DNA from: Bifidobacterium sp.
Lineage (GTDB): Bacteria; Actinomycetota; Actinomycetes; Actinomycetales; Bifidobacteriaceae
Direction of reading: 5' to 3'
DNA: 64,000 nt
Assembly: GCA_024104275.1 (NCBI GenBank)
Contig: JAGGHK010000001.1
Location: 925,798-989,797, forward strand
Below the pieces are notes generated by a model. The model saw nothing but the letters and a program-made list of their open reading frames with translations. It did not search any database and was not told where the DNA came from. Made by a program: the position numbers and the translations under genes. Positions 1-64,000 of this stretch are shown here, piece by piece. The first letter of the stretch is position 1. Every line of letters begins with the position of its first letter.

Positions 1-226
1 CGGGGGTGACATAGGCTTCGATGCCGATAATCGGCTTGATACCGGCACTTACGGCATTGCTCCACATCTCGTAGGCACCGTGCATATTGCCGTGGTCGGT
101 GATGCCGACGGCGGGCATATCAAGCTCTTTGGCACGGTTGATCAGATCGGGAATCTTGGACGCGCCGTCGAGCAACGAGTAATGCGTATGGTTATGTAAT
201 TGAACAAAGTTTCCCGAATGAGCCAT
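1..226 (-). CDS. dnaE: DNA polymerase III alpha subunit, N-terminal fragment
   Basis: Only the first 75 residues are inside the window; the gene runs off the left edge. The start is the ATG read from 226 downwards. The translation opens with a PHP-domain signature (FVQLHNHTHYSLLDGA, then GITDHGNMHGA), which is the usual N-terminus of the replicative polymerase alpha subunit that copies the chromosome. The PHP histidines are visible; the polymerase domain is not. It is transcribed in the same direction as the lspA-ftsZ group, but 320 bases containing an inverted-repeat element separate it from the next gene. Other PHP-domain proteins are possible, but the HNHTHYSLLDG form is typical of DnaE. 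Confidence 0.85.
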   Translation of the reverse strand, partial: MAHSGNFVQLHNHTHYSLLDGASKIPDLINRAKELDMPAVGITDHGNMHGAYEMWSNAVSAGIKPIIGIEAYVTP

Positions 227-299
227 GCCCTCCACGATACCGAGTCGGTCAGACCCAAACACTTTTCTGCACGCTGAAATTTCGGAAATCTTTAGTACC

Positions 300-469
300 G
301 CTGTTGGGGGAGATATACATTGTTCGGGACACTTTGGTTAAACCGTTAAGCGAGAAGTCCTGTGGACTTCTCGTAGGTTTAGTGAGCGCGATATACGAGC
401 GCGAAAACACGATTTTCAATCGTGTTCGGCCAAGCCTACGCCCGAACAACGCATATCTCCCCCAACAGC
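300..469 (-). repeat. Long inverted-repeat element, family 1, full-length copy
   Basis: The ends form a 17-base perfect inverted repeat (GCTGTTGGGGGAGATAT and its complement) that continues inward to about 31 bases with two A/G differences; read from the minus strand these become G-U pairs, so the minus strand is the likelier RNA. Inside are two hairpins (about 353-376 and 407-425). Read on the minus strand it shares CTTGGCC, CGCGCTCACT and GCTTAACGGTT with the element at 7124-7301. It lies between rluD and dnaE. It could be a structured RNA or a small non-autonomous mobile repeat; no clear target duplication is seen. Confidence 0.7.
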
Positions 470-546
470 TACGTTTCGCTTAAACCCACTTTTGCAGTTA
501 CTTATTTAAGTAGAGATTAATATGGCTGAAGCTCGCGGGTCATCAA

Positions 547-1470
547 TCAATTATCGGCATGAGATGCCCTCACAAAATCCAGCGCATGCTGGAGATCGGT
601 GGGATAACGGGATTCCACTACCGTGCGGATATGGGTGCGCGGATGTTTGAATTCCAGGCGCATCGCATGCAGCCATTGACGGGTCAAGCCAAGATGCTCG
701 GCCAGCACAGGGTTGGCGCCGTACATCGGATCGCCTACCAGCGGATGGCCGATGGAGGAGAAATGCACACGAATCTGGTGGGTGCGCCCGGTTTCGAGGT
801 TGACGCTTACCAGCGTCGCCTCGCTGAACCGTTCCAGCACGTCCCAGTGGGTGATGGCCTTCTTGCCCAGCGGGGTGACGGTGAAGCGGAAGTCCGAGAC
901 TTTGGCACGTCCGATAGGCGCTTCGATGGTCGCCTTGTCGTGGGTCAAGTTGCCCTGTACCAAGGCGTGGTAGATTTTCGTGACTTCGTGATGGGCGAAT
1001 TGGCGACGCATCTCGCGGTAGGCCAAATTTGATTTGCACACCAGCATCAGCCCGCTAGTACCGACGTCGAGCCTGCTGACGATGCCTTGCCTACCGGGAG
1101 CCCCCAGAGATGTGATATGCACTCCTCTGGCCAGAAGACTGCCAAGTACCGTCGGCCCCGTCCAGCCTGCCGAAGCGTGGGCCGCCACACCGACCGGCTT
1201 GTCGACCACGACGATATCCTCGTCTTCGTAGACGACGGCCATGCCTTGGGCGAGCGGTTCCGGTTCGGGGTCATGCTCGACGATATCGAATTCGACGGTG
1301 TCCCCGCTACAAAGCGTACCCGACTTTGAAATCTTATGCTGAAGAACGCTTACTTCGCCTGCTTCGATGAGTTCGACGGCCTTGGAACGCGAGACACCGA
1401 GCATTTTGGCGACGGCGACATCGAACCGCTTGCCAATCAACGCATCGGGGGCAGGGACCAAGCGACTCAT
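547..1470 (-). CDS. rluD: RluA/RluD-family pseudouridine synthase
   Basis: This 307-residue protein would isomerise specific uridines in 23S rRNA to pseudouridine. Residues 1-60 form an S4-like RNA-binding region (FDVAVAKMLGVSRSKAVELI). The catalytic motif is GIVSRLDVGTSGLML, where the family has HRLDxxTSG; the nucleophilic Asp is present. RTHQIRVHFSSIGHPLVGD is the other family hallmark. Its ATG overlaps the lspA stop by four bases (ATGA), so the two are translationally coupled, an arrangement seen in many bacteria. The exact target uridine cannot be read from the sequence, so the symbol rests on family and context. Confidence 0.88.
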   Translation of the reverse strand: MSRLVPAPDALIGKRFDVAVAKMLGVSRSKAVELIEAGEVSVLQHKISKSGTLCSGDTVEFDIVEHDPEPEPLAQGMAVVYEDEDIVVVDKPVGVAAHASAGWTGPTVLGSLLARGVHITSLGAPGRQGIVSRLDVGTSGLMLVCKSNLAYREMRRQFAHHEVTKIYHALVQGNLTHDKATIEAPIGRAKVSDFRFTVTPLGKKAITHWDVLERFSEATLVSVNLETGRTHQIRVHFSSIGHPLVGDPMYGANPVLAEHLGLTRQWLHAMRLEFKHPRTHIRTVVESRYPTDLQHALDFVRASHADN

Positions 1471-2015
1471 CGGCCGTCTGCTCCCTCGTTTTCGACGGTT
1501 TTCTCCGATTGCTTTTTAAGATCTTTCTCGCTGAATGGGACGTTTGCAAGCAGCAAGACGACAATAAGCACTGCGGCGATGCCCAGTTCGATATCGGCGA
1601 CATTGCCGACCGACCAGCCATAGTTGAGGAAATCCACCACTTTTCCGTTAAGGAACCCTTGGGCGAAAATTACCCGGTCAATAAGATTACCGAAAGCCCC
1701 GGCAAATGCCAAGGTGAGCGCAGCCGTCCACCAGAGCGAAAACGTGGTCAGTGCTAGATACACCAGCGCCACACAGGCGACCAAGGCCAGACAAGAAATG
1801 AGCCAGGTCACCGACGATCCCATCCCAAGCGAGGCCCCGGGGTTATGCACCAACGTCAAACCGAGAAACTTGGGAATGACGATAATGGTCTTACCGTCAC
1901 TGAGAGCGGCTTGCGCCCATAGCTTCGTAAGACGGTCGAGCAGCAACGCCACCACCGTGACGATAACGAAAACGGCCACACGATGTCGTGGCCGTTTGGT
2001 TGATACATTCTTCAT
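1467..2015 (-). CDS. lspA: Lipoprotein signal peptidase (signal peptidase II)
   Basis: A polytopic membrane aspartyl protease that removes signal peptides from diacylglyceryl-modified prolipoproteins. The protein has about four hydrophobic segments beginning with VIVTVVALLLDRLTKLWAQ. The family motifs are visible: VHNPGASLGMG, NLIDRV with the first catalytic Asp, and VGNVADIELG with the second. I chose the ATG at 2015 (182 residues); an upstream start would overlap wag31 and add a non-membrane basic stretch not typical of LspA. It follows wag31 by 13 bases and is coupled to the rluD-like gene. Confidence 0.92.
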   Translation of the reverse strand: MKNVSTKRPRHRVAVFVIVTVVALLLDRLTKLWAQAALSDGKTIIVIPKFLGLTLVHNPGASLGMGSSVTWLISCLALVACVALVYLALTTFSLWWTAALTLAFAGAFGNLIDRVIFAQGFLNGKVVDFLNYGWSVGNVADIELGIAAVLIVVLLLANVPFSEKDLKKQSEKTVENEGADGR

Positions 2016-2028
2016 ATCGATGGCCGAA

Positions 2029-3303
2029 TCAGTCCTTGGATTCTTCCATCTTATTGTACGTATTCGTATCGCTGACCTGGGAGACAAGCTGGCCCAGGAA
2101 CTCGGTCAGACGGGTACGATATTCGGTCTCGAACTGCTTGAGGCTCTGAATATTCGCCTCGATGACCTTGGACTGGGAAGCGAGGTTGTCACGCACCTGC
2201 TGAGCATAGGTCTCGGCGGCGGAACGGGTCTTCTGGTCGTACTCAGCAGCGCGGCGCTGAACTTCGGACTCGTAGGTATCGGCCGAAGAGTGCTTCTGCG
2301 TGGAGTAATCGTCGGCTGCGGTGCGGGTCTTCTGCGCATACGCATCAGCTTCGGAACGCGTCTGCTTGGAATAAGCCTCAGCCTTGCTGCGAGTCTGCTT
2401 GGCATACTCGTCAGATTCGTTACGGGTACGGGTGGAGTAATCGTTGGCCTTGTTGACCAGCTCCTGGTACTTGGTCTGGCTGGCCTCGGTAATTTCCTTG
2501 GCCTTGGCCTTGCCCTTGTCCACATACTGGTCGTGAAGCTGCATGGCAAGCGTCAGCATAGCGGTCGCACGTTCCGGCTCGTTGGAAGCTCCAGCGGCGG
2601 CTCCTGCAATCTTCTGCAGGCTGCCGGTCTCGGTGCTCGGCTCAATCTTGGAGACCTGAGCGCGCAGCTGATTTTCACGCTGCTTCGATTCCTCAAGTTG
2701 ACGCGAAAGATCCTGCAGCTGCTTGGCCTGCTGACTTGCGGAAGAAAGCTGCTTCTTGGCCTGTTCAAGCTCACGGGAGAGCTTCTCATTGCCGCTGCGG
2801 AACTCGTCACGCTCGTGCTGGACCGCAACAAGCTGGTTATCGATGTCCTTCTTGCCTTGAGCTTGGGCGGCCTGCGCAGTGAGCTGATCGATCTGCGCAT
2901 TCAAGCGGTCGACCTGATCTTTAAGCTGCTTGTTCTGCTCGGCCAGTGCCCTGTTGCTTTCCTCGGCTTCGGCGAGTTTGGAGGCATCCACGCTTGCGTT
3001 CGCGGACTGATTGGCGGCGCCCTGCTGCTGGCTTGCGGCCGTCTTCAAAGTCTGGTTTTCACGGCTCAGGGTCTGAACCTGGCTGGTCAGATCGGAAATC
3101 TTGGAATTGAGCTTGCTGACGTCCGGGCCAAGCGACTGGGTCGACTGGCCGTTGCCGTTCGCCATCGCCTGCTTGCCGAGAGCTTCGACGGTCTCGGTGA
3201 CCTGATCGAGGAAGTCATCGACCTCTTCGACGTCGTACCCTTCTTTAAAACGTACGGTTTGGAAGGCATGTTCCCTGATATCTTTCGGCGTTAACAGTGC
3301 CAT
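2029..3303 (-). CDS. wag31: DivIVA-family polar growth protein Wag31
   Basis: Membrane-curvature-sensing coiled-coil scaffold that directs polar growth in Actinobacteria. The N-terminus is the DivIVA lipid-binding domain (MALLTPKDIREHAFQTVRF, EVDDFLDQVTETVEALG). Residues about 55-230 are coiled coil with many Gln, Glu and Lys. Residues about 285-395 carry a short tandem repeat built on the pattern S/T-R-x-x-A-x-x-Y-x-x-Q, about 11 residues per unit, which suggests an extended helical rod. At 424 residues it is longer than mycobacterial Wag31 (about 260). The ATG is preceded by GTGAGGTG. It sits between yggT and lspA, the normal division-cluster position. Confidence 0.93.
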   Translation of the reverse strand: MALLTPKDIREHAFQTVRFKEGYDVEEVDDFLDQVTETVEALGKQAMANGNGQSTQSLGPDVSKLNSKISDLTSQVQTLSRENQTLKTAASQQQGAANQSANASVDASKLAEAEESNRALAEQNKQLKDQVDRLNAQIDQLTAQAAQAQGKKDIDNQLVAVQHERDEFRSGNEKLSRELEQAKKQLSSASQQAKQLQDLSRQLEESKQRENQLRAQVSKIEPSTETGSLQKIAGAAAGASNEPERATAMLTLAMQLHDQYVDKGKAKAKEITEASQTKYQELVNKANDYSTRTRNESDEYAKQTRSKAEAYSKQTRSEADAYAQKTRTAADDYSTQKHSSADTYESEVQRRAAEYDQKTRSAAETYAQQVRDNLASQSKVIEANIQSLKQFETEYRTRLTEFLGQLVSQVSDTNTYNKMEESKD

Positions 3304-3399
3304 AAACTTTTACACCTCACTTTGGGCATAATGCCTCTGATTTTTTGACTCTTGGATAAATCTTACACCATGCAGTGTACCCTCACGCCGGAAATGCCT

Positions 3400-3678
3400 T
3401 CAGATGATGAAATCCACCACTGCCAAGAAGAACCACAAGACCATAGGCGTGACGTCCAATCCCCCGTTACCCATACGGATAATGGGTATGAATCTACGCA
3501 GCCAACGCAACGGCGGATCGGTGAGCACATAAAAAACATTGACGATCGAACCGACCACGCGCCCAGGACGCCAACGCGGTATCAACACGAAAACCCAGTC
3601 AATCAGTACCCTGATAAAGAGCACCGTCTCATAAACGCCGATGAGCCACTTGATCAGATAAAGGATAGTGAGCAGCAT
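3400..3678 (-). CDS. YggT family membrane protein
   Basis: A 92-residue protein with two hydrophobic segments: about residues 1-30 (MLLTILYLIKWLIGVYETVLF) and about 70-92 (VTPMVLWFFLAVVDFII). Between them is the PLRWLRRFIP patch characteristic of YggT proteins. The gene follows sepF by six bases and precedes wag31, as is common in Actinobacteria and Firmicutes. The family's exact role is unknown; the position suggests cell division or osmotic tolerance. A minus-strand promoter for wag31 probably lies in the 96 bases that follow. Confidence 0.88.
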   Translation of the reverse strand: MLLTILYLIKWLIGVYETVLFIRVLIDWVFVLIPRWRPGRVVGSIVNVFYVLTDPPLRWLRRFIPIIRMGNGGLDVTPMVLWFFLAVVDFII

Positions 3679-3684
3679 GACACC

Positions 3685-4167
3685 TCAGAACAGTTCATCG
3701 TCGGATTCATCGGATGACGACTGATCGACCTTGATGTTGACCTGAGCAGGGCTCAACAAGAACACCCTGGGTGTGACGCGTTCGAGCGAACCGCGGACTC
3801 CAAAGACCACACCGGCCGAGAAATCAACGATGCGATAGGCGACAGCCTCGGACACGCCGGTAAGGTTCAAAACCACCGGAATGCCGTCACGAATGGCGCG
3901 GCCGACCTTTTGGGCTTCGTCGTAGGTCTTGGGATGGATCGTGGTGATACGGTTGATACGGCCAGCGGGGAAAGGCTTGGCGGCGCGCGAAGACGAAGGA
4001 GCCTCCTGGCTTTGGGAGACAGGAGCCGCGTGCTGAGTGATTGGCGTCACGGTGCTGTCCGAATCGAAATCGGAAGGCGCCGCATCCTCATCCTGCATCT
4101 CGTCATCATCATCGACTACATCAGCCATACCGAGATACGACATCGCCTTTTTCATATATCCAGCCAT
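3685..4167 (-). CDS. sepF: Cell division protein SepF
   Basis: 160-residue FtsZ-ring membrane tether. The N-terminus MAGYMKKAMSYLGMADV is the amphipathic membrane-anchoring helix. An acidic, Ser/Pro-rich linker (about 20-75) follows, then the globular SepF domain (about 76-150) with RINRITTIHPKTYDEAQ, VVLNLTGV and a hydrophobic C-terminal strand region. Actinobacteria lack FtsA, so SepF is the expected FtsZ anchor. It lies 21 bases downstream of ftsZ and six bases upstream of yggT. Confidence 0.94.
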   Translation of the reverse strand: MAGYMKKAMSYLGMADVVDDDDEMQDEDAAPSDFDSDSTVTPITQHAAPVSQSQEAPSSSRAAKPFPAGRINRITTIHPKTYDEAQKVGRAIRDGIPVVLNLTGVSEAVAYRIVDFSAGVVFGVRGSLERVTPRVFLLSPAQVNIKVDQSSSDESDDELF

Positions 4168-4188
4168 AACAATCCTTTCGTCTTCTCT

Positions 4189-5388
4189 TTAGCGCAGGAA
4201 ATCGGGGATATCGAGGTCGCCTGGATCGTCGGGCGAGGACGATTCACCCGGCTCGTCGTAGGACTCGGGCTCAGGGGTATGCGAGACGGTCGGAGTATCC
4301 AGATCCGGCACATGACGCACCAAAGGAGTCTGAGGCTCGGCTTCATAGGCCTGATTCGACGAATCACTCGCGCTGTGGGATGCCGGCTTTGAGACTTCGC
4401 CGAGATTTTCGGCATCCTTCTTGCTTTCGGCATCGAAACCCGCCGCGATGACGGTGACACGAACCTCGTCGCCATAGGCATCGTCCAGAGCCAGGCCCCA
4501 GATGATCTGAGCCTCGGGATGGATGGCCTTGCGCACAAGTTCGGTGGCGTCGCTGGCTTCCTGCAGTTTCAGGTCCGTCGGGCCGGCGATATTGATGAGC
4601 GCACCGTGGGCGCCTTCGATGCTCTCTTCGAGCAGAGGCGAGCTGATGGCGATTTCGGCGGCCTGCGTAGCGCGGTCCTCGCCGCGCGCCGAGCCGATGC
4701 CGAAGAGGGCCGTGCCCGCACCGCGCAGAATGGCGGTGACATCGGAGAAGTCGACGTGGATATAGGAATTCATCGTGATGAGGTCGGTGATGCCCTGCAC
4801 GCCGGCCAGAAGCGCGGTGTCTGCGGTCTTGAAGGCGTCGACGATGCCGATGGTCTTGTCGGAAAGCTCGAGAAGACGGTCATTGGGAATGACGATCAGC
4901 GCGTCGACCTCTTTGCGAAGGTTTTCGATACCGAGTTTGGCCGAGGCCGCACGCTGCGGGCCTTCAAACGCGAATGGACGAGTGACCACGGCTATCGTCA
5001 GTGCACCCTGCTGATGCGCCGCACGCGCGACGATAGGGCTTGCACCAGTGCCAGTGCCGCCGCCCTCACCGCAGGTGACGAAGACCATATCGGCGCCCTT
5101 AAGCGCTTCTTCAATATCCGACTGGTGATCTTGGGCGGCCTTGGCACCCTTTTCCGGGTCTGCACCGGCTCCAAGCCCGCGGCTGGAGTGATCGCTCAGG
5201 GAAATCTTCACGTCCGCGTCGCTGCGGAGCAGATCTTTCGCGTCGGTATTAATCGCTACAAATTCAACGTTCTGCAAGCCTTCGGCAATCATTCGATTGA
5301 CGGCGTTACCACCAGCACCACCGACACCGACCACCTTGATGCTCGTCTTATCGTTGAAATTGTCATTCTGGGCAATCTCGCTCACCAT
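4189..5388 (-). CDS. ftsZ: Cell division GTPase FtsZ
   Basis: Tubulin-like GTPase that polymerises into the Z ring. 399 residues with the nucleotide loop VGVGGAGGNAVNRMI, the tubulin signature GEGGGTGTGASPIVA, and a T7-loop region at NSYIHVDFSDVTAIL. The last residues, DLDIPDFLR, match the conserved C-terminal peptide that binds SepF in Actinobacteria. A variable, acidic, Pro-rich linker lies at about 315-390. The ATG follows an AGGAG site (ACAGGAGACT). First gene of the ftsZ-sepF-yggT series; the upstream 363 bases contain its promoter and a palindrome. Confidence 0.97.
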   Translation of the reverse strand: MVSEIAQNDNFNDKTSIKVVGVGGAGGNAVNRMIAEGLQNVEFVAINTDAKDLLRSDADVKISLSDHSSRGLGAGADPEKGAKAAQDHQSDIEEALKGADMVFVTCGEGGGTGTGASPIVARAAHQQGALTIAVVTRPFAFEGPQRAASAKLGIENLRKEVDALIVIPNDRLLELSDKTIGIVDAFKTADTALLAGVQGITDLITMNSYIHVDFSDVTAILRGAGTALFGIGSARGEDRATQAAEIAISSPLLEESIEGAHGALINIAGPTDLKLQEASDATELVRKAIHPEAQIIWGLALDDAYGDEVRVTVIAAGFDAESKKDAENLGEVSKPASHSASDSSNQAYEAEPQTPLVRHVPDLDTPTVSHTPEPESYDEPGESSSPDDPGDLDIPDFLR

Positions 5389-5628
5389 AGTCTCCTGTCA
5401 CTTCACGGTTATGCCTATTACTCTATCGCAGAACACGCCTAAATTAAGACTATTTCCCGGGGTGTACCACATGTTTTTGAAATTTTCGCAATTTTTATAA
5501 GGATCGTTCCGGTCGTTGTTTTCGACGTAAACACAAAAATGCAACAATTCTCAGTAAATGTTCCATAAATGTGCCTTTTTACTTGCGATAAACAACGTCC
5601 TAAGTAAAAAACCACATTTAAAGGTCGT

Positions 5629-5681
5629 AATTGTGTCTTTTTACTTGCCAGCACTTTTATAGCAGGTAAAAAGACACAATT
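5629..5681. repeat. 20-bp palindrome between ftsZ and dus
   Basis: AATTGTGTCTTTTTACTTGC at the left arm pairs with the right arm with one mismatch across a 13-base spacer. Half of it (TTTTTACTTGC preceded by GTGC or GTGT) also occurs about 65 bases earlier, near 5570-5585. The arms are AT-rich and not followed by a U-run, so it does not look like an intrinsic terminator. It could be an operator or origin of a small RNA controlling ftsZ. Otherwise nothing gene-like is seen between 5389 and 5751. Confidence 0.55.
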
Positions 5682-5751
5682 AGGCTGGCGAAATACGACA
5701 TGTTTAAAAGGGCCTCAGAACGTCTCCGCCGCAAATCGTCCAGGCCGACAA

Positions 5752-7065
5752 TCAGTAGCTGGCATCCATCGGATCATCGCCGAAAAGCTGCTCGCGCTCT
5801 TCGTGGGTGGTGGTGCGCGAATCGAACCAACCGTAGGGAACGTGAACCTTTTTCGCGTAGCGAACACGGCCGCGAGGCTTATCGGTTATCCGTTCCGGAT
5901 AGGTGACAGTCGGATCGAGTCTGTCCATCACTTTTCTGACATCGTCCAACGTTTCGGATTCCATGAATTCGCGACGGGTATTGCCGCCGACCGGGAAACC
6001 CTTCAGATACCACGCGATGTGCTTGCGCAAGTCGTGCACGGCCATGGTCTCGTCGCCGTCGTAGAAGCGCAACAGCAGCTGACCATGAGTCAAGATGATC
6101 TTGCAGACGCCTCCCAGAGTTGGGCTGAAGCGTTCGTCGGAACCGGCGAAAGCGTGCTTGATGTCGGAGAAAATCCACGGCCGGCCCTGACAACCGCGGC
6201 CAATGGCGACGCCGGCGCAACCGGTCTCGCGCACCATCTCCAGCGCGTCCTCGGCACCCCATATGTCGCCGTTGCCGAAAACCGGGATATCAACAGCCTC
6301 GACCAGCTCGGCGATGCGGCTCCAATCGGAATGGCCTCCATAGTATTCAGCGGTGGTGCGCGCGTGCAGCGTCACCGCAGCGCACCCCTCGTCCTCGGCG
6401 ATACGCGCTGCATCGAGGAAGGTGGTGTGGTCCGCGTCGATGCCGACGCGGATTTTCGCGGTCACGGGAATATTGGCATCGCTGCACACCTCGACCACGC
6501 GGTGAATGAGTTCACGGAAGAGGTCGGTTTTCCACGGCAGCGCGGAACCGCCGCCACGGCGCGTAACCTTGGGCACCGGGCAGCCGAAATTCAAATCGAC
6601 GTGGTCGGCCAGATTGCCATGGACCACCATCTGCGCGGCTTGAGCAGTGATGTTGGGGTCGACACCGTAGAGCTGCAGCGAGCGGGGCTGCTCAGTGGGC
6701 GCGAAGCGGCAGAGCCTGAACGCCTTGGGATTGCGGGCGACCAGAGCACGCGCGGTGATCATTTCGGCGACATACAGGCCTTCAGGGCCATACGCACGGC
6801 AAAGCGAGCGGAACGGCCAGTTGGTGACGCCCGCCATCGGAGAGAGGACGACTGGGGTCTGAATATGCAAGTGCCCCAAATCGACGGGCGCAATTTTCGG
6901 CAGAGGCTTGCCATCGTCAGCCGCTTCGTATTCGCCGGCCTGCGCACTGGTTTCACTGGAATCCAGCCCGGGCAGCTCCCCCAGCACTTCGTCCCAGCCA
7001 TCGTCAAACCGTTGCCGAGCCTCCGAATAATCGACCTTGCTCAGCCATTCCTTAAAATCTTTCAC
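5752..7065 (-). CDS. dus: tRNA-dihydrouridine synthase (DusB type)
   Basis: FMN-dependent enzyme reducing uridines in the tRNA D-loop. 437 residues. The TIM-barrel domain starts near residue 55 with VVLSPMAGVTNWPFR, followed by QLYGVDP and the active-site signature NFGCPVPKVTRRGGGSA, whose Cys is the general acid. GNGDIWGAEDA and AIGRGCQGRPWIFSD are the FMN phosphate-binding parts. The first 50 residues are an extension not usually conserved, so an internal start is possible. It is monocistronic, with an AT-rich 58-base promoter region upstream. Confidence 0.9.
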   Translation of the reverse strand: MKDFKEWLSKVDYSEARQRFDDGWDEVLGELPGLDSSETSAQAGEYEAADDGKPLPKIAPVDLGHLHIQTPVVLSPMAGVTNWPFRSLCRAYGPEGLYVAEMITARALVARNPKAFRLCRFAPTEQPRSLQLYGVDPNITAQAAQMVVHGNLADHVDLNFGCPVPKVTRRGGGSALPWKTDLFRELIHRVVEVCSDANIPVTAKIRVGIDADHTTFLDAARIAEDEGCAAVTLHARTTAEYYGGHSDWSRIAELVEAVDIPVFGNGDIWGAEDALEMVRETGCAGVAIGRGCQGRPWIFSDIKHAFAGSDERFSPTLGGVCKIILTHGQLLLRFYDGDETMAVHDLRKHIAWYLKGFPVGGNTRREFMESETLDDVRKVMDRLDPTVTYPERITDKPRGRVRYAKKVHVPYGWFDSRTTTHEEREQLFGDDPMDASY

Positions 7066-7123
7066 GTATCCCCTATTTTTTATTTTGTTTATCTAATACT
7101 CGTCAAACAATACTTCGACTGAC

Positions 7124-7301
7124 GTGCTTGGGGCCGGGATATGCAATGTCTGACACGCTCCGGGCTGAACCGTTAAGCAGGAAGCCCAATGGGCTTCCTG
7201 CAGGCGAAGTGAGCGCGATTCTCGAGTGCGAAGGCAAAATCTTTGATTTTGCACAGGCCAAGTCTTTACGGTCATACATTGCATATCCCGGCCCCAAGCA
7301 C
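7124..7301 (-). repeat. Long inverted-repeat element, family 1, full-length copy
   Basis: 178 bases closed by a 26-base perfect inverted repeat (starting GTGCTTGGGGCCGGGATATG). Read on the minus strand it follows the same plan as 300-469: closing stem, GATATGC, CTTGGCC, a hairpin (about 7231-7253), CGCGCTCACT, a second hairpin of 10 bases around AATG (about 7179-7202), then GCTTAACGGTT. The hairpin arms differ in sequence between copies but stay complementary, which is the signature of conserved RNA or DNA secondary structure rather than chance. Located upstream of dus. Confidence 0.72.
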
Positions 7302-7391
7302 TCAACAAGTTCTGAATCTCTGACGAATTGGCTCTTAATGGCCTACATGGATTATTCGAGTCGAAAGTAAAAACAACTGAATTCCGTTGAG

Positions 7392-7482
7392 TGTTGGGTG
7401 TCGGGATATGCGATGGCTAGACATAAAGCTTGGCCTACTGGCCTGGAGGGTGTCTAGACATTGTATATTCCGACACCCAACA
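7392..7482 (+). repeat. Short inverted-repeat element, family 1, internally reduced copy
   Basis: 91 bases with ends TGTTGGGTGTCGG and its complement; the stem extends to about 30 bases. The stem differences read as G-U pairs on the plus strand. It keeps GGGATATGCGATG and AAGCTTGGCC of the longer copies, but here on the plus strand, and lacks the middle section with CGCGCTCACT and GCTTAACGG. It is therefore a shortened relative in inverted orientation, 90 bases from the copy at 7124-7301. It sits downstream of glyS and could act as its terminator. Confidence 0.62.
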
Positions 7483-7532
7483 ACGTCAGTTGAAGTTTTA
7501 GAGAGCTTGTATTAATTAGTTCTCAGAGCGAC

Positions 7533-9053
7533 TCAGTAGAGACCGCCGGCCTCGGCTACCTTGACCGGTTCGGACTCATCGACGCCGGACTCCTTGGCGA
7601 AGTCCACGCCACCGTCGGCCGCGGTGGTGCTGACGATCGAGGCCGGGCCTTCAGGGTAGCGCACGCGCTTCTCTCCGATGCGGTCGGCAACGTACTTCGC
7701 CACGTTGTCGAGGTCGACGCGCTCCTGCTTCATCGAGTCGCGTTCGCGGATGGTGACGGCGTGATCGTCGGCGGTGTCGAAGTCGACCGTAATGCAAAGC
7801 GGGGTGCCGATCTCGTCCTGACGACGATAGCGACGGCCGATGGCTCCGGCTTCGTCGTAGTCGATCATCCAGTCGTGCTGACGCAGTTCGGCGGTCAGAT
7901 CGTGGGCGATGCCCTGCAGCGGCGCCTTCTTGCTCAGTGGGAAAACGGCGGCCTTGACAGGAGACAGGCGAGGGTCGAGACGCAGCACGGTACGGCGGTC
8001 GACGCCGCCCTTGGTGTTCGGCGCCTCATCGACGGCGTAGGCGTCCACAAGGAAGGCCATGAGCGAACGGGTAAGGCCCGCGGCCGGCTCGATGACGTAG
8101 GGGATGTACTTCTTGCCGCTGGCCTGGTCGAAGAAGCTCAGGTCCTCGCCGGAATGCTCCTGATGCGCGGAAAGGTCGAAATCGGTGCGGTTGGCCACGC
8201 CTTCGAGTTCGCCCCAGTCGGAGCCCTTGAAGCCGAACTTGTATTCGATGTCGACGGTGCGCTTGGAATAGTGCGCGAGCTTCTCCTTGGGATGCTCGTA
8301 ATGACGCAGATTCTCCGGGTTGATCCCCAGGTCGGTGTACCAGCGAGTGCGGGTGTCGATCCAGTATTGGTGCCATTCCTCATCGGTGCCGGGCTCGACG
8401 AAGAACTCCATCTCCATCTGCTCGAATTCGCGGGTGCGGAAAATGAAGTTGCCGGGGGTGATCTCGTTGCGGAAGGACTTGCCCATGTTGGCAATGCCGA
8501 ACGGCGGCTTCGAGCGCGAGGAGGTCATCACGTTCTTGAAGTCCACGAAGATGCCCTGCGCGGTTTCCGGGCGCAGATAGTGCAGCGAGTTCTCGTCGTC
8601 AACGGGCCCGAGATGGGTGCGCAGCATCATATTGAAGTCGCGAGGTTCCGTCCACTGGCCGCGGGTGCCGCAGTCGGGGCAGACAATCGACTTGAGGCCG
8701 TCTTCCGGCATCTTGTCGCCGTGCTTCTCGGCATAGGATTCCTCGAGCTTGTCGGCGCGCTGGCGCTTATGGCAGTTCAGGCACTCGATCAGCGGGTCGT
8801 TGAAGACCTTGACGTGGCCGGAGGCCTCCCAGACGGCGGAAGGAAGAATAATCGAGGTGTCGACGCCGACCACGTCACCACGGGTGACGACCATCGAACG
8901 CCACCATTCGCGCTTGATATTGTCCTTGAGCGCGACGCCGAGCGGGCCATAATCCCATGCGGAGCGCGTGCCGCCGTAAATCTCCCCCGCAGGGAACACG
9001 AAACCACGACGCTTGGCCAGCGATACGACTTCATCAAGTTTGGATTGAGCCAC
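7533..9053 (-). CDS. glyS: Glycyl-tRNA synthetase (single-chain, class II)
   Basis: Charges tRNA-Gly. 506 residues if translation begins at the GTG at 9053, which follows GGAAGG by seven bases; the longer reading frame above it has no ribosome site. Class II motifs are present: [24 protein letters not shown] near the start, the motif 2 region [26 protein letters not shown], and [18 protein letters not shown]. Two CxxC pairs ([17 protein letters not shown]) form a zinc site as in the alpha2-type GlyRS of Actinobacteria. The last residues (about 380-500) are the anticodon-binding domain. Confidence 0.95.
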
Positions 9054-9217
9054 GACACACCTTCCGCTTTCGGCTTTAATCAGCCATTTCATGACATGTA
9101 CTTGTGTGCCCACTTTACCGACACAGCCTGACACATAGGCTCAACACGCAAACCCGTAATGCCAAGCCTTGCGGGTATCATACAGGCAGCGATTTCAAAG
9201 ACACAATAGGAGATACC

Positions 9218-9595
9218 ATGAGCGAGAACATCGACCGCAACGCCGTAAAACAGACCGTCCCCACCGACTCGAAAACCGGCAAGCCCTACATCAACACCGT
9301 TGCCGCCGTGGCCATCGCCCCCAGCGGCACGGGTTCGGAACTGAGCGAATACGTTGCACAATCCGTCAATGTCATCCGTCAATCAGGCCTGCCCAACGAG
9401 ACCAACGCGATGTTCACCAATATCGAGGGAAATCTTGACGATGTACTAAAAACTGTGCGTGACGCGACCATGGTGCTGGCAAGTCAAGGATATCGAACCG
9501 AAGTCACGCTAAAACTTGACATACGTCCTGGTTTTTCCGGTCAAATCAAAGAAAAGCAACAGCTTGTTGACGAGATTCTACGTCAAACGAAATAA
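9218..9595 (+). CDS. Thiamine-binding-like protein (MTH1187/YkoF family)
   Basis: 125 residues. The start ATG is preceded by AGGAG (ATAGGAGATACC). The fold signature is a beta strand VAAVAIAPSGTGSELSEYV, then LPNETNAMFTNIEGNLDDVL and a second strand VTLKLDIRPG, as in small MTH1187/DUF77-like proteins that bind thiamine or related molecules. It stands alone, divergent from glyS and 86 bases upstream of the LacI-type regulator. The physiological ligand is not shown by the sequence. Confidence 0.75.
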   Translation: MSENIDRNAVKQTVPTDSKTGKPYINTVAAVAIAPSGTGSELSEYVAQSVNVIRQSGLPNETNAMFTNIEGNLDDVLKTVRDATMVLASQGYRTEVTLKLDIRPGFSGQIKEKQQLVDEILRQTK

Positions 9596-9681
9596 ACGCC
9601 ATTTTCCAACGGAATAGACATTTGTTTCAAATAGTAGGCATCTCGTTTAATTAGTCCGTAAATAGGTATAGATTAAAGACC

Positions 9682-10731
9682 ATGATGACTATGAAAGACG
9701 TCGCGGAGAAAGCCGGAGTTTCGATCTCCACTGTCTCCTTGGTACTCAACAACAGGGATGCCGGACGCGTAAAAACTCAGATAGCCGCAAAGGTGCGGGA
9801 AATCGCCGACGAGCTCGGTTATAAGCCCAATCCGATGGCACGCAGCCTGCGTACCGGCAAAACCGGGATTTTGGGCTTCACCGCCGATGAAATCTACGAT
9901 ATCCCTTACACCGCGCAAACTCTGCAGGGCGCGCAGGACGCCGCGAGCCACTACGGATACATCATTCTGTTCGTCGATACCGACGGGTCGGCCAGCCAGA
10001 CTGACCAGATTTCGGTGCTGCAACGGTACGGCATGGACGGATTCCTCTATTCCAAGCCCTCCAGCCAGGTCACCGAAGTTCCCGAGGATCTCGTCCACTC
10101 CCCGCTGGTGCTGATTTCCACCAATACCGTCGATAACCGCTTCCCCATCGTCGAGCCTGACGAATTTGCCATCGGTTACGACGCCACCAAGAAGCTGATC
10201 GATTCGGGAGCGAAGAAAATCGCCTATATCGGCAATGCCGCACCGACCATCGCTCAGGCCACAAGACTTGAGGGCTATCGCAAGGCGCTCAAGGAAGCCA
10301 AGATGCCCTTCGACAAGAATCTGGTCGTCAACGTCTCGCAGAATGACGACGCCCTTGGCAAGGTCTCCTCGCTTTTCGACGAGGTGCACCCCGACGGGTT
10401 CTTCTGCTACGACGACGCACGCGCCTGGTACATCTACGAATGCGCCGCACGTCGCGGGCTGAACGTCGGCAAGGACCTTTCGGTTATCGGCGTGGGCAAC
10501 GACAGCAATATCGCCGACACCTTCACCCCCAAGCTGACCAGCGTTGCCATGCCGTATTACGAAATGGGCTATTGGGCTGTCTGCAAATTGGTTTCGCTGA
10601 TTGAAAAGCGCTCCTTGGGAGACGATCCGTTCCCGAAGAACCTCATCGATCTGCCGCCGATCAATTCCGCGATTCCGGCCTGCATCCATTGCCAGATCAT
10701 CGAAAACCAATCGGTCGTCGGCGACGAATAA
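9682..10731 (+). CDS. LacI-family transcriptional regulator
   Basis: 349-residue repressor/activator. The N-terminus is the helix-turn-helix (MKDVAEKAGVSISTVSLVLN) followed by the hinge helix (NPMARSLRTGKTGILGF). The rest is a periplasmic-binding-protein-like sugar sensor (about 65-340) with QISVLQRYGMDGFLYSKP and SVIGVGNDSN. It has no transporter or glycosidase gene beside it, so its sugar and targets are unknown. Several ATGs cluster at the start (9682, 9685, 9691) with no strong ribosome site; the third would begin MKDVAEKAG, the family norm. Confidence 0.9.
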   Translation: MMTMKDVAEKAGVSISTVSLVLNNRDAGRVKTQIAAKVREIADELGYKPNPMARSLRTGKTGILGFTADEIYDIPYTAQTLQGAQDAASHYGYIILFVDTDGSASQTDQISVLQRYGMDGFLYSKPSSQVTEVPEDLVHSPLVLISTNTVDNRFPIVEPDEFAIGYDATKKLIDSGAKKIAYIGNAAPTIAQATRLEGYRKALKEAKMPFDKNLVVNVSQNDDALGKVSSLFDEVHPDGFFCYDDARAWYIYECAARRGLNVGKDLSVIGVGNDSNIADTFTPKLTSVAMPYYEMGYWAVCKLVSLIEKRSLGDDPFPKNLIDLPPINSAIPACIHCQIIENQSVVGDE

Positions 10732-10761
10732 CGCAACGATGGCACTGGCTTAACAGTTGAG

Positions 10762-10801
10762 GCCGGTTGGCGATAATCCTTACGAATCATCGCCAACCGG
10801 C
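10762..10801 (+). terminator. Hairpin downstream of the LacI-type gene
   Basis: GCCGGTTGGCGAT and its complement form a 13-base stem around an AATCCTTACGAATC loop, 30 bases after the regulator's stop. The U-run is weak, so termination efficiency is uncertain. Confidence 0.55.
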
Positions 10802-10809
10802 AAATATTA

Positions 10810-10841
10810 ACGGCTCTTCCGTAACATCTCGGAAGAGCCGT
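10810..10841 (-). terminator. Hairpin downstream of uppS
   Basis: ACGGCTCTTCCG pairs with its complement around a short loop. On the minus strand it is followed by TTAATATTTG, so it probably ends the recO-uppS transcript; it may work in both directions with the neighbouring hairpin. Confidence 0.55.
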
Positions 10842-10903
10842 CAGTGTATCCAGTATCCATATGGTATGTTACGAATAATGCGCGTCTGTAATATACGAAC
10901 CCG

Positions 10904-11704
10904 TCACTTCGCTTTTGTTTTGACACCGCCGAAACGACGGTCGCGGTGGACATAGTGGTCGATGGAACGCCAAAGCGCCTCGCGTCCGTAATCCGGGAAC
11001 AGTTCAGGGGCGAAATCGAGTTCCGCGTAGGCCGCTTCCCACGGCAGGAAGTTCGAGGTGCGCTGCTCGCCGGAAGTGCGAATCACGAGGTCGCAATCAG
11101 GGATATCAGGATTGTAAAGATGATTGGAAATCATTGATTCGGTGACGCGGTCACCGCTGATCTTGCCGTCGCGCACTTCCTTGGCGATGGCCACCGCAGC
11201 GTCCGCGATTTCGGAACGACCGCCATAATTGATGCAGAAGACCACGTCGATGGTCGAATTGTGCTTGGTGCGCTCCATGGCAACCTCAAGCTCGTCAATG
11301 ACGGACTTCCAAAGCCTCGGGCGACGTCCGGACCAGCGCACGCGCACGCCCCACTCGTCCATCTGGGCCACGCGACGATGGATGATATCACGCGAGAAAC
11401 CCATCAAGAAGCGCACTTCCTGCGGGCTGCGCTTCCAGTTTTCCGTCGAGAACGTATAAAGGCTCAGGTAACGCACGCCGGCTTCGATGGCACCGGCGAT
11501 GGTGTCGAAAACGACCGGCTCGGCCGCCTGGTGGCCGTGGGTACGGGTCAGGCCGCGCTGCTGGGCCCAACGGCCGTTGCCGTCCATGATGACGCCGACG
11601 TGACGGGGAACCTTGTTCTTCGGGAACGCCGGGATGATCGAGGGGTCGGAGAACGGTGCCGCCGGCACATCGAGCGACGTGTAATCCACATGTTCAAAAG
11701 CCAT
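10904..11704 (-). CDS. uppS: Isoprenyl transferase (undecaprenyl diphosphate synthase family)
   Basis: Cis-prenyltransferase that elongates farnesyl or geranyl diphosphate to the polyprenyl lipid carrier for peptidoglycan. 266 residues. The P-loop-like motif HVGVIMDGNGRWAQQRGL, with the catalytic Asp, is followed by GHQAAEPVVFDTI, LSLYTFSTENWKRS and the C-terminal signature DLVIRTSGEQRTSNFLPWEAAYAELDF. It starts two bases after the recO stop (minus strand order recO, uppS), forming an operon, an arrangement widespread in Actinobacteria. Confidence 0.95.
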   Translation of the reverse strand: MAFEHVDYTSLDVPAAPFSDPSIIPAFPKNKVPRHVGVIMDGNGRWAQQRGLTRTHGHQAAEPVVFDTIAGAIEAGVRYLSLYTFSTENWKRSPQEVRFLMGFSRDIIHRRVAQMDEWGVRVRWSGRRPRLWKSVIDELEVAMERTKHNSTIDVVFCINYGGRSEIADAAVAIAKEVRDGKISGDRVTESMISNHLYNPDIPDCDLVIRTSGEQRTSNFLPWEAAYAELDFAPELFPDYGREALWRSIDHYVHRDRRFGGVKTKAK

Positions 11705-11706
11705 AC

Positions 11707-12429
11707 TTACGAATCTAGCAACTTCAACGAACGGATGGGACGTTCAAGGTAATATTCTCCCCATTCTTCAACAAATCGCCGTATTTCCGCTTTCAAAGGC
11801 GCACGGTCGAGTACATTCCAGTCCCCCTCAATAAGCGCCTCCATCTGCTCACGACCGTCGAGATCGATGCGCCGCGAATCGGGCGTGTGGTCAGTGGAGC
11901 AGAGGATGCCGCCGGAAGCCACGGAAAAGTAACCGAGGTCGTCGCGTCTGCCGCACACCGCGCAGGAGGAAAGACGTGGGGTCCAGCCGGCCTGGGCCAA
12001 AGCCCGCATCACGTAGGAATCGCTGATCGCTTCGGCCGGGTGGAGTGCTCTGGCCAGCGCCGCCAACGCGGAGATCAGCAGCATATATTGGCGTTGTGCG
12101 GGCTCGTGCTCGGTGGAAACGAGCTTGTCGGTGGTCTCGGCGATGACGTTGGCGGCGGTATAGGCATCGTAATCCACACAGATACGGGCGGCATAGGAGG
12201 AAATGGAAGCGGCCTGGGAGACGACATCGAGCGAACGGCCTTCGGCTATCAGCAAATCGTCGCGCATGAAGGGCTCAAGCCGTCCGCCAAACCTTGATTT
12301 GGTGCGCCTCACACCCTTCGCAACAGCACGCACCTTGCCGTGCTGCTTCGTCATAAGGGTGATGATGCGGTCGGCCTCGCCGAGTTTGACAGTCTTCAGC
12401 ACCACACCCTCGTCACGATACAACGCCAT
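11707..12429 (-). CDS. recO: DNA repair protein RecO
   Basis: Mediator of RecA loading in the RecFOR pathway. 240 residues from the ATG at 12429, which follows GGGGAGGTGAAGCGG; a GTG nine bases upstream overlaps the ribosome site and is less likely. The N-terminal OB fold begins MALYRDEGVVLKTVKLGEADRI and continues GKVRAVAKGVRRTKSRFGGRLEPF. A zinc-like cluster is visible: CAVCGRRDDLGYF and the later GGILCSTDH. Cotranscribed with uppS. Confidence 0.93.
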   Translation of the reverse strand: MALYRDEGVVLKTVKLGEADRIITLMTKQHGKVRAVAKGVRRTKSRFGGRLEPFMRDDLLIAEGRSLDVVSQAASISSYAARICVDYDAYTAANVIAETTDKLVSTEHEPAQRQYMLLISALAALARALHPAEAISDSYVMRALAQAGWTPRLSSCAVCGRRDDLGYFSVASGGILCSTDHTPDSRRIDLDGREQMEALIEGDWNVLDRAPLKAEIRRFVEEWGEYYLERPIRSLKLLDS

Positions 12430-12532
12430 CCGCTTCACCTCCCCGATTCTGATAACAGATACATACTACAGGCACCGTCCGTCGCCATGCCTCGAGCGAG
12501 AGCAGCATTGATCAAGGCTTCTCCCGACGACT

Positions 12533-12626
12533 TTGTGCCCCTAATCGGTCACTAGTGCCCCTTGACGTATGTTTTTACGCTCAAAAATCTACGTTATGGG
12601 GCACTACTGACCGGTTCAGGGCACAA
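12533..12626. repeat. Dispersed palindromic repeat, family 2, copy A
   Basis: About 94 bases. The arms TTGTGCCCCTAATCGGTCACT and AGTGACCGGTTCAGGGCACAA-like sequence pair imperfectly, with an inner GACGTA(T)GTTTTT/AAAAATCTACGT hairpin. The core, ATGGGGCACTACTGACCGGTT, recurs with few changes at 18556-18641 in the same orientation. The stretch 12430-12856 holds no gene otherwise. Confidence 0.65.
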
Positions 12627-12780
12627 CTTATGGACGGTTGGAAGTGGGATTGACCAGAGGAACGAAGCATTTTCCATGGCGGAATTTTGGCCAGTCTACT
12701 GTAAAGGACAACACACAGGGCGGGGTCGGAATTGAGCACTTCCCGAAAAATCATGGATTATTATGCTTTGTGCAAGGAAA

Positions 12781-12810
12781 TGGGCCGGCCCCATGATGGG
12801 AACCGGCCCA
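12781..12810 (-). terminator. Terminator-like hairpin downstream of the adhesin
   Basis: TGGGCCGG at one arm pairs with CCGGCCCA at the other. A smaller hairpin (GTCAGATC...GGTCTGAC, about 12820-12840) lies between it and the adhesin stop. Read on the minus strand it is followed by ATTTCC, so the U-run is weak. Confidence 0.5.
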
Positions 12811-12856
12811 GATTGCATCAGTCAGATCCTACGGTCTGACTATCTCAGTTATTGGC

Positions 12857-14461
12857 TTACTCGTTTTCCTTGCGTTTGCGCAGGGCGAGGGCCAGACCTG
12901 CCAGGGCGGTCAAGGTGAGCGCCAGCGTCGCCGGAGCGGTGACGGCGGCACCGGTGTTGGTCAGGCCGTTCCGGAGCTTCAGGCCCGCCAGTGCGGCGCG
13001 CAGAGCAGCCGCAGCCTGGTCGATGTCGGACTGCGAGGCGTTCGGATCACGGGCAACCGCCTTGTCATGGTTCAGCGCGTCCTGGAACGCCTTCCACGAA
13101 TCCTGCGTGTAGTCGGACTGCCTGTGCCTGCCCGCCTCGGCCTCCGCCGCCTGGCCGATCAGACCGTTCAGGCCCGCCAGACCGTCGGAGCCGTTCGCAC
13201 CATTGGAACCGATCAACTTGAGACCGTTGAGCGCATCCTGCAACGCGCCCATCGCCTGGTCCACGTCGGACTTCGAGGCGTCCTGGTCCTTGGAGACGGA
13301 CTCGGCATGGTCGAGCGCGTCCTGCAACGGCTTCCATGTATCGGGCGTGTAATCCGACTGCTTGTCGCCCTTGGCCTGTTCGATCAGCGCGTTCAGCGCC
13401 GTCTTGTCCGGGGCCCACTTCGCAGTCAGCGCCACATCGGCGGTGACGCCGGTGTCGAAACCATAGTCACGGCCCTGCGAGTCCAGCCAGCCCGCCAGGA
13501 CGTAGCCGTCACGGCTCACCGCACCGGCCGCAGGCCGAGTCGCCTTGTCGCCTTGATTGACCACTTGCATAGCAGGTTGGCCGATGCCGCCAGCTGGGTC
13601 GAAGGTCACGTTCCACGTTTTGATCCATTGAGCATACGTGGTGAAGTCATGATCGGGGGCCACGTTGAAGTCGAGCTTTGAACCACCCGTAGCATCCGTG
13701 TACCATGCATCAAACCGGTAGCCGGTCTTCGTCGGATTCTGCGGCTCGGTAAGTTTGTAGCCATCCGCGACACTCTGGCCAGGAACAGGCGAACCATCTT
13801 GCGAGTCGAACGTGACATTATGATGAGCGTCCGCCCACTTTGCCTTCAACGCCACATCCCCGGTCAACGGCGTGTCGAAATCATACGGCTCGCCGGTGCT
13901 CACCACGACCCATCCCTTGAACACGCTACGCTCGGAATGATGGTCAAAAGGCGGGGTGCCGGGAACATCAGGGTTCGTAGCCTTGAGGCCCTCATCACGC
14001 GTCTGCGTCGCCGGGTGCACGCTGCCGCCGTTCTCGTCGAACGTCACGTCCCACGTCTTGACCCATCCGCCGTACAGGGTGAAATCACTTCTAGGAATGG
14101 TCGTCGTGAAATCGAATGCGTCGGCACCACGCGTAGCCTCCAACAGCAACGACGACGGACGAATCAGATACCATGCGTCAAACCGGTAGCCCGTCCTCGA
14201 CGGTTCGGACGGAGGAGTCAGCAGCGCTCCGTCAACCACCCAACTATCCGTCGAACTGCCGCCGTTCATCGAGTCGAAAGTGATCTTGTGGCGCGCGTCG
14301 CCCCACTTCGCCTTCAGCGTCAGGTCGCCAGTCACCGGCTTGGTGAAGTCATACTTCACGTCGCCGTCGTACCAGCCAAGGAACTTGGCCGACTCGCCAT
14401 GCGAATCACGAGGCACCGTGGTCGGCGCGCCCGGATCGGACGCCGTGCCACCCGTATCCAC
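12857..14461 (-). pseudogene. Sortase-anchored surface protein, C-terminal part after a frameshift
   Basis: Continuation of the adhesin whose N-terminal part is at 14356-17436, one reading frame away. It carries several Listeria-Bacteroides-type (InlB B/Flg_new) repeats, each ending near F-x-G/A-W-Y and D-x-x-L-x-A-K-W. Two FIVAR-like helical modules follow (KQSDYTPDTWKPLQDALDHA and RQSDYTQDSWKAFQDALNH). The C-terminus has the sortase motif LTNTG, a hydrophobic segment (about 24 residues) and RKRKENE. It has no start codon of its own with a ribosome site. If the upstream frame were restored the full protein would be about 1,525 residues, anchored to the cell wall. The lesion lies near 14470-14485. 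Confidence 0.75.
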
Positions 14462-17436
14462 CGTTTCCTGGCGACATCACTGCCACCGGCCGAGTTGAAT
14501 GTCACCACATACGTCTTGATCCAGTGCGCGTACACCGTGGTGTCCTCGGTGATCTCGGTCGTGTCGAAATCGAACTTGGTCGAACCGGTCGCATCCGTAT
14601 ACCAGTTATCGAACCGGTAACCCCCGCGCGTCAGGTTCTTGCCCGCCGCAGGACGTGCCGCCTTGCCGCCATCGGCGACGCCCACTGCGTCCGGTGCGCC
14701 AGAACCGCCTTGGGCGTCGAAGGTCACCGTGTGGTTGGCGGCGGCCCACTTCGCCTTGAGTTTCAGGTCACCGGTCACCGCATCGTTGAAATCGTATTTG
14801 GCCTTGCCGTTGTACCAGCCGCGGAACACCGAGGGGTTGCCGTCACCATCATTCGGAGCCGGGCTCGGTGTGCCCGGATCGGGGACCTTCTTGCCGTCAT
14901 CCACCGTCACCGGAGTCTTCACCGCGCCGCCGCCGTTCGCGTCGAACGTCACCTTGTGAGTCACGACCCAGTGCGCATACGCCGTCACATCGCCGGTCAG
15001 CGCCTGCGAGAAGCTGAACTCGTCGCCCCCCGTGGTGGCCGTATACCAGCCAAGAAAACGATGGCCGGCCCGAGTCGGATCCGCCGGCTTGTCAGGACTC
15101 TTCCCGGCATCCTTCACCTGATCATCCACCGCGGAACCACCGTTCGCCTCGAACCTCACCTTATAGATCCTGACCCACTTCGCCACAATCGTCGTGTCCG
15201 CATTGATGGCCATATCAGAGAAATTGAACTCCGTGTCATACGTGTCATCCGTATACCAGCCATCGAACCGATAGCCGGTCTTCGACGGGTCGGGGGTCGG
15301 TTTTGTGGCATGGCCGCCATCCTTGACACCCTGGTCGACGGGAACATCGGACACCTCGCCCGAACCCACGTCGAAGTGGACCGGGTTCAGCATCTTCACG
15401 TCCACGGACGCGGAAACATTGTTCCGGCCTTCGATGCCATTCGTGCCGGCGGTATCCGTGGCCTTGACCTTGGCCTTCCCTCTCATCGGCACGCTCGCAG
15501 GCACATCCACGCTGAACTTGCCGTCAGTGCCGGAGGTCACCGTCGAAGTCGTCCCGTCCGGCCAGGTGATGTCGACCGTATCGCCGGATTCGGTCGTTCG
15601 GTCGGACTGGGTCTTCTTGTCGCCGCTGGACCACACTGTGCCCTTCAACGTCCCCGCCGAGGAGTCGACCTTCAGATCCTCGAACCCAGGTGCCACTGCA
15701 TCGACCTTGGTCTCGTACGGCTCCGAATCATCGGCATCCTCGTCGGAACCTCTGGTGATCTTGGCGGTGTACGTCACGTCGCCGCCCTTGCCGACCGTAT
15801 CCTTCGGCAGGGGTACCACGGCGCTCCACGTCGTCTCACTGTCCGTCAACGCCACCTCGCCGCTGGACTGCTTGCCATTGTCACTGACAGTAAGCTTGTC
15901 ACCGTTGTGAACCGTGCCCGCGATCGACCCCGTCAGATGCACGCCATCCGTATTCACCGTATGAGCGGTAATGGTCGGCTGCGGCTTGTCGGACCAACGA
16001 GCATATAAGGTGACGTCCCCCATATCATAGGGAATCACGGAAACATTGCCATTCACATCCTTGAGTGGATAATCGGTGCCTTGCATATTCGCCTGGGTGT
16101 TCCAGCCCTTGAACCGGTAACCTGGACGGGTTGCAGCCGTGCAGATTGCGGCATTAGGGACCGCGTAGCCGTCACCGCACCCCGTGACGCTGCTGCTACT
16201 GCCGTTGCCGTTATACTGGGCCGTCGTCAGATACAGCCACTCACCTTTACCATCAAGACCCACAGGACCCGGATCAATACCCTGCCACCCCGGCATCTTG
16301 GCCTTCTGATCTACAGACTCATATCTAGGAGTCGTAGGAATGCAATCGTCCGAAAATGGATAAGCTTGGCAATAATAACTTGGCATATCTTGGTGCCCAT
16401 ACACCGACCATTGGCCCGCAGGATCATTATTCGTTTTTCCGGGAGCGATGTGCGCACCAGAACCTAGCTTCAAACGTTTCAGACTAGTGGTGCCTTGAAA
16501 CATACAAAAATAGGATCGTAAGCGGGCAGGATAACTGTTCCCGGAACCATTACCGTACCACAGCCAAGTCAGCCCGCTCATGTCGAAGCCACTTATGTCC
16601 AGTGACTGCAACGAAGAACAGCCCTGGAACATGCTCGTCATGTCCTTGACCTTGGCCGTCTTCCAGTGCGACAGATCGAAACTGCGGCCGTTCGGCGCGG
16701 CCTGGGGACTTCTGTCGACGTCGCCCACCAGGGCGCTGTCGTTCAAAAACATGTGGTTCATGTCAACGACGGTGCTGGTGTCCCACTTGTTGATGCCCGT
16801 GACCGTGGTCAGATGGGCGAGGTCATGGAACATGTAGCCGATGTGGCTGGCACTGCTCGTGTCGAGGTTCCCCACGTCGGCGGTCTTCAGATTCGGCAGG
16901 AAATAGTTGTCGAAGATGCCCCAGCCGCTCGTCAGCTTGACCGGGTCCCCCGCGTTCTCATCGACCACGAGTCTGGTGACCTGGGTGCTCTTGTACTGGG
17001 AATTGATCGGGTTGCTGCCATCATCTCCGATGGTACCTGTGTCGGGGATGGTCCCCGATTCCAGTTCGAGCACGCAGTCCTGCTGGTCATCGGAAAGATG
17101 GATGTTCCAGTGCAGCGTGCCCCACGTCTGATTAGCCTTCTCCGTGCAGGGCACCGCGTCCCGCGCGCCAACGGAGCCTTGTGCGGTTTCGCCTGAGCCA
17201 GATTTCGGCTTTTGAGGAGAGACTGGAACCGTTCCCGAAGTCGCCGAGCCATTGCCAGACTCACCTTTGGAAGGTGCTTCAATCGGCCAGTCAGCCTTCT
17301 TGTCGGTATCAGCCTGAACGGATTGAGACTGAGTGGTTGCTTTCTCATTGGTCTGCGTATTGGCGGAAGCAGACGGACCGGCCAATCCGACCAACATCGC
17401 CGGAGCCACGAGCGCGGCCGCAACACCCTTGAACAT
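14356..17436 (-). pseudogene. Sortase-anchored BspA-like adhesin, N-terminal part
   Basis: Opens with a signal peptide (MFKGVAAALVAPAMLVGLAG, then PSASA). Residues about 30-110 are Ser/Thr/Gln-rich. Residues about 130-330 contain BspA-type/DUF285 leucine-rich motifs (MFHDLAHLTTVTGINKWDTS, MFQGCSSLQSLDISGFDMS). From about 470 onward are Ig-like and repeated InlB B-type units (TGYRFDGWYTD, HRFLGWYTATTGG). At GGSDVARK the frame fails and the ORF runs for about 27 unrelated residues to a stop; the matching C-terminus is in another frame (12857-14461). A one-base change in GGAAACGG would reunite them. The product would mediate surface contact. The ATG is preceded by GAGGGTAGG. Confidence 0.75.
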
Positions 17437-17853
17437 CGGTATAACCTACCCTCTCAGTGTGGTCGAAGCGCCTTCGTCCGCGAGAACCCGCCATGTCAGC
17501 ACATCGTCGCAGGACAGCCCTGAAACCACAGAAATGTGTAGCATAATTTGCAATACCTATTAAACCCAATATGGCTAACATCACACTATCTGTTACACGG
17601 CTATCAAATTCGGCCTATCCTGCAAACAAGCATCAAAACGATAAAATGCAATATGATATAAATAAACCGAAATAATCGCCGTAAGCGTTCGGCAATGAGA
17701 CAGACCGCGCTTTTCCTGTCGACTCAGGGGCACACTATCCTAATAGACAGGTTGCACCTAAGCGAAAACACAGACGAAAAGCAAACATTCCAACAGCACC
17801 TCATCGTGCCCGAACCTCAATCCGTCAAGCCCATCGTCTTCATTGACCCGCTA
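17437..17853. other. AT-rich intergenic region upstream of the adhesin
   Basis: Contains the adhesin's promoter region, rich in A/T (17545-17690). I see no gene, RNA or repeat here; the reading frames present are not protein-like. Confidence 0.4.
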
Positions 17854-18075
17854 TCAGGAAATCGTGGACATTTTCTGCTTCTCAGCACAATCCGGCAAAG
17901 CGCCGACACCATACTCATCCATGACTCTTCTGGCTGTCTCCGCATCAAGATTGCCATAGACAACGGGACCGACGCAACCTTCCCAAGTACCATCCTCATA
18001 TTCGGCTGCCATCTCATCCAGTTGCCGCTCGGTATAACCGAACTCGCGCTCTATCTCTTCGCTGTTCGCCATCAT
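17854..18075 (-). CDS. Small antitoxin-like protein
   Basis: 72-73 residues. The start ATG(ATG) follows AAGGAG directly, and the first ATG overlaps the stop of the restored upstream frame as ATGA, typical of a coupled toxin-antitoxin pair. The sequence begins MANSEEIEREFGYTERQLDE, then MAAEYEDGTWEG, resembling the N-terminal part of small actinobacterial antitoxins. The usual ribbon-helix-helix segment is not evident; instead it ends ETARRVMDEYGVGALPDCAE. Function is inferred from arrangement and resemblance only. Confidence 0.55.
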   Translation of the reverse strand: MMANSEEIEREFGYTERQLDEMAAEYEDGTWEGCVGPVVYGNLDAETARRVMDEYGVGALPDCAEKQKMSTIS

Positions 18076-18352
18076 CTCCTTCGCAGTAATCCTAATTCTT
18101 CTAGTGTACGCTTTGTCGGCGGCGTCTTCGCGTGGAAACAAGCCAACGACCATTCCTCTTCATAGTAGCCACCAATTCCAAATGCCTCCCACGACCGTCC
18201 AATCCGATTGAAGACCAATATCCCGAACCATCAGGTCTCAGCCGCGAGCACAATTGCGTTCGCCATGCAGCAATCACGTCCTCGTCGGTTATGTCCGGGT
18301 GGCGTTGTTGGATTCGCGGAGCGACCACTGGATCTCCAAGTACTTTGTTCAT
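18072..18352 (-). pseudogene. Toxin-like gene with a one-base frameshift
   Basis: Begins MNKVLGDPVVAPRIQQRHPD and continues DEDVIAAWRTQ, SRLRPDGSGYWSSIGLDG, RGRHLELVATMKRNGRWLV. The frame as given then reads STRRRRRQSVH and stops at 18101. If one T is added to the TTT run near 18138 the protein continues FHAKTPPTKRTLEELGLLRRR and stops at 18072-18074, overlapping the downstream ATG by four bases. That tail is a far better family ending. The start ATG follows GGAGGT almost immediately, and a TTG further upstream is possible. I cannot assign a toxin family with certainty; the gene order is toxin first, antitoxin second. Confidence 0.6.
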
Positions 18353-18555
18353 ACCTCCATTGCACACGACGGAAGCGTTGCGGCGCAAGCCAAAACGGGT
18401 ACTGTGGTCGAATGCTCAGGGTTATGCACAACCCGAGCGTGTCGCGGTTTTTGCACACAAAACGAGCACGGGGAATCTGGCTATACACATCTTTAATATC
18501 CAGTGGTCATTTATCCACAAGCCCGGCCATCTTTGTCACAAGCCACGACCTTCCT

Positions 18556-18641
18556 GCCACAAACCGGTCATTAATGCCACCTGACGTAAGTTTTTCCGTC
18601 CAAAAACCGACGTGATGGGGCACTATTGACCGGTTTGTGGC
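18556..18641. repeat. Dispersed palindromic repeat, family 2, copy B
   Basis: GCCACAAACCGGTCA and its exact complement close a long hairpin with inner GACGT/ACGT arms around TTTTTCCGTCCAAAAA. Shares its core with copy A at 12533-12626 in the same orientation. A further partial arm (CGACCGATTTGTGGCACAAC) follows to about 18666. Together the copies bracket the adhesin and toxin-like genes. The rest of 18389-18714 holds no gene that I can support. Confidence 0.65.
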
Positions 18642-18714
18642 ACAAGCGACCGATTTGTGGCACAACTTATGGTCGTTGCTGGAAACAGACAGACCAGCGC
18701 GTAAGCCTCAAACC

Positions 18715-20421
18715 TTAGAAAATAAACAGACCCCAGAAGGCGAAGAACAGCAAGACGCTGAACATCGCGGCGGCTACCAGCCAGAAGAAGACACGGCCGA
18801 AACGTTTCGAGGCGAACACCGGTTCTCCGCCACTGACCACATCGCGAATCGCCTCTTTGCGCGGCGGAATCTGGGCCAGTCCGCGCATCTGCGCGACTTC
18901 GATGCAACGCGCGAGGATGCGGGCCCAAGCCCACACCACCAGAATCGAAACCACCTGGATGACCGGCCAGCTCCAATACATCATGCCAGGGTTCTCCGTA
19001 GGGGCGCCTCCCCAACCGAGCTTGACGACGGCCATGATGACCTGCCCCAGGCCCGTGGCGAAAAGCACGAACGTGGCCATCGTGGTCAGGGTGACAGCCA
19101 GGAGCTCGCCACCGAAGCCACGCATGAAGCCGAACACCTTGTTGCGCTTGCGTCGAACCAAACGGAACGCCTTGATGCCGCAACCGATCAGTGCGACAAG
19201 CAACGCAACGCCAAGCAAAACCACCATGCCGACATTGACAATGGTGCCGTAGATGGTGAGGTTGCGGTCCGCCTTCAGTTCCAGCGGCACGGCGATGGAC
19301 TGGCGGATGGTGGTGCCAGCGACGAGCTCGCTGGTCTGTTTGAGCCCCGAAGTCGTGCCCACGGCCCACGAGATGACGTCGTTGATGTAATCGTCGGCGA
19401 ACGGCGTGCCGGTGTCCGCCTCGTCTCCGAGCCGCAAAACGTGGTTCGCTACGGAATAGCTGCGCACCGTCACATTCTGGTTGCCGGCGAGGTGAGCGGA
19501 ATAAAGAATATGTTGAAGCCCTTCGACCTGCGCGGTCAGGACGTCCTTGGAGCCATAGACGACCATGGTCGGCACGGCGTAAGCTTCCGGCAAGTCCATC
19601 GGAAAGTCCAGATTATGGAGCCCCACCATGTCGGTATCGGCGTGGAAAAGCCTGCGGACGATGGATTGATAGCCGTTGTTCGCCCCGACCAGCGAGAAAT
19701 CCTGACCGACGAAGAATCCCAAAGACTGTCGCGGCCCATAGACCATCGGGCTCAACAGAAGCTGGAAGGCGATGCGCTTATCGTATTTAATCACGTAGGG
19801 CGAAATCCATGTGCTCTCGGAAGTCGCGTAAAGCCCGACCTTGTCGGGGTCAACGTTGCTTTGCGCGCGCAGATATTGGACGACTTGGTCGTAGGCCTTT
19901 GCGCTTCCCGGATAATCGCGGGTCAAATCATTGGTCGACCAGACCGGCTTGTCGAGCACGGCCGTGACAAATCCGGCGGAAGAAAGGTCTTCGGCGGCAT
20001 CACCGAAACTGTTTTCCGCGGTTCCATAGCCCGCGCCGTGCATGAAGACGACTCCCGGGTGCTTTAGGTTCACACCTACGGGGTCCTTCGGGGCTCTAAT
20101 CAGTACATTGATATGTTGGATCTCTCCGGTGGAAGGTCGTTTGATATCCAGCGTCACCGTGCGCGAAGAAACCTTGAACGTATCACGCTGCGCTAGGGGC
20201 ACACCCTGCGGATTGTCAAACGTCACGGCGGTGTTCGGCGAAAGCGTGGATACCGACTGGCCGGTCGGCTCGCGTTTCCACGGCACGCTGGTGAGGTTGG
20301 AGACCGTGACCAGAATGCCCAGCAGGACGATGAAAATAGGAATGGTCACCAAAAGACGGCGGCCAAGGCCCCACGACGTGCTGGCTTTACTGGTGGAAGG
20401 TTCGTTTGGCACAGTGCTCAT
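18715..20421 (-). CDS. Membrane-anchored alpha/beta hydrolase
   Basis: 568 residues. A transmembrane segment lies at about 24-46 (LLVTIPIFIVLLGILVTV). The alpha/beta hydrolase domain (about 95-370) shows the oxyanion strand HPGVVFMHGAGYG and a nucleophile elbow at LYATSESTWISPYV, a GxSxS form of the usual GxSxG. A histidine near SVANHVLRLGDEA is a plausible triad member. Three or four further membrane segments occupy about 395-568. The active site therefore probably faces outside. Substrate unknown; lipid or peptide esters are possible. Monocistronic. Confidence 0.72.
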   Translation of the reverse strand: MSTVPNEPSTSKASTSWGLGRRLLVTIPIFIVLLGILVTVSNLTSVPWKREPTGQSVSTLSPNTAVTFDNPQGVPLAQRDTFKVSSRTVTLDIKRPSTGEIQHINVLIRAPKDPVGVNLKHPGVVFMHGAGYGTAENSFGDAAEDLSSAGFVTAVLDKPVWSTNDLTRDYPGSAKAYDQVVQYLRAQSNVDPDKVGLYATSESTWISPYVIKYDKRIAFQLLLSPMVYGPRQSLGFFVGQDFSLVGANNGYQSIVRRLFHADTDMVGLHNLDFPMDLPEAYAVPTMVVYGSKDVLTAQVEGLQHILYSAHLAGNQNVTVRSYSVANHVLRLGDEADTGTPFADDYINDVISWAVGTTSGLKQTSELVAGTTIRQSIAVPLELKADRNLTIYGTIVNVGMVVLLGVALLVALIGCGIKAFRLVRRKRNKVFGFMRGFGGELLAVTLTTMATFVLFATGLGQVIMAVVKLGWGGAPTENPGMMYWSWPVIQVVSILVVWAWARILARCIEVAQMRGLAQIPPRKEAIRDVVSGGEPVFASKRFGRVFFWLVAAAMFSVLLFFAFWGLFIF

Positions 20422-20463
20422 GATAAACGACCCATGGCACAGCGTACGCTTCTGGTGGAAGTG

Positions 20464-21831
20464 TCACTCACCGGTCTTCTGGTCGCCGCTTTTAGGCGCA
20501 CCGAAATCAGGGAACGAGATATCGGGAATGTCGACATCAGGGGTGCTCATCGGCGAAGAGGCATTGGCATTGCCGCTTGCATTCGCGTTGACATCAGTAT
20601 TGCCCGCATTGCCCTGAACCGGAGTGTTAAAGGCAGGCACCTGAGGAACGAAGGCCGCCGTTTGTGCATCAGAGGAAGTGTTCTGAGAGGTATTTGCCAT
20701 ATTCGCCAAAGCAGCGAGTGAGGAATTGGCATCGGCACCGTCCGCATTGCCATGTGAGGAAGTCGCGGCATCGGCCGTGCTGCTGGGTGCCCCAACACCG
20801 TCAGGCAGATTCGGGATTACCGGTGCAGTCGGAGCGGAAGTATCGGAAACCGTGCTATTGAAATCAAACGTCGAAGAAGACGTAGCAGCCGAATCACCGA
20901 CGGTTGTTGGCGTGGTATTCGTCTGGAATGCACCGAAAGAACTCGAAGAGGCAGCGTCCTGCAACGGTTGCGTAGACTCAGTGGGCTGGTAGGTAGGAGC
21001 AGTCGTCTGAGCAGACGGAACCGTAGGATCGGCAAACGAAGCCGCGGTGTCGCTGCCAATCAAGGGACTCACGGAAGTATTGCCGAGCCCGGATGCCGGC
21101 TGGGACTGCGGGACGACCGGAACGGCCACAGGTGCTGCGACCGGCACACCAGCCGGCTGCGCGGCCGCGGCTGCTGCAGCGTTCTTTTCGTTGTAATCTG
21201 TGATACGCGCGTAGGATTCCACGCGGCTCAGAAGCTGGACGCAGACATCGAGATAGTAATCGACCTGACGCTCGTCATAGCCGCGGCTGCCCTTGCGCTG
21301 GGTGAAGATGACATTGGCGACGGTGCTCGAATTAAGATCGGCGAGATCCTTGGCTTCGTCGCTGCTCATCGACCTGACGCCCAAATCGTCGGCCGCCTTG
21401 GTGATGATCTGATCAATCAGGCGATCGACCTGCTTGACATCGTATGAAGGACGCTTCCTCTCCCCACGGATGAAGCGATCGCTGTGGCTGCGCTTGGCGT
21501 GAGCGCTGATCATGCTGTAAAGCTGTTGGGTACGAGCCTGCCAAGCGACATTGCCGTTGCCGGCAATCTGGCGAGCCGTCTCCTTGTCCACTACCGCGTG
21601 TTCGAGACGCGCCAAAGCGGCGTCGACCTCGGCTATGACATAACCGCCCTTGGTGAACGTGAATGCGGCGCTCTGAATATCCTGTTGGGTGAGCTCGCCG
21701 TCATTTTTGTCATACATTTCGTGGGCACGTTCGAGGAAATCATCTACCTGGTCAACGTCATAACCCCACTTACGCTTCCCCGCATATTCTATTCCCGTTG
21801 AGCTTTGGTTGTTCTCCGACTCTTCAGCCAT
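20464..21831 (-). CDS. DivIVA-domain repeat protein
   Basis: 455 residues. Three copies of a DivIVA-like motif lie in the first 230 residues: KWGYDVDQVDDFLERAHEMY, PSYDVKQVDRLIDQII and RGYDERQVDYYLDVCVQLL. Between them are Ala/Lys-rich helices. The second half (about 240-455) is a low-complexity Ala/Ser/Thr/Pro/Asn linker ending in PDVDIPDISFPDFG. It is distinct from Wag31 at 2029-3303 and suggests a septal or polar scaffold partner. It is followed by the hydrolase gene after a 42-base gap and could share its transcript. Confidence 0.78.
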   Translation of the reverse strand: MAEESENNQSSTGIEYAGKRKWGYDVDQVDDFLERAHEMYDKNDGELTQQDIQSAAFTFTKGGYVIAEVDAALARLEHAVVDKETARQIAGNGNVAWQARTQQLYSMISAHAKRSHSDRFIRGERKRPSYDVKQVDRLIDQIITKAADDLGVRSMSSDEAKDLADLNSSTVANVIFTQRKGSRGYDERQVDYYLDVCVQLLSRVESYARITDYNEKNAAAAAAAQPAGVPVAAPVAVPVVPQSQPASGLGNTSVSPLIGSDTAASFADPTVPSAQTTAPTYQPTESTQPLQDAASSSSFGAFQTNTTPTTVGDSAATSSSTFDFNSTVSDTSAPTAPVIPNLPDGVGAPSSTADAATSSHGNADGADANSSLAALANMANTSQNTSSDAQTAAFVPQVPAFNTPVQGNAGNTDVNANASGNANASSPMSTPDVDIPDISFPDFGAPKSGDQKTGE

Positions 21832-22237
21832 CAGTTCTGCCTCCTGAGGTTATCTATGCATCTGTGCCAGTATATGTGGTCGTTACGACGCAATAAGGTT
21901 GCCTTCACTTAAAAATCGCAAACGTTCTATAAATACACGCTAATACTAGTTGACAAATTAGAACAACACAACTTTCGAGACACATATTTAAAACAAGTCT
22001 CAAACAATTCAGATGCATCACAACTGCTGTATTCGCAGGACCTCCGTCGTTCCTTCTGACCTAGTATCTGCTCACTAAACCGAGGATAGACAACCTCATC
22101 AAATCGAGTCCGAACCTTACGGCAAAGCTTTCTTAAAACACCCGAAAAAAGAATTTTTCAACCGTTGCATGACATATCGCTCTTGCATCGCCGACACCCC
22201 GCTGGGCAACGGTTGCGGTAAAGTAATTGAGGTCTTC
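21832..22237. other. Promoter region between a divergent gene and tRNA-Val
   Basis: 406 bases, AT-rich, separating the minus-strand DivIVA-like gene from the plus-strand tRNA. I see no gene, hairpin family or repeat in it. Confidence 0.4.
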
Positions 22238-22311
22238 GGGCAATTAGCTCAGTTGGTTAGAGCGCCACCTTTACACGGTGGATGTCAGGGGTTCGAATCC
22301 CTTATTGCCCA
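22238..22311 (+). tRNA. tRNA-Val (anticodon TAC)
   Basis: 74 bases fold as a full cloverleaf. The acceptor stem GGGCAAT pairs with ATTGCCC, the D arm is AGCTCAGTTGGTTAGAGC, the anticodon stem CCACC/GGTGG holds the loop TTTACAC with anticodon TAC, and the T arm AGGGGTTCGAATCCCT carries GTTCGAAT. The discriminator base is A; CCA is not encoded. Confidence 0.96.
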
Positions 22312-22598
22312 CGTTTTGAAATCATTGGGTTTCATTTACATTTCAATAACGGATTTCACCATTCCCCGATATATAACGGATTATCAATTCTTGCGATAAC
22401 GGTTTGTCCATAAATGAGACAGATGAGGCGCGTCCCGGCATCTTTCTGGCATAATGGCACTAGTGCGGCAATGAGGCAAAATCCCCTTGACTGCACAATC
22501 CGTAGAATCCATTCCTTTGATAAGGACGACGAAGCGGAAGCAACCTGTCGCGTTGACGGCAGGCCATGAGTATTAACGAGTATTAAAAGGAGTTCGAA

Positions 22599-23918
22599 AT
22601 GGCTGAACCATTCAAAGCCGACACATCCAACCCTGCAGTCGTGCAGAGTTCGTCGGACGTGTTCAATGCACCCATCGCACAAGCGGACCCCGAAATCTCG
22701 TCGCTGATCCAAGATGAACTCAAGCGCCAACAGAACGGCCTTGAGATGATCGCTTCCGAAAACTTTGTGCCCCGCGCCGTACTCGACGCGCAAGGTTCCG
22801 TCCTGACCAACAAATACGCGGAAGGCTACCCCGGACATCGCTACTACGGAGGCTGCGAGTTCGTCGACGGCATCGAGACGTTGGCCCGCAACCGCGCCAA
22901 GGAGCTTTTCGGCGCCGAGTTCGCCAACGTGCAGCCCCATTCGGGCGCGCAGGCCAACGCCGCCGTCTATCAGGCGCTGATCAAGCCGGGCGACACCGTG
23001 CTGGGCCTCGCGCTCGACCATGGCGGCCACCTCACGCACGGCACCAAGATGAACTTCTCCGGCAAGTTCTACCACGCCGAGTCCTATGGCGTGAACCCCG
23101 ACACCTTCCTCATCGATCCGGAAATCATCCGCCAGCGTGCGCTCGAGGTCCATCCGCAGCTCATCATCGGCGGCTGGAGCGCCTACCCGCGCATCGAGGA
23201 CTTCAAGGCGATGAAGGAGATCGCCGACGAGGTCGGCGCGAAGTTCTGGGTCGATATGGCCCACTTCGCCGGCATGGTGGCCGCGGGTCTACACCCGAGC
23301 CCGGTCCCCTACGCCGATGTCGTCTCCTCGACCGCGCACAAGACGCTGGGCGGGCCGCGTTCCGGCTTCATCCTGGCCAAGAAGGAATACGGCAAGAAGA
23401 TCAATTCCGCCGTCTTCCCCGGCCAGCAGGGCGGGCCGCTGATGCACATCATCGCCGCCAAGGCCGTGGCCTTCAAGGTCGCCGGCACTGAGGCCTTCAA
23501 GCACCGCATGGAGCGCACGCTCGAGGGCGCGAAGATTCTCGCCGACCGCCTCAAAGCCGACGATGTCAAGGCTCAGGGCATCACCGTCCTTACCGGCGGC
23601 ACCGACGTGCACCTGGTGATGGTCGATCTACGCAACAGCGAAATGGACGGGCAGCAGGGCGAGAACCTGCTGGCAGAATGCGGCATCACCGTCAATCGCA
23701 ACACTGTACCGTTCGATCCGCGTCCGGCTTCCGTGGCTTCCGGCCTGCGCATCGGCACCTCGGCCCTGGCCACCCGCGGTTTCGCCGCTCCGCAATACGA
23801 GGAGGTCGCCGACATCATCGGCACCGCCCTCGCCCAAGGCAAGGACGCTGATGTGGAAGCGCTGCACGCCCGCGTCACCAAGCTGACCGAGGACTTCCCG
23901 CTCTATCCGGGCCTTTAA
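22599..23918 (+). CDS. glyA: Serine hydroxymethyltransferase
   Basis: PLP enzyme that interconverts serine and glycine while producing 5,10-methylene-THF. 439 residues. Family motifs: [32 protein letters not shown], the PLP-lysine motif [17 protein letters not shown] and [19 protein letters not shown]. The ATG has a strong ribosome site (AAAAGGAGTTCGAA). The 287-base leader after the tRNA contains no riboswitch that I recognise. A good terminator follows at 23944-23977. Confidence 0.97.
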
Positions 23919-23943
23919 ATCGCAGCCGAAACCCCAATAATCT

Positions 23944-23977
23944 AAATCTCCATCGGGTTCATCGCCGATGGAGATTT
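23944..23977 (+). terminator. Terminator downstream of glyA
   Basis: AAATCTCCATCG pairs with CGATGGAGATTT around GGTTCATCGC, ending in TTTTAGTATA. It lies 26 bases past the glyA stop. Confidence 0.8.
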
Positions 23978-24007
23978 TAGTATACGTTGAAAATCTGCGT
24001 TTCCGCG

Positions 24008-24424
24008 TTAACGGCCTTTGCCGAAGGCACGGAGACGAATGCCATTCCAATCATCGGAAATCGTCAGCGGGGTGGCCGCGTTCATGCCGGCGGTCTTGGC
24101 GGCGGACTGCACCGTGTTGGAAGCGGGGGCTCCGGGACGACCGGGTTTCGGGGTGAGAATCCACAGCGGACCATCCTCACCGATGACACCGTAGGCGTCC
24201 ATGATCGTATCAGCCAAGGCGTCCTCGTCATCGCCGTCGCGCCACCAGATAATGACGCCATCCACAGCAGAATCGTAATCTTCATCGACCAGATCCTGAC
24301 CGGTCAAATCCATAATCTTCTCTCGAGTGGATTCACTCACGTCGTCATCCCACAGCCATTCCTGCACGATGTCGCCTTTGTGAAAACCGAACTCTTCAGC
24401 GTTTTTTGATGCCGTTTCATTCAC
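24008..24424 (-). CDS. DUF3052 family protein
   Basis: 138 residues from the GTG at 24424, preceded by AGAAGT; the longer frame above it has no ribosome site. The sequence NAEEFGFHKGDIVQEWLWDD, then VDGVIIWWRDGDDEDALADT and GPLWILTPKPGRPG, matches the actinobacterial DUF3052 family, small acidic proteins of unknown role. It is convergent with glyA, sharing the space at 23919-24007. Confidence 0.82.
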   Translation of the reverse strand: MNETASKNAEEFGFHKGDIVQEWLWDDDVSESTREKIMDLTGQDLVDEDYDSAVDGVIIWWRDGDDEDALADTIMDAYGVIGEDGPLWILTPKPGRPGAPASNTVQSAAKTAGMNAATPLTISDDWNGIRLRAFGKGR

Positions 24425-24526
24425 ACTTCTAATATAGCAAAGATACGGAACAGCACGCGCCACGACATTGCGAGTTATCCACATTGCGGGCAATACCAGA
24501 CATTTGGGCCGCTGGTATTTGCCCCG

Positions 24527-25591
24527 TTAGTTCGCGGTGCAATGCGGCAGGTTATCGGCCTTGCCCTGACCTATGGCGACCAAGGCGCGGTAGGCTTCGT
24601 CGAGTGTCGAAACCTTGACGTCACGCAAGCCGTTCGGCACGTGGCCCACCACCTCGTCGCAATTGCCGGCAGGAGCAAGGAAGTAGGTGGCACCGTCACG
24701 CTTGGCCGCAAGCATTTTGAGCTGGATACCGCCGATTTTGCCGACCTTGCCCTTCCCGTCGATGGTGCCGGTGCCCGCTATCGTCTTGCCGCCGGTTTCG
24801 TCGGCCGGGGTGAGCTTGTCGATGACACCCAACGTATACACCATGCCTGCAGATGGGCCGCCGATGTCATCGACATGCATTTCCACTTTCGCGGTTTTTG
24901 CCCCGGCTATCTTGTGTTTTTGGGCAAAGGCGAGCGCCGCTGTGGTGGCGGAATCCTGCGAGCCCGTCATCTCTTTGGTCGCCGTCTTCTTGTATTCCTG
25001 CGAGCTCTGCCCCACCGGGAACACGGCCTCGCTAGGCATGACCTGCTCATGTGGGTCAAGCCAAGCGATCAAAGTCTGGATGCCAAGAGCGGATGAACCG
25101 GGCACACCTTGGGCGTTGACCGTCAGCAGCAACAGTTTGCCTCGGCTTTTGTGCGTGGTCACGCCGGTGATGGCGATGACTTCTTTGCCGTCCGCCTTGC
25201 CCAGCACATCCTGGGTCGGGCCCGGCGTTTCGATGACGTAAGGGCTGGGAAGCAGTAATACAAGGAAACACAGCGCCGCACAGATAAGCCCTGCGAAATA
25301 TCGCAACGAATGGCACGAGAAGTAACGGGTGAAGCGATGCCAGAATCCATCATGACCACGATCGGCAATGGCCGTCTCTCCGGCTTCGGCACTGACATCG
25401 AAAACAGAATCCCCGTCGGTATCGCTCGGGCTTTCGCCGGTTTCGGTGGCGCTGCTCTCCGTTTTGCAAGCACCGATAATGCTGTTGAAATCAACATTGC
25501 CGTAAGACAACGAATCCGCCATGCCTTTGCCGGCCGGTGATATCGGCGTTTGATCGCCCGAATGCCGTTGGTCCTGATTGCTGCGTGCCAT
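24527..25591 (-). CDS. Lon-like (S16) serine protease with N-terminal membrane anchor
   Basis: 354 residues. Cytosolic N-terminus (1-92), a single membrane segment (about 93-117, YFAGLICAALCFLVLLL), then an extracytoplasmic region. The S16 Lon protease domain lies at about 220-340: the nucleophile Ser is in DIGGPSAGMVYTLGVID, and the partner Lys in GKVGKIGGIQLKMLAAK. It resembles the actinobacterial YlbL-like proteins, which normally have a PDZ domain before the protease; here I see no PDZ sequence in the short gap. A weak ribosome site (GGTAGG) precedes the ATG. Confidence 0.8.
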   Translation of the reverse strand: MARSNQDQRHSGDQTPISPAGKGMADSLSYGNVDFNSIIGACKTESSATETGESPSDTDGDSVFDVSAEAGETAIADRGHDGFWHRFTRYFSCHSLRYFAGLICAALCFLVLLLPSPYVIETPGPTQDVLGKADGKEVIAITGVTTHKSRGKLLLLTVNAQGVPGSSALGIQTLIAWLDPHEQVMPSEAVFPVGQSSQEYKKTATKEMTGSQDSATTAALAFAQKHKIAGAKTAKVEMHVDDIGGPSAGMVYTLGVIDKLTPADETGGKTIAGTGTIDGKGKVGKIGGIQLKMLAAKRDGATYFLAPAGNCDEVVGHVPNGLRDVKVSTLDEAYRALVAIGQGKADNLPHCTAN

Positions 25592-25807
25592 AACCTACCA
25601 GTATGGTGCCTCACCCAGACGCAGCGCTTTCGCCGCACGCCGCAGCGAAACAACGAAATATCGCCGGACCGCAGCATATTCCCGACTTCGCCGCAATCTC
25701 GTCGCCAGCGGAAGATTGCGCCGATAAGACCATAGAAGACCATAATATGGAATCAACATACCGGCGCTATATTGCTTAATGGGACTTCAAGATAAAGGAC
25801 GATACCG

Positions 25808-27415
25808 ATGGACGAAAACGCGATTCACCAATGGCTGATCGATTGCTTCGGTCAGGTTCAAGGCGACATGGCCTTCCAGCAGCTGAGCGCGCTGCCCGAC
25901 GCGGTCAAAGACCAGCTCCTCGGTCAGGATCCTTCCAAGCTGCCCAAGCCCGCCGAAGTGAAGGCACTGATGAACGCGTTCACCACCAGCGGACTCAACA
26001 CTGTCGGCGACATGCAACAGAGCGCCGACCAGGGGCCGGTCAACGTGAAACTGGCGACCTCCCTGGCTCTGGCCATCGCCAACGACGAGGGTAGCGAACA
26101 GACCGTCACCGCGAGCGAAGGCGAAGCCGTGCGGCAGGCGATGAGCGAGGCGAACCTTTGGCTTGACACGGCCAGCAGCATCGACCCGGCCCCGGGCGAG
26201 CCGCAGGTGTTCACCCGAGCCGATTGGGTCAACGCGACCGTCGATTCCTGGGCGAAATTCGCCAGTCCGGTCGAGCAATCGATGAGCGACGCGCTTTCCA
26301 GCGTCGTTTCCGAACGGTTCGGCGACGCGTTTGGCGACGGCGAGATCGCAGGGGTCTTCGCCGGCCCGATTCCCGTGCCGATTCCCGACAACATGAAAGA
26401 CCCGGCCAATCTCATCAAGATTCTCGGCAACACCGCTTTTTCCACGCAGCTCGGGCACGCGGCAGGCCAGCTTTCGCACGAGGTGCGCGGCAGCTTCGAC
26501 CAGGGCATCGCCTTGCAGAAGAACCCAGCCGGCGCCTTGATCGCCCAAAACTCCATCGAATATGCCAAAACGTTGGAAATCGACCAGTCGGAAGTGCTTG
26601 CGTTCCTCGCACTTGAGGAAGTGGCGCACGCCCGTCTCTTCGCGCACGTGCCGTGGCTCATGCCCCGCTTCGAGGCGCTGATCGGCAAGTATGCGCGCGG
26701 CATCAGCATCGACTTGGACGCGATGGAAGAGCAATTGCGCGACGCGACCTCGATGGATCCTGATTCGATCTCCGGTGCCGTGGATCTGACGAAAGTCGGC
26801 ATCGCTGATACTCCGGAGCAGAAAGAGGCGCTCGAAAGCCTGGAAACGCTGCTGGCATTGGTCGAAGGATGGGTCGATGCCGTGACATGGAAGGCTGGAG
26901 TGGCCCATCTGCCGCATATCGAACAGCTGCGCGAGATGGTGCGCCGCGAGCGCGCGGTCGGCGGACCGGCAGAACGCACCTTCGAAAACCTGCTCGGCAT
27001 GGAATTGCGACCCAAGCGCATGCGTGAGGCGGCCGATATCTGGGAGAAGATCGGTTCCGAAGAAGGAGACAAGGCCCGCGACGAGAAGTGGTCACACCCC
27101 GACCTGCTGCCGAAGTTGCCGGATGTCGACGGCGAACAGGCCGAAGTCGAAAAACCGGAAACCCCCGAATCTGACAGTAATACAAACCCCGACGCCAATA
27201 TCAGCACCTTCGCCGCCGACGGCAGCGATACCTCATCGTCCAAGCACAGCATCGACTGGGATGCCGAACTCGAGAAACTGCTCGATGCCCAAGGCGATGA
27301 CGATGATAATGCTGAAAACAACGGCAGCGATGGTGAAAACGGCGAAAGCGGCAAAGACACGTCCAGGGAAACCGGCGACGGCAAACCGGATGACGACGAC
27401 AAACCGCAAAGCTGA
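25808..27415 (+). CDS. Zinc-dependent metalloprotease-like protein (DUF2342)
   Basis: 535 residues. The DUF2342 signature ALEEVAHARLFAHVPWL (about 260) carries the Glu/His cluster expected to bind metal in this actinobacterial zincin-like family. The C-terminus (about 435-535) is very acidic and low-complexity, rich in Asp, Asn, Gly and Ser, so it is probably disordered. ATG preceded by AAGGACGATACCG. Divergent from the Lon-like gene and followed by a strong terminator. Substrate not predictable. Confidence 0.78.
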   Translation: MDENAIHQWLIDCFGQVQGDMAFQQLSALPDAVKDQLLGQDPSKLPKPAEVKALMNAFTTSGLNTVGDMQQSADQGPVNVKLATSLALAIANDEGSEQTVTASEGEAVRQAMSEANLWLDTASSIDPAPGEPQVFTRADWVNATVDSWAKFASPVEQSMSDALSSVVSERFGDAFGDGEIAGVFAGPIPVPIPDNMKDPANLIKILGNTAFSTQLGHAAGQLSHEVRGSFDQGIALQKNPAGALIAQNSIEYAKTLEIDQSEVLAFLALEEVAHARLFAHVPWLMPRFEALIGKYARGISIDLDAMEEQLRDATSMDPDSISGAVDLTKVGIADTPEQKEALESLETLLALVEGWVDAVTWKAGVAHLPHIEQLREMVRRERAVGGPAERTFENLLGMELRPKRMREAADIWEKIGSEEGDKARDEKWSHPDLLPKLPDVDGEQAEVEKPETPESDSNTNPDANISTFAADGSDTSSSKHSIDWDAELEKLLDAQGDDDDNAENNGSDGENGESGKDTSRETGDGKPDDDDKPQS

Positions 27416-27471
27416 AAAGCGTGTCTCAACGCTGAAATCCAATAAGACAGGATGCTAAAACGCAAACCGAG

Positions 27472-27514
27472 AAAGGCCGGTAGCGACTTATCAAAAGTCG
27501 ATACCGGCCTTTTT
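27472..27514. terminator. Bidirectional terminator between convergent genes
   Basis: AAAGGCCGGTA pairs with TACCGGCCTTT, with an inner CGACTT/AAGTCG pairing. T-runs flank it on both strands, serving the DUF2342 gene and the minus-strand helicase. Confidence 0.85.
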
Positions 27515-27536
27515 CATACTCGCGCATCATCAAAAC

Positions 27537-29042
27537 CTACCAAAAACGGCTCGGCGAGCGCGAGAACGTCGAGGCACCGTCCTTGCCGCGCGCGTAGGAA
27601 AGATGCAGCGAGTCCTCGGCACGGGTGACGGCCACGTAGAAGAGACGACGCTCCTCCTCTAAAGCGTCTCCTGGCGCAGGCGATCCATATGGCAAGAGGC
27701 CTTCCGAGCAACCGATGATGAAGACGTGCTTGAATTCCAGGCCTTTGGCGGCATGGATCGAAGAGATCATGACCCCCGGCTCGCGCCTGCTGGCCAGAAT
27801 CTTCATGGCCTCGCGCCGACTTTCGTTGTTGTCCTCGAGAACCGTGTCCTGCCCGCTGGCGTCGCGGCGGGTTCGGTAGGCGATTCCCTGCGCCTTCAAG
27901 GCCTTGCAGACCACCTGCTGCTGGGCGTTGAGCCGCGTCAGCACCGCACACTCCGAGGGTTTCGCCCCCTCGGCGATGAATTGGGCGATGCGCTTGGCCA
28001 CGCCCTGAGCTTCCTCTTCGTCGCTTTCGTACGCGGTTTTGACCACGCGCATGCCCTCGCTTTTATCCCTTGCGGAGATCAGACGCAGGTATTGGTCGCG
28101 GTCAGGCGCGGCAGCCAGCACACGATTGGCCATCGAAACGACCTGCGGTGTGGAACGGTAATCGGTATTGAGGTTGACGTCGGCGGAAAGCCTGCCGAAC
28201 TCCCCCGCAAAATTGAGCAGGTCGTAGCTCGAGGCCCCCGCGAAGGAATAGATCGTCTGAGCCGGGTCGCCGACCACGCAAACGTTTTGGTTGCCGTCAC
28301 CCAGCCACAGGTCCATCAGCCGGTGCTGCAGCGGTGAGACGTCCTGATATTCGTCGACGGTGAGCCAACCGACCGACTGCCTGATCTGCGCGGCCTGCTC
28401 GTCGAACGCCTCCAGCACGTGGCAGTCCAGAAGCAGGATGTCGTTGAAATCCATTTCGCCGCGCGAGGTCTTCTCCTGCTCATAGGCCATGTAGACGTCC
28501 GTGAATTGTTGTGGGTCCAGCTCGGCTGGCGGCACGCGATGGGTCGCCGCGCATACACGCCCGTAATCTTCCGGAGCGATGAGCGAGACCTTGGCCCAGT
28601 TGATTTCAGCCAGCAGATTGCGTCTGGCAATCCCGTCGTATTGATCACTTCCGGTGGCACGTTTGAGCGCCCGCGCCATGATTTCCTGGGCATCCTCAAT
28701 GACATGCGGGAACGGGGCGACGCTCACGTCGTACCAAACACGACGCAACTGGTGCAACGCGGCAGAATGGAAAGTGGCGGCGGTGACCTTATCCCCCACC
28801 CCGAGCGCCGACAGACGCTGCTTCATCTCGTCGGCGGCCTTCACCGAAAAAGTGACCGCGAGCGCACGGTTGGAATCCCACTCGCCTTTGGCGCAGGCAT
28901 AGGCGATTCTCCGCGTGACGGTGCGCGTCTTGCCGGCACCGGCGCCGGCGATAATGCGAACCGGTCCGTCAAGGGCGGTGGCGGCGGCACGTTGGGCGTC
29001 GTCAAGTCCTTCAAGCAAGGTTTGCGCATCGCGGGTTGTCAT
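27537..29042 (-). CDS. UvrD/Rep-type ATP-dependent DNA helicase
   Basis: 501 residues. SF1A helicase motifs: Q-motif region LDDAQRAAATALDGP, Walker A AGAGAGKTRTV, motif II TVDEYQDVSPLQ, motif III VGDPAQTIYSF, motif IV/V DYRSTPQVV and ISSIHAAKGLEFKHVF, and motif VI LFYVAVTRAEDSLHLSYA. It is shorter than PcrA/UvrD (about 700 residues) and resembles actinobacterial UvrD2-type enzymes without their C-terminal HRDC region. Likely 3'-5' DNA unwinding in repair. Divergent from the gene at 29134. Confidence 0.88.
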   Translation of the reverse strand: MTTRDAQTLLEGLDDAQRAAATALDGPVRIIAGAGAGKTRTVTRRIAYACAKGEWDSNRALAVTFSVKAADEMKQRLSALGVGDKVTAATFHSAALHQLRRVWYDVSVAPFPHVIEDAQEIMARALKRATGSDQYDGIARRNLLAEINWAKVSLIAPEDYGRVCAATHRVPPAELDPQQFTDVYMAYEQEKTSRGEMDFNDILLLDCHVLEAFDEQAAQIRQSVGWLTVDEYQDVSPLQHRLMDLWLGDGNQNVCVVGDPAQTIYSFAGASSYDLLNFAGEFGRLSADVNLNTDYRSTPQVVSMANRVLAAAPDRDQYLRLISARDKSEGMRVVKTAYESDEEEAQGVAKRIAQFIAEGAKPSECAVLTRLNAQQQVVCKALKAQGIAYRTRRDASGQDTVLEDNNESRREAMKILASRREPGVMISSIHAAKGLEFKHVFIIGCSEGLLPYGSPAPGDALEEERRLFYVAVTRAEDSLHLSYARGKDGASTFSRSPSRFW

Positions 29043-29133
29043 ATCCTCCTATTGTGCCAGCGGCACCCGATAGCCGTCAACCCCTTGAAAGCGCGCAAAC
29101 TCTAGGACATAGGGGTGTATTAATCTGGTAGAT

Positions 29134-30945
29134 GTGACTTTACGAAGCAAGTTTATGCTGGCGGCCCTCGCCTCCGCCACCATGCCGGAGACCTCCATGG
29201 CCGGTGTGTGCGAAAACACCCGCAGCGACAAGGCCGACAATGATGCCGGTATCGATTATGCCGTGGTGCAGGATACCGCAGGACGGCAATACGATGTATT
29301 CGTTTCCAGCGAGGCAAAAGGCAAGAAGCTTCTCGCAGGGCGCGCCAAAGCAGCCAAGGTGTTGGCCAAGTCCCATGAAATGAGCGGACTGGGCTTTGCC
29401 GTGGATCGCGCGCTGGCGTTCAGCGCGGCCGGAACCGGCAGCCCGACCGGCAAAAACTCGGTCATGGTCTCCCCGCATGTGCAAGGCGAGGCGCGCCAAC
29501 TTGATTTGCTGACGATTCAGGATGCTGCAAGCGTCGGCACGGCCATCGGGGCCATCCACCGTCAGCGTACCGATTTTTTGACTGAAGCGAAATATCCGGC
29601 GTTCACCACCGGGCAGATTCGCGCCCAGCTGACCGGCTGGATCAAACGTCTGCAGCAGGCCGGCCACGTGCCGCCCGCCATCACCTCCAGCTGGGCGAAG
29701 ATCATCGAGACCGATGGTCTCTGGTCCTTCTCCACCACCTTGACTCATGGGGGGTTTGCAGACGGCGATTTCCTTTTCGCCGGTTCCACCATCACGCAGG
29801 TTCGCAATTGGCAGGATATGCAGATCAACGATCCAGCGCGCGATCTGGCGTGGATGTTCGCCAAAATGGATGAAGCCCATCGCAACGCATTGATGAACGC
29901 CTACGGCGGGATGATGGGCTCCCGGGTTGATGACCTGATTCTCCTTCGCGCCAATCTCTGGCTGCAAATGGAGCAGGTGGGCGATTTCATCGAGGCACTT
30001 GGCCGTGCGGACAACGCCAGGATCCTGCAGTTCAAGGCGCAGGTCGAGCATTTGGCGCATCAGCTCACCGTCGTGGCCAACAAAGCCGCGGGTGCCGCCA
30101 CAGCGGCTTCGGCCGTGGTCCCGCCGAAGGACAGCACCTCGTCCTCTGCGGCAAAGCGCAAGAACTCGGCACGTTCGTACGATCAGGAAGCCGACCAGAC
30201 CGGCGAAAGCGACAAGACAGGTTCGGCAGAAGTGACCAAACTTGTTCAAGCAAGCGAGCGCACCGCCAATCGGCCGGTACGTTTCAACACCTCACATTCA
30301 TCAGACTCTGATAACGAGGACGACGACCGTACCGACGACAGGCAGAAACCGGCCGCGCGATCCAAGACGCTCTATCCCAATATGCCAGACCCTTCGTCTT
30401 CGGCCACAATCACTTTGAGCGAAGCCGAGAAAAACCCTGATTTCGCCGATGTCCGCGATGACGATGCCGAAAGCGCCGAAGTCGGCAATGAAGGCAAGAA
30501 GGACGAAACCGGGGAATCCAAGGTCTCCTGGCATGTCCAGTACTCCGAAGAAGACGATATCTATAACGCTGCCACAAAGAAGAACGACGTCGACCACGAC
30601 GCACCCACAACCCTGATTCCGCTGCTCGAACAGGAACAGCAGGCTTTGCATGACGCTCAGCTGGGACTTGAGGAAGTCGAGGAAAAGGCGGAGAAGGAAC
30701 GCGCCGCTTCAAGAACCGACATCAAGGCCCAAGATGACGCAACCGACGAGAACGCGCCGGAATCAAACATCGCCAAGGAACTGGACGACGCGGCAGAAAA
30801 GGAAGACGCAGCGGATGCAAACACGTCCTCTGCCAGTGATCGCACCTCCGATAACGGCGATTCCGACAATTCCGAAGATTCCGGCGATTCCGAGACCGTC
30901 ACCGATACAGAGACAGGCAGTGAGGCAAAAGACTCGTCCGACTGA
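29134..30945 (+). CDS. APH-like phosphotransferase fold protein with acidic tail
   Basis: 603 residues. Residues about 1-330 resemble the aminoglycoside/macrolide phosphotransferase fold. The catalytic loop region reads THGGFADGDFLFAGSTITQV where active members have HGDxHxGN; the Asp and Asn are replaced (Gly, Asp). The downstream NWQDMQINDPARDLAWMF matches the DxxxxGDPxxDLA strand but lacks the first Asp. The protein may be an inactive pseudokinase. Residues about 335-603 are highly acidic, rich in Ser, Asp and Glu, and probably disordered. The start used is a GTG at 29134; an ATG at 29155 is an alternative. Confidence 0.65.
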   Translation: MTLRSKFMLAALASATMPETSMAGVCENTRSDKADNDAGIDYAVVQDTAGRQYDVFVSSEAKGKKLLAGRAKAAKVLAKSHEMSGLGFAVDRALAFSAAGTGSPTGKNSVMVSPHVQGEARQLDLLTIQDAASVGTAIGAIHRQRTDFLTEAKYPAFTTGQIRAQLTGWIKRLQQAGHVPPAITSSWAKIIETDGLWSFSTTLTHGGFADGDFLFAGSTITQVRNWQDMQINDPARDLAWMFAKMDEAHRNALMNAYGGMMGSRVDDLILLRANLWLQMEQVGDFIEALGRADNARILQFKAQVEHLAHQLTVVANKAAGAATAASAVVPPKDSTSSSAAKRKNSARSYDQEADQTGESDKTGSAEVTKLVQASERTANRPVRFNTSHSSDSDNEDDDRTDDRQKPAARSKTLYPNMPDPSSSATITLSEAEKNPDFADVRDDDAESAEVGNEGKKDETGESKVSWHVQYSEEDDIYNAATKKNDVDHDAPTTLIPLLEQEQQALHDAQLGLEEVEEKAEKERAASRTDIKAQDDATDENAPESNIAKELDDAAEKEDAADANTSSASDRTSDNGDSDNSEDSGDSETVTDTETGSEAKDSSD

Positions 30946-31070
30946 ACCGGAAGCGGGCCGGTTTCGTTCTCCGGCCAATGGACAAACGCGGGAATCATAG
31001 CCAAAAGCGTAATGACCAGTCTTCGGGCACAATAAAATCTAAGAACATTCCCAACGGAAAGAGATAACAC

Positions 31071-31295
31071 ATGGATGTCGAACTCGGAATTCAGAACGTG
31101 GCACGTCCGGTCAATTTCACGACCGAGAAAAGCGCCGATGAAGTCAGCCAGGCCATTTCGAACGCGGTGACGCAAGGCGAGCCAATCGATCTGGTCGACG
31201 ACAAAGACCGTCACATCATCGTTCCGGCCGGTGCGCTGGGTTACGCCATCGTCGGTTCGGAAACGAAGCACGCCGTCGGCTTCGGAGCCCTCTAG
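31071..31295 (+). CDS. DUF3107 family protein
   Basis: 74 residues: MDVELGIQNVARPVNFTTEK then ADEVSQAISNAVTQGEPIDL and HIIVPAGALGYAIVGSETKH. This is the compact actinobacterial DUF3107 family, function unknown. ATG preceded by GGAAAGAGATAACAC. Two hairpin terminators follow. Confidence 0.85.
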   Translation: MDVELGIQNVARPVNFTTEKSADEVSQAISNAVTQGEPIDLVDDKDRHIIVPAGALGYAIVGSETKHAVGFGAL

Positions 31296-31304
31296 ACGCA
31301 AGGT

Positions 31305-31331
31305 CCACAGGCACATAATTATGCCTGTGGA
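31305..31331 (+). terminator. Terminator downstream of the DUF3107 gene
   Basis: TCCACAGGCA pairs with TGCCTGTGGA around a TAAT-containing loop, followed by ATAATATCTTT. Confidence 0.7.
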
Positions 31332-31350
31332 ATAATATCTTTCAGTAATA

Positions 31351-31392
31351 CCCAGTCTTTTGTGATACATCTCACAGACTGGGCAATTTTTC
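31351..31392 (+). terminator. Second hairpin with T-run
   Basis: CCCAGTCT pairs with AGACTGGG, with inner GTGA/TCAC pairing, followed by CAATTTTTCT. It lies 56 bases after the DUF3107 stop. Confidence 0.7.
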
Positions 31393-31478
31393 TACCCCTT
31401 CTCTTTCAGAGACGACAAAACTATTCCGACACCCTTGATTTGCCTCCGGAAAGCCTGCCGTCAAAGGATGACGAGAGC

Positions 31479-32363
31479 TCAGGAAACCAACCCGATGGCC
31501 CCACGTTCCACGATTTGCGCGACGACGTCGTCGGCAGTCAGGTTCTCACCCAGTTTGTTGGGCTTGCCTTTTCCATGCCAATCCGAGCCGCCGGTAACAA
31601 GCAGGCCGAGCTCGCCCGCAAGCCTCAGCAAACGTTCACGCTCTTTGCCTTGATTGCCGCGGTGCCACACTTCAAGCCCGCCCAGTCCCGCATTGGCAAG
31701 CCTTCCGATCTGCTCGTCGGAAAGCAGAATCTTGTTACGGCTGTAGTCCGCAGGATGGGCGACAACGCTCACCCCTCCGGCCTGCCGAACCACTTGAACC
31801 ACTTGCAAAGCACTCGGGGAAGACGTCGGTATGTAATACTTGCTGGAGGCGGAAATCGCACCGGCAAAAGCCTCTGAGCGCGTGCGGTAGAACCCGGCCG
31901 ATACCAAGGCGTCGGCCATATGCGGCCTGCCCACAGTCGTCTCGTCTCCCTTTTTGGTTTGGCTCATCACATCGTCCCAAGTGATGGGAAAATCCTTCGA
32001 CAGCCGCGACACCATCCGTTTTGCCCGCTCGATACGCGCCTGACGAGTGGAACGGAAGAGGTCCACAATGCCCTCATTTTCGGGGTCATATTGGTAGGCA
32101 AGCATGTGCACCGAAACATGGCCGTCCTGGGCGGTGATCTCGCTGCCCCGCAGCAACGGGAAACCGCGGCGCTCAGCGGCTTTTTGAGCATCCGCCCAAC
32201 CTGCGGTGGTATCATGGTCTGTGATTGCGACACCATGCAGGCCGTTTGCGCCTGCAAGGTCGACAAGTTCGGCAGGGGTCTTGGTACCATCGGAAAAGAC
32301 CGTATGACAGTGGAGGTCCCAGCCGAGTGACGGACCGAAATCGTTATATTTGTCGCTAGTCAT
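31479..32363 (-). CDS. PHP-domain metal-dependent phosphoesterase
   Basis: 294 residues. The PHP metal-binding motifs are visible: GWDLHCHTVFSDGTKTPAEL (HxH), GVAITDHDTTAGW, a later HMLAYQYD, and the C-terminal GGSDWHGKGK. This is the YciV/TrpH-like group, several members of which hydrolyse 3',5'-nucleotides or trim RNA 5' ends. Monocistronic; divergent from the VKOR-like gene. Confidence 0.85.
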   Translation of the reverse strand: MTSDKYNDFGPSLGWDLHCHTVFSDGTKTPAELVDLAGANGLHGVAITDHDTTAGWADAQKAAERRGFPLLRGSEITAQDGHVSVHMLAYQYDPENEGIVDLFRSTRQARIERAKRMVSRLSKDFPITWDDVMSQTKKGDETTVGRPHMADALVSAGFYRTRSEAFAGAISASSKYYIPTSSPSALQVVQVVRQAGGVSVVAHPADYSRNKILLSDEQIGRLANAGLGGLEVWHRGNQGKERERLLRLAGELGLLVTGGSDWHGKGKPNKLGENLTADDVVAQIVERGAIGLVS

Positions 32364-32430
32364 AGACCTATCGTAGGCCTATGAGCCTGACAGCCGATGA
32401 AATGTTAGGGGAAAGAAAGCAGGGATATGC

Positions 32431-33141
32431 ATGCCGACTAAACACAGCGCTGCGGCCGTAAAAAACATGGAAAGAGTGTCAAGAGACCTCAACGGCCAGC
32501 TGCCCCCTGATTTGCGTGACAACCGCGAACCCACAGGATTTTTCCATGGGCCTATCTGGAATTATGGTGTGATGTGCTTGGGAGCCGGTATCGGCCTGTT
32601 CGCTTCGCTGATGCTTGCCGCAGAGACCCTGAAACTTGCCCGCAACCCAAACAAGGCCTTGGGGTGCGATGTCAACTCCGTACTTTCTTGCACCACCGTG
32701 GCCGAATCATGGCAGGCCGAAATCATCAAGTTCGGCGGGCTGAGCTTCCCCAACGCGTTCTTTGGCATTTGCTTCTATTCGGTATTCGTCACCGTCGCCG
32801 TGGTCGGTGCCTGCAACGTGAAGCTTCCCTACTGGTTCTCCGCAGCAGCATGGATCGGCGGGGTGACCTGCATTTCCTATGCCTACTGGCTGATGAGCCA
32901 GTCCATGTTCGTCATCAAAGCGCTCTGCCCCTGGTGCATGACCATGATGTTCGCCACGACGTTCATGTTCATGGGGCTGACACACGCCACGGTCACCGTA
33001 CAGAAAATACCGCGTAGGCGTTGGCGCAAGGGCCTCAATACTTACTATCGTATGCGCTACGACCTGATGGTTGACATTGTCTGGGTCTTCGCCATCATCG
33101 CGCTCATCTTCGTCAAGGAAGGCGCAGCGATCTTCGCCTGA
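32431..33141 (+). CDS. Vitamin K epoxide reductase (VKOR) family protein
   Basis: 236 residues with four to five membrane segments beginning near 44 (NYGVMCLGAGIGLFASLML). The redox cysteines are present: the loop pair GCDVNSVLSCTTV and the active CPWC in FVIKALCPWCMTMMF. VKOR proteins re-oxidise DsbA-like proteins using quinone, driving extracytoplasmic disulfide formation in Actinobacteria. No DsbA gene is adjacent. The N-terminus (1-40) is cytosolic. ATG at 32431 is preceded by GCAGGGATATGC. A terminator follows at 33163. Confidence 0.88.
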   Translation: MPTKHSAAAVKNMERVSRDLNGQLPPDLRDNREPTGFFHGPIWNYGVMCLGAGIGLFASLMLAAETLKLARNPNKALGCDVNSVLSCTTVAESWQAEIIKFGGLSFPNAFFGICFYSVFVTVAVVGACNVKLPYWFSAAAWIGGVTCISYAYWLMSQSMFVIKALCPWCMTMMFATTFMFMGLTHATVTVQKIPRRRWRKGLNTYYRMRYDLMVDIVWVFAIIALIFVKEGAAIFA

Positions 33142-33162
33142 TCGGCTTTCGTCTTTAATCAG

Positions 33163-33203
33163 GAAACCCGCATGTTCGTCGTTGCGACGGCCGTGCGGGT
33201 TTC
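33163..33203 (+). terminator. Terminator downstream of the VKOR-like gene
   Basis: GAAACCCGCA pairs with TGCGGGTTTC, with an inner GTCGT/GCGAC pairing, then TTGTTTGTCG. Confidence 0.8.
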
Positions 33204-33305
33204 TTGTTTGTCGTGGACTGTTTGCTATGAACACCGGTTATTTTTATCTGTTTGTCGTCTTTGTGCGCCCGAAATATGAACGCCGCCGAATGGAAGCCTT
33301 GCCTT

Positions 33306-34205
33306 TTAAAGCAGTTCCACTTTCGCCACGATCACAGCGGCACCGGTAAGCCGCACGTCGTCATCGCTGACGTCGACATGCACCAGACCGCCGCGAATGC
33401 CGATATCCCAATGACTCACGCCGGTCTTGGCACGCAGCGTCACCGCCGTGGCACCCAGCCCGGTACCGCAGGAAAGGGTCTCGCCGCAGCCACGTTCGTT
33501 GACTCGCATGGTGGCGCGGCCGGCATCCGCGTCCTTGTCACAAGTGTCGATACGCACGAATTCGGCGTTCTGATCGGTCTCGATAGTCGGGTTTACCACC
33601 GGTTTGACGATGAGATTCAGATCCTCGACTGCGGGCAAGCTGGCCTTGCCGTCCTCCAAAACCGAGACGACATGGGGGTTGCCCATATCGACGAACGTTC
33701 CGGCAGCCTCGCCATCAGTTCCCGGAATCATAACCTTGTAGGTATTCAGGGCACCGATGTTGCCGGGACCAAGGCTCACTTGAAACACATCTTTGCCGTA
33801 AGGCTCAAGTGCCCCCAGCGAGCGCAATGTCTTGACCCCCGCTCGCGTGCCCAATTTGAAAGGCGCACCACCGGGAGCCTCCGCTATGCCGGCACGTTGG
33901 GCAAGCAGCGTGGTCACCCGTGTCCCGTTGCCGCACATCTCCGCAAGCGTTCCGTCGGCGTTGCGATAATCCATGAACCATTCCGCCTCGCCATCGCGGC
34001 ATTGCACGACCTGTTCTGTTGTAAGGTCACTGACATATTCCGGCCTGGTCAGGCGAATAAGGCCGTCGGCGCCGATGCCGAAATGACGGTCGCAGATATG
34101 ACGAACCTCGTCAGCACTTGGCTCGAACTTGCCGTCGCGATCGATATAAACAACGAAATCGTTGCCGGTGCCATGGCCTTTATAAATGTATTGCGGAAGA
34201 CTCAT
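33306..34205 (-). CDS. dapF: Diaminopimelate epimerase
   Basis: Converts LL- to meso-diaminopimelate in lysine synthesis. 299 residues from the ATG at 34205 (MSLPQYIYKGHGTGNDFVV); the longer frame has no family support. The two catalytic cysteines are in EMCGNGTRVTTLL and TLSCGTGLGATAVTL, the classical Cys pair. HFGIGADGLIRL and MGNPHVVSV are other hallmarks. No strong ribosome site is visible. Divergent from murI. Confidence 0.95.
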   Translation of the reverse strand: MSLPQYIYKGHGTGNDFVVYIDRDGKFEPSADEVRHICDRHFGIGADGLIRLTRPEYVSDLTTEQVVQCRDGEAEWFMDYRNADGTLAEMCGNGTRVTTLLAQRAGIAEAPGGAPFKLGTRAGVKTLRSLGALEPYGKDVFQVSLGPGNIGALNTYKVMIPGTDGEAAGTFVDMGNPHVVSVLEDGKASLPAVEDLNLIVKPVVNPTIETDQNAEFVRIDTCDKDADAGRATMRVNERGCGETLSCGTGLGATAVTLRAKTGVSHWDIGIRGGLVHVDVSDDDVRLTGAAVIVAKVELL

Positions 34206-34487
34206 AACAGACAAGTTTACCCGTCCTTGCGCCTCGCGAGGAACGCCGAAAGCGAATACGTTAAACACATTTTCGGCACGCTGCTACATCAAATCCGCGA
34301 ACTCGTACCGACTAAAAGTCCATCACCGGCCTTATTAACGCGATATGGCCAGCCATACCCATCCGGTTGGCAGCCTTACCACGGTTGGCCTATCGTGTGT
34401 ATGTTTGCTCAGGCCGATACGATACGGAAACAAAATCGCTAAGCTTACAAGCAGATTGATCGGAAAATCGCGGTGAAAGAGGACGGC

Positions 34488-35264
34488 ATGGCATCAAACG
34501 CTCCCATTGGTGTATTCGATTCGGGGCTGGGCGGCATCTCCGTCGTCCGTGAAATCCGAAGGGAAATGCCAAACGAACGCATCGTCTATTTCGGAGACTC
34601 CGCCAACGCGCCTTACGGCACCAAAACACCGGAGGAAGTACGCAGACTGTCGTTCGCCATCGTCGAGCGGTTTGTCGCCATGGGCGTCAAAGCCATCGTC
34701 ATCGCCTGCAACACCGCCACCTCGGCCGCCGTCAATGACCTTCGCGCGACTTATGACCTACCCATCATCAGCATGGAGCCGGCACTGAAAGTGGCTTGTG
34801 ACAGGGGAAACGGAAAACCGCAACGGGTCATCGTGGCCGCCACCCCACTGACGCTTCGCGAAAGGAAATTCACGGCGTTGATGCGGCGTTTCAGCGCCGC
34901 CAATACCATCTACCGGCAACCGTGCCCTGATCTGGTGGAAATCGTGGAACACGACCAGCTCGAGGACCACGACCTCGTGATGCGCACGTTGCATCGCTAT
35001 TTCGACAGCTATGATCTCGACACCATCGACTCCGTGGTGCTCGGCTGCACACATTTCGTCTTCTACCGCGACTATTTCCGCGAGCTGCTCCCCGCCTCCA
35101 CCGCCATCATCGACGGCAACGAAGGCACCGCTCACCATCTGCACGCCCTGCTCGCCGCTTCCGACGAGCTGGCCACCATAGACGCCAAAGGCAGCGTTAC
35201 GTTGGAGAACTCGGACAAAAGCGAGAGCATGGCAGATTTGGCCGCCAAGCGCCTCAACTCCTGA
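34488..35264 (+). CDS. murI: Glutamate racemase
   Basis: Makes D-glutamate for peptidoglycan. 258 residues from the ATG at 34488, which follows AGAGGACGGC; a GTG 15 bases upstream overlaps that site. Motifs: [27 protein letters not shown], the first catalytic Cys in [15 protein letters not shown], and the second in VLGCTHFVF. The surrounding genes (dapF, murI, patatin) are separately transcribed as far as spacing shows. Confidence 0.95.
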
Positions 35265-35436
35265 CAACCAACGAAACCGTGCTTCCGCCTCATACGAACT
35301 ATTACACATTGCGACAATTCATCACATTTCCATTGTTTGTTTAATCCCCGACCAAAGCCGAAATAATGTCCGTAAGGCGGACGTATGCTCGATTAACTAA
35401 AGATAATGACTTTGGCCTTAAAGGAAAGGTGAGACG

Positions 35437-36282
35437 ATGACGAAAACTGCTTTGATCGATGTCGGCGGGGGCTTCCGTTCTATCTACGGCGCGGGCGTGA
35501 TGGACAGGCTTATGGATAAAGACATCGCCTTCGATAAATGCTACGGCGTCTCAGCCGGCAGCGCGAACATGATCTCCTACATTTCCGGCCAGCGCGGACG
35601 CACCCACAAGTTCTATACGGAGTACGCTTTCCGCCCGGAATACGCGAGTGCCAACAACTTCTTCAAGCTGCACAACTACGCCAATCTGGACTACATCTAC
35701 GGCACACTGTCGAACTCCGACGGCGAGTACCCCGTCGACTACCCCGCTTTCGCCGCTTCACCCACCGAGTTTACGGTGGTCGCCTGCGACGCGCGCAACG
35801 GCTACGCTCGCTATTTCGACAAGTCGGATGTGTACCAGGACAATTACGACGTGATGAAGGCCTCCAGCGCGGTACCGGTGGCCTGCGAACCATACGTCGT
35901 CGACGGCATTCCGTATTACGACGGTGGCATCGCCGACCCGATTCCGGTGCAGCTGGCGGCGGACGAGGGCTACGACCGCATCGTGCTCATCCTGACCCAC
36001 CAGCGCGATTTCGTGCGTGAGGCCAAGAAAGACGCTGCTCCTGCGGCGCTGCTGAAGCGCTCCTACCCTGCCGCTGCGGAACGGCTCAAGAACCGTTACC
36101 GCACCTATAACGAAGAGATGAAAGTGGCGGAAAAACTCGCCTCCGAAGGCAAAGTCCTGATTCTGGCTCCCGACGACCTCTGCGGACTCGACACGTTGAG
36201 CAAGAACTCCGAGGGCCTGGAAAAGATGTATCAGAAGGGACTCGACGCGGCCGAAGCCGTGCCGGAATTCCTTGCAAGCTGA
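35437..36282 (+). CDS. Patatin-like phospholipase
   Basis: 281 residues. Oxyanion region DVGGGFRSIYGAGVMD, nucleophile elbow CYGVSAGSANMI (GxSxG), and catalytic Asp in YYDGGIADPIPV. This is the bacterial YjjU-like branch of patatins that hydrolyse acyl esters of glycerolipids. ATG preceded by AAAGGAAAGGTGAGACG. The first residues are not a signal peptide, so it is probably cytosolic. Terminator-like hairpin at 36312. Confidence 0.9.
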   Translation: MTKTALIDVGGGFRSIYGAGVMDRLMDKDIAFDKCYGVSAGSANMISYISGQRGRTHKFYTEYAFRPEYASANNFFKLHNYANLDYIYGTLSNSDGEYPVDYPAFAASPTEFTVVACDARNGYARYFDKSDVYQDNYDVMKASSAVPVACEPYVVDGIPYYDGGIADPIPVQLAADEGYDRIVLILTHQRDFVREAKKDAAPAALLKRSYPAAAERLKNRYRTYNEEMKVAEKLASEGKVLILAPDDLCGLDTLSKNSEGLEKMYQKGLDAAEAVPEFLAS

Positions 36283-36311
36283 GAATAGCCGAAACCACTG
36301 AAAACATAAGT

Positions 36312-36351
36312 GTTGGGCGGGTTCCTCGGGTGAGTGAGGAATCCGCCCAAC
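36312..36351 (+). terminator. Hairpin downstream of the patatin gene
   Basis: GTTGGGCGG pairs with CCGCCCAAC, with an inner TTCCTC/GAGGAA stem. Only TTAACG follows, so the U-run is poor. The rest of 36283-36613 shows no gene. Confidence 0.6.
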
Positions 36352-36613
36352 TTAACGATACGCCCTTGTATCCAGGTCAAGACACTGGATTTGTTAGGCA
36401 TCTTGACCGGTATTGTTCATTATAGATATGTTGTAATCTTGCTCACAAATCCATCGGCGTGGCCGACTTTAAACCGATACAATCAATCAACAATCAATCG
36501 GATTTTATTTCGCTACGTTGCAAGCGACCATGGCTTTCGTGACCTCGTCGAAAAGCTGCCGGTAACCGCCGGGGGCAGAGGCAGGAAGCACGGCCGTTTC
36601 GACGTACCTACAC

Positions 36614-37525
36614 CTAGACAAGCATGCCCAGCAGCAGCGCCACAAGGCAGACAGCCATCATGCCAGCCGTATGTGCGAAAGCCCATAGCGGCTTGCCGCC
36701 ACGCACCAGCTTCGCGCCTTCCACACTGGCGGTGCTGAACGTCGAATAGCCTCCGAGGAACCCGGAAGCAAGAAGGTATTGCAAGCTCGTCAGGCCGGGA
36801 TGAGTCATGCACCAGCCCGCGACCAGACCCATAGCCAGGCAGGCGGTGAGATTGACGACGATGGTGCCAGCGGGTAATGGAAGATGAACGCGATTGTTGA
36901 CCCAGGCATCGACGCTGTAGCGCGCGAAAGCGCCCAATCCGCCGATAAGCGATGCCACAAAAAGAAGACCAAAAGTGCCGCCGGCCTGCCAATGACGGCG
37001 ATTGACCAGCAATGCGGCAATGGCGACGCAGGCGAAGAGAACGAACGCGGCACCGATCAAAGGCCTATGCTTGGGCTCGGCGGAAGCACCATTGAGCCGC
37101 ACCCGACGTTCGCCGACCGCTTTGCCGACCGAAAGCCCCAGCATCGCGCACAACAGACCCACAACAATGCTGACCAGCAGATACGCCACGCCTGCTGCCG
37201 CTTGACCGTCTTTGACGCGCTTGCCTACTTCGAGCATGAAGGCGCTATACGTGGTGTACCCGCCGATCAGCCCGGTTCCCAGTGCGAGCCTGGTCGCTCT
37301 CCAAACGCCGATATCGGGGCCGAGAGCCGCCATATAAGCGGTGATAAATCCGAGAAGGAAGGCTCCGGTGAGATTGATCGCCATGGTCACGAAAGGCCAG
37401 ACGACATCGCTTGGCTGCAAAGCGCTCAACGCCAGCCGTACAAAAGACCCACAGGCCCCGCCGACGAACAGGCTTGCAGCGACCATCATCGTCGAAACAG
37501 CGGCAGAATCCGACCTTCTTGCCAT
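36614..37525 (-). CDS. crcB: Fused double CrcB/Fluc fluoride channel
   Basis: 303 residues from the ATG at 37525, which follows GGAGGTTCTGCC. Two CrcB domains are joined. Domain 1 (about 13-135) has CGSFVRLAL and GLIGGYTTYSAFM; domain 2 (about 185-303) has LGAFARYSVD, VNLTACL and GFLGGYSTFSTAS. Between them, residues 156-174 (LIGAAFVLFACVAIAALLV) form an extra membrane segment, so each half can face the opposite way. Ordinary bacterial Fluc is one 4-segment protein that dimerises antiparallel. This layout resembles eukaryotic FEX. Probably exports fluoride. No fluoride riboswitch is recognised upstream. Confidence 0.88.
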   Translation of the reverse strand: MARRSDSAAVSTMMVAASLFVGGACGSFVRLALSALQPSDVVWPFVTMAINLTGAFLLGFITAYMAALGPDIGVWRATRLALGTGLIGGYTTYSAFMLEVGKRVKDGQAAAGVAYLLVSIVVGLLCAMLGLSVGKAVGERRVRLNGASAEPKHRPLIGAAFVLFACVAIAALLVNRRHWQAGGTFGLLFVASLIGGLGAFARYSVDAWVNNRVHLPLPAGTIVVNLTACLAMGLVAGWCMTHPGLTSLQYLLASGFLGGYSTFSTASVEGAKLVRGGKPLWAFAHTAGMMAVCLVALLLGMLV

Positions 37526-37929
37526 GGCAGAACCTCCATTCACACCGTCGGCACCGGCTTGCAGCGGGTACACCCCACCTCGCGTACAAGCCAAAACCGC
37601 ATTCGGGCTCTTAAAATAATCCGTCAAGCTGACAAAACGATTTATATATGCACTTATCATTGATATGTCGTATATTTACATGTGTTTCTTGATAACCTTC
37701 GAAAAAACTTTATACACAAAGAGAGTCAAACAGATTTCAAAATCTGCTATTATATTTAATATCGTCGGTTTTCCAAGGAAAATCAATGACAGATAATACT
37801 AAAAACGTTTTAATAAACCCACGTTTGCAAGGCATTCGTCGAGCCTTCTAGTTATACCCTTAGAAAGGCTTGAGTTTTACTCTCTTTGGAGTACAACGTG
37901 GCATTGAGGAATTATCAGAGGGGATTGTC
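37526..37929. other. Long leader region between crcB and the NADH oxidase
   Basis: 404 AT-rich bases upstream of two divergent genes. It contains a small reading frame (37786-37851) and a hairpin at 37842-37870 described separately; also CAGATTTCAAAATCTG near 37730, a small palindrome. No other gene is visible. Confidence 0.4.
37786..37851 (+). CDS. Possible 21-residue leader peptide
   Basis: ATG preceded by AAGGAAAATCA, a good ribosome site at normal distance. Encodes MTDNTKNVLINPRLQGIRRA plus Phe, then TAG. Its last codons overlap the left arm of a hairpin (AGCCTTCT with AGAAAGGCT, 37842-37870) just before the NADH oxidase gene. It could be a regulatory upstream ORF; it could equally be chance. 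No homologue is known to me. Confidence 0.35.
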   Translation: MTDNTKNVLINPRLQGIRRAF

Positions 37930-39348
37930 ATGACCACAGTCGCTGTCATCGGATGCACACACGCAGGTACGTTTGCCGCCAATTCCATCCTTAAGAACCA
38001 TCCCGACTGGACGGTTGACGTCTTCGAGAAGAACGACACCGTCTCCTTCCTCTCCTGCGGCATCGCCCTGTGGGCCGGCAACCATGTCAGCAGCACGCAA
38101 AAGATGTTCTACACCTCGCCCGAGGAGCTCGAAAGCAATGGGGCGAGCATGCACATGCACCATGAGGTCACCGACATCGACGTCAAAGCCAAGAAGCTTG
38201 ACGCCACCGACCTTGAAACCGGCAAATCGAAACAGTACCGGTTCGACAAACTCGTCATCACCACGGGTTCCTCACCGGCTGCCCCCTTCATCCAGGGGCT
38301 TAGCGAAGCGCTCAAGAACGGCTCGGCGATGCTGTGCAAGGACTTCAACGACGGCAAGCGCATCGTCGAACGCGTGAAGAAGATCAAATCGGCCGTGGTG
38401 GTCGGAGCAGGGTATATCGGCTGCGAGCTGGCGGAGCAGTTGAGCACGCGCGGCATCAAGGTGACGCTCGTCGACGCGTTGCCGCATGTGCTCGACAACA
38501 ATTACGACAAGTCCGTCACCGATCAGGCCGAAGCTGCGTTCAAAGAACACGACGTGACGTTGGCCATGAACCAGAAGGTCGTCGCCTTCCGGCCGGAAAC
38601 CGGCAGCGACGTGGTGGAGGATTCCGGAGTCACCGTGGTCACCGAACTCGGCGAATACACCGCCGATCTGGCCGTGATAGGCGCAGGCTTCGTGCCGAAT
38701 ACCAGCCTGGTCTCCGCCCAGCTGTGCACGTTGGGCTATGGCGCCATCATCGTCGACAAATACATGCGCGCCGCAACCCCGGAAAACGACATCCTCGACG
38801 ACGTCTTCGCCGCCGGCGACTGCGCGACCGTGCATTTCAACCCGACGAATTCCGACGAATACCGTCCGCTGGCCACCAATGCCATCCGCGAGGCGATGCT
38901 GATCGGCGAGAACATCGAAGAACCGACCAAGGCCTACGCGGGCACGCAGGCCACCAGCGCCATCCAGCTTTACGATCTGTCGATGTCTTCCAGCGGCATG
39001 ACCTTGGATCTGGCCAACCGGCGCCATATCGAGGCCGACTCCGCGACCATCCAGGAAAACTACCGTCCGGAATTCATGCTCTCCACCACCCCGGTGACGG
39101 CGACCATCGTCTATGAGAAGGCTACCGGGCGCATTCTGGGTGCACAATTCGCCGCAAAGCACGACATCTCCATGGCGGCCAATCTTATTTCCGTAGCCAT
39201 TCAGGCAGGTTTCACGGTAGAGCAACTGGCTTCGACCGACATGCTCTTCCAGCCCAACTTCGACCAGCCGGTCAACTTCGTCAGCTCCCTGGCGATGGCC
39301 GCTGCAGACAAGCGCAGCAAAGAGAACAAAAACGCCAAGGAAGCATAA
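37930..39348 (+). CDS. nox: NADH oxidase / CoA-disulfide reductase family flavoprotein
   Basis: 472 residues from the ATG at 37930, preceded by AGAGGGGATTGTC. FAD Rossmann motif VAVIGCTHAGTFAANSIL, redox Cys in SFLSCGIALWAGN, NADH-binding VVVGAGYIGCELAEQLS, and FAD motif DDVFAAGDCATVHFN. This family reduces oxygen to water with NADH. In an anaerobe such as a bifidobacterium that gives oxygen tolerance and NAD regeneration. Whether it makes water or peroxide is not read from sequence, but the single active Cys fits the water-forming type. Confidence 0.88.
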   Translation: MTTVAVIGCTHAGTFAANSILKNHPDWTVDVFEKNDTVSFLSCGIALWAGNHVSSTQKMFYTSPEELESNGASMHMHHEVTDIDVKAKKLDATDLETGKSKQYRFDKLVITTGSSPAAPFIQGLSEALKNGSAMLCKDFNDGKRIVERVKKIKSAVVVGAGYIGCELAEQLSTRGIKVTLVDALPHVLDNNYDKSVTDQAEAAFKEHDVTLAMNQKVVAFRPETGSDVVEDSGVTVVTELGEYTADLAVIGAGFVPNTSLVSAQLCTLGYGAIIVDKYMRAATPENDILDDVFAAGDCATVHFNPTNSDEYRPLATNAIREAMLIGENIEEPTKAYAGTQATSAIQLYDLSMSSSGMTLDLANRRHIEADSATIQENYRPEFMLSTTPVTATIVYEKATGRILGAQFAAKHDISMAANLISVAIQAGFTVEQLASTDMLFQPNFDQPVNFVSSLAMAAADKRSKENKNAKEA

Positions 39349-39431
39349 GAAGAAATAAAATAAGGATAGAACCTCTGGATTGATGACCGCCGAGGGGTAT
39401 TCCAACGGTATCATCCGATGCAGTATCGTCT

Positions 39432-39468
39432 CAGCCCGGTCCGCGAATCAACAACGCGGACCGGGCTG
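39432..39468 (+). terminator. Terminator downstream of the NADH oxidase gene
   Basis: CAGCCCGGTCCGCG pairs exactly with its complement around a AATCAACAA loop, then AATTGTTTCG. Confidence 0.85.
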
Positions 39469-39522
39469 AATTGTTTCGTCAATCACTTGGCGAATCCATA
39501 AGCATGTCAGTACGCCATTGCG

Positions 39523-40938
39523 TCAGTATGCGCCTGCGATAACCCGGTCCAGATCCGCGATAAGGTCGGAAGGCTCTTCGAGTCCGATGGAAAGCCGCAG
39601 CAAATGATCATCGACACCGGCGGCACGACGATAGTCGCCCGGAACCTCGCGGTGCGTGATGCGCGCCGGATTGACGATCAGCGAATGCGTGTCGCCAATG
39701 TTGGGGACGTAGGAAAACACACGCACGGCATTGACCACACGATTGATATGTGATTCGTCGCCTTCCAAACGGAAGGAAAGCACCGGGCCGATGCCGTCTG
39801 GGAAATAGCGGTCGGCGAGCGGCTTGTCGGCGCTGGAATCGAGGCCGGAGTAATTGACCTGAGCGACATGCGGCACTGTTTCCAGATGACGTGCGATTTC
39901 AAGAGCGGTGTCGGTTTCACGACGGAACCGCTGCGGCAGCGTCTCCAAACCGATGAGCTGCAGATAGGCGTTGGCCGGCGACATCACCGCGCCGAGATTG
40001 TGCAGGTATTTGATGCGTACGCGACCGGCGAAAGCGGCGTTACCGTAAGCCTCGACGAAACTTTTCCAGATGCCTTTCCTCTCGTCGCTGATCACCAGTT
40101 CCTTTTGCGTGAATTGCGGGAAACGGCCGTTGGCCCAGTCGAACTTGCCTGAGTCTACAACCACACCCCCCAAGGCGTTGCCGTGCCCGCTGATGCCCTT
40201 GGTGGTGGAATGGACAACGACATCGGCGCCGAACTCGATTGGACGGAACAGGTATGGTGTCGGCACGGTGTTGTCGACGATGAGGGCGACGCCGTGGCGA
40301 TGAAGCATGCTGGCAAGGGGCTCAATATCGGTGATTTTGGTGGAGGGATTAGCCACGGATTCCGCGAAGACTGCGCGGGTATCAGGCGTGATTTTCGATT
40401 CGACCTCGGCAATATCGTTGATATCCTCGACGAAATCGGTATGGATGCCGAACTGCGGGAAGAAACTTTCCATCGCATCGATGGAGGCACCGTAAAGGTC
40501 TTTGGGAGCGATGAGCCTGCCACCGCCCTCGGCAGCACATAGCAACGCGAACGACACCGCAGCCATGCCCGACGCCAGCGCGACCGCCGAAACTCCGCCC
40601 TCGAGGTCGGCCAGACGGCGTTCCAGCGCATCAACCGTGGGATTGGCGCAACGTGAGTACGAGAATCCCTCGATTTCGCCGGAGGAAAGGCCGTCGCCGC
40701 GAACCGCGTCGTGCATGGCGAAAGCGGCGCTCTGATAGATCGGGATGCTTACCGAACCGTTGTGTTCGTACGGGTCGTAGCCGGCGTGAACGGCACGGGT
40801 TTCGAAGGCCAGTTGCGGCTTTTGGCGTCTTGCTTCTTGGGAACCGTTAATCGGTGAATCGCTGGCTGAGGAATCGTAGGCTTGGGAATCATCGAATTTT
40901 GGACAGCCCGCCAAACCGTTTTCGGTGTCACTGGACAT
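39523..40938 (-). CDS. O-acetylhomoserine sulfhydrylase-like PLP enzyme
   Basis: 471 residues from the ATG at 40938, after GGGGGAGCGCT. The first about 45 residues are a low-complexity extension. The Cys/Met metabolism PLP domain follows: ETRAVHAGYDPYEHNGSVSI, YSRCANPTVDALERRLADLE, VALASGMAAVSFAL and the PLP-lysine motif VVHSTTKGISGHGNALGG. The length and GISGHGNALGG form suit MetY (sulfide plus O-acetylhomoserine to homocysteine) more than cystathionine gamma-synthase. Monocistronic. Confidence 0.82.
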   Translation of the reverse strand: MSSDTENGLAGCPKFDDSQAYDSSASDSPINGSQEARRQKPQLAFETRAVHAGYDPYEHNGSVSIPIYQSAAFAMHDAVRGDGLSSGEIEGFSYSRCANPTVDALERRLADLEGGVSAVALASGMAAVSFALLCAAEGGGRLIAPKDLYGASIDAMESFFPQFGIHTDFVEDINDIAEVESKITPDTRAVFAESVANPSTKITDIEPLASMLHRHGVALIVDNTVPTPYLFRPIEFGADVVVHSTTKGISGHGNALGGVVVDSGKFDWANGRFPQFTQKELVISDERKGIWKSFVEAYGNAAFAGRVRIKYLHNLGAVMSPANAYLQLIGLETLPQRFRRETDTALEIARHLETVPHVAQVNYSGLDSSADKPLADRYFPDGIGPVLSFRLEGDESHINRVVNAVRVFSYVPNIGDTHSLIVNPARITHREVPGDYRRAAGVDDHLLRLSIGLEEPSDLIADLDRVIAGAY

Positions 40939-41097
40939 AGCGCTCCCCCAATATCTTCTCGATTTCGATAAATGTTTTGATACTACGTTACCGTGCAGGG
41001 CCTTCGCCGCCACGCGTCTTGCCATATCAAAAATCTATACATGGTTCATGGAGCTACAAGAGGCAACGTAAATGGCGGGGATTCACAAATGAAAAAA

Positions 41098-41134
41098 CAC
41101 GTGCGCATGCATCTTTGGAATGCATGCGCACGTG
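41098..41134 (-). terminator. Terminator of the MacB-like ABC gene
   Basis: CACGTGCGCATGCA pairs with its complement around TCTTTGGAA. Read on the minus strand it is followed by TTTTTTCATTTG. Confidence 0.85.
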
Positions 41135-41152
41135 CCATGATTGAGAGAAGGG

Positions 41153-44035
41153 TTATTCGGTGCGCAACGCCGTGGCCGGGTCCTGTTTGGCGGCCTTGCG
41201 AGACGGGATGAGCCCGCCGATCAAGGTGAGGACCACCGACAGGATAATGAGTATTATCGCGCCGGAAAGCGGCAGCGCGGCGTTGACGCGGTTGGTGCCC
41301 ATGAAGTGGTGCATCACCGCGTTGCCAGGCACGATCAGTATCAGCGTGACCACGATGCCTATCACGCCTGCACACAGGCCGATGATGCCCGTCTCGGCGT
41401 TGAAGACCGTGGAGACGTTGTGCTTCGAGGCCCCCATCGCGCGCAGGATGCCGATCTCCTTGGTGCGTTCGAGCACCGAGATGTAGGTGATGATGCCGAT
41501 CATGATCGACGAAACGACCAGCGAGACCGCGACAAAGGCGATCAGGACGTAGGTGATGACGTTGATGATGGTGGTCACCGAGTTCATCATCAGACCCGCG
41601 TAATCGGTGTAGACGATGCGGTCCTTCTTCTTGGCGCCATCGTTGTAGCTCTTGATGGCATCTTCGATCTTGTTTTTCGCCTCGAAACTGTCGGCGTAGA
41701 TCTTGATGGAGCTCGGGGCGTCACGGCCGATGACGCCGAAATCGGCGAGGTTGCCGTTGTAGGTGCCGGTGGAGACGTACTGGTTGTAGATCGAGACCAG
41801 CACGTTCTCGGGGGCCGTGGCGAGGTAGTTGCTGAAGGCCTGTGCCACCTGCTGCTCATCCATGCCGGAGACCGCTTCCTGCGGATTGCTGGCCACGGCG
41901 GCGTTTCCGGCGGCGGCCGCGGCGGCGTTACGTTGCTGGGTGACTTCGGCGGATTGGCCGGAGCTTGCCGCACCCATGCCACCGGGCGCCTGGGTCATCA
42001 GGCTCTTGGCCATGTTCGCTTGGTCGGAGACGGGCAGTGAAGCCACATAAGCCTTGGCGTTGGCGGCCTTGGTCGCGTCGTCGGAAGGCGCGAAGGTCAT
42101 ACCGTTCAAGATGTTATGGCTGGAATCGGCTTTCTGCGCGTTGACGATTTCACTGGATTTGGTGTAGTCGATCAGCGAATTGGTGAGCATGCGCGTATAG
42201 CCGATGCCCGGCGCCAGCGGCGTAGTCTTGGCATTCGCGTCGGCCCGGATCACACCCACGACCTTGAGCTTCACCGCGGCCTGCGAGTCCATGAGCTTGC
42301 CGACCTGATCGGCGTCATTGCCCACATATTTGAAGTGACCATCGGCACCCTTGACATATTGGTCAGCTGCAGGCAAAAGCGTCAGCGACTGGTTCATCGC
42401 CTTCGAATAGTCGATGCGGGAGGTGTTGGTCTTGACTTTCTCACCGCTGTTCAAACGGTTCATCATATCGTTGTAATCAGCGCTCGGGAGCAGGCCAAGC
42501 TCGTAGACCTGGGTCAGCGGGATCTCGTTGTTTTTGTCGAGCACCAGCACCACCTGATCGCTCGATTTGGGCCAGTGGCCCTTGACCACCTGATAGTTAT
42601 CGGTAATCACCGAGCTGATCGGCTGCTTGTCGGCGTGTTCGCCTGGCATGATTTCGGCAAATGCAGACGGTGCCTTGTTGTTGTCGTCCTTGCCGGTGAT
42701 TTTCGATATCTGCATAGATTGCAGACTTCCAAGATCACTGGATGACGAATTGAGTCCGGCGACAATACTCGCTCCGGACTGCGCCGCGACGGAACTACCC
42801 CCTACTTTCACGCCATCGACGTCCACAAGCGTGTCCTTGGAATCGTGGGTGAACACGGAGAATTTGGGGGAATAGGAATATTGGATGCCGACGTCGCCGA
42901 CATACTTGCGCACGTCGTTGCCGGGCTTGTCGAGGTACTGCTTGAAGGGACTCAGGTTGTTGCTGGTGATGCCGTTGGTCACCGATGCCGCGCCCTTGAC
43001 GCTGGAATCGTCGGGGTAGATGCCGTTGCGCGGCTTGGTCTTCTCCTTGGAATCGGCGGCGGCCTGGGCGGTGTCCATGATCTTGTTCATATCGAAGGTC
43101 TGCTCATTGATCTCTATGGGGTACGAGGTCAGTGTCTCCTTCTGGATATCCGCGATATAGCGGTTCACACCGGTGGAAACCGAAAGAATCAGAGCAATAC
43201 CGATAATGCCTATTGAACCGGCGAACGAGGTGAGAATGGTACGGGCCTTCTTGCTTTTGAGGTTGTTGAAGCTCAGCGCGACCGCCGTGGCGAACGACAT
43301 CGAGGCCTTGCCCATCGTGCGATGGACGGCAGGCTTCTCATCAGCCATTTCCTCGGGTTCTACAGGTCTGGAATCACCGCGAATCACACCGTCCTTGAGC
43401 TCGACGATACGGTTGGCGTATTGGTGGGCGAGGTCGGGGTTGTGCGTGACCATGACGACCAGGCGGTCCCTCGCCACCTCTTTGAGCAGGTCCATGATCT
43501 GCACGGAAGTCTCGGAATCGAGCGCGCCCGTCGGCTCATCGGCCAGGACGATGCTCGGATCGTTGACCAGTGCGCGGGCGATGGCGACGCGCTGCATCTG
43601 CCCGCCGGAAAGCTGGTTCGGCAACTTGTTGATGTGCTCGCCCAGCCCGACCTTCTGCAGGGCCTCTTCCGCACGCTTGCGGCGATCGGCGCGCGAGACG
43701 CCGGAGATGGTCAGGGCCAGCTCGACGTTGGAAAGGATGGTCTGGTGCGGGATGAGGTTGTAGCTTTGGAAAACGAAGCCGACCGTATGGTTGCGGTAGG
43801 AATCCCAGTCACGGTCCTTGTATTTCTTAGTCGACGTGCCGTTGATCACGAGGTCGCCGGAATCGTAACGGTCGAGCCCGCCGATGATGTTCAGGAGCGT
43901 GGTCTTGCCAGAGCCGGATGGCCCCAGAATCGCGACGAACTCGTTGTCGCGCAAGGTGAGGCTCACATGGTCCAGCGCCTGCTGGACGAAATCGCCCGTC
44001 TTATACTGCTTGCTGATGTCTTTGATCTGTAGCAC
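41153..44035 (-). CDS. Fused ABC transporter ATPase-permease (MacB/FtsX-like)
   Basis: 960 residues. ATPase domain (1-235) with Walker [15 protein letters not shown], signature [19 protein letters not shown], Walker [15 protein letters not shown] and [12 protein letters not shown] membrane segment at about 262-285 follows, then a long extracytoplasmic region (about 300-810, including [16 protein letters not shown] and an Ala/Gln/Met-rich stretch), and three FtsX-type segments near the C-terminus. MacB-type transporters pump peptides or sense envelope stress. No regulator is adjacent. Self-contained gene with its own terminator. Confidence 0.88.
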
Positions 44036-44185
44036 GAATTCCCTGCCTGCCTAATTGTCGCGTTTCTCGTCGCGTTTCTCGCCACACCAAAACTTAGTTC
44101 TGCTACTCTACCCCAATGCACGGCCTTGGACTCAAAATTTCTTGAGACTTTAGACGATAATGCAAAAACATGTATAATTGATTCT

Positions 44186-44358
44186 GAAGCTTATGCTTCC
44201 GTATCGGCTAATACGTTAGCTCGCCGCCGGCTGGGAATGGCGTCAACCCAGATAGTCCGAGTCGTCGGACGAAAAAAATAACGGCAAGAACGGCAGCGCC
44301 GTAAGCCTTCGCGAGAGGCAGCCAGGAGGGTACCCTACCTGCGGGGCGGTATCCTCCT
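44186..44358 (+). ncRNA. Candidate structured leader with seven consecutive hairpins
   Basis: Seven stems follow each other: 44186-44199 (GAAGC/GCTTC), 44200-44215 (CGTAT/ATACG), 44231-44251 (CTGGG/CCCAG), 44255-44270 (GTCCGA/TCGGAC), 44281-44302 (ACGGC/GCCGT), 44305-44319 (GCCT/AGGC) and 44324-44358 (AGGAGG/CCTCCT). It ends 28 bases before the start of a broken PBECR4-like gene. It matches no riboswitch that I know. The poly-A at 44272-44278 is T-rich on the minus strand, so a minus-strand terminator is an alternative for the hairpin at 44281. Confidence 0.4.
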
Positions 44359-44386
44359 TCACTTATCAATGCAGATAGGAGGTACG

Positions 44387-44987
44387 GTGGCGAATCCTCA
44401 GCATCGTCAACAAGACGTTAAACACATCATTGAAGAATGTGCTGGTAACTATGAGAAAAATCTATTGAACCGATATGTGCTTTTTGGACCAACAGACGGA
44501 AGTCACCCATACGAAACCTTCTTCCCGGCCGAATGTTTCTTTCATTTGTGCGGATTGGAATATAAGAATAAATGACAGAAGGTCTCAGCAAAGAAATTCT
44601 TTGAACTGGCTCTCGAACACCGCATAGACGCAGGGGTTATTTACACCGAAGTACTCGCGTTATACAGCTCTGAAACTCTCAATTCTTCCACGTCTCGTTC
44701 GCATTGATGGATATGCCTCCAAATTTGTTTTCCCGTTCCCCTCTCTCGTCTTCGGCAAAACAAAAGCAGAATTTGCTGTCTATAACGGTGACGTCATTAT
44801 GGGCTTCCGAATGGATTATGCCAAATCAAAAGCGTACGTTCCTTGTACAGCTCTATGCGAACGGATGCCAAAATTACACGCTGAGAAGAACATCGGCTTC
44901 GTTAAGAAAACCCGACCCCAAACGATTAAGTCCAAACCGTGGATACATCCTGATTATGGGGATATAGGCCAGAATGTGTGTCTGTAG
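44387..44987 (+). pseudogene. Broken PBECR4-like nuclease gene
   Basis: GTG start at 44387 after a perfect AGGAGGTACG site. The frame reads VANPQHRQQDVKHIIEECAG, then YVLFGPTDGSHPYETFFPAE and FHLCGLEYKNK, hits a TGA at 44573, then continues in the same frame QKVSAKKFFELALEHRIDAG, VIYTEVLALYSSETL. A one-base shift near 44681 restores SILPRLVRIDGYASKF, VYNGDVIMGFRMDY and NIGFVKKTRPQTIKSKPWIH. The pattern resembles PBECR4 phage-barnase/ColE5/RelE-like domains. Its end lies at the IS boundary. Two lesions make it non-functional as read. It is much more AT-rich than the core genes. Confidence 0.55.
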
Positions 44988-46301
44988 TCGGTTTTGAGGG
45001 GTTGTCCCGTAATGGCCTTGTGACGGTTCGAAAGTGTCGGGCGACACTTTCGGGGGCGGCCGGAATGTGTGTCCGGAACGGGGCCGGGCCGTTGTGGCGT
45101 AAGGGTTCCGGCCTGTTCGAATGTGCCGTGTTCGATGGAGGCATGGAGACACCCCTGTGCGCCGACTGCGGCGGGAGGATGAAGAGGAACGGAACCACCG
45201 GCGCGGGCGGGACCCGGTGGCGGTGCAAGGTGTGCGGGGCGTCGCGCACCCGTTCCTACGACCGTGCCTCCGAGGACCTCCGGAAGGGCCTGGAATGGCT
45301 GTTCTCGGGGAACACGCAGGCCGGCGCGGGCGTGGCCGCGCGCACGCTGCGCCGGGGCGACGGGCTGATGCGGCGGCTGAACCCGCCCGTCCCCGTGGTG
45401 CGGGAACGGCACGACGTGGTGCAGGTCGACGGCATCCGGCTGCACCGGCGGGCCGTGGCCCTGATCGCCGTGGCCGACGGGCACGTCATCGGCTGGCGGG
45501 TCGCGAGGAGCGGGAACGGCCGGGCCTGGATGGAGCTGATGCGCCGCACCGCCCCGCCCGGGGTCCTGGTCTGCGACGGCGGCAACGGCATCGGCAAGGC
45601 CATGAAGGCCGTATGGCCCGGCACCCGGATGCAGCGCTGCCTGTTCCACGTCTGCATGAACATCACCGTCCTGACCGGCAAACGGCCCAAACTGGAGGCC
45701 GGCAGGGAACTGCTGAAACTGGCCCGGCGGCTCAGCCGGGTCAGGGACGCCGGCATGATGGCGGACTGGCTCGCCGCCTACAACCAGCGGGAGCAGGACT
45801 GCAGGGACTTCCTGGACGAGAAGAGCGAATACGCCGACGCCCACCAGCGCCTGGCGCGCGCCCGCGCCATGATCCGCAGGCGGATCGCCGAACACGTCAT
45901 GGACACGTTCATCACCATGGCCGGCGAATGCGAGGAGCCGATACCGCCGACCGACAACCTCGTCGAGTCATGGAACCGGCGGCTGCGCGACATGCTCCGC
46001 AACCACAACGGCCTGCCCCTGGCCCACGGGATCAAGGCCATCCGCCGGTGGTGCCACATGCACACCGGACACCCCGAAAGCCCCGCATGGCTCGCCGCCC
46101 ACGCCATCACCGACCAGCAGGTCGAACGGCTCAACGAGCAGGCATGGGAACACTCGCCCGAAGGCGCGGCACGAACCCTCGGCACGCCAGAGACCCGGGG
46201 CACCGGCATCGACCGGAACGAATTCCACACCCCGACCAGATACCCCAACCAGACCGACTAAAAAACAGGACCGCCAGACACACAATTTGGCCTATAACCC
46301 C
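44958..46301 (+). mobile_element. IS1249-type insertion sequence (IS256 family)
   Basis: Ends are 27-base imperfect inverted repeats (left GGGGATATAGGCCAGAATGT..., right the matching ...ATTTGGCCTATAACCCC) with three mismatches. The transposase fills the interior. I find no target duplication at the flanks: a PBECR4-like pseudogene stops at the left end and a ThiD fragment starts at the right end, which points to a deletion or recombination after insertion. Confidence 0.82.
45143..46261 (+). CDS. IS1249-group transposase
   Basis: 372 residues from the ATG at 45143. The N-terminus is a zinc ribbon, METPLCADCGGRMKRNG then RWRCKVCGASRTRSYD. The DDE region shows VVQVDGIRLHRRAVALIAVA (first Asp), VLVCDGGNGIGKAMKAV (second Asp), CLFHVCMNITVLTGKRPKL and the Glu-bearing PTDNLVESWNRRLRDML. 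The sequence is notably GC-rich (about 65-70%), unlike the AT-rich flanks, showing a different origin. A longer open frame to 44978 exists but overlaps the left repeat. Confidence 0.88.
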   Translation: METPLCADCGGRMKRNGTTGAGGTRWRCKVCGASRTRSYDRASEDLRKGLEWLFSGNTQAGAGVAARTLRRGDGLMRRLNPPVPVVRERHDVVQVDGIRLHRRAVALIAVADGHVIGWRVARSGNGRAWMELMRRTAPPGVLVCDGGNGIGKAMKAVWPGTRMQRCLFHVCMNITVLTGKRPKLEAGRELLKLARRLSRVRDAGMMADWLAAYNQREQDCRDFLDEKSEYADAHQRLARARAMIRRRIAEHVMDTFITMAGECEEPIPPTDNLVESWNRRLRDMLRNHNGLPLAHGIKAIRRWCHMHTGHPESPAWLAAHAITDQQVERLNEQAWEHSPEGAARTLGTPETRGTGIDRNEFHTPTRYPNQTD

Positions 46302-46396
46302 GGAAAGACTATCTCACCGGTTGCATCGCCGCTGGGCTCGACCTCGGAGCCGGATCCGGACCGATGGACCACGCCTGGGCTTGGCGAAACTGTTGA
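46302..46396 (+). pseudogene. ThiD-like kinase C-terminal fragment
   Basis: The frame reads [20 protein letters not shown] then [10 protein letters not shown] and stop. It matches the conserved end of hydroxymethylpyrimidine kinases (AK-D-Y-L-T-x-A-I ... GxGxGPxxH), as does the end of the intact ThiD domain just downstream. It begins exactly at the IS end, so the rest of the gene was lost. Confidence 0.55.
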
Positions 46397-46617
46397 AATG
46401 GTGGGAAGCCGGTGATGATCGCTATTCCTAGAACAAGCCCAGATTCGTAACGGTCAACTCTGCTGATGTCAATAATCTAGCATTATTCTCAAATTATTGA
46501 CACTAACCAACCCCAACTGTCAACAGCCCAAGAACAACCCACAAATACACCAAGCCGTCACGACCGGCGCAGCCCCCTCCAAACCCATCAACCCGACATC
46601 CATTAGGAACATTGCTT

Positions 46618-48552
46618 ATGAATGAACCACGAACCACCGTAAACGCGGCTACCGCCGCCCTGCTTGGCATGCAGGAACGTTATGACAATGAGCTTAATAA
46701 GGCCAAGCCATCCCGCCTGCGCGTGCTTTCCATCGAAGGCTCCGACCCCATCGGTGGGGCGGGCACGATGGCGGATATGAAGGCGTTCACCGCGCAGGGC
46801 GTTTTCGGTTACGCCGCGATGACCAGTGTGCTCGCACAGAACACCCAAGGCGTCACCGACATCGTCAATGTCGAGCCGTCGTTTTTGCTCGCCCAACTCA
46901 AAGCTGTGAGCGACGATGCCGATATCGATGCCGTGAAAATCGGGATGCTCGGCACGCCGGAATTGGTCGACACCGTGCGGGTTTGGCTGGCCGAGCTGCT
47001 CAAGAATTATCAGACTTGCGGCAAGTCCAAACCAACCGTCGTACTCGACCCGGTGATGTACGCCAAGTCCGGCGACCGCCTGCTCACCGCCAAGGCCGAA
47101 CAGGCGCTGACCACGCTGATTCCATTGGCTGACATCATCACGCCGAATGCGATGGAACTCGCGGCGCTCGATGCAATGGGTAATCAGGCGCCATTAGACA
47201 GCGATATTCCAGGCAGGGAAAGCACCGGAAATAACCCTCCGAAAGCCACTGACTCGCCACTTTTGACCAGTCAAATTAGTCACGACGCACCACAGGCTCC
47301 GCATTCCTACAAAGAAATGGAGCGAATGGCGAAATCCGTAGCTTCCCGCTCCGGTGTGGCCGTGTATGCCAAAGGCGGGGCTCTTGCGCTCAATGGCAAC
47401 AAGGAATGTAGCGATATTCTCGCCGTACCGACGATTGCAGAAGGAAACGCTGTGCGCAACACGGCCGATACTTCTGTTGCCAAGCAATCAGGCACACCAA
47501 CCGTTTCCGTAGACAAACCTCAAACCGAAACACCCGCTGGCAGTCCGTCCGATTCCACGACGACTTCGACACCATCGACTTTGCCAGCCCCAACCTCGGT
47601 ACTCAACCAGACACATCAGCTTTCGTCCACGCCAGCTGCCGAATACAAAACCTCGGTATCACTCACCCGCATCGAAAGCGCGGCCGTACCCACACAGAAT
47701 GTGCACGGTACCGGCGACACCTTATCAAGCACGCTGGCAGCCTTGCGCCCACAATGCGACGACTGGGTCGAAACCGCAAAACGCGCCAAGGCGTGGATGA
47801 CTGGTGCCATCGCAGCAGCAGACAGTTTGCATGTTGGTCACGGCCACGGGCCTGTCGATTTCACTTGGCAGCACTCCCCTACGGGATTGGGCTTCACCGA
47901 GGATTATTGGCGCCGTACCGCCGAAATTCGCGAGCGCATTGCTAAGATGCCGTTCATCGAACGCATGCTTGATGGGACGCTGCCACTGGACGATTTCTCG
48001 TTCTACCTGCATCAGGACGATATTTACCTCACCGATTACACATCACTGCTGGCGCTGGCGAGTAGTCGTGCGACTGACCCGCACGAACGCGCGTTCTTCG
48101 CCGATGCCGCCTCGTACGGGCTTGAGGAGGGGCTCACATTCCACCGGCAGTGGTATCGGGAGCACGGTTTCAGCGTCGAGCGTGCGCCGATGAGCGAGAC
48201 CACTGCCGCCTACCTCGGCCACGAACACCGCTTCACCGACACCGGTTCCTACTCTGCGCTGGTCGCCGTGGTGATGCCCTGCTACTGGGTCTATTCCGTC
48301 ATCGGACAGGAAATGGAAGAGCAGGTTCGTGAGCGTCGGCTCGACCTTGACCATCATCCTTACGGCCTGTGGATCCGGATGTATGCCGACCCCGGTTTCG
48401 CTTTGCGCACGCTCGAGGAACTGCTTATCTGCGACAAACTCGCGACCGCAGCCGACATGGCCGATTACCACCAAATGATGGACGCCGCCCTAGGCTCCAC
48501 CGAACACGAATACCGCTTCTTCGATCAGGCGTTGACAAGGAAACGGCAATAG
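46618..48552 (+). CDS. ThiD-TenA fusion (thiamine pyrimidine kinase plus TenA)
   Basis: 644 residues. Residues about 30-195 are the ThiD kinase (LSIEGSDPIGGAGTMADMKA, DAVKIGMLGTPEL, VVLDPVMYAKSGDRLL, DIITPNAMELAAL). A low-complexity insert rich in Thr, Ser and Pro (about 195-355) interrupts it, then VHGTGDTLSSTLAAL and GHGHGPVDFTW complete the kinase. TenA (about 427-644) follows, with YLHQDDIYLTDY and active Cys in VMPCYWVYSVIG. The protein phosphorylates and salvages the HMP pyrimidine moiety of thiamine. ATG is preceded by TTAGGAACATTGCTT. No TPP riboswitch is seen. Confidence 0.86.
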   Translation: MNEPRTTVNAATAALLGMQERYDNELNKAKPSRLRVLSIEGSDPIGGAGTMADMKAFTAQGVFGYAAMTSVLAQNTQGVTDIVNVEPSFLLAQLKAVSDDADIDAVKIGMLGTPELVDTVRVWLAELLKNYQTCGKSKPTVVLDPVMYAKSGDRLLTAKAEQALTTLIPLADIITPNAMELAALDAMGNQAPLDSDIPGRESTGNNPPKATDSPLLTSQISHDAPQAPHSYKEMERMAKSVASRSGVAVYAKGGALALNGNKECSDILAVPTIAEGNAVRNTADTSVAKQSGTPTVSVDKPQTETPAGSPSDSTTTSTPSTLPAPTSVLNQTHQLSSTPAAEYKTSVSLTRIESAAVPTQNVHGTGDTLSSTLAALRPQCDDWVETAKRAKAWMTGAIAAADSLHVGHGHGPVDFTWQHSPTGLGFTEDYWRRTAEIRERIAKMPFIERMLDGTLPLDDFSFYLHQDDIYLTDYTSLLALASSRATDPHERAFFADAASYGLEEGLTFHRQWYREHGFSVERAPMSETTAAYLGHEHRFTDTGSYSALVAVVMPCYWVYSVIGQEMEEQVRERRLDLDHHPYGLWIRMYADPGFALRTLEELLICDKLATAADMADYHQMMDAALGSTEHEYRFFDQALTRKRQ

Positions 48553-48662
48553 ACCTACGCAAAATAGAGTACGAGAATGTCGGCTGACCCCAGATGAACC
48601 GATATTTTTCAACATCACCATCGTGAAAACCTGTACACGCACCCAAGCTTCCGACAAAAAAT

Positions 48663-48692
48663 ACCCAGTCGCTGGTATACGAGCGACTGGGT
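48663..48692 (-). terminator. Terminator between convergent genes, strong on the minus strand
   Basis: ACCCAGTCGCT pairs with AGCGACTGGGT. Read on the minus strand a T-run of six follows (TATTTTTTGTC), making it a good end for the Cas9-derived gene; it may also end the ThiD-TenA transcript. Confidence 0.8.
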
Positions 48693-48758
48693 GCAAATCA
48701 GCGGCATGCAGAGGATGGTTCAACATATTCCGCCCACATACCAACTTGACCGAATATT

Positions 48759-49817
48759 TCAGTCTTTCAAAAGTCCTTGTGCCTGTTCATTCGTTATTTT
48801 CCCGTCCCGCTGCAGACCGGTCAGAACCGTGCGGATAGCGCGCTGCTCATAACCCGTGTCCTGATAGATGTCGAACTGCCCATAGTCCAATCCATGGTCC
48901 TTACAGAACTCCTGTTCCTCAGATGCCGACAAACCCCTAGCAGCAGCTCCCAACGGATAATTATCCCTGATTACCCGTAGTATTCGGGGTGTCTGAGATA
49001 GGGCAATAGCGGCTTTGTCGTTCTTTTCTTTACTCTTTTGATCGGAATCCTGAGAATAGCGATACGTAAGCTTGTCAAACACGAATTTATCTATGAGCCC
49101 CACGTTAAGGAGCATCTTCCAAAAATCTATTCTTTCGGCGAGCAATTGGTCATCAACAAAATTTACCTTATCACTTTTTTGATCATCATGGTCATTGACT
49201 GCCTCACATGTCAAAGCCCGATTTTGCTCGCAACTATCAATGTCCATCGAATGAGCAATGAACAAGCATTGGGGAATGATGTGGTCCTTGGGAAAATTGC
49301 TGGAGAAAGAACCTGATTCTGACATCATGTCTTTTTCTGTATAAATATCTTTCCCAAGCTGTCGGAAATAATAATAATGGTGATCTGTTATCGCGAAACT
49401 TGCATCATCGTCAAGTTTCTGAAGACTTTCCCAAGCTGGGTTGCTAACATGCGACAATCCAACCTTCTTATATTTTTCTTTGAGTTGCCCAGCACTTAAA
49501 GGCTTCTGTAAATCCGCCTCCCCTTCGACGTAAATTAGTTCTGGCTTGGAACCCATTGATTTTACATACCGTGAAACAACATTCATCATTTCAATATTGA
49601 TTACACAAATTTCCGGATTCTCGGAAAGTCTGTTTAAAGCTTTTCTTTTTTTGTCCATATTTTTAGGCGAAAAAAGACTCTTCAGATCGATATCCTCGTA
49701 TTTTTCTTCACCACTGAACAGCAACGGCTTCCCATCCATCGATACGCCGGCATATCCGATACCCATATTGTTGACCGAAAAACCGATGGCATATAGCTGC
49801 GTCTCTGAATCGCTCAT
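48759..49817 (-). CDS. Cas9-derived mini-protein with HNH domain (orphan)
   Basis: 352 residues from the ATG at 49817, which follows GGAGGTGTGGCC. A RuvC-I remnant at 9-23 (YAIGFSVNNMGIGYA) aligns with Cas9 YSIGLDIGTNSVGWA, but the catalytic Asp is Ser14. A pre-RuvC-II helix and RuvC-II follow at 76-101 (SRYVKSMGSKPELIYVEGEA), with Glu98 kept. The HNH domain (about 145-253) aligns with Cas9: YYYFRQLGKDIYTEKDM, DHIIPQ, NRALTCEAVN, KSD, ERIDFWKMLLNVGLID. Asp178, His179 and Asn208 match the Cas9 catalytic set. The REC lobe, RuvC-III and PAM-interacting domain are absent. Residues 260-352 are unrecognised. The gene is AT-rich, with its own terminator. It predicts HNH-only strand cleavage or a non-cleaving binding role. 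Confidence 0.72.
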   Translation of the reverse strand: MSDSETQLYAIGFSVNNMGIGYAGVSMDGKPLLFSGEEKYEDIDLKSLFSPKNMDKKRKALNRLSENPEICVINIEMMNVVSRYVKSMGSKPELIYVEGEADLQKPLSAGQLKEKYKKVGLSHVSNPAWESLQKLDDDASFAITDHHYYYFRQLGKDIYTEKDMMSESGSFSSNFPKDHIIPQCLFIAHSMDIDSCEQNRALTCEAVNDHDDQKSDKVNFVDDQLLAERIDFWKMLLNVGLIDKFVFDKLTYRYSQDSDQKSKEKNDKAAIALSQTPRILRVIRDNYPLGAAARGLSASEEQEFCKDHGLDYGQFDIYQDTGYEQRAIRTVLTGLQRDGKITNEQAQGLLKD

Positions 49818-50059
49818 GGCCACACCTCCATGTGTGAAATAATTGATATTACAACAGTAAGTAATACTACTCTCTTTTTAAGCGTTACATTTAGGCTTAA
49901 TCACGCACTTTGCCGGCAAATCTAACAAACCAGCCAACGAGAATAAACATGCTCGCTGACATTGCATTGCATAGTTGCATCCATTCCATTGTTGAATTCA
50001 CACTGAACTCAACGGTATGAAAACCAAGTAAAACAGACCTGCGATTTCCTACGTTCAGA

Positions 50060-53000
50060 TCAGTCCACCGACTTCAAGGCTTCGAGCATGTCGTGGTGCT
50101 TGAGCTTGGAGTTGACGAACCAGCCCAGCGCGGCGGTGATGAGGCCGACCACGACCAGCGGCACCACGAAGGCCAGCCAGGTGATCGATGGGTCGAACAT
50201 CACGTCGTCGGGCGGGACGGCGGTGATGATGTAGCGATGCAGCCACGCGCCGAAGCCGTAGCCGACGACAATGCCAAGCAGCGAAAGCAGAATCGTTTCG
50301 CGGTAGATGTACATCGTGGTCTCGCCGTTGTAGAAGCCCAGCACCTTGATGGTCGAGAGCTCGCGGACACGCTCGGAAACGTTGAGGTTGGTGAGGTTGT
50401 AGAGGATGACCACGCCGAGCATGGTCGCCACGATGATGAGCACCCACATGATTTGGTTCAGCGCCTTGACGACCACGTCGATCTGGTGCATGAGCGTCGT
50501 GTTCTGCACCACGCCTTGGATGCCGCCGAGCCGCATGAACGAGGCCGCCTGCCGCTTGGTGTTGGCCATGCTGCCGTCCTTGAGCGTGACCATATAAGCG
50601 TTGGTTTGGTAACGTTGCCCAAAGACCGCGCGATAGGCGGATGGGCTCATCACCATGAAGTGGCCAAGGTACATCTCGCAGATGCCGGTGACCCTCACAC
50701 GGTACGTCTTGCCCGCGCCGTTCTGGAAGTCGATGGTGTCTCCCTTCTTGGCGTGTACCAGGTTCGCGAAACGCTCGGAGATCACGGCCCCGTTCGAATC
50801 GAGCGAAAGAGGATGGTGGCCTCGGCGTGTGTTGAGCTTGATGTAATCGTTGAACGTTGAAGTATTCTTCGGCACGAGCATCGTGACGGACTGCTTGTCG
50901 CCGTTGCGTCCGGCGACCTTGGTTATCGATTCGTAATGTACCGGCATCGAGCGCTTGATATCAGACCTCTCGAGCCGACGGTCGATGGCCTTGTTCTGTG
51001 AATCGGTAACATGCGCATTCTCGGCGGCAATGAGATTGTAATGCATCACACCACCGAACTGGTGTTCGTTGATGCCCGAAATCGAGCCCTGCACCGCAAA
51101 TCCAGCGGTCAGCAGCGCCACCGAGCCGCATACGCCGAAAATCGTCATGAACATGCGCTGCTTGTAGCGGAAAATGTTGCGCGCGGTCACTTTGTGGGTG
51201 AAGTTGAGGTGGTTCCAGATGAAGGGTATGCGTTCCAGCAGAATCTTGGAACCGGCGCTCGGCGGCTTGGGCAGCATCAGTGCGGCGGGACGTTCCTTGA
51301 GCTCACGGGCGGCGCTCCATACCGCCGGCACCACGGCGCTGACCATAGCCAGCACGAAAGCCAGCAACGTAACCTGCCAGTGGAATCCGAGATGGATCAC
51401 CGGCACGTTGAAACCGACCTTGTAGGCGTTGTAGACGATCATCGGCAGGAGCGTGTGACCGGCGAAAATGCCGATGATCGCGCCCAGAATCGAGGCGGCG
51501 AAACCGTAGACCACGAATTTCTTCATCACGTCGCGGTCGGAATAGCCCAAGCCTTTGAGGGTGCCGGCGTTGATGCGCTCCTCGTCGACGAACCGGGTCA
51601 TCGTGGTGAACGTGACCAGCGCCGCGACCAGATACATGAAGTAGGGGAAGATGTGCGAGAGCGAGTCGACGATTACGGAAATCGAATCGTAGATCTTGTA
51701 GCCGTCCGAGCCCGGCGTCTCGCGCTTGGAATCGACGGAATAGACCGGGTCATCCACAGCGTCCAACATCGCGGTGGCATCGTTGAGCTTGTGTTCGGCG
51801 TCCTTGATCTTCTGTTGCGCACCGGGCTCGGCCTGATCGAGCTGCGCCTTTTTGGTGTTGTATTCGTTGGTTTTATCGGTGAGCTGCTGCTGGGCGCCAT
51901 CAATCTGAGCCTGTGCCTGCTGCTGTTTGACGGCAAGTTGTTGTTGCGATTGCTGGACTTGAGCTTTGGCTTGCGCTAATTGGGCTGCAGCCTGGTCAAG
52001 CTGGGTTTTGGCTGTGGCAAGCTGCTGCTGTTTCTGGGCAAGTTGGGCGTTTCCGGCATCGGCTTGGGCACGTTTGGCGTTGAGTTGTGCCTGTGCCGCT
52101 TGGATTTGGGCAACACCCGGATTGTAGGTTCCGTTCATAAAAGCGTCACGGCCCTGCGTTGCCTCCGCCAACTTTTGTGCAAGCACTTGCGCTTGGGCTT
52201 GAAGCTGCTGCAATTGTGCATTGAGCTGGTTGAGCTGCGCCTGTAAAGCATCGTGCGCCGGACCGGAAAGCGATGGAAGCTGGGCATTGCCGGCAGCAAT
52301 CTGCGCCTGCACTGCGGCAATTCCCTGATTCACGCTCTGTTGTGTGGCCACGACTTGGGCCACCGCGTCATCGGCCTGTTTCTTTCCTACCGCAAGTTTG
52401 GCGGAATTGGCATCGATCTGCGATTGTCCGGCATTGATCTGCGTGTAAGCATTGTTAATCTGTTGTGAAGCCGCACCAACCTGCGCAGCTCCGGCATCAT
52501 ACTGCTGCTTGTTCGCGTTGTATTCGCTCTGCCCCGAAGCGATCTTGGTCTGCGCCGCGGCAATCTGCTGTTGTGCCGAAGCGACTTGCGTGGCCAATTG
52601 CTGCCGGGAAGTAGCCAACTGCTGATTGCCGTTGTCAAGTTGCGCCTTGCCGTCGGTCAATTGCTGCCGTGCGCTGGCGAGCTGTTGTTTGGCGTCGCTG
52701 ACCTGCTGCCGCCCGGAGTCGATTTGCGGCTTGACCTGTTTTTCAATGGCTTGCCGTCGCGCTTTCGGCCGTCCGGCGAGAATCTTGTCGAGTGCCTTCT
52801 TATGCACCTGCAACGCGTCATTATATTTCAATGAATAATGGTCACGCATATGATCAAGGTCAGAGTAAGTCAGCCGTGCAATTATGTAATCGCCGGATTT
52901 GAACGCGCCGGGCGTAACCACTGCGTAACCATCCAACGAGCCGGAACCAGAGGTCGAGGGCCCCATATTCACCGAGCTCAGGATTTCGGTGGAATCGGCA

Positions 53001-53665
53001 ATGCCGACGACCTTGAAACTGTCGCGACGCAGCACCTTACGCCCCAAAGCGTCCGGTTTTTCGGTGAGCCTCAACGTCGAACCAATCGGATATTTGCTTT
53101 TGTGCGACGAATCGATAACCGTTTCGTGCGCGTTCTCCGGCATCCGCCCGGCCACCAGATGGTAGGCAGAAATATCCTTCGGCGCGGAAAGCACACGAAC
53201 GCTTTCGTCGCTATTTCGTATGGCAACATCCTTCAGGTATCCGTATTCGATACGCGAGGCTCCGGGCGCCTTGTCAATCTGCTGCCGGTCGCCCTTCTCG
53301 AGCCCATAGCTGGAAATGACGCTCAGGTCGGCCAGATGGTGCTCGGCGAAGTAGACATTGCCCGTGTCGCGCATGTCCGGACCGGAGACGGTGAGACCGA
53401 CCAGCGCAAAGGAGCCCAGCGCCACAAGGCAGACGATGGAAAAGAACCGGCCTTTCGATTTCGAGAACGCCTGCCGGATATCGCGCCAGAGCATTCGTTT
53501 CGAAGTACGCTCTTGCGTTGACTCCGACTCAGGCTCTTGCCTCGCACCGCTTGGCGTTTCCGCACGCCGCGGCGTGACGGGAGGCATCCGAAGGGTGTTT
53601 CCCTGCCGAAAATCCGAACGTAAATCATCGTCCATAGTATCGTCGCCTGCCATGCCGGTCACCAT
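50060..53665 (-). CDS. FtsX-like ABC permease with very long coiled coil
   Basis: 1,201 residues. A cytosolic N-terminus (1-70) precedes a membrane segment (about 74-96). The extracytoplasmic part contains a coiled coil at about 310-650, made of Gln/Ala-rich heptads such as QLASARQQLTDGKAQLDNGN. FtsX permease segments then lie at about 675-860 and 1,050-1,190 (VVILYNLTNLNVSERVRELS). ATG overlaps the ATPase stop by seven bases, so the two are coupled. A macrolide-exporter-like or cell-envelope complex is likely; the coiled coil may reach through the wall. Confidence 0.85.
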   Translation of the reverse strand: MVTGMAGDDTMDDDLRSDFRQGNTLRMPPVTPRRAETPSGARQEPESESTQERTSKRMLWRDIRQAFSKSKGRFFSIVCLVALGSFALVGLTVSGPDMRDTGNVYFAEHHLADLSVISSYGLEKGDRQQIDKAPGASRIEYGYLKDVAIRNSDESVRVLSAPKDISAYHLVAGRMPENAHETVIDSSHKSKYPIGSTLRLTEKPDALGRKVLRRDSFKVVGIADSTEILSSVNMGPSTSGSGSLDGYAVVTPGAFKSGDYIIARLTYSDLDHMRDHYSLKYNDALQVHKKALDKILAGRPKARRQAIEKQVKPQIDSGRQQVSDAKQQLASARQQLTDGKAQLDNGNQQLATSRQQLATQVASAQQQIAAAQTKIASGQSEYNANKQQYDAGAAQVGAASQQINNAYTQINAGQSQIDANSAKLAVGKKQADDAVAQVVATQQSVNQGIAAVQAQIAAGNAQLPSLSGPAHDALQAQLNQLNAQLQQLQAQAQVLAQKLAEATQGRDAFMNGTYNPGVAQIQAAQAQLNAKRAQADAGNAQLAQKQQQLATAKTQLDQAAAQLAQAKAQVQQSQQQLAVKQQQAQAQIDGAQQQLTDKTNEYNTKKAQLDQAEPGAQQKIKDAEHKLNDATAMLDAVDDPVYSVDSKRETPGSDGYKIYDSISVIVDSLSHIFPYFMYLVAALVTFTTMTRFVDEERINAGTLKGLGYSDRDVMKKFVVYGFAASILGAIIGIFAGHTLLPMIVYNAYKVGFNVPVIHLGFHWQVTLLAFVLAMVSAVVPAVWSAARELKERPAALMLPKPPSAGSKILLERIPFIWNHLNFTHKVTARNIFRYKQRMFMTIFGVCGSVALLTAGFAVQGSISGINEHQFGGVMHYNLIAAENAHVTDSQNKAIDRRLERSDIKRSMPVHYESITKVAGRNGDKQSVTMLVPKNTSTFNDYIKLNTRRGHHPLSLDSNGAVISERFANLVHAKKGDTIDFQNGAGKTYRVRVTGICEMYLGHFMVMSPSAYRAVFGQRYQTNAYMVTLKDGSMANTKRQAASFMRLGGIQGVVQNTTLMHQIDVVVKALNQIMWVLIIVATMLGVVILYNLTNLNVSERVRELSTIKVLGFYNGETTMYIYRETILLSLLGIVVGYGFGAWLHRYIITAVPPDDVMFDPSITWLAFVVPLVVVGLITAALGWFVNSKLKHHDMLEALKSVD

Positions 53666-54360
53666 TCGATGTCGTTGATGTCGGCAGGCATCGCATGCTC
53701 TTCGATGCCCTGCACGCGGGCGTCGCGCATGTGGATGACACGGTCGGCGATGGGCGCGATGGCGGCGTTGTGGGTGACGATGATGACGGTGGAGCCGAAC
53801 TTGCGCGACTGATCCTGCAAAATCCGCAGCACCTGTTTGCCGGTGTTGTAATCAAGCGCGCCGGTCGGTTCGTCGCACAGCAGGATCTTCGGTTTCTTGG
53901 CCACGGCGCGGGCGATGGCGACGCGCTGCTGTTCCCCGCCGGAAAGCTGGGCCGGGAAATTGTCGAGCCGGTTTTCAAGACCGACATCAATCAGCGTCTG
54001 GGTCGAATCGGCAGCATGCGGCACGATTTCGGCGGAAAGCTCGACGTTTTCGCGCGCGGTGAGGTTGGAAACGAGATTGTAGAACTGGAAGACGAAACCG
54101 ACATCGTAGCGGCGATAGGTCGTCAGATCGCGGGCGCTATATTGCGCGATGTCGTTGCCGTCAATGACCACCTGGCCCGAGTCGCAGGTATCCATCCCGC
54201 CAAGAATGTTCAGAAGCGTGGATTTACCAGCGCCGGAAGCACCAAGAATGACCACAAGCTCGCCTTGATTGATGGAAAATGTTACATCATGATTCGCATA
54301 GATGGTGGTATCACCGGTTTTATATTGCTTCGTCTCGTCACGCACGTCGATATATGCCAT
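53659..54360 (-). CDS. ABC transporter ATP-binding protein (FtsE/LolD-like)
   Basis: 233 residues from the ATG at 54360. Walker [20 protein letters not shown], signature [19 protein letters not shown], Walker [18 protein letters not shown] and the switch His in [15 protein letters not shown]. It drives the permease encoded immediately downstream, with which it overlaps. MacB/LolD class. The ATG is preceded by AAAGGTGCTGTGCG. Confidence 0.92.
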
Positions 54361-54483
54361 CGCACAGCACCTTTCGTAACCCAAGCCTCTCACGCGGCAA
54401 AGGCCACGCTCACCCCATGATATTAATGTCGTGCGAAATTAAGCGCGGCGAAAGAAAAATATTACGCACATTGATTATGATGT

Positions 54484-56997
54484 CTAATTATCGAGTGAAA
54501 ACCCGCTATCCACGTGGGCGAAATCGGGGACCTTGTTCCACTTGACGGTGTAGCCGACACCGTGGGCGCAGAAAACCGAATCAGGCGTATTTTCCAGATC
54601 GGTTTCAGGGTCATAGACGGTTCGCTTGATGATTTGCTCGGCGTTATGGCAAGGCTGGTAACCTGCGAAAACGGAGGTCAGCGAGCCGCGGCCGTGGGTA
54701 TAGGCGTTGACCTCCATCGAATAGTCGCGCATTTCAGAAACCGGTGCTTGGCCCTCCAACTCGGCATAGTCGCCGTCGGATTTCGGGGCGTCGAAAGTGC
54801 CGCTCATCCGCTGGATATCGGCCATCGCGCGGCCCAGCATATCCTGCGGAATTTGAAGACGGAAGTTGTACCACGGCTCTAAAAGTTGACACTCACCTTT
54901 TGCCTTCAGTTCCATCAGACCTTGTCGAACCGCACGATAGGTGGCTTCGCGGAAGTCACCGCCTTCCGTATGCTTTTCGTGGCCACGGCCGGCGACCAAG
55001 GAAATCTTCATATCCGTAATCGGCGAACCCGTGAGAACTCCCAGATGTTCCTTCTCACGCAAGTGAGTAAGGATTGCCCGCTGCCAATTGCGTTCGAGAT
55101 CATCCAAGCTGCAACGCGACTCGAAACGCATGCCGCTGCCCGACTCCCCCGGTTCCAGCAGCAGGTGGACTTCGGCATAGTGGCGCAACGGCTCGAAATG
55201 GCCGACCCCCTCGACCGGAGCCATAATCGTTTCGCGGTAAAGGATGCCGCCGGGGCCGAAATGGACGTCAATGCCGAAGCGGTCGTGCATCATCTGGGTG
55301 ATGATCTCAACCTGCACCGCACCCATCAGTTGCACATGAATCTCGCAGAGCCGCGCCACCCAGCGCACGTGCAATGCCGGGTCTTCGTCCTCGAGCGTGC
55401 GCAGCGCCACCAGAATCTTGTGCAATTCCGGAGTGACTTCGGCGGGCTTGGTCGGATTACGTGCTATTTGAGAACTGTCAGAAGCGTTGTCTGTTTTGAA
55501 ACCCTTTGTCTTTTCCGCACGATCATCAGCATCTGCCTTGCTTCCAGCATCGTCAGCCGCCGAAAAAATCGCCGTTTTGCCGCCTTTACCTGCATTCTGA
55601 GCATTCGCAAAATTACCTGAATCCCCGACTCCTGGCAAAACCGTATACGTCAACACCGGCTGGAGCACGGATTCCCCGGCGTCGGCCTCGAAGCCCAACC
55701 CTTCTCCCGGGAAGGTTTTCGTCAACCCGGTCACCGCACACACGTCACCGGCTGTGACCTCGTCGGCCAGCTCAAACTTTGCCCCGGAATACCGTCGAAC
55801 CTGATCGACCTTCTCATTCCAGATTTCAGCAGAGGAGACCTCAGAAGTATCTGAGCCGCCTACTGTCCTAGAGGTTTTCCTCGCGTCAAAGCCCCTATTA
55901 CCCGCATTGCCACCAGCACCCGCAACTCCGGCCTTCTCACCGTTTGGAGCGAGCGGAGTCGTAGCATCCGCTTGATTATCTGCATCGCGAATATCCTTGC
56001 GACGCTCATGTTCGTTCGTCAGCATCGCTTTGACTTTAAGCGAGCCGCCAGTAACCTTGAGCCAAGTGAGACGATTACCCTGCTCGTCGTGCGAAATCTT
56101 ATAGATGCGAGCGCCGAACGCACTCGGATAATCCTTCGGTTTCGTGAACCGTTGAAGCCCGGCAAGAAATTCATCGATACCTTCGAGCTTCAACGCCGAC
56201 CCGGAATAGCAGGGAAATAGCTGACGCTTGGAGACCATCGAGCGCAAAGTGTCATCCGAAATCCTGCCGCCACCAGCGCTGTAGCCAACGCCGTCACTGC
56301 CGCCGTCCAGCAACTCGTCCATCGCGACACCACTATCGTCGAGCAAGGCGACTTCTTCCTGCTTGCCAGGCTCAGTGTCACCTTCGAAATCGACGCAACC
56401 CTCGGAAAACCGCTGCTGCATCTGCGCAATCAGCCCATCTTTATCAGCCCCAGCGGCGTCCATTTTGTTGATAAAAACAAACGTCGGAACGTTATAGCGA
56501 GCCAAAAGCCGCCAAAGCGTTTCGGTATAACCCTGCAGGCCGTCGTTGGCGCCGATCACGAGAATCGCATAATCCAGCACCCGCAGCGTCCGCTCCATCT
56601 CGGCCGAGAAATCGACATGCCCGGGAGTATCGAGCAAGGTGAATTCAAAATCGTCTTCTTGACTACTGTTTTTACTGTGCTCACGGCCATCGGCTCCATG
56701 GCTACTAGCGCTTTTGCCTATCTTGTCTATATCGACCTCATGGCCAAAAACGTCGCTGCCAGACTTGCCATTTTCAGAAGCACCTTCACAGACAGATCCG
56801 TGAACATCAAGAATGGCCTGCTTAGAGAAAATAGTGATACCACGCCGTTTCTCCATGGCATCGGTGTCAAGAAAGGCATCGCCGTGGTCCACGCGCCCGA
56901 GCTTGCGAATCTCACCGGCGCGATACAGCATCGCCTCGCACAGCGTGGTCTTCCCCGCGTCCACATGCGCCGCAATCCCCACCACCGCTCGTCTCAT
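54484..56997 (-). CDS. Tet(M)-like ribosomal-protection-type GTPase with insertions
   Basis: 837 residues, compared with about 640 in Tet(M)/Tet(W). G domain: G1 VVGIAAHVDAGKTTLCEAML, G2 region MEKRRGITIFSKQAILD, G3 LLDTPGHVDFSAEM, G4 FVFINKMDAAGADK. Domain IV/V features follow (MHDRFGIDVHFGPGGILYRE, EVNAYTHGRGSLTSVFAGYQ). Three inserts of low complexity, rich in Gly, Ser, Asp and Lys, lie at about 68-112, 350-395 and 485-535. It is a translation factor of the EF-G/Tet class; whether it protects against tetracycline is unknown. Confidence 0.8.
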   Translation of the reverse strand: MRRAVVGIAAHVDAGKTTLCEAMLYRAGEIRKLGRVDHGDAFLDTDAMEKRRGITIFSKQAILDVHGSVCEGASENGKSGSDVFGHEVDIDKIGKSASSHGADGREHSKNSSQEDDFEFTLLDTPGHVDFSAEMERTLRVLDYAILVIGANDGLQGYTETLWRLLARYNVPTFVFINKMDAAGADKDGLIAQMQQRFSEGCVDFEGDTEPGKQEEVALLDDSGVAMDELLDGGSDGVGYSAGGGRISDDTLRSMVSKRQLFPCYSGSALKLEGIDEFLAGLQRFTKPKDYPSAFGARIYKISHDEQGNRLTWLKVTGGSLKVKAMLTNEHERRKDIRDADNQADATTPLAPNGEKAGVAGAGGNAGNRGFDARKTSRTVGGSDTSEVSSAEIWNEKVDQVRRYSGAKFELADEVTAGDVCAVTGLTKTFPGEGLGFEADAGESVLQPVLTYTVLPGVGDSGNFANAQNAGKGGKTAIFSAADDAGSKADADDRAEKTKGFKTDNASDSSQIARNPTKPAEVTPELHKILVALRTLEDEDPALHVRWVARLCEIHVQLMGAVQVEIITQMMHDRFGIDVHFGPGGILYRETIMAPVEGVGHFEPLRHYAEVHLLLEPGESGSGMRFESRCSLDDLERNWQRAILTHLREKEHLGVLTGSPITDMKISLVAGRGHEKHTEGGDFREATYRAVRQGLMELKAKGECQLLEPWYNFRLQIPQDMLGRAMADIQRMSGTFDAPKSDGDYAELEGQAPVSEMRDYSMEVNAYTHGRGSLTSVFAGYQPCHNAEQIIKRTVYDPETDLENTPDSVFCAHGVGYTVKWNKVPDFAHVDSGFSLDN

Positions 56998-56999
56998 TG

Positions 57000-57513
57000 T
57001 CGCTCCTGAAAAATGTATCGGCCATCCGTTCCCAATTAATCATAAAACGAGCCTTACATGAGCAGTCGAACCACGTTTCCATGCAAATGAAATTCCCTAA
57101 AAGCTGCAACGTCACAAAATAAATAAAACAATTCATAATCACGCAAAACCAACAAGCGAACAGCAAAACAGGCATGGTGAAGGGAGCCAAAAGAATTTGG
57201 GAAGAAAGAACAAGCGACGCCGCTTCACCATACAACCAGCGGATTTCCAGTCCTCCAGTAAAACCGGATACCCGTTACAACCAGCGAAAGATAAGAGACA
57301 AGGCCTTCATCGAATCACTGGTTACAGCATACACGCTTTTATCGTCTTTTGCGACACTTCAGAAAAGTTTAGTCTCGAAATATGAAAATTTATCAGAACA
57401 TAATAAGAAATACCGCAACTTACGGCCCGCCTTTAACGATAGACCGACCGATAAAAGTTGCGGTAACCCGTCTGCGAATTCCTCAGGCAGCAGAACATGC
57501 GCATGTCCTGGCA
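57000..57513. other. Gap between the GTPase and hemH remnant
   Basis: 514 bases, AT-rich, with no gene that I can support. It holds the GTPase promoter side (about 57000-57200). The expected hemH continuation is not found here, so it was lost or replaced. Confidence 0.4.
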
Positions 57514-57750
57514 CTACCGATAACGTTCATTGCCCACAGGCCGCATCCTCGAGCGCGGCGAGGTGCCGCCGATAGCCTCGTAACGTCCCGCCAGTTCGTC
57601 ATACAAATGTTGCGGTGGCTTCACCCCGTGACGGATGTTGGTGTAGTAGTCCATGATGTCCTCGGTTTTGTACGGGGTGCCGTAGGCCATCAGGAGCACC
57701 GCCTTTTTCGGGGCGGAGGTTGCGTTGTCAGAACTGTTTTCACTTGTCAT
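57514..57750 (-). pseudogene. hemH: Coproporphyrin ferrochelatase, truncated N-terminal remnant
   Basis: Only 78 residues, compared with about 310-370 normally. KKAVLLMAYGTPYKTEDIMD and then YYTNIRHGVKPPQHLYDELA, ERY-type text AGRYEAIGGTSP are the conserved ferrochelatase N-terminus. After GGTSP the match ends (RSRMRPVGNERYR). Its ATG overlaps the MFS stop by 11 bases and has an AAGGA site. Ferrochelatase inserts iron into coproporphyrin III in the monoderm pathway, followed by HemQ. It cannot work as read. Confidence 0.72.
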
Positions 57751-59128
57751 TATCGATGTTTCCTTTGTTGAAGGGGATGAATAAGGTCAGCACGATGCAT
57801 ACCGCGGCGATGGCGAGCGCCACGAGGAACATGACGCGGAAGGATGTAAGCGTCGGGTTGCCGTTGACGCTACCGACGAGCATGGCGGAGGCGAAGACGA
57901 GCGGGGCGATGGTCATGCCGATCTTCTTGCACGCCGAGACGCCACCGATGGCCTGCATGCGCTGGTCAGGTGCCGCCAAGCGGCCGGCGATGACCTGCAG
58001 CGGCGAGGACATGAACGCCCCCAGGCCAAAACCGAACAGAGTCGAAAGCACGAAGAACGCCGGCAGGCTGTGCGCCGTCAGGAGTATGCCGATCACGGAA
58101 ATGCCGCCGACGTACGAGCCAATCAGACTGCCCAGGCCGGTACCCATCATGGTCATGCCGGAAAGCGCCTTGGAAAGGTGGAATACGGCGTGAACGTAGG
58201 TGGGGATGTAGACGAACAGCGAGAAGAGGCTGCCGCCGACCATCGCGAGCACCAAGGTCAGCACGTAGGAGCGGTTGCGGAACAGGCTGATCGGCAGGAA
58301 CGGCATCGTGGACTTGTCGAGCTTCTTTTCGGAGTAGAGAAAAAGCAGGAACGCGACCACGGCGACGACGATGAGCACGAGAACCATAACCCAGTACTGC
58401 TTGAAATGCTGGCACAAGGTGATGCCAAGCATCAGCGTCAAAAGCGCTACAGAGAAGGAGCACAGGCCGGCCAGATCGGTTTTGGTGCTCGTCGCCGCAA
58501 GCTGGTTATCCATGACGAACCACGCCATCACGAAAAGAATGAGCAGAACGGGAAGCATGCCGTAATAGAACACACGCCAGTTCTTCGCCATGCCAATGGC
58601 CATGCCAGCGAGCGCCGGGCCGGCCACGGCGGAAAGCCCTGCGACCACGCCGACGAAGGAGACCCTGCGGCCCTGATGGTTCTTGCGGGCGGCCTGCATG
58701 AGCTCGTTCATCGCGAGTACCATGATGCCGCTGTCGCCGATGGCCTGGATGAAACGGCCGGCGAGCATCAGCGGATAGACCGGAGCGACGGCGGTGATCA
58801 GGCAGCCAACGAACCAGAAACCGAGCTCCCAGAGGAAGACCTTCTTGGTGCCGCGGGTGTCGGAAAGGTTCGCTATGATCGGCGTGCCGACCACGAGACC
58901 GGGCGTGTAGATGCCGGCGACCCAAGACGAGCTCAGTGTCGTAAGGCCGTAGGTCTTGACGATCGAGGAAAGCAGGGTGCCTGCCGAGCCGCTGTCGAGC
59001 TGGGTGACGAAAACGACCAGCGCGTAGAACCAGATCGGGGGCTTGCGCACGGCACGGCCGACGGTTTTCGCGGCATCGGCGGCTTTCGCAGCGGCTTCGG
59101 TCGCGGTTTTGGATACAGCGTCACTCAT
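57740..59128 (-). CDS. MFS transporter
   Basis: 462 residues from the ATG at 59128, overlapping the hemQ stop by eight bases; the longer frame upstream is unsupported. Twelve to fourteen hydrophobic segments, with the loop 2-3 motif LSDTRGTKKVFLWELGF and GRFIQAIGDSGIMVLAMNEL. The drug/H+ antiporter type is the closest class. Coupled between hemQ and hemH, it may move a haem precursor, coproporphyrin or an iron compound, but this is inferred only from position. Confidence 0.82.
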   Translation of the reverse strand: MSDAVSKTATEAAAKAADAAKTVGRAVRKPPIWFYALVVFVTQLDSGSAGTLLSSIVKTYGLTTLSSSWVAGIYTPGLVVGTPIIANLSDTRGTKKVFLWELGFWFVGCLITAVAPVYPLMLAGRFIQAIGDSGIMVLAMNELMQAARKNHQGRRVSFVGVVAGLSAVAGPALAGMAIGMAKNWRVFYYGMLPVLLILFVMAWFVMDNQLAATSTKTDLAGLCSFSVALLTLMLGITLCQHFKQYWVMVLVLIVVAVVAFLLFLYSEKKLDKSTMPFLPISLFRNRSYVLTLVLAMVGGSLFSLFVYIPTYVHAVFHLSKALSGMTMMGTGLGSLIGSYVGGISVIGILLTAHSLPAFFVLSTLFGFGLGAFMSSPLQVIAGRLAAPDQRMQAIGGVSACKKIGMTIAPLVFASAMLVGSVNGNPTLTSFRVMFLVALAIAAVCIVLTLFIPFNKGNIDNDK

Positions 59129-59567
59129 GATGATGGGCCTCTTGGTCTGATGCGGATGCGGCGGAATGTTGCGATACGGTTGGATGCGGTGCGGCAGGTT
59201 GCGCAGGAACGGGCTCATCGGCTCCGGCAGGAATGATCTCGCCCTCCAAAGTGTGTCGAGCACCAGGCTTCGGGCGACTCACCTCCCAGCCATCGAGGAA
59301 GAAGTGGTCCAGATCCTCGACGGGAAGGTACGTGCCTGATATGAAATAAGGGAAATCACCATAAATGGAGCTGGCTTCGGCGTAACGCATCGCCTCGATG
59401 ATTTTCTTGAAGACCAGCGGATCGTCGGCCAACAGCAGGACGCCCCATTCGTGGTCGTCAAGGCCCATCGCTCCGGTGATGAACGGCAGCACACGACCGC
59501 CGAATGACCGGCCGATCTTGCCATGATCCTTCATATAGGCCTGACGCTGCTCGAACGGCAGTGTGTA
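59121..59567 (-). pseudogene. hemQ: HemQ, C-terminal part after an in-frame stop
   Basis: Continues in the same frame as the N-terminal part after a TAG at 59568-59570. YTLPFEQRQAYMKDHGKIGR, GLDDHEWGVLLLADDPLVFK and MRYAEASSIYGDFPYFISG match coproheme decarboxylase (HemQ/ChdC), with the haem-region residues present. A His/Ala/Pro tail (about 35 residues) ends SDQEAHHHE. It has no start with a ribosome site of its own until MKDHGKIG at 59534. Confidence 0.75.
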
Positions 59568-60035
59568 CTACCAGTTGGCGCCCGGATTGCGCGTTTTGGA
59601 CATCGGGTAGAAGCAGACATACGGCTTCTTCGGCAGTTTCGGCTTGACCGCGCGGTTGACATAGGCCCAGCCACGGTCGCTTTTCGGCTTGCCCGAATAG
59701 GTGCCGGCCTCGCCGATGGAGACGAAGGAACCGGCCCTGGTCAGATACGCCGAAAGCGGCAACTTTGCCAGGCGGTTTTCGATTTCGTTGAGCTCGTCCA
59801 ACGTCTCGCGATACAGGATCAGGCCAAGGTCACCCTTATGTCCACTGACGTCGAAGAGGTACCAGCTACCCTTGCCGGCTTCCTCGTTGGCCTCGAATTC
59901 GGCAAGCATCTGTTTGAACTGGTTGACCTGGCTACGTTGCGCCTCGAGGCTCTGCTTCTGGAACGACGGCCAATCCATCTTCCACCACAGATCCAGACAG
60001 TACCAACCATCCAATGTCGCTACTGGTTCTTGCAT
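59568..60035 (-). pseudogene. hemQ: HemQ (coproheme decarboxylase), N-terminal part
   Basis: ATG at 60035 after AAGGAGAGATGGGGAT. The residues read VATLDGWYCLDLWWKMDWPS, YLFDVSGHKGDLGLILYRET, YVNRAVKPKLPKKPYVCFYP and MSKTRNPGANW, then TAG. Family members have NWYxLPFE at this point; here TGG-TAG-TAC fits an inserted codon, possibly a GTA duplication. Restoring it gives about 304 residues. HemQ converts coproheme III to haem b. Either a true nonsense mutation or readthrough; an assembly error is also possible. Confidence 0.75.
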
Positions 60036-60499
60036 ATCCCCATCTCTCCTTTTGCTTGTATGCGGATATGCCCGCTGGACCACGGCACGGCGCTGCTGCA
60101 CGTCACTGTCGACAAGACCAGTAGATACATCCGACAGGTTATGTCAAACCTTGCATGTCATTTGTATAATTACACTAGTTATCACTTCATAACAACCAAT
60201 GCAGTTATCTGTCGACACAGGAAAAGTCACCAAAAACAACAAAAATAGCCCTTTTGACAAACGTCTCCAGATAACTATCAATGAAGGCTATGCAATAATA
60301 GTCTTTTATAATAACTATTAGAAGGTTTGACTTCTCAAGTCACAAGAAATATGTTACACGTCGAAAATCACTTTTGAGACGGATCAATAATATTTAGTCT
60401 CAAAACAAGCTATTCCGCGGATTTTCCGGCGTGTCGAGCATTAAAGTGGCGACATCTCGTCGCAATCGAGAAATTAAAAAGCGGCTCACCCCAAGCCAC
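60036..60499. other. Upstream region of the hemQ cluster
   Basis: 464 bases, strongly AT-rich between 60170 and 60420. Holds the hemQ promoter region. No gene, RNA or repeat that I can support. Confidence 0.4.
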
Positions 60500-60547
60500 G
60501 GTTGCCAAAAGAAACCATGAAAATACACACAGTATCTTTTGGCAACC
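60500..60547. repeat. 13-bp inverted repeat upstream of the copA terminator
   Basis: GGTTGCCAAAAGA pairs exactly with TCTTTTGGCAACC across a 22-base spacer. No T-run of significance follows. It may be an operator for the haem cluster or an unknown structured site. Confidence 0.5.
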
Positions 60548-60577
60548 ATAGGTTAGTGTGGGCACTCAATACGAAAA

Positions 60578-60614
60578 AGGCTGTGACCATCCACGAATCA
60601 GATGGCCACAGCCT
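60578..60614 (-). terminator. Terminator of the copA operon
   Basis: AGGCTGTGACCATC pairs with GATGGCCACAGCCT. On the minus strand it is followed by TTTTTCGTATT, 24 bases after the copA stop. Confidence 0.85.
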
Positions 60615-60638
60615 AAATTTATAACGATTACCTAAGCG

Positions 60639-63110
60639 TCACGCCGCGTATTTGGCGGGGTCGGCGGCGAAGGACTTGGCGCAGTTGTCGCTGCAGAAGT
60701 AGTAGGTCTTGCCGTTGTATTCCTGGCTGCCGGCGGCAGTCTTCGGATCGATCATCATTCCGCAGACCGGGTCCTTGACGGTGCTGGCGTTGCCGTTCAT
60801 GTTCATATCCATAGTGGTTCCTTCTTTCGCTTTCGCAGGTTGGTTGTGGTTGTTGTTGTTCGGCGCATCCGAAGACGCATCAACAGATTTTTGCGCAGGT
60901 GCCGCTTTCGGGGCTTGACCATCGTTCGCGGCGTCTTTGAGCTCGACGTGACGTTCACGCAGCTTGAAGGTGAAACGTCGCGGCTTAACGGTGGCTGGGT
61001 TGAACGAGCGCAGACGATTCGCGTTCAAGACCACGGAAAGCGAGGAGAACGCCATGGCGGCGCCGGCGATCATCGGGTTAAGCATGATGTGCCAGAACGG
61101 GTAAAGAATGCCGGCGGCGATCGGGATGCCGATGCCGTTGTAGCCGAAGGCGAAGCCCAAGTTCTGCTTGATGTTGCGCATGGCGGCACGCGACAGGTCG
61201 ATGGCGGTCACCAAACCGGTGAGACTACCGGAAACCAGTGTGATGTCCGAGGACTCGATGGCCACGTCGGTCCCGGTGCCGATGGCGAATCCGACATCCG
61301 CGGCCGCAAGCGCAGGGGCGTCGTTGATGCCGTCGCCGACCATACCGACCATGTGGCCCTCGTTCTGCAACCGCACGATTTCCTCGGCTTTGCGTTCCGG
61401 ACGCACACCCGCGATGACTCGGTCTACGCCCACTTCGTTGGCCATGGCGGTTGCGGTCGTCTTGTTGTCGCCGGTCAGCATAACCACTTGCAAGCCACGT
61501 TCACGAAGCGCGGCAATCGCCTTGGCGGAATCCGGCTTGACGGTGTCCGCCACCGCCAGCACGGCGACCAGCTTGCCATCGACAGCAGCCAGAATCGGGG
61601 TCTTGCCTTTTTGGGCATAGTTCGAGAACGTCGTTTTGACATCGTCCGAAGCCAACACATCGATATCGCGGCTTTTCATCAGTTCGGCATTGCCGACGAC
61701 GACATCATGACCGCCGACTTTGGTCACTACCCCGCTGCCCGGCACAGCCTCGAACGAATCGGCCGCTGGTACGGTCAACCCCCGATGATGCACACCTTTG
61801 ACGATGGCCTGAGCCAGCGGATGTTCCGAGACCTGTTCGGCTCCGGCGATCAACGAGAGCAAATCACCCTGTTGCGTTCGCACGTTTGCGTTGTCGTTTA
61901 CCTTGTCGTTCCCGGTATCATCCACCCAACCGATGTCGGTGAGTTCGGGCTTGCCACGGGTAATGGTGCCGGTCTTGTCGAACACGACGGTATCGACGTC
62001 ACGCGCGGTCTGCAGCGCTTCGGCGGAACGAATGAGCACACCGTATCGCGCGGCCTTGCCGGTCGAAATCGTCACCGAAAGCGGGGTGGCGATACCCAGC
62101 GCGCACGGGCAGGCGATGACCAAAACGGCCACGGCCGACACGAGTCCGTATAGCCCTTGCGGCGCGGGACCGAAGACCCACCAGATGACGAACGTCCAGA
62201 TGACGACGAGGATGACACCCGGCACGAAATAGCCGGAGATCTTGTCGGCGAGTTTCTGAATCGGCGCCTTCGAGGTCTGAGCCGTGCGCACCAGCTTGAT
62301 GATCTGCGCGAGCACCGTGTCTCGCCCGACCTTGGTGGCACGATACCGCAACGTTCCATTGCCGTTGACGGTGGCACCAGTGACGGTATCGCCCTCACCC
62401 TTGGCAACCGGCATGGATTCACCGGTGATCATGGATTCGTCGATGGAGGTCTGGCCGGAAATCACCTTGCCGTCAACCGGCAACTGCTCCCCCGGCTTGA
62501 TGACGACGATATCGCCCACCTGAACCTGGTCGGCGTTGATGTCGAGCTCCTTGCCATCGCGCACCACATGTGCGGTTTTCGGCGTCAAATTAATCAAAGC
62601 CCGAATCGATTCTCCAGTACCAAGACGCGCGTGCGCCTCAAGCAACTGCCCCAAAAGCATCAAGGTGATAATGGTGCCGACGGATTCGTAATACGGATCG
62701 CGTGCGCTTGGAGGCAGGATGCCCGGGGCAACAGTCACCACAACGCTATACGCATACGATGCGGCGGTTCCCAACGCCACCAGCGAGTTCATCTCCGGGG
62801 CGCGGTGCGCGAGCGCCAACCAGCCGGTGCGGTGGATAGGCCAGCCGGAATAGAACATGACCGGCGTGATGAACACGAACTCCACCCATGGATTGGTGAA
62901 GAAATCGATGACGCCCATGGGTACGAACGCCTTGAGCCACATGTGGAACATGGCGAAAACGAACACCGGAATCGTCAGCACCGCGGCGACGATAAGACGC
63001 CGGTCGAGCGCTTTGATCTCGCTTTTGCGCACGGCATCAGGGTCATCCTCCTGGCCTTGCTCCTGACTTGCAACGGGTTGCGTTGCCGCCTGCTTGCTGA
63101 CTTGGCTCAT
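60639..63110 (-). CDS. copA: Copper-translocating P1B-type ATPase with C-terminal YHS domain
   Basis: 823 residues from the ATG at 63110, which follows CGGAGCAAGCA. Eight membrane segments; TGES loop MITGESMPV, metal site [14 protein letters not shown] (CPC), phosphorylation [14 protein letters not shown] motif [12 protein letters not shown], and [11 protein letters not shown]. Family-typical N-terminal CxxC domains are absent; a YHS domain ([20 protein letters not shown], then [12 protein letters not shown]) is at the C-terminus (about 767-823). Inside the frame, ATG at 60812 follows AGAAGGAACCACT, so the YHS piece may also be made alone. Exports copper. Downstream of cupredoxin in one operon. 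Confidence 0.9.
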
Positions 63111-63227
63111 TGCTTGCTCCGTATTGTTTCTCGTGTGATCTGTCATTGCCGAAATACCGATTTCGGACCGTTCCGTTTTGGTCGCGCCTACTATGCCTTC
63201 ATCGTTCCATATTTACGGAATCTAAAC

Positions 63228-63632
63228 TCAGCCTTTGCTCTTCGCGCCTTTCGGCAACACGTGCACCATGCCGTGCAGCATGTTCATACCGCAGGCATAG
63301 GGCAGATCGCCGGGCTTGGACGGCGTGAATTCGACGTTGGTCGTTTTGAATGGCGGCAAGGTCTGATCGATGCCGAGGTCGCTGAAAATCACGTGCGAGG
63401 AGCATTCGCCATCCTCCTGACGGTCAAATTGCAGACGGACCGGCGAACCAGCCTCCACGTCGATTTCGGCTGGCGTATATCCGCCTTTGACCACGATACG
63501 CGCGGTCTGCAACGCACCTTCGCGGCTGGCCTGAGCGGCCTTGCGGGGCGCGAAGAAGTACCAGACAATGGCGACGCTCACTACCAGCGCCACCAGAATC
63601 ACGACGAAGTTACCAACCATATTTCCCCACAT
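63228..63632 (-). CDS. Membrane-anchored cupredoxin-domain protein
   Basis: 134 residues. An N-terminal membrane anchor (about 5-26, VGNFVVILVALVVSVAIVWY) precedes a cupredoxin fold. Copper-site candidates are His in ECSSHVIFSDLG and Cys/Met/His in PYACGMNMLHGMVHV. It lies 117 bases upstream of copA and probably passes copper to or protects the envelope from it. Two ATGs exist (63632 and 63620); GGGGAAAT before the second is the better ribosome site. Confidence 0.85.
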   Translation of the reverse strand: MWGNMVGNFVVILVALVVSVAIVWYFFAPRKAAQASREGALQTARIVVKGGYTPAEIDVEAGSPVRLQFDRQEDGECSSHVIFSDLGIDQTLPPFKTTNVEFTPSKPGDLPYACGMNMLHGMVHVLPKGAKSKG

Positions 63633-63690
63633 TCCGCCGCCGGAATCACCTCCGGCAGCTTCGATATATCCATTCGCTGTAACTGAAACC

Positions 63691-63721
63691 TACCATACCC
63701 CCCTAGGGTATATAATGTCAA
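63691..63721 (-). promoter_or_regulatory. CsoR-like operator overlapping the copper operon promoter
   Basis: Read on the minus strand: -35 TTGACA, an 18-base spacer, then -10 TATGGT. The spacer holds TATACCCTAGGGGGGTAT, a GC-tract palindrome of the form bound by CsoR copper sensors. Repression would be relieved by copper. A TATAAT-like hexamer on the plus strand (63709-63714) suggests the same site also controls the divergent gene. Confidence 0.65.
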
Positions 63722-63791
63722 TATATTCAGCCGAGCATTGCAATGCATGATACACGAAAGCAATGCAGGAACAAGTGGAAAGGGAACAACG

Positions 63792-64000
63792 ATGGAATCC
63801 ACTGCACACAACGGAAACAAGCATCCAGACAAATTGACAAATGAAGCCAAAAATCACAAATCCGGACAAGCAACCGACGACACGGCCCCAGCAAATACGC
63901 AAGAGAAAACCACCTGCGCTCATTGCAACGAGCAATCCCACAGTAACGAGCAGATTTCCGAGCCTTCTGAACCTTCCGCCCTTTCCGAGAAATGCCCCCA
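63792..64000 (+). CDS. Unknown protein, N-terminal fragment, divergent from the copper operon
   Basis: 69 codons are open to the window edge from the ATG at 63792, after AAAGGGAACAACG. The residues are hydrophilic (MESTAHNGNKHPDKLTNEAK, NHKSGQATDDTAPANTQEKT), with a CxxC (TCAHC) at about 49-52. I do not recognise a family. Its position suggests a copper regulator with an N-terminal extension, such as CsoR, or a metal chaperone. Confidence 0.5.
   Translation, partial: MESTAHNGNKHPDKLTNEAKNHKSGQATDDTAPANTQEKTTCAHCNEQSHSNEQISEPSEPSALSEKCP

Follow-up and report, generated by a model that had tools for sequence, protein, structure and literature searches.

Genomic context, architecture and possible origin of a 352-codon Cas9-derived gene in a Bifidobacterium genome

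The gene and its insertion site

The window analyzed here is a stretch of 64,000 nucleotides from a Bifidobacterium genome, and the gene under study lies at 48759..49817 on the minus strand, with its ATG at 49817 and its stop at 48759. It is an open frame of 352 codons; an alternative upstream GTG start would give 354 codons. The frame without internal stop that the initial annotation had reported, with no strand given, is confirmed for the minus strand, and the same interval read on the plus strand carries 12 stops in frame 1. From the base composition of the gene at each codon position, the chance of 352 stop-free codons was estimated at about 6e-8, and codon position 2 has the lowest G+C in all three segments that were looked at. 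A Shine-Dalgarno-like GGAGGTG (49823..49829, minus strand), read directly from the sequence, stands 5 bases ahead of the ATG, and a strong intrinsic terminator-like hairpin (48663..48692, minus strand) with an 11-pair stem, an 8-base loop and a T-run follows the stop; the good ribosome site and the own terminator described earlier were both found again. No sigma-70-like promoter was found upstream of the gene on the minus strand. The gene is presumably expressed.

It is the sole gene in an extra segment of 1507 bases (48553..50059) between thiD-tenA and an ABC permease gene, which was delimited by blastn against five related species. The gap between thiD-tenA and the permease is 27, 266, 122, 124 and 112 bases in these species, and about 1.5 kb in this genome. 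Eleven relatives were compared at the site, and the spacing rests on the five in which thiD-tenA stands beside the permease, the other six having no thiD-tenA in the stretch and saying nothing on the site; the 352-residue protein was matched in none of the eleven. The coding part of the insert has 43% G+C against 56–59% in the neighbouring host genes, which bears out the AT-richness noted before. The insert is single-copy in the genome, only its terminator hairpin matches itself, and neither a direct repeat of more than 8 bases between its edges nor clear mobile-element ends were found. The island with an IS and broken genes that had been proposed earlier was not recovered; the insert holds a single gene and is bordered by two genes that are open and conserved, and the IS lies 2.3 kb from it, on the far side of thiD-tenA.

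Some further features of this neighbourhood were recorded. The IS (window positions 44958-46301, about 2.5 kb from the Cas9-derived gene) encodes a transposase of the Mutator/MULE type, with 69% G+C in the transposase, and is flanked by terminal inverted repeats of 27 bases which are 89% complementary. In the relatives L073, L074, L075, L078 and L079 the thiD-tenA fusion is accompanied by another, more distantly related ThiD-like stretch, with 41–46% identity in four of the five and 37% in L075. In the relative L080 a short gene (5987-6646), which is NAD(P)-binding reductase-like by eye, separates this permease from the ABC transporter that comes next; the genes adjoining the permease therefore vary among species.

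Cas9 ancestry, architecture and catalytic residues

It is close to certain that the 352-residue protein derives from Cas9, as the initial annotation had proposed, and homology to the Cas9 nuclease core is present at a profile similarity well above chance; the lack of a profile match to Cas9, which that annotation had named as a refutation, was not seen. The TIGR01865 (Cas9) profile matches residues 57-274 with E 6.9e-15, at a score of 54.4 bits which is below the model cut-off of 100 bits; PADLOC Cas9 models match with E down to 3.8e-18, 38 PDB Cas9 sequences match with E 3.1e-8 to 3.2e-5, and our own Cas9 profile gives 82 bits over residues 55-263. Pfam HNH_4 was not reported for the protein at E up to 10, where HMMER filters can drop weak matches; the corresponding segment of B. 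merycicum Cas9, used as a control, reaches 61 bits with HNH_4.

The domain order is that of the Cas9 nuclease core, i.e., RuvC-I, RuvC-II, HNH, linker 2 and most of RuvC-III, and the predicted fold aligns to SpCas9 from residue 3 to about 1085–1089, up to the last residue of the protein. Alignment and model agree with the earlier statement that the REC lobe and the PAM-interacting (PI) domain are absent, and no bridge helix is recognizable in them. Only 8 residues stand before the RuvC-I strand, which belongs to a hairpin of residues 8-33 (49719..49796, minus strand; strands 9-16 and 19-26 in the model); the score of this region was reached by none of 1000 shuffles of residues 1-75 with a near-clade profile and by 1 of 1000 with a broad profile. 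The RuvC-II region begins about 20 residues after RuvC-I, with no REC lobe between them, and its helix and strand (residues 56-105; 49503..49652, minus strand) were placed by profile alignment. The HNH domain occupies residues 145-222 (49152..49385, minus strand), and linker 2 and a degenerate RuvC-III take up residues 223-352 (48762..49151, minus strand), where a BLAST match runs to residue 317 and the predicted structure aligns to the end. Taken by themselves, residues 246-352 are weakly supported by sequence; 9 of 1000 shuffles score at least as high with the near-clade profile and 287 of 1000 with the broad one. RuvC-III, which had been considered missing, is present for the most part and has lost its catalytic pair, and the earlier view that residues 260-352 match nothing has to be given up. 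Two other descriptions of the protein were rejected: the C-terminal 98 residues as a separate domain, as they have no match in Pfam, PADLOC, PHROGs, phages or viral contigs, and an HNH domain with an unfamiliar tail, as the parts of the Cas9 nuclease core stand here in order. No REC or PI remnants were found in the 1507-base insert.

The residue assignments made in the initial annotation (Ser14, Glu98, Asp178, His179 and Asn208) were all confirmed by alignment. In RuvC, the Asp of RuvC-I is replaced by Ser14, Glu98 of RuvC-II is kept, the His-His pair of RuvC-III, of which we take one to be the catalytic residue, has become Gly322-Tyr323, and the last Asp has become Arg326; with three of the four catalytic residues replaced, RuvC would be inactive. 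HNH keeps Asp178, His179 and Asn208, as well as Asn199, and the first three stand at the positions of D839, H840 and N863 of SpCas9, which form its HNH catalytic triad according to PMC6706240. Compared with the aligned Cas9s, this domain is longer by two insertions, of 6 and 3 residues, which adjoin its catalytic positions.

Retention was compared over columns at least 90% conserved among the Cas9 rows of alignment A4, which consists of 43 Cas9 cores, picked by motif and similarity from 76 full frames less 2 viral ones, and 14 RuvC-I pieces. Of these columns the protein keeps 15 of 20 in HNH, 2 of 7 in each of RuvC-I and RuvC-II, 4 of 14 in linker 2, 1 of 7 in RuvC-III and neither of the 2 that precede RuvC-III, so that HNH (15/20) stands against 9/37 elsewhere with a one-sided Fisher p of 0.0003. 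The bias persisted when four thresholds and two reference sets were tried, p lying between 0.0003 and 0.005. When each of the 43 real Cas9 rows was left out in turn, the minimum fractions kept were 0.85 for HNH, 1.0 for RuvC-III, 0.73 for linker 2, 0.62 for RuvC-II and 0.5 before RuvC-III; these values cover the regions other than RuvC-I, whose columns are drawn from the 14 short rows. Part of the HNH contrast is general to Cas9 because real Cas9s also vary more outside HNH, and misalignment of the poorly conserved RuvC parts could exaggerate it. A fresh deletion would be expected to be Cas9-like throughout and an old neutral relic to be eroded throughout, whereas the erosion seen here lies mainly outside HNH. 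That HNH was kept for a purpose is judged somewhat more probable than the opposite, and selection would then have acted on it.

Relatives and CRISPR-Cas context

Closest to the protein stand full-length Cas9s from Bifidobacteriaceae and Leuconostoc, II-A in size, with 27–31% identity over more than 220 columns; identity is at most 31% over more than 200 columns and up to 38% over about 100 HNH columns. The Cas9s of B. merycicum (28.3% over 251 columns; open frame of 1401 codons), B. choloepi (27.4% over 226 columns; 1418 codons) and Leuconostoc inhae (30.6% over 271 columns; 1365 codons) may be compared with the 352 residues found here. The protein shares with II-A Cas9 the colinear segments from RuvC-I to RuvC-III and the HNH catalytic residues, and it differs in the absence of REC lobe, recognizable bridge helix, PI domain and nearby array and in the three replaced RuvC residues. 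Size and similarity suggest a parent Cas9 of subtype II-A. In a tree of 44 rows the end branch of the query is saturated at 10, so that its position next to the Cas9s of Bifidobacteriaceae can be taken only as a hint.

The 352-residue protein was matched in 3 of 112 genomes of the genus, i.e., its own and those with full-length Cas9 frames of 1401 and 1418 codons, in 9 of 189 genomes of the family, where the other eight frames have 1401–1510 codons, and in 1 of 394 genomes of the class sample, which is its own copy only. The Cas9 family model matches 28 of the 112 genus genomes, 26 of them over the cut-off; among these matches, two frames (746 and 755 codons) extend as far as the end of a contig, and in one genome Cas9 is spread over two frames, of 822 and 347. 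Searches of genome contigs and of viral contigs with the protein itself gave no relatives, while a profile of alignment A2 gave 2 in viral contigs and 167 in genome contigs, from which the best 80 were taken, the best of these being Leuconostoc inhae Cas9. Among the resulting 82 loci (including the best 80 of 167), 77 have a frame of at least 900 codons and 5 are shorter, the rest of Cas9 lying in other frames (four loci) or past in-frame stops (one locus, on a Mycoplasmataceae contig). Protein searches gave 3 phage and 4 plasmid records with 25–28% identity over about half of the query and none over 80% of it, DNA searches of phage and plasmid records with the gene gave no match, and viral predicted structures gave none at an E of 0.001 or below. 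Among the hits of the phage protein search is a weak one resembling Cas9 HNH, with 25% identity and E 0.01, at 60545-61072 of MT835488.1, an unannotated human faeces phage record.

No second copy and no short homologue of the 352-residue layout was found in the genus, family, class, viral, phage and plasmid searches or among the best 80 of the 167 genome-contig relatives. A conserved small family was rejected, since all checked homologues are full-length Cas9 or Cas9 split by frameshifts or stops. The possibility considered in the initial annotation, that all homologues are full-length Cas9 and this copy is a deletion in one strain, is borne out in its first part; a recent deletion of a sampled cas9 was rejected, as the nearest relatives are only 27–31% identical over more than 200 columns and there is no close homologue. 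In the literature covered, with subscription journals and preprints outside its scope, no report of a natural REC-less Cas9 remnant was found.

The orphan status of the gene is upheld, with a linked CRISPR array and cas1 both absent beside it. No array was found in 44000-50200, one known bifidobacterial CRISPR repeat had no match in the whole window, and nothing else in the assembly, which is 94.85% complete, matches Cas9. The earlier claim that cas1, tracrRNA and array are lacking holds for the array in this interval and for cas1 nearby; for tracrRNA the check was an Rfam search of 44000-50500, with no match at gathering score and two matches to other families below it. The genome's only Cas1 match is a Cas4-Cas1-like frame about 320 kb from the gene. 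It belongs to a locus (L167, G000:C11:644000-660000, positions 7567-15667) with a large gene for a helicase and 26 repeats spaced about 71 bases apart, which from its layout looks like type I-G; Cas1 was identified by family search, and the other gene names and the subtype are our assumption.

Possible origin and role

IscB is an OMEGA nuclease and the likely ancestor of Cas9, which in the accepted view grew from IscB by gaining the recognition lobe. Because the nearest relatives of the present protein are full-length Cas9s and its RuvC is dead, its small size likely came from loss rather than ancestral smallness, and by sequence it is likely a reduced Cas9 and not an ancestral form. It resembles IscB, which is of comparable size, with RuvC split around HNH and no REC lobe (PMC9640706). 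It differs from IscB in having no N-terminal PLMP domain, an inactive RuvC and a sequence closest to Cas9. IsrB is a RuvC nickase without HNH, whereas here HNH is present and RuvC degenerate. The engineered Cas9 D10A nickase has an inactive RuvC and intact HNH residues, as this protein does; unlike it, this protein is natural and without guide and target recognition.

The reading we favour, though tentatively, is that a Cas9 derivative with no REC lobe and a dead RuvC has been kept because it works as a small HNH nuclease independent of a guide. A Cas9 of the II-A kind would have lost the REC lobe and everything past RuvC-III including the PI domain, the remaining core would have kept evolving, with RuvC losing three of four catalytic residues and HNH keeping its Asp-His-Asn set, and the reduced cas9 would then have reached this bifidobacterium as a single gene in an intergenic spot. 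RuvC may now be a scaffold only, and the protein a putative small metal-dependent HNH nickase which would require no guide RNA. The guide-independent nickase of the initial annotation is possible, DNA cutting without a guide is our best guess for the protein, and we infer both nuclease activity and guide independence. That it would form a new small nuclease lineage, the reverse of the IscB-to-Cas9 path, is rather unlikely. The HNH of Cas9 normally acts only once the guide-target duplex places it. In simulations, the SpCas9 HNH by itself prefers the N863-OUT form (PMC6706240). For these two reasons guide-free nuclease activity is uncertain. Against the favoured reading also count the single sequence in all data searched, the two HNH insertions absent from aligned Cas9s, the HNH_4 result, the share that misalignment and the general variability of Cas9 outside HNH may have in the retention bias, and the lack of a sigma-70-like promoter upstream. 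If this reading is true, a natural protein without REC lobe and PAM reader and with dead RuvC would show what stays useful in Cas9 without a guide, and would provide a natural minimal HNH nickase core for study; if the gene is only a relic, it documents the decay of cas9.

A relic is almost as likely as the favoured reading. An unsampled and already divergent cas9 would then have lost REC and PI by deletion, leaving a functionless frame, translated or not. The singleton status fits this, only the gene's own copy standing beyond the Cas9 frames of 1401–1510 codons in the 112 genus, 189 family and 394 class genomes, as do the three lost RuvC catalytic residues, the loss of 28 of 37 conserved columns outside HNH and the insertions within HNH. 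However, open frame, Shine-Dalgarno and terminator are intact, retention is biased to HNH and the insert holds no REC or PI debris; a fresh deletion would leave the RuvC residues, and an old neutral relic should carry stops. The 352-residue protein could be either a relic or an enzyme put to a new use, and a second copy that might tell the two apart was not found. A protein that binds DNA or regulates, with the Cas9 fold as scaffold and an HNH that no longer cuts, is improbable: insertions adjoining the catalytic positions, a dead RuvC and an HNH_4 model not reached would suit it, but the catalytic residues of HNH have all three survived, in contrast to the majority of the conserved positions elsewhere in the protein.

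The fold shared with Cas9 could also serve a decoy or partner blocking or modulating a Cas9, as the initial annotation had suggested, but this is very unlikely because the assembly, about 95% complete, has no other Cas9 match; in addition the genome's CRISPR-Cas locus looks type I-G, and the protein has no REC lobe, recognizable bridge helix or PI domain. Hardly more probable is that the protein, being close to IscB in size, works as a nickase directed by an unrecognized guide RNA of its own. The REC-less layout is IscB-like and 242 non-coding bases lie upstream of the gene, but there is no PLMP, no C-terminal target-reading domain and no recognizable bridge helix, and the upstream fold test and the Rfam search of 44000-50500 gave no RNA partner. 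No signal of a guide RNA was seen upstream, where these 242 bases fold no better than shuffles (z -0.56, 53 of 200 at least as good) and have no Rfam match at gathering, the two matches in the area being to other families. The 206 bases downstream, terminator hairpin included, have a somewhat better fold than their shuffles, with z -1.65 and 14 of 200 at least as good.
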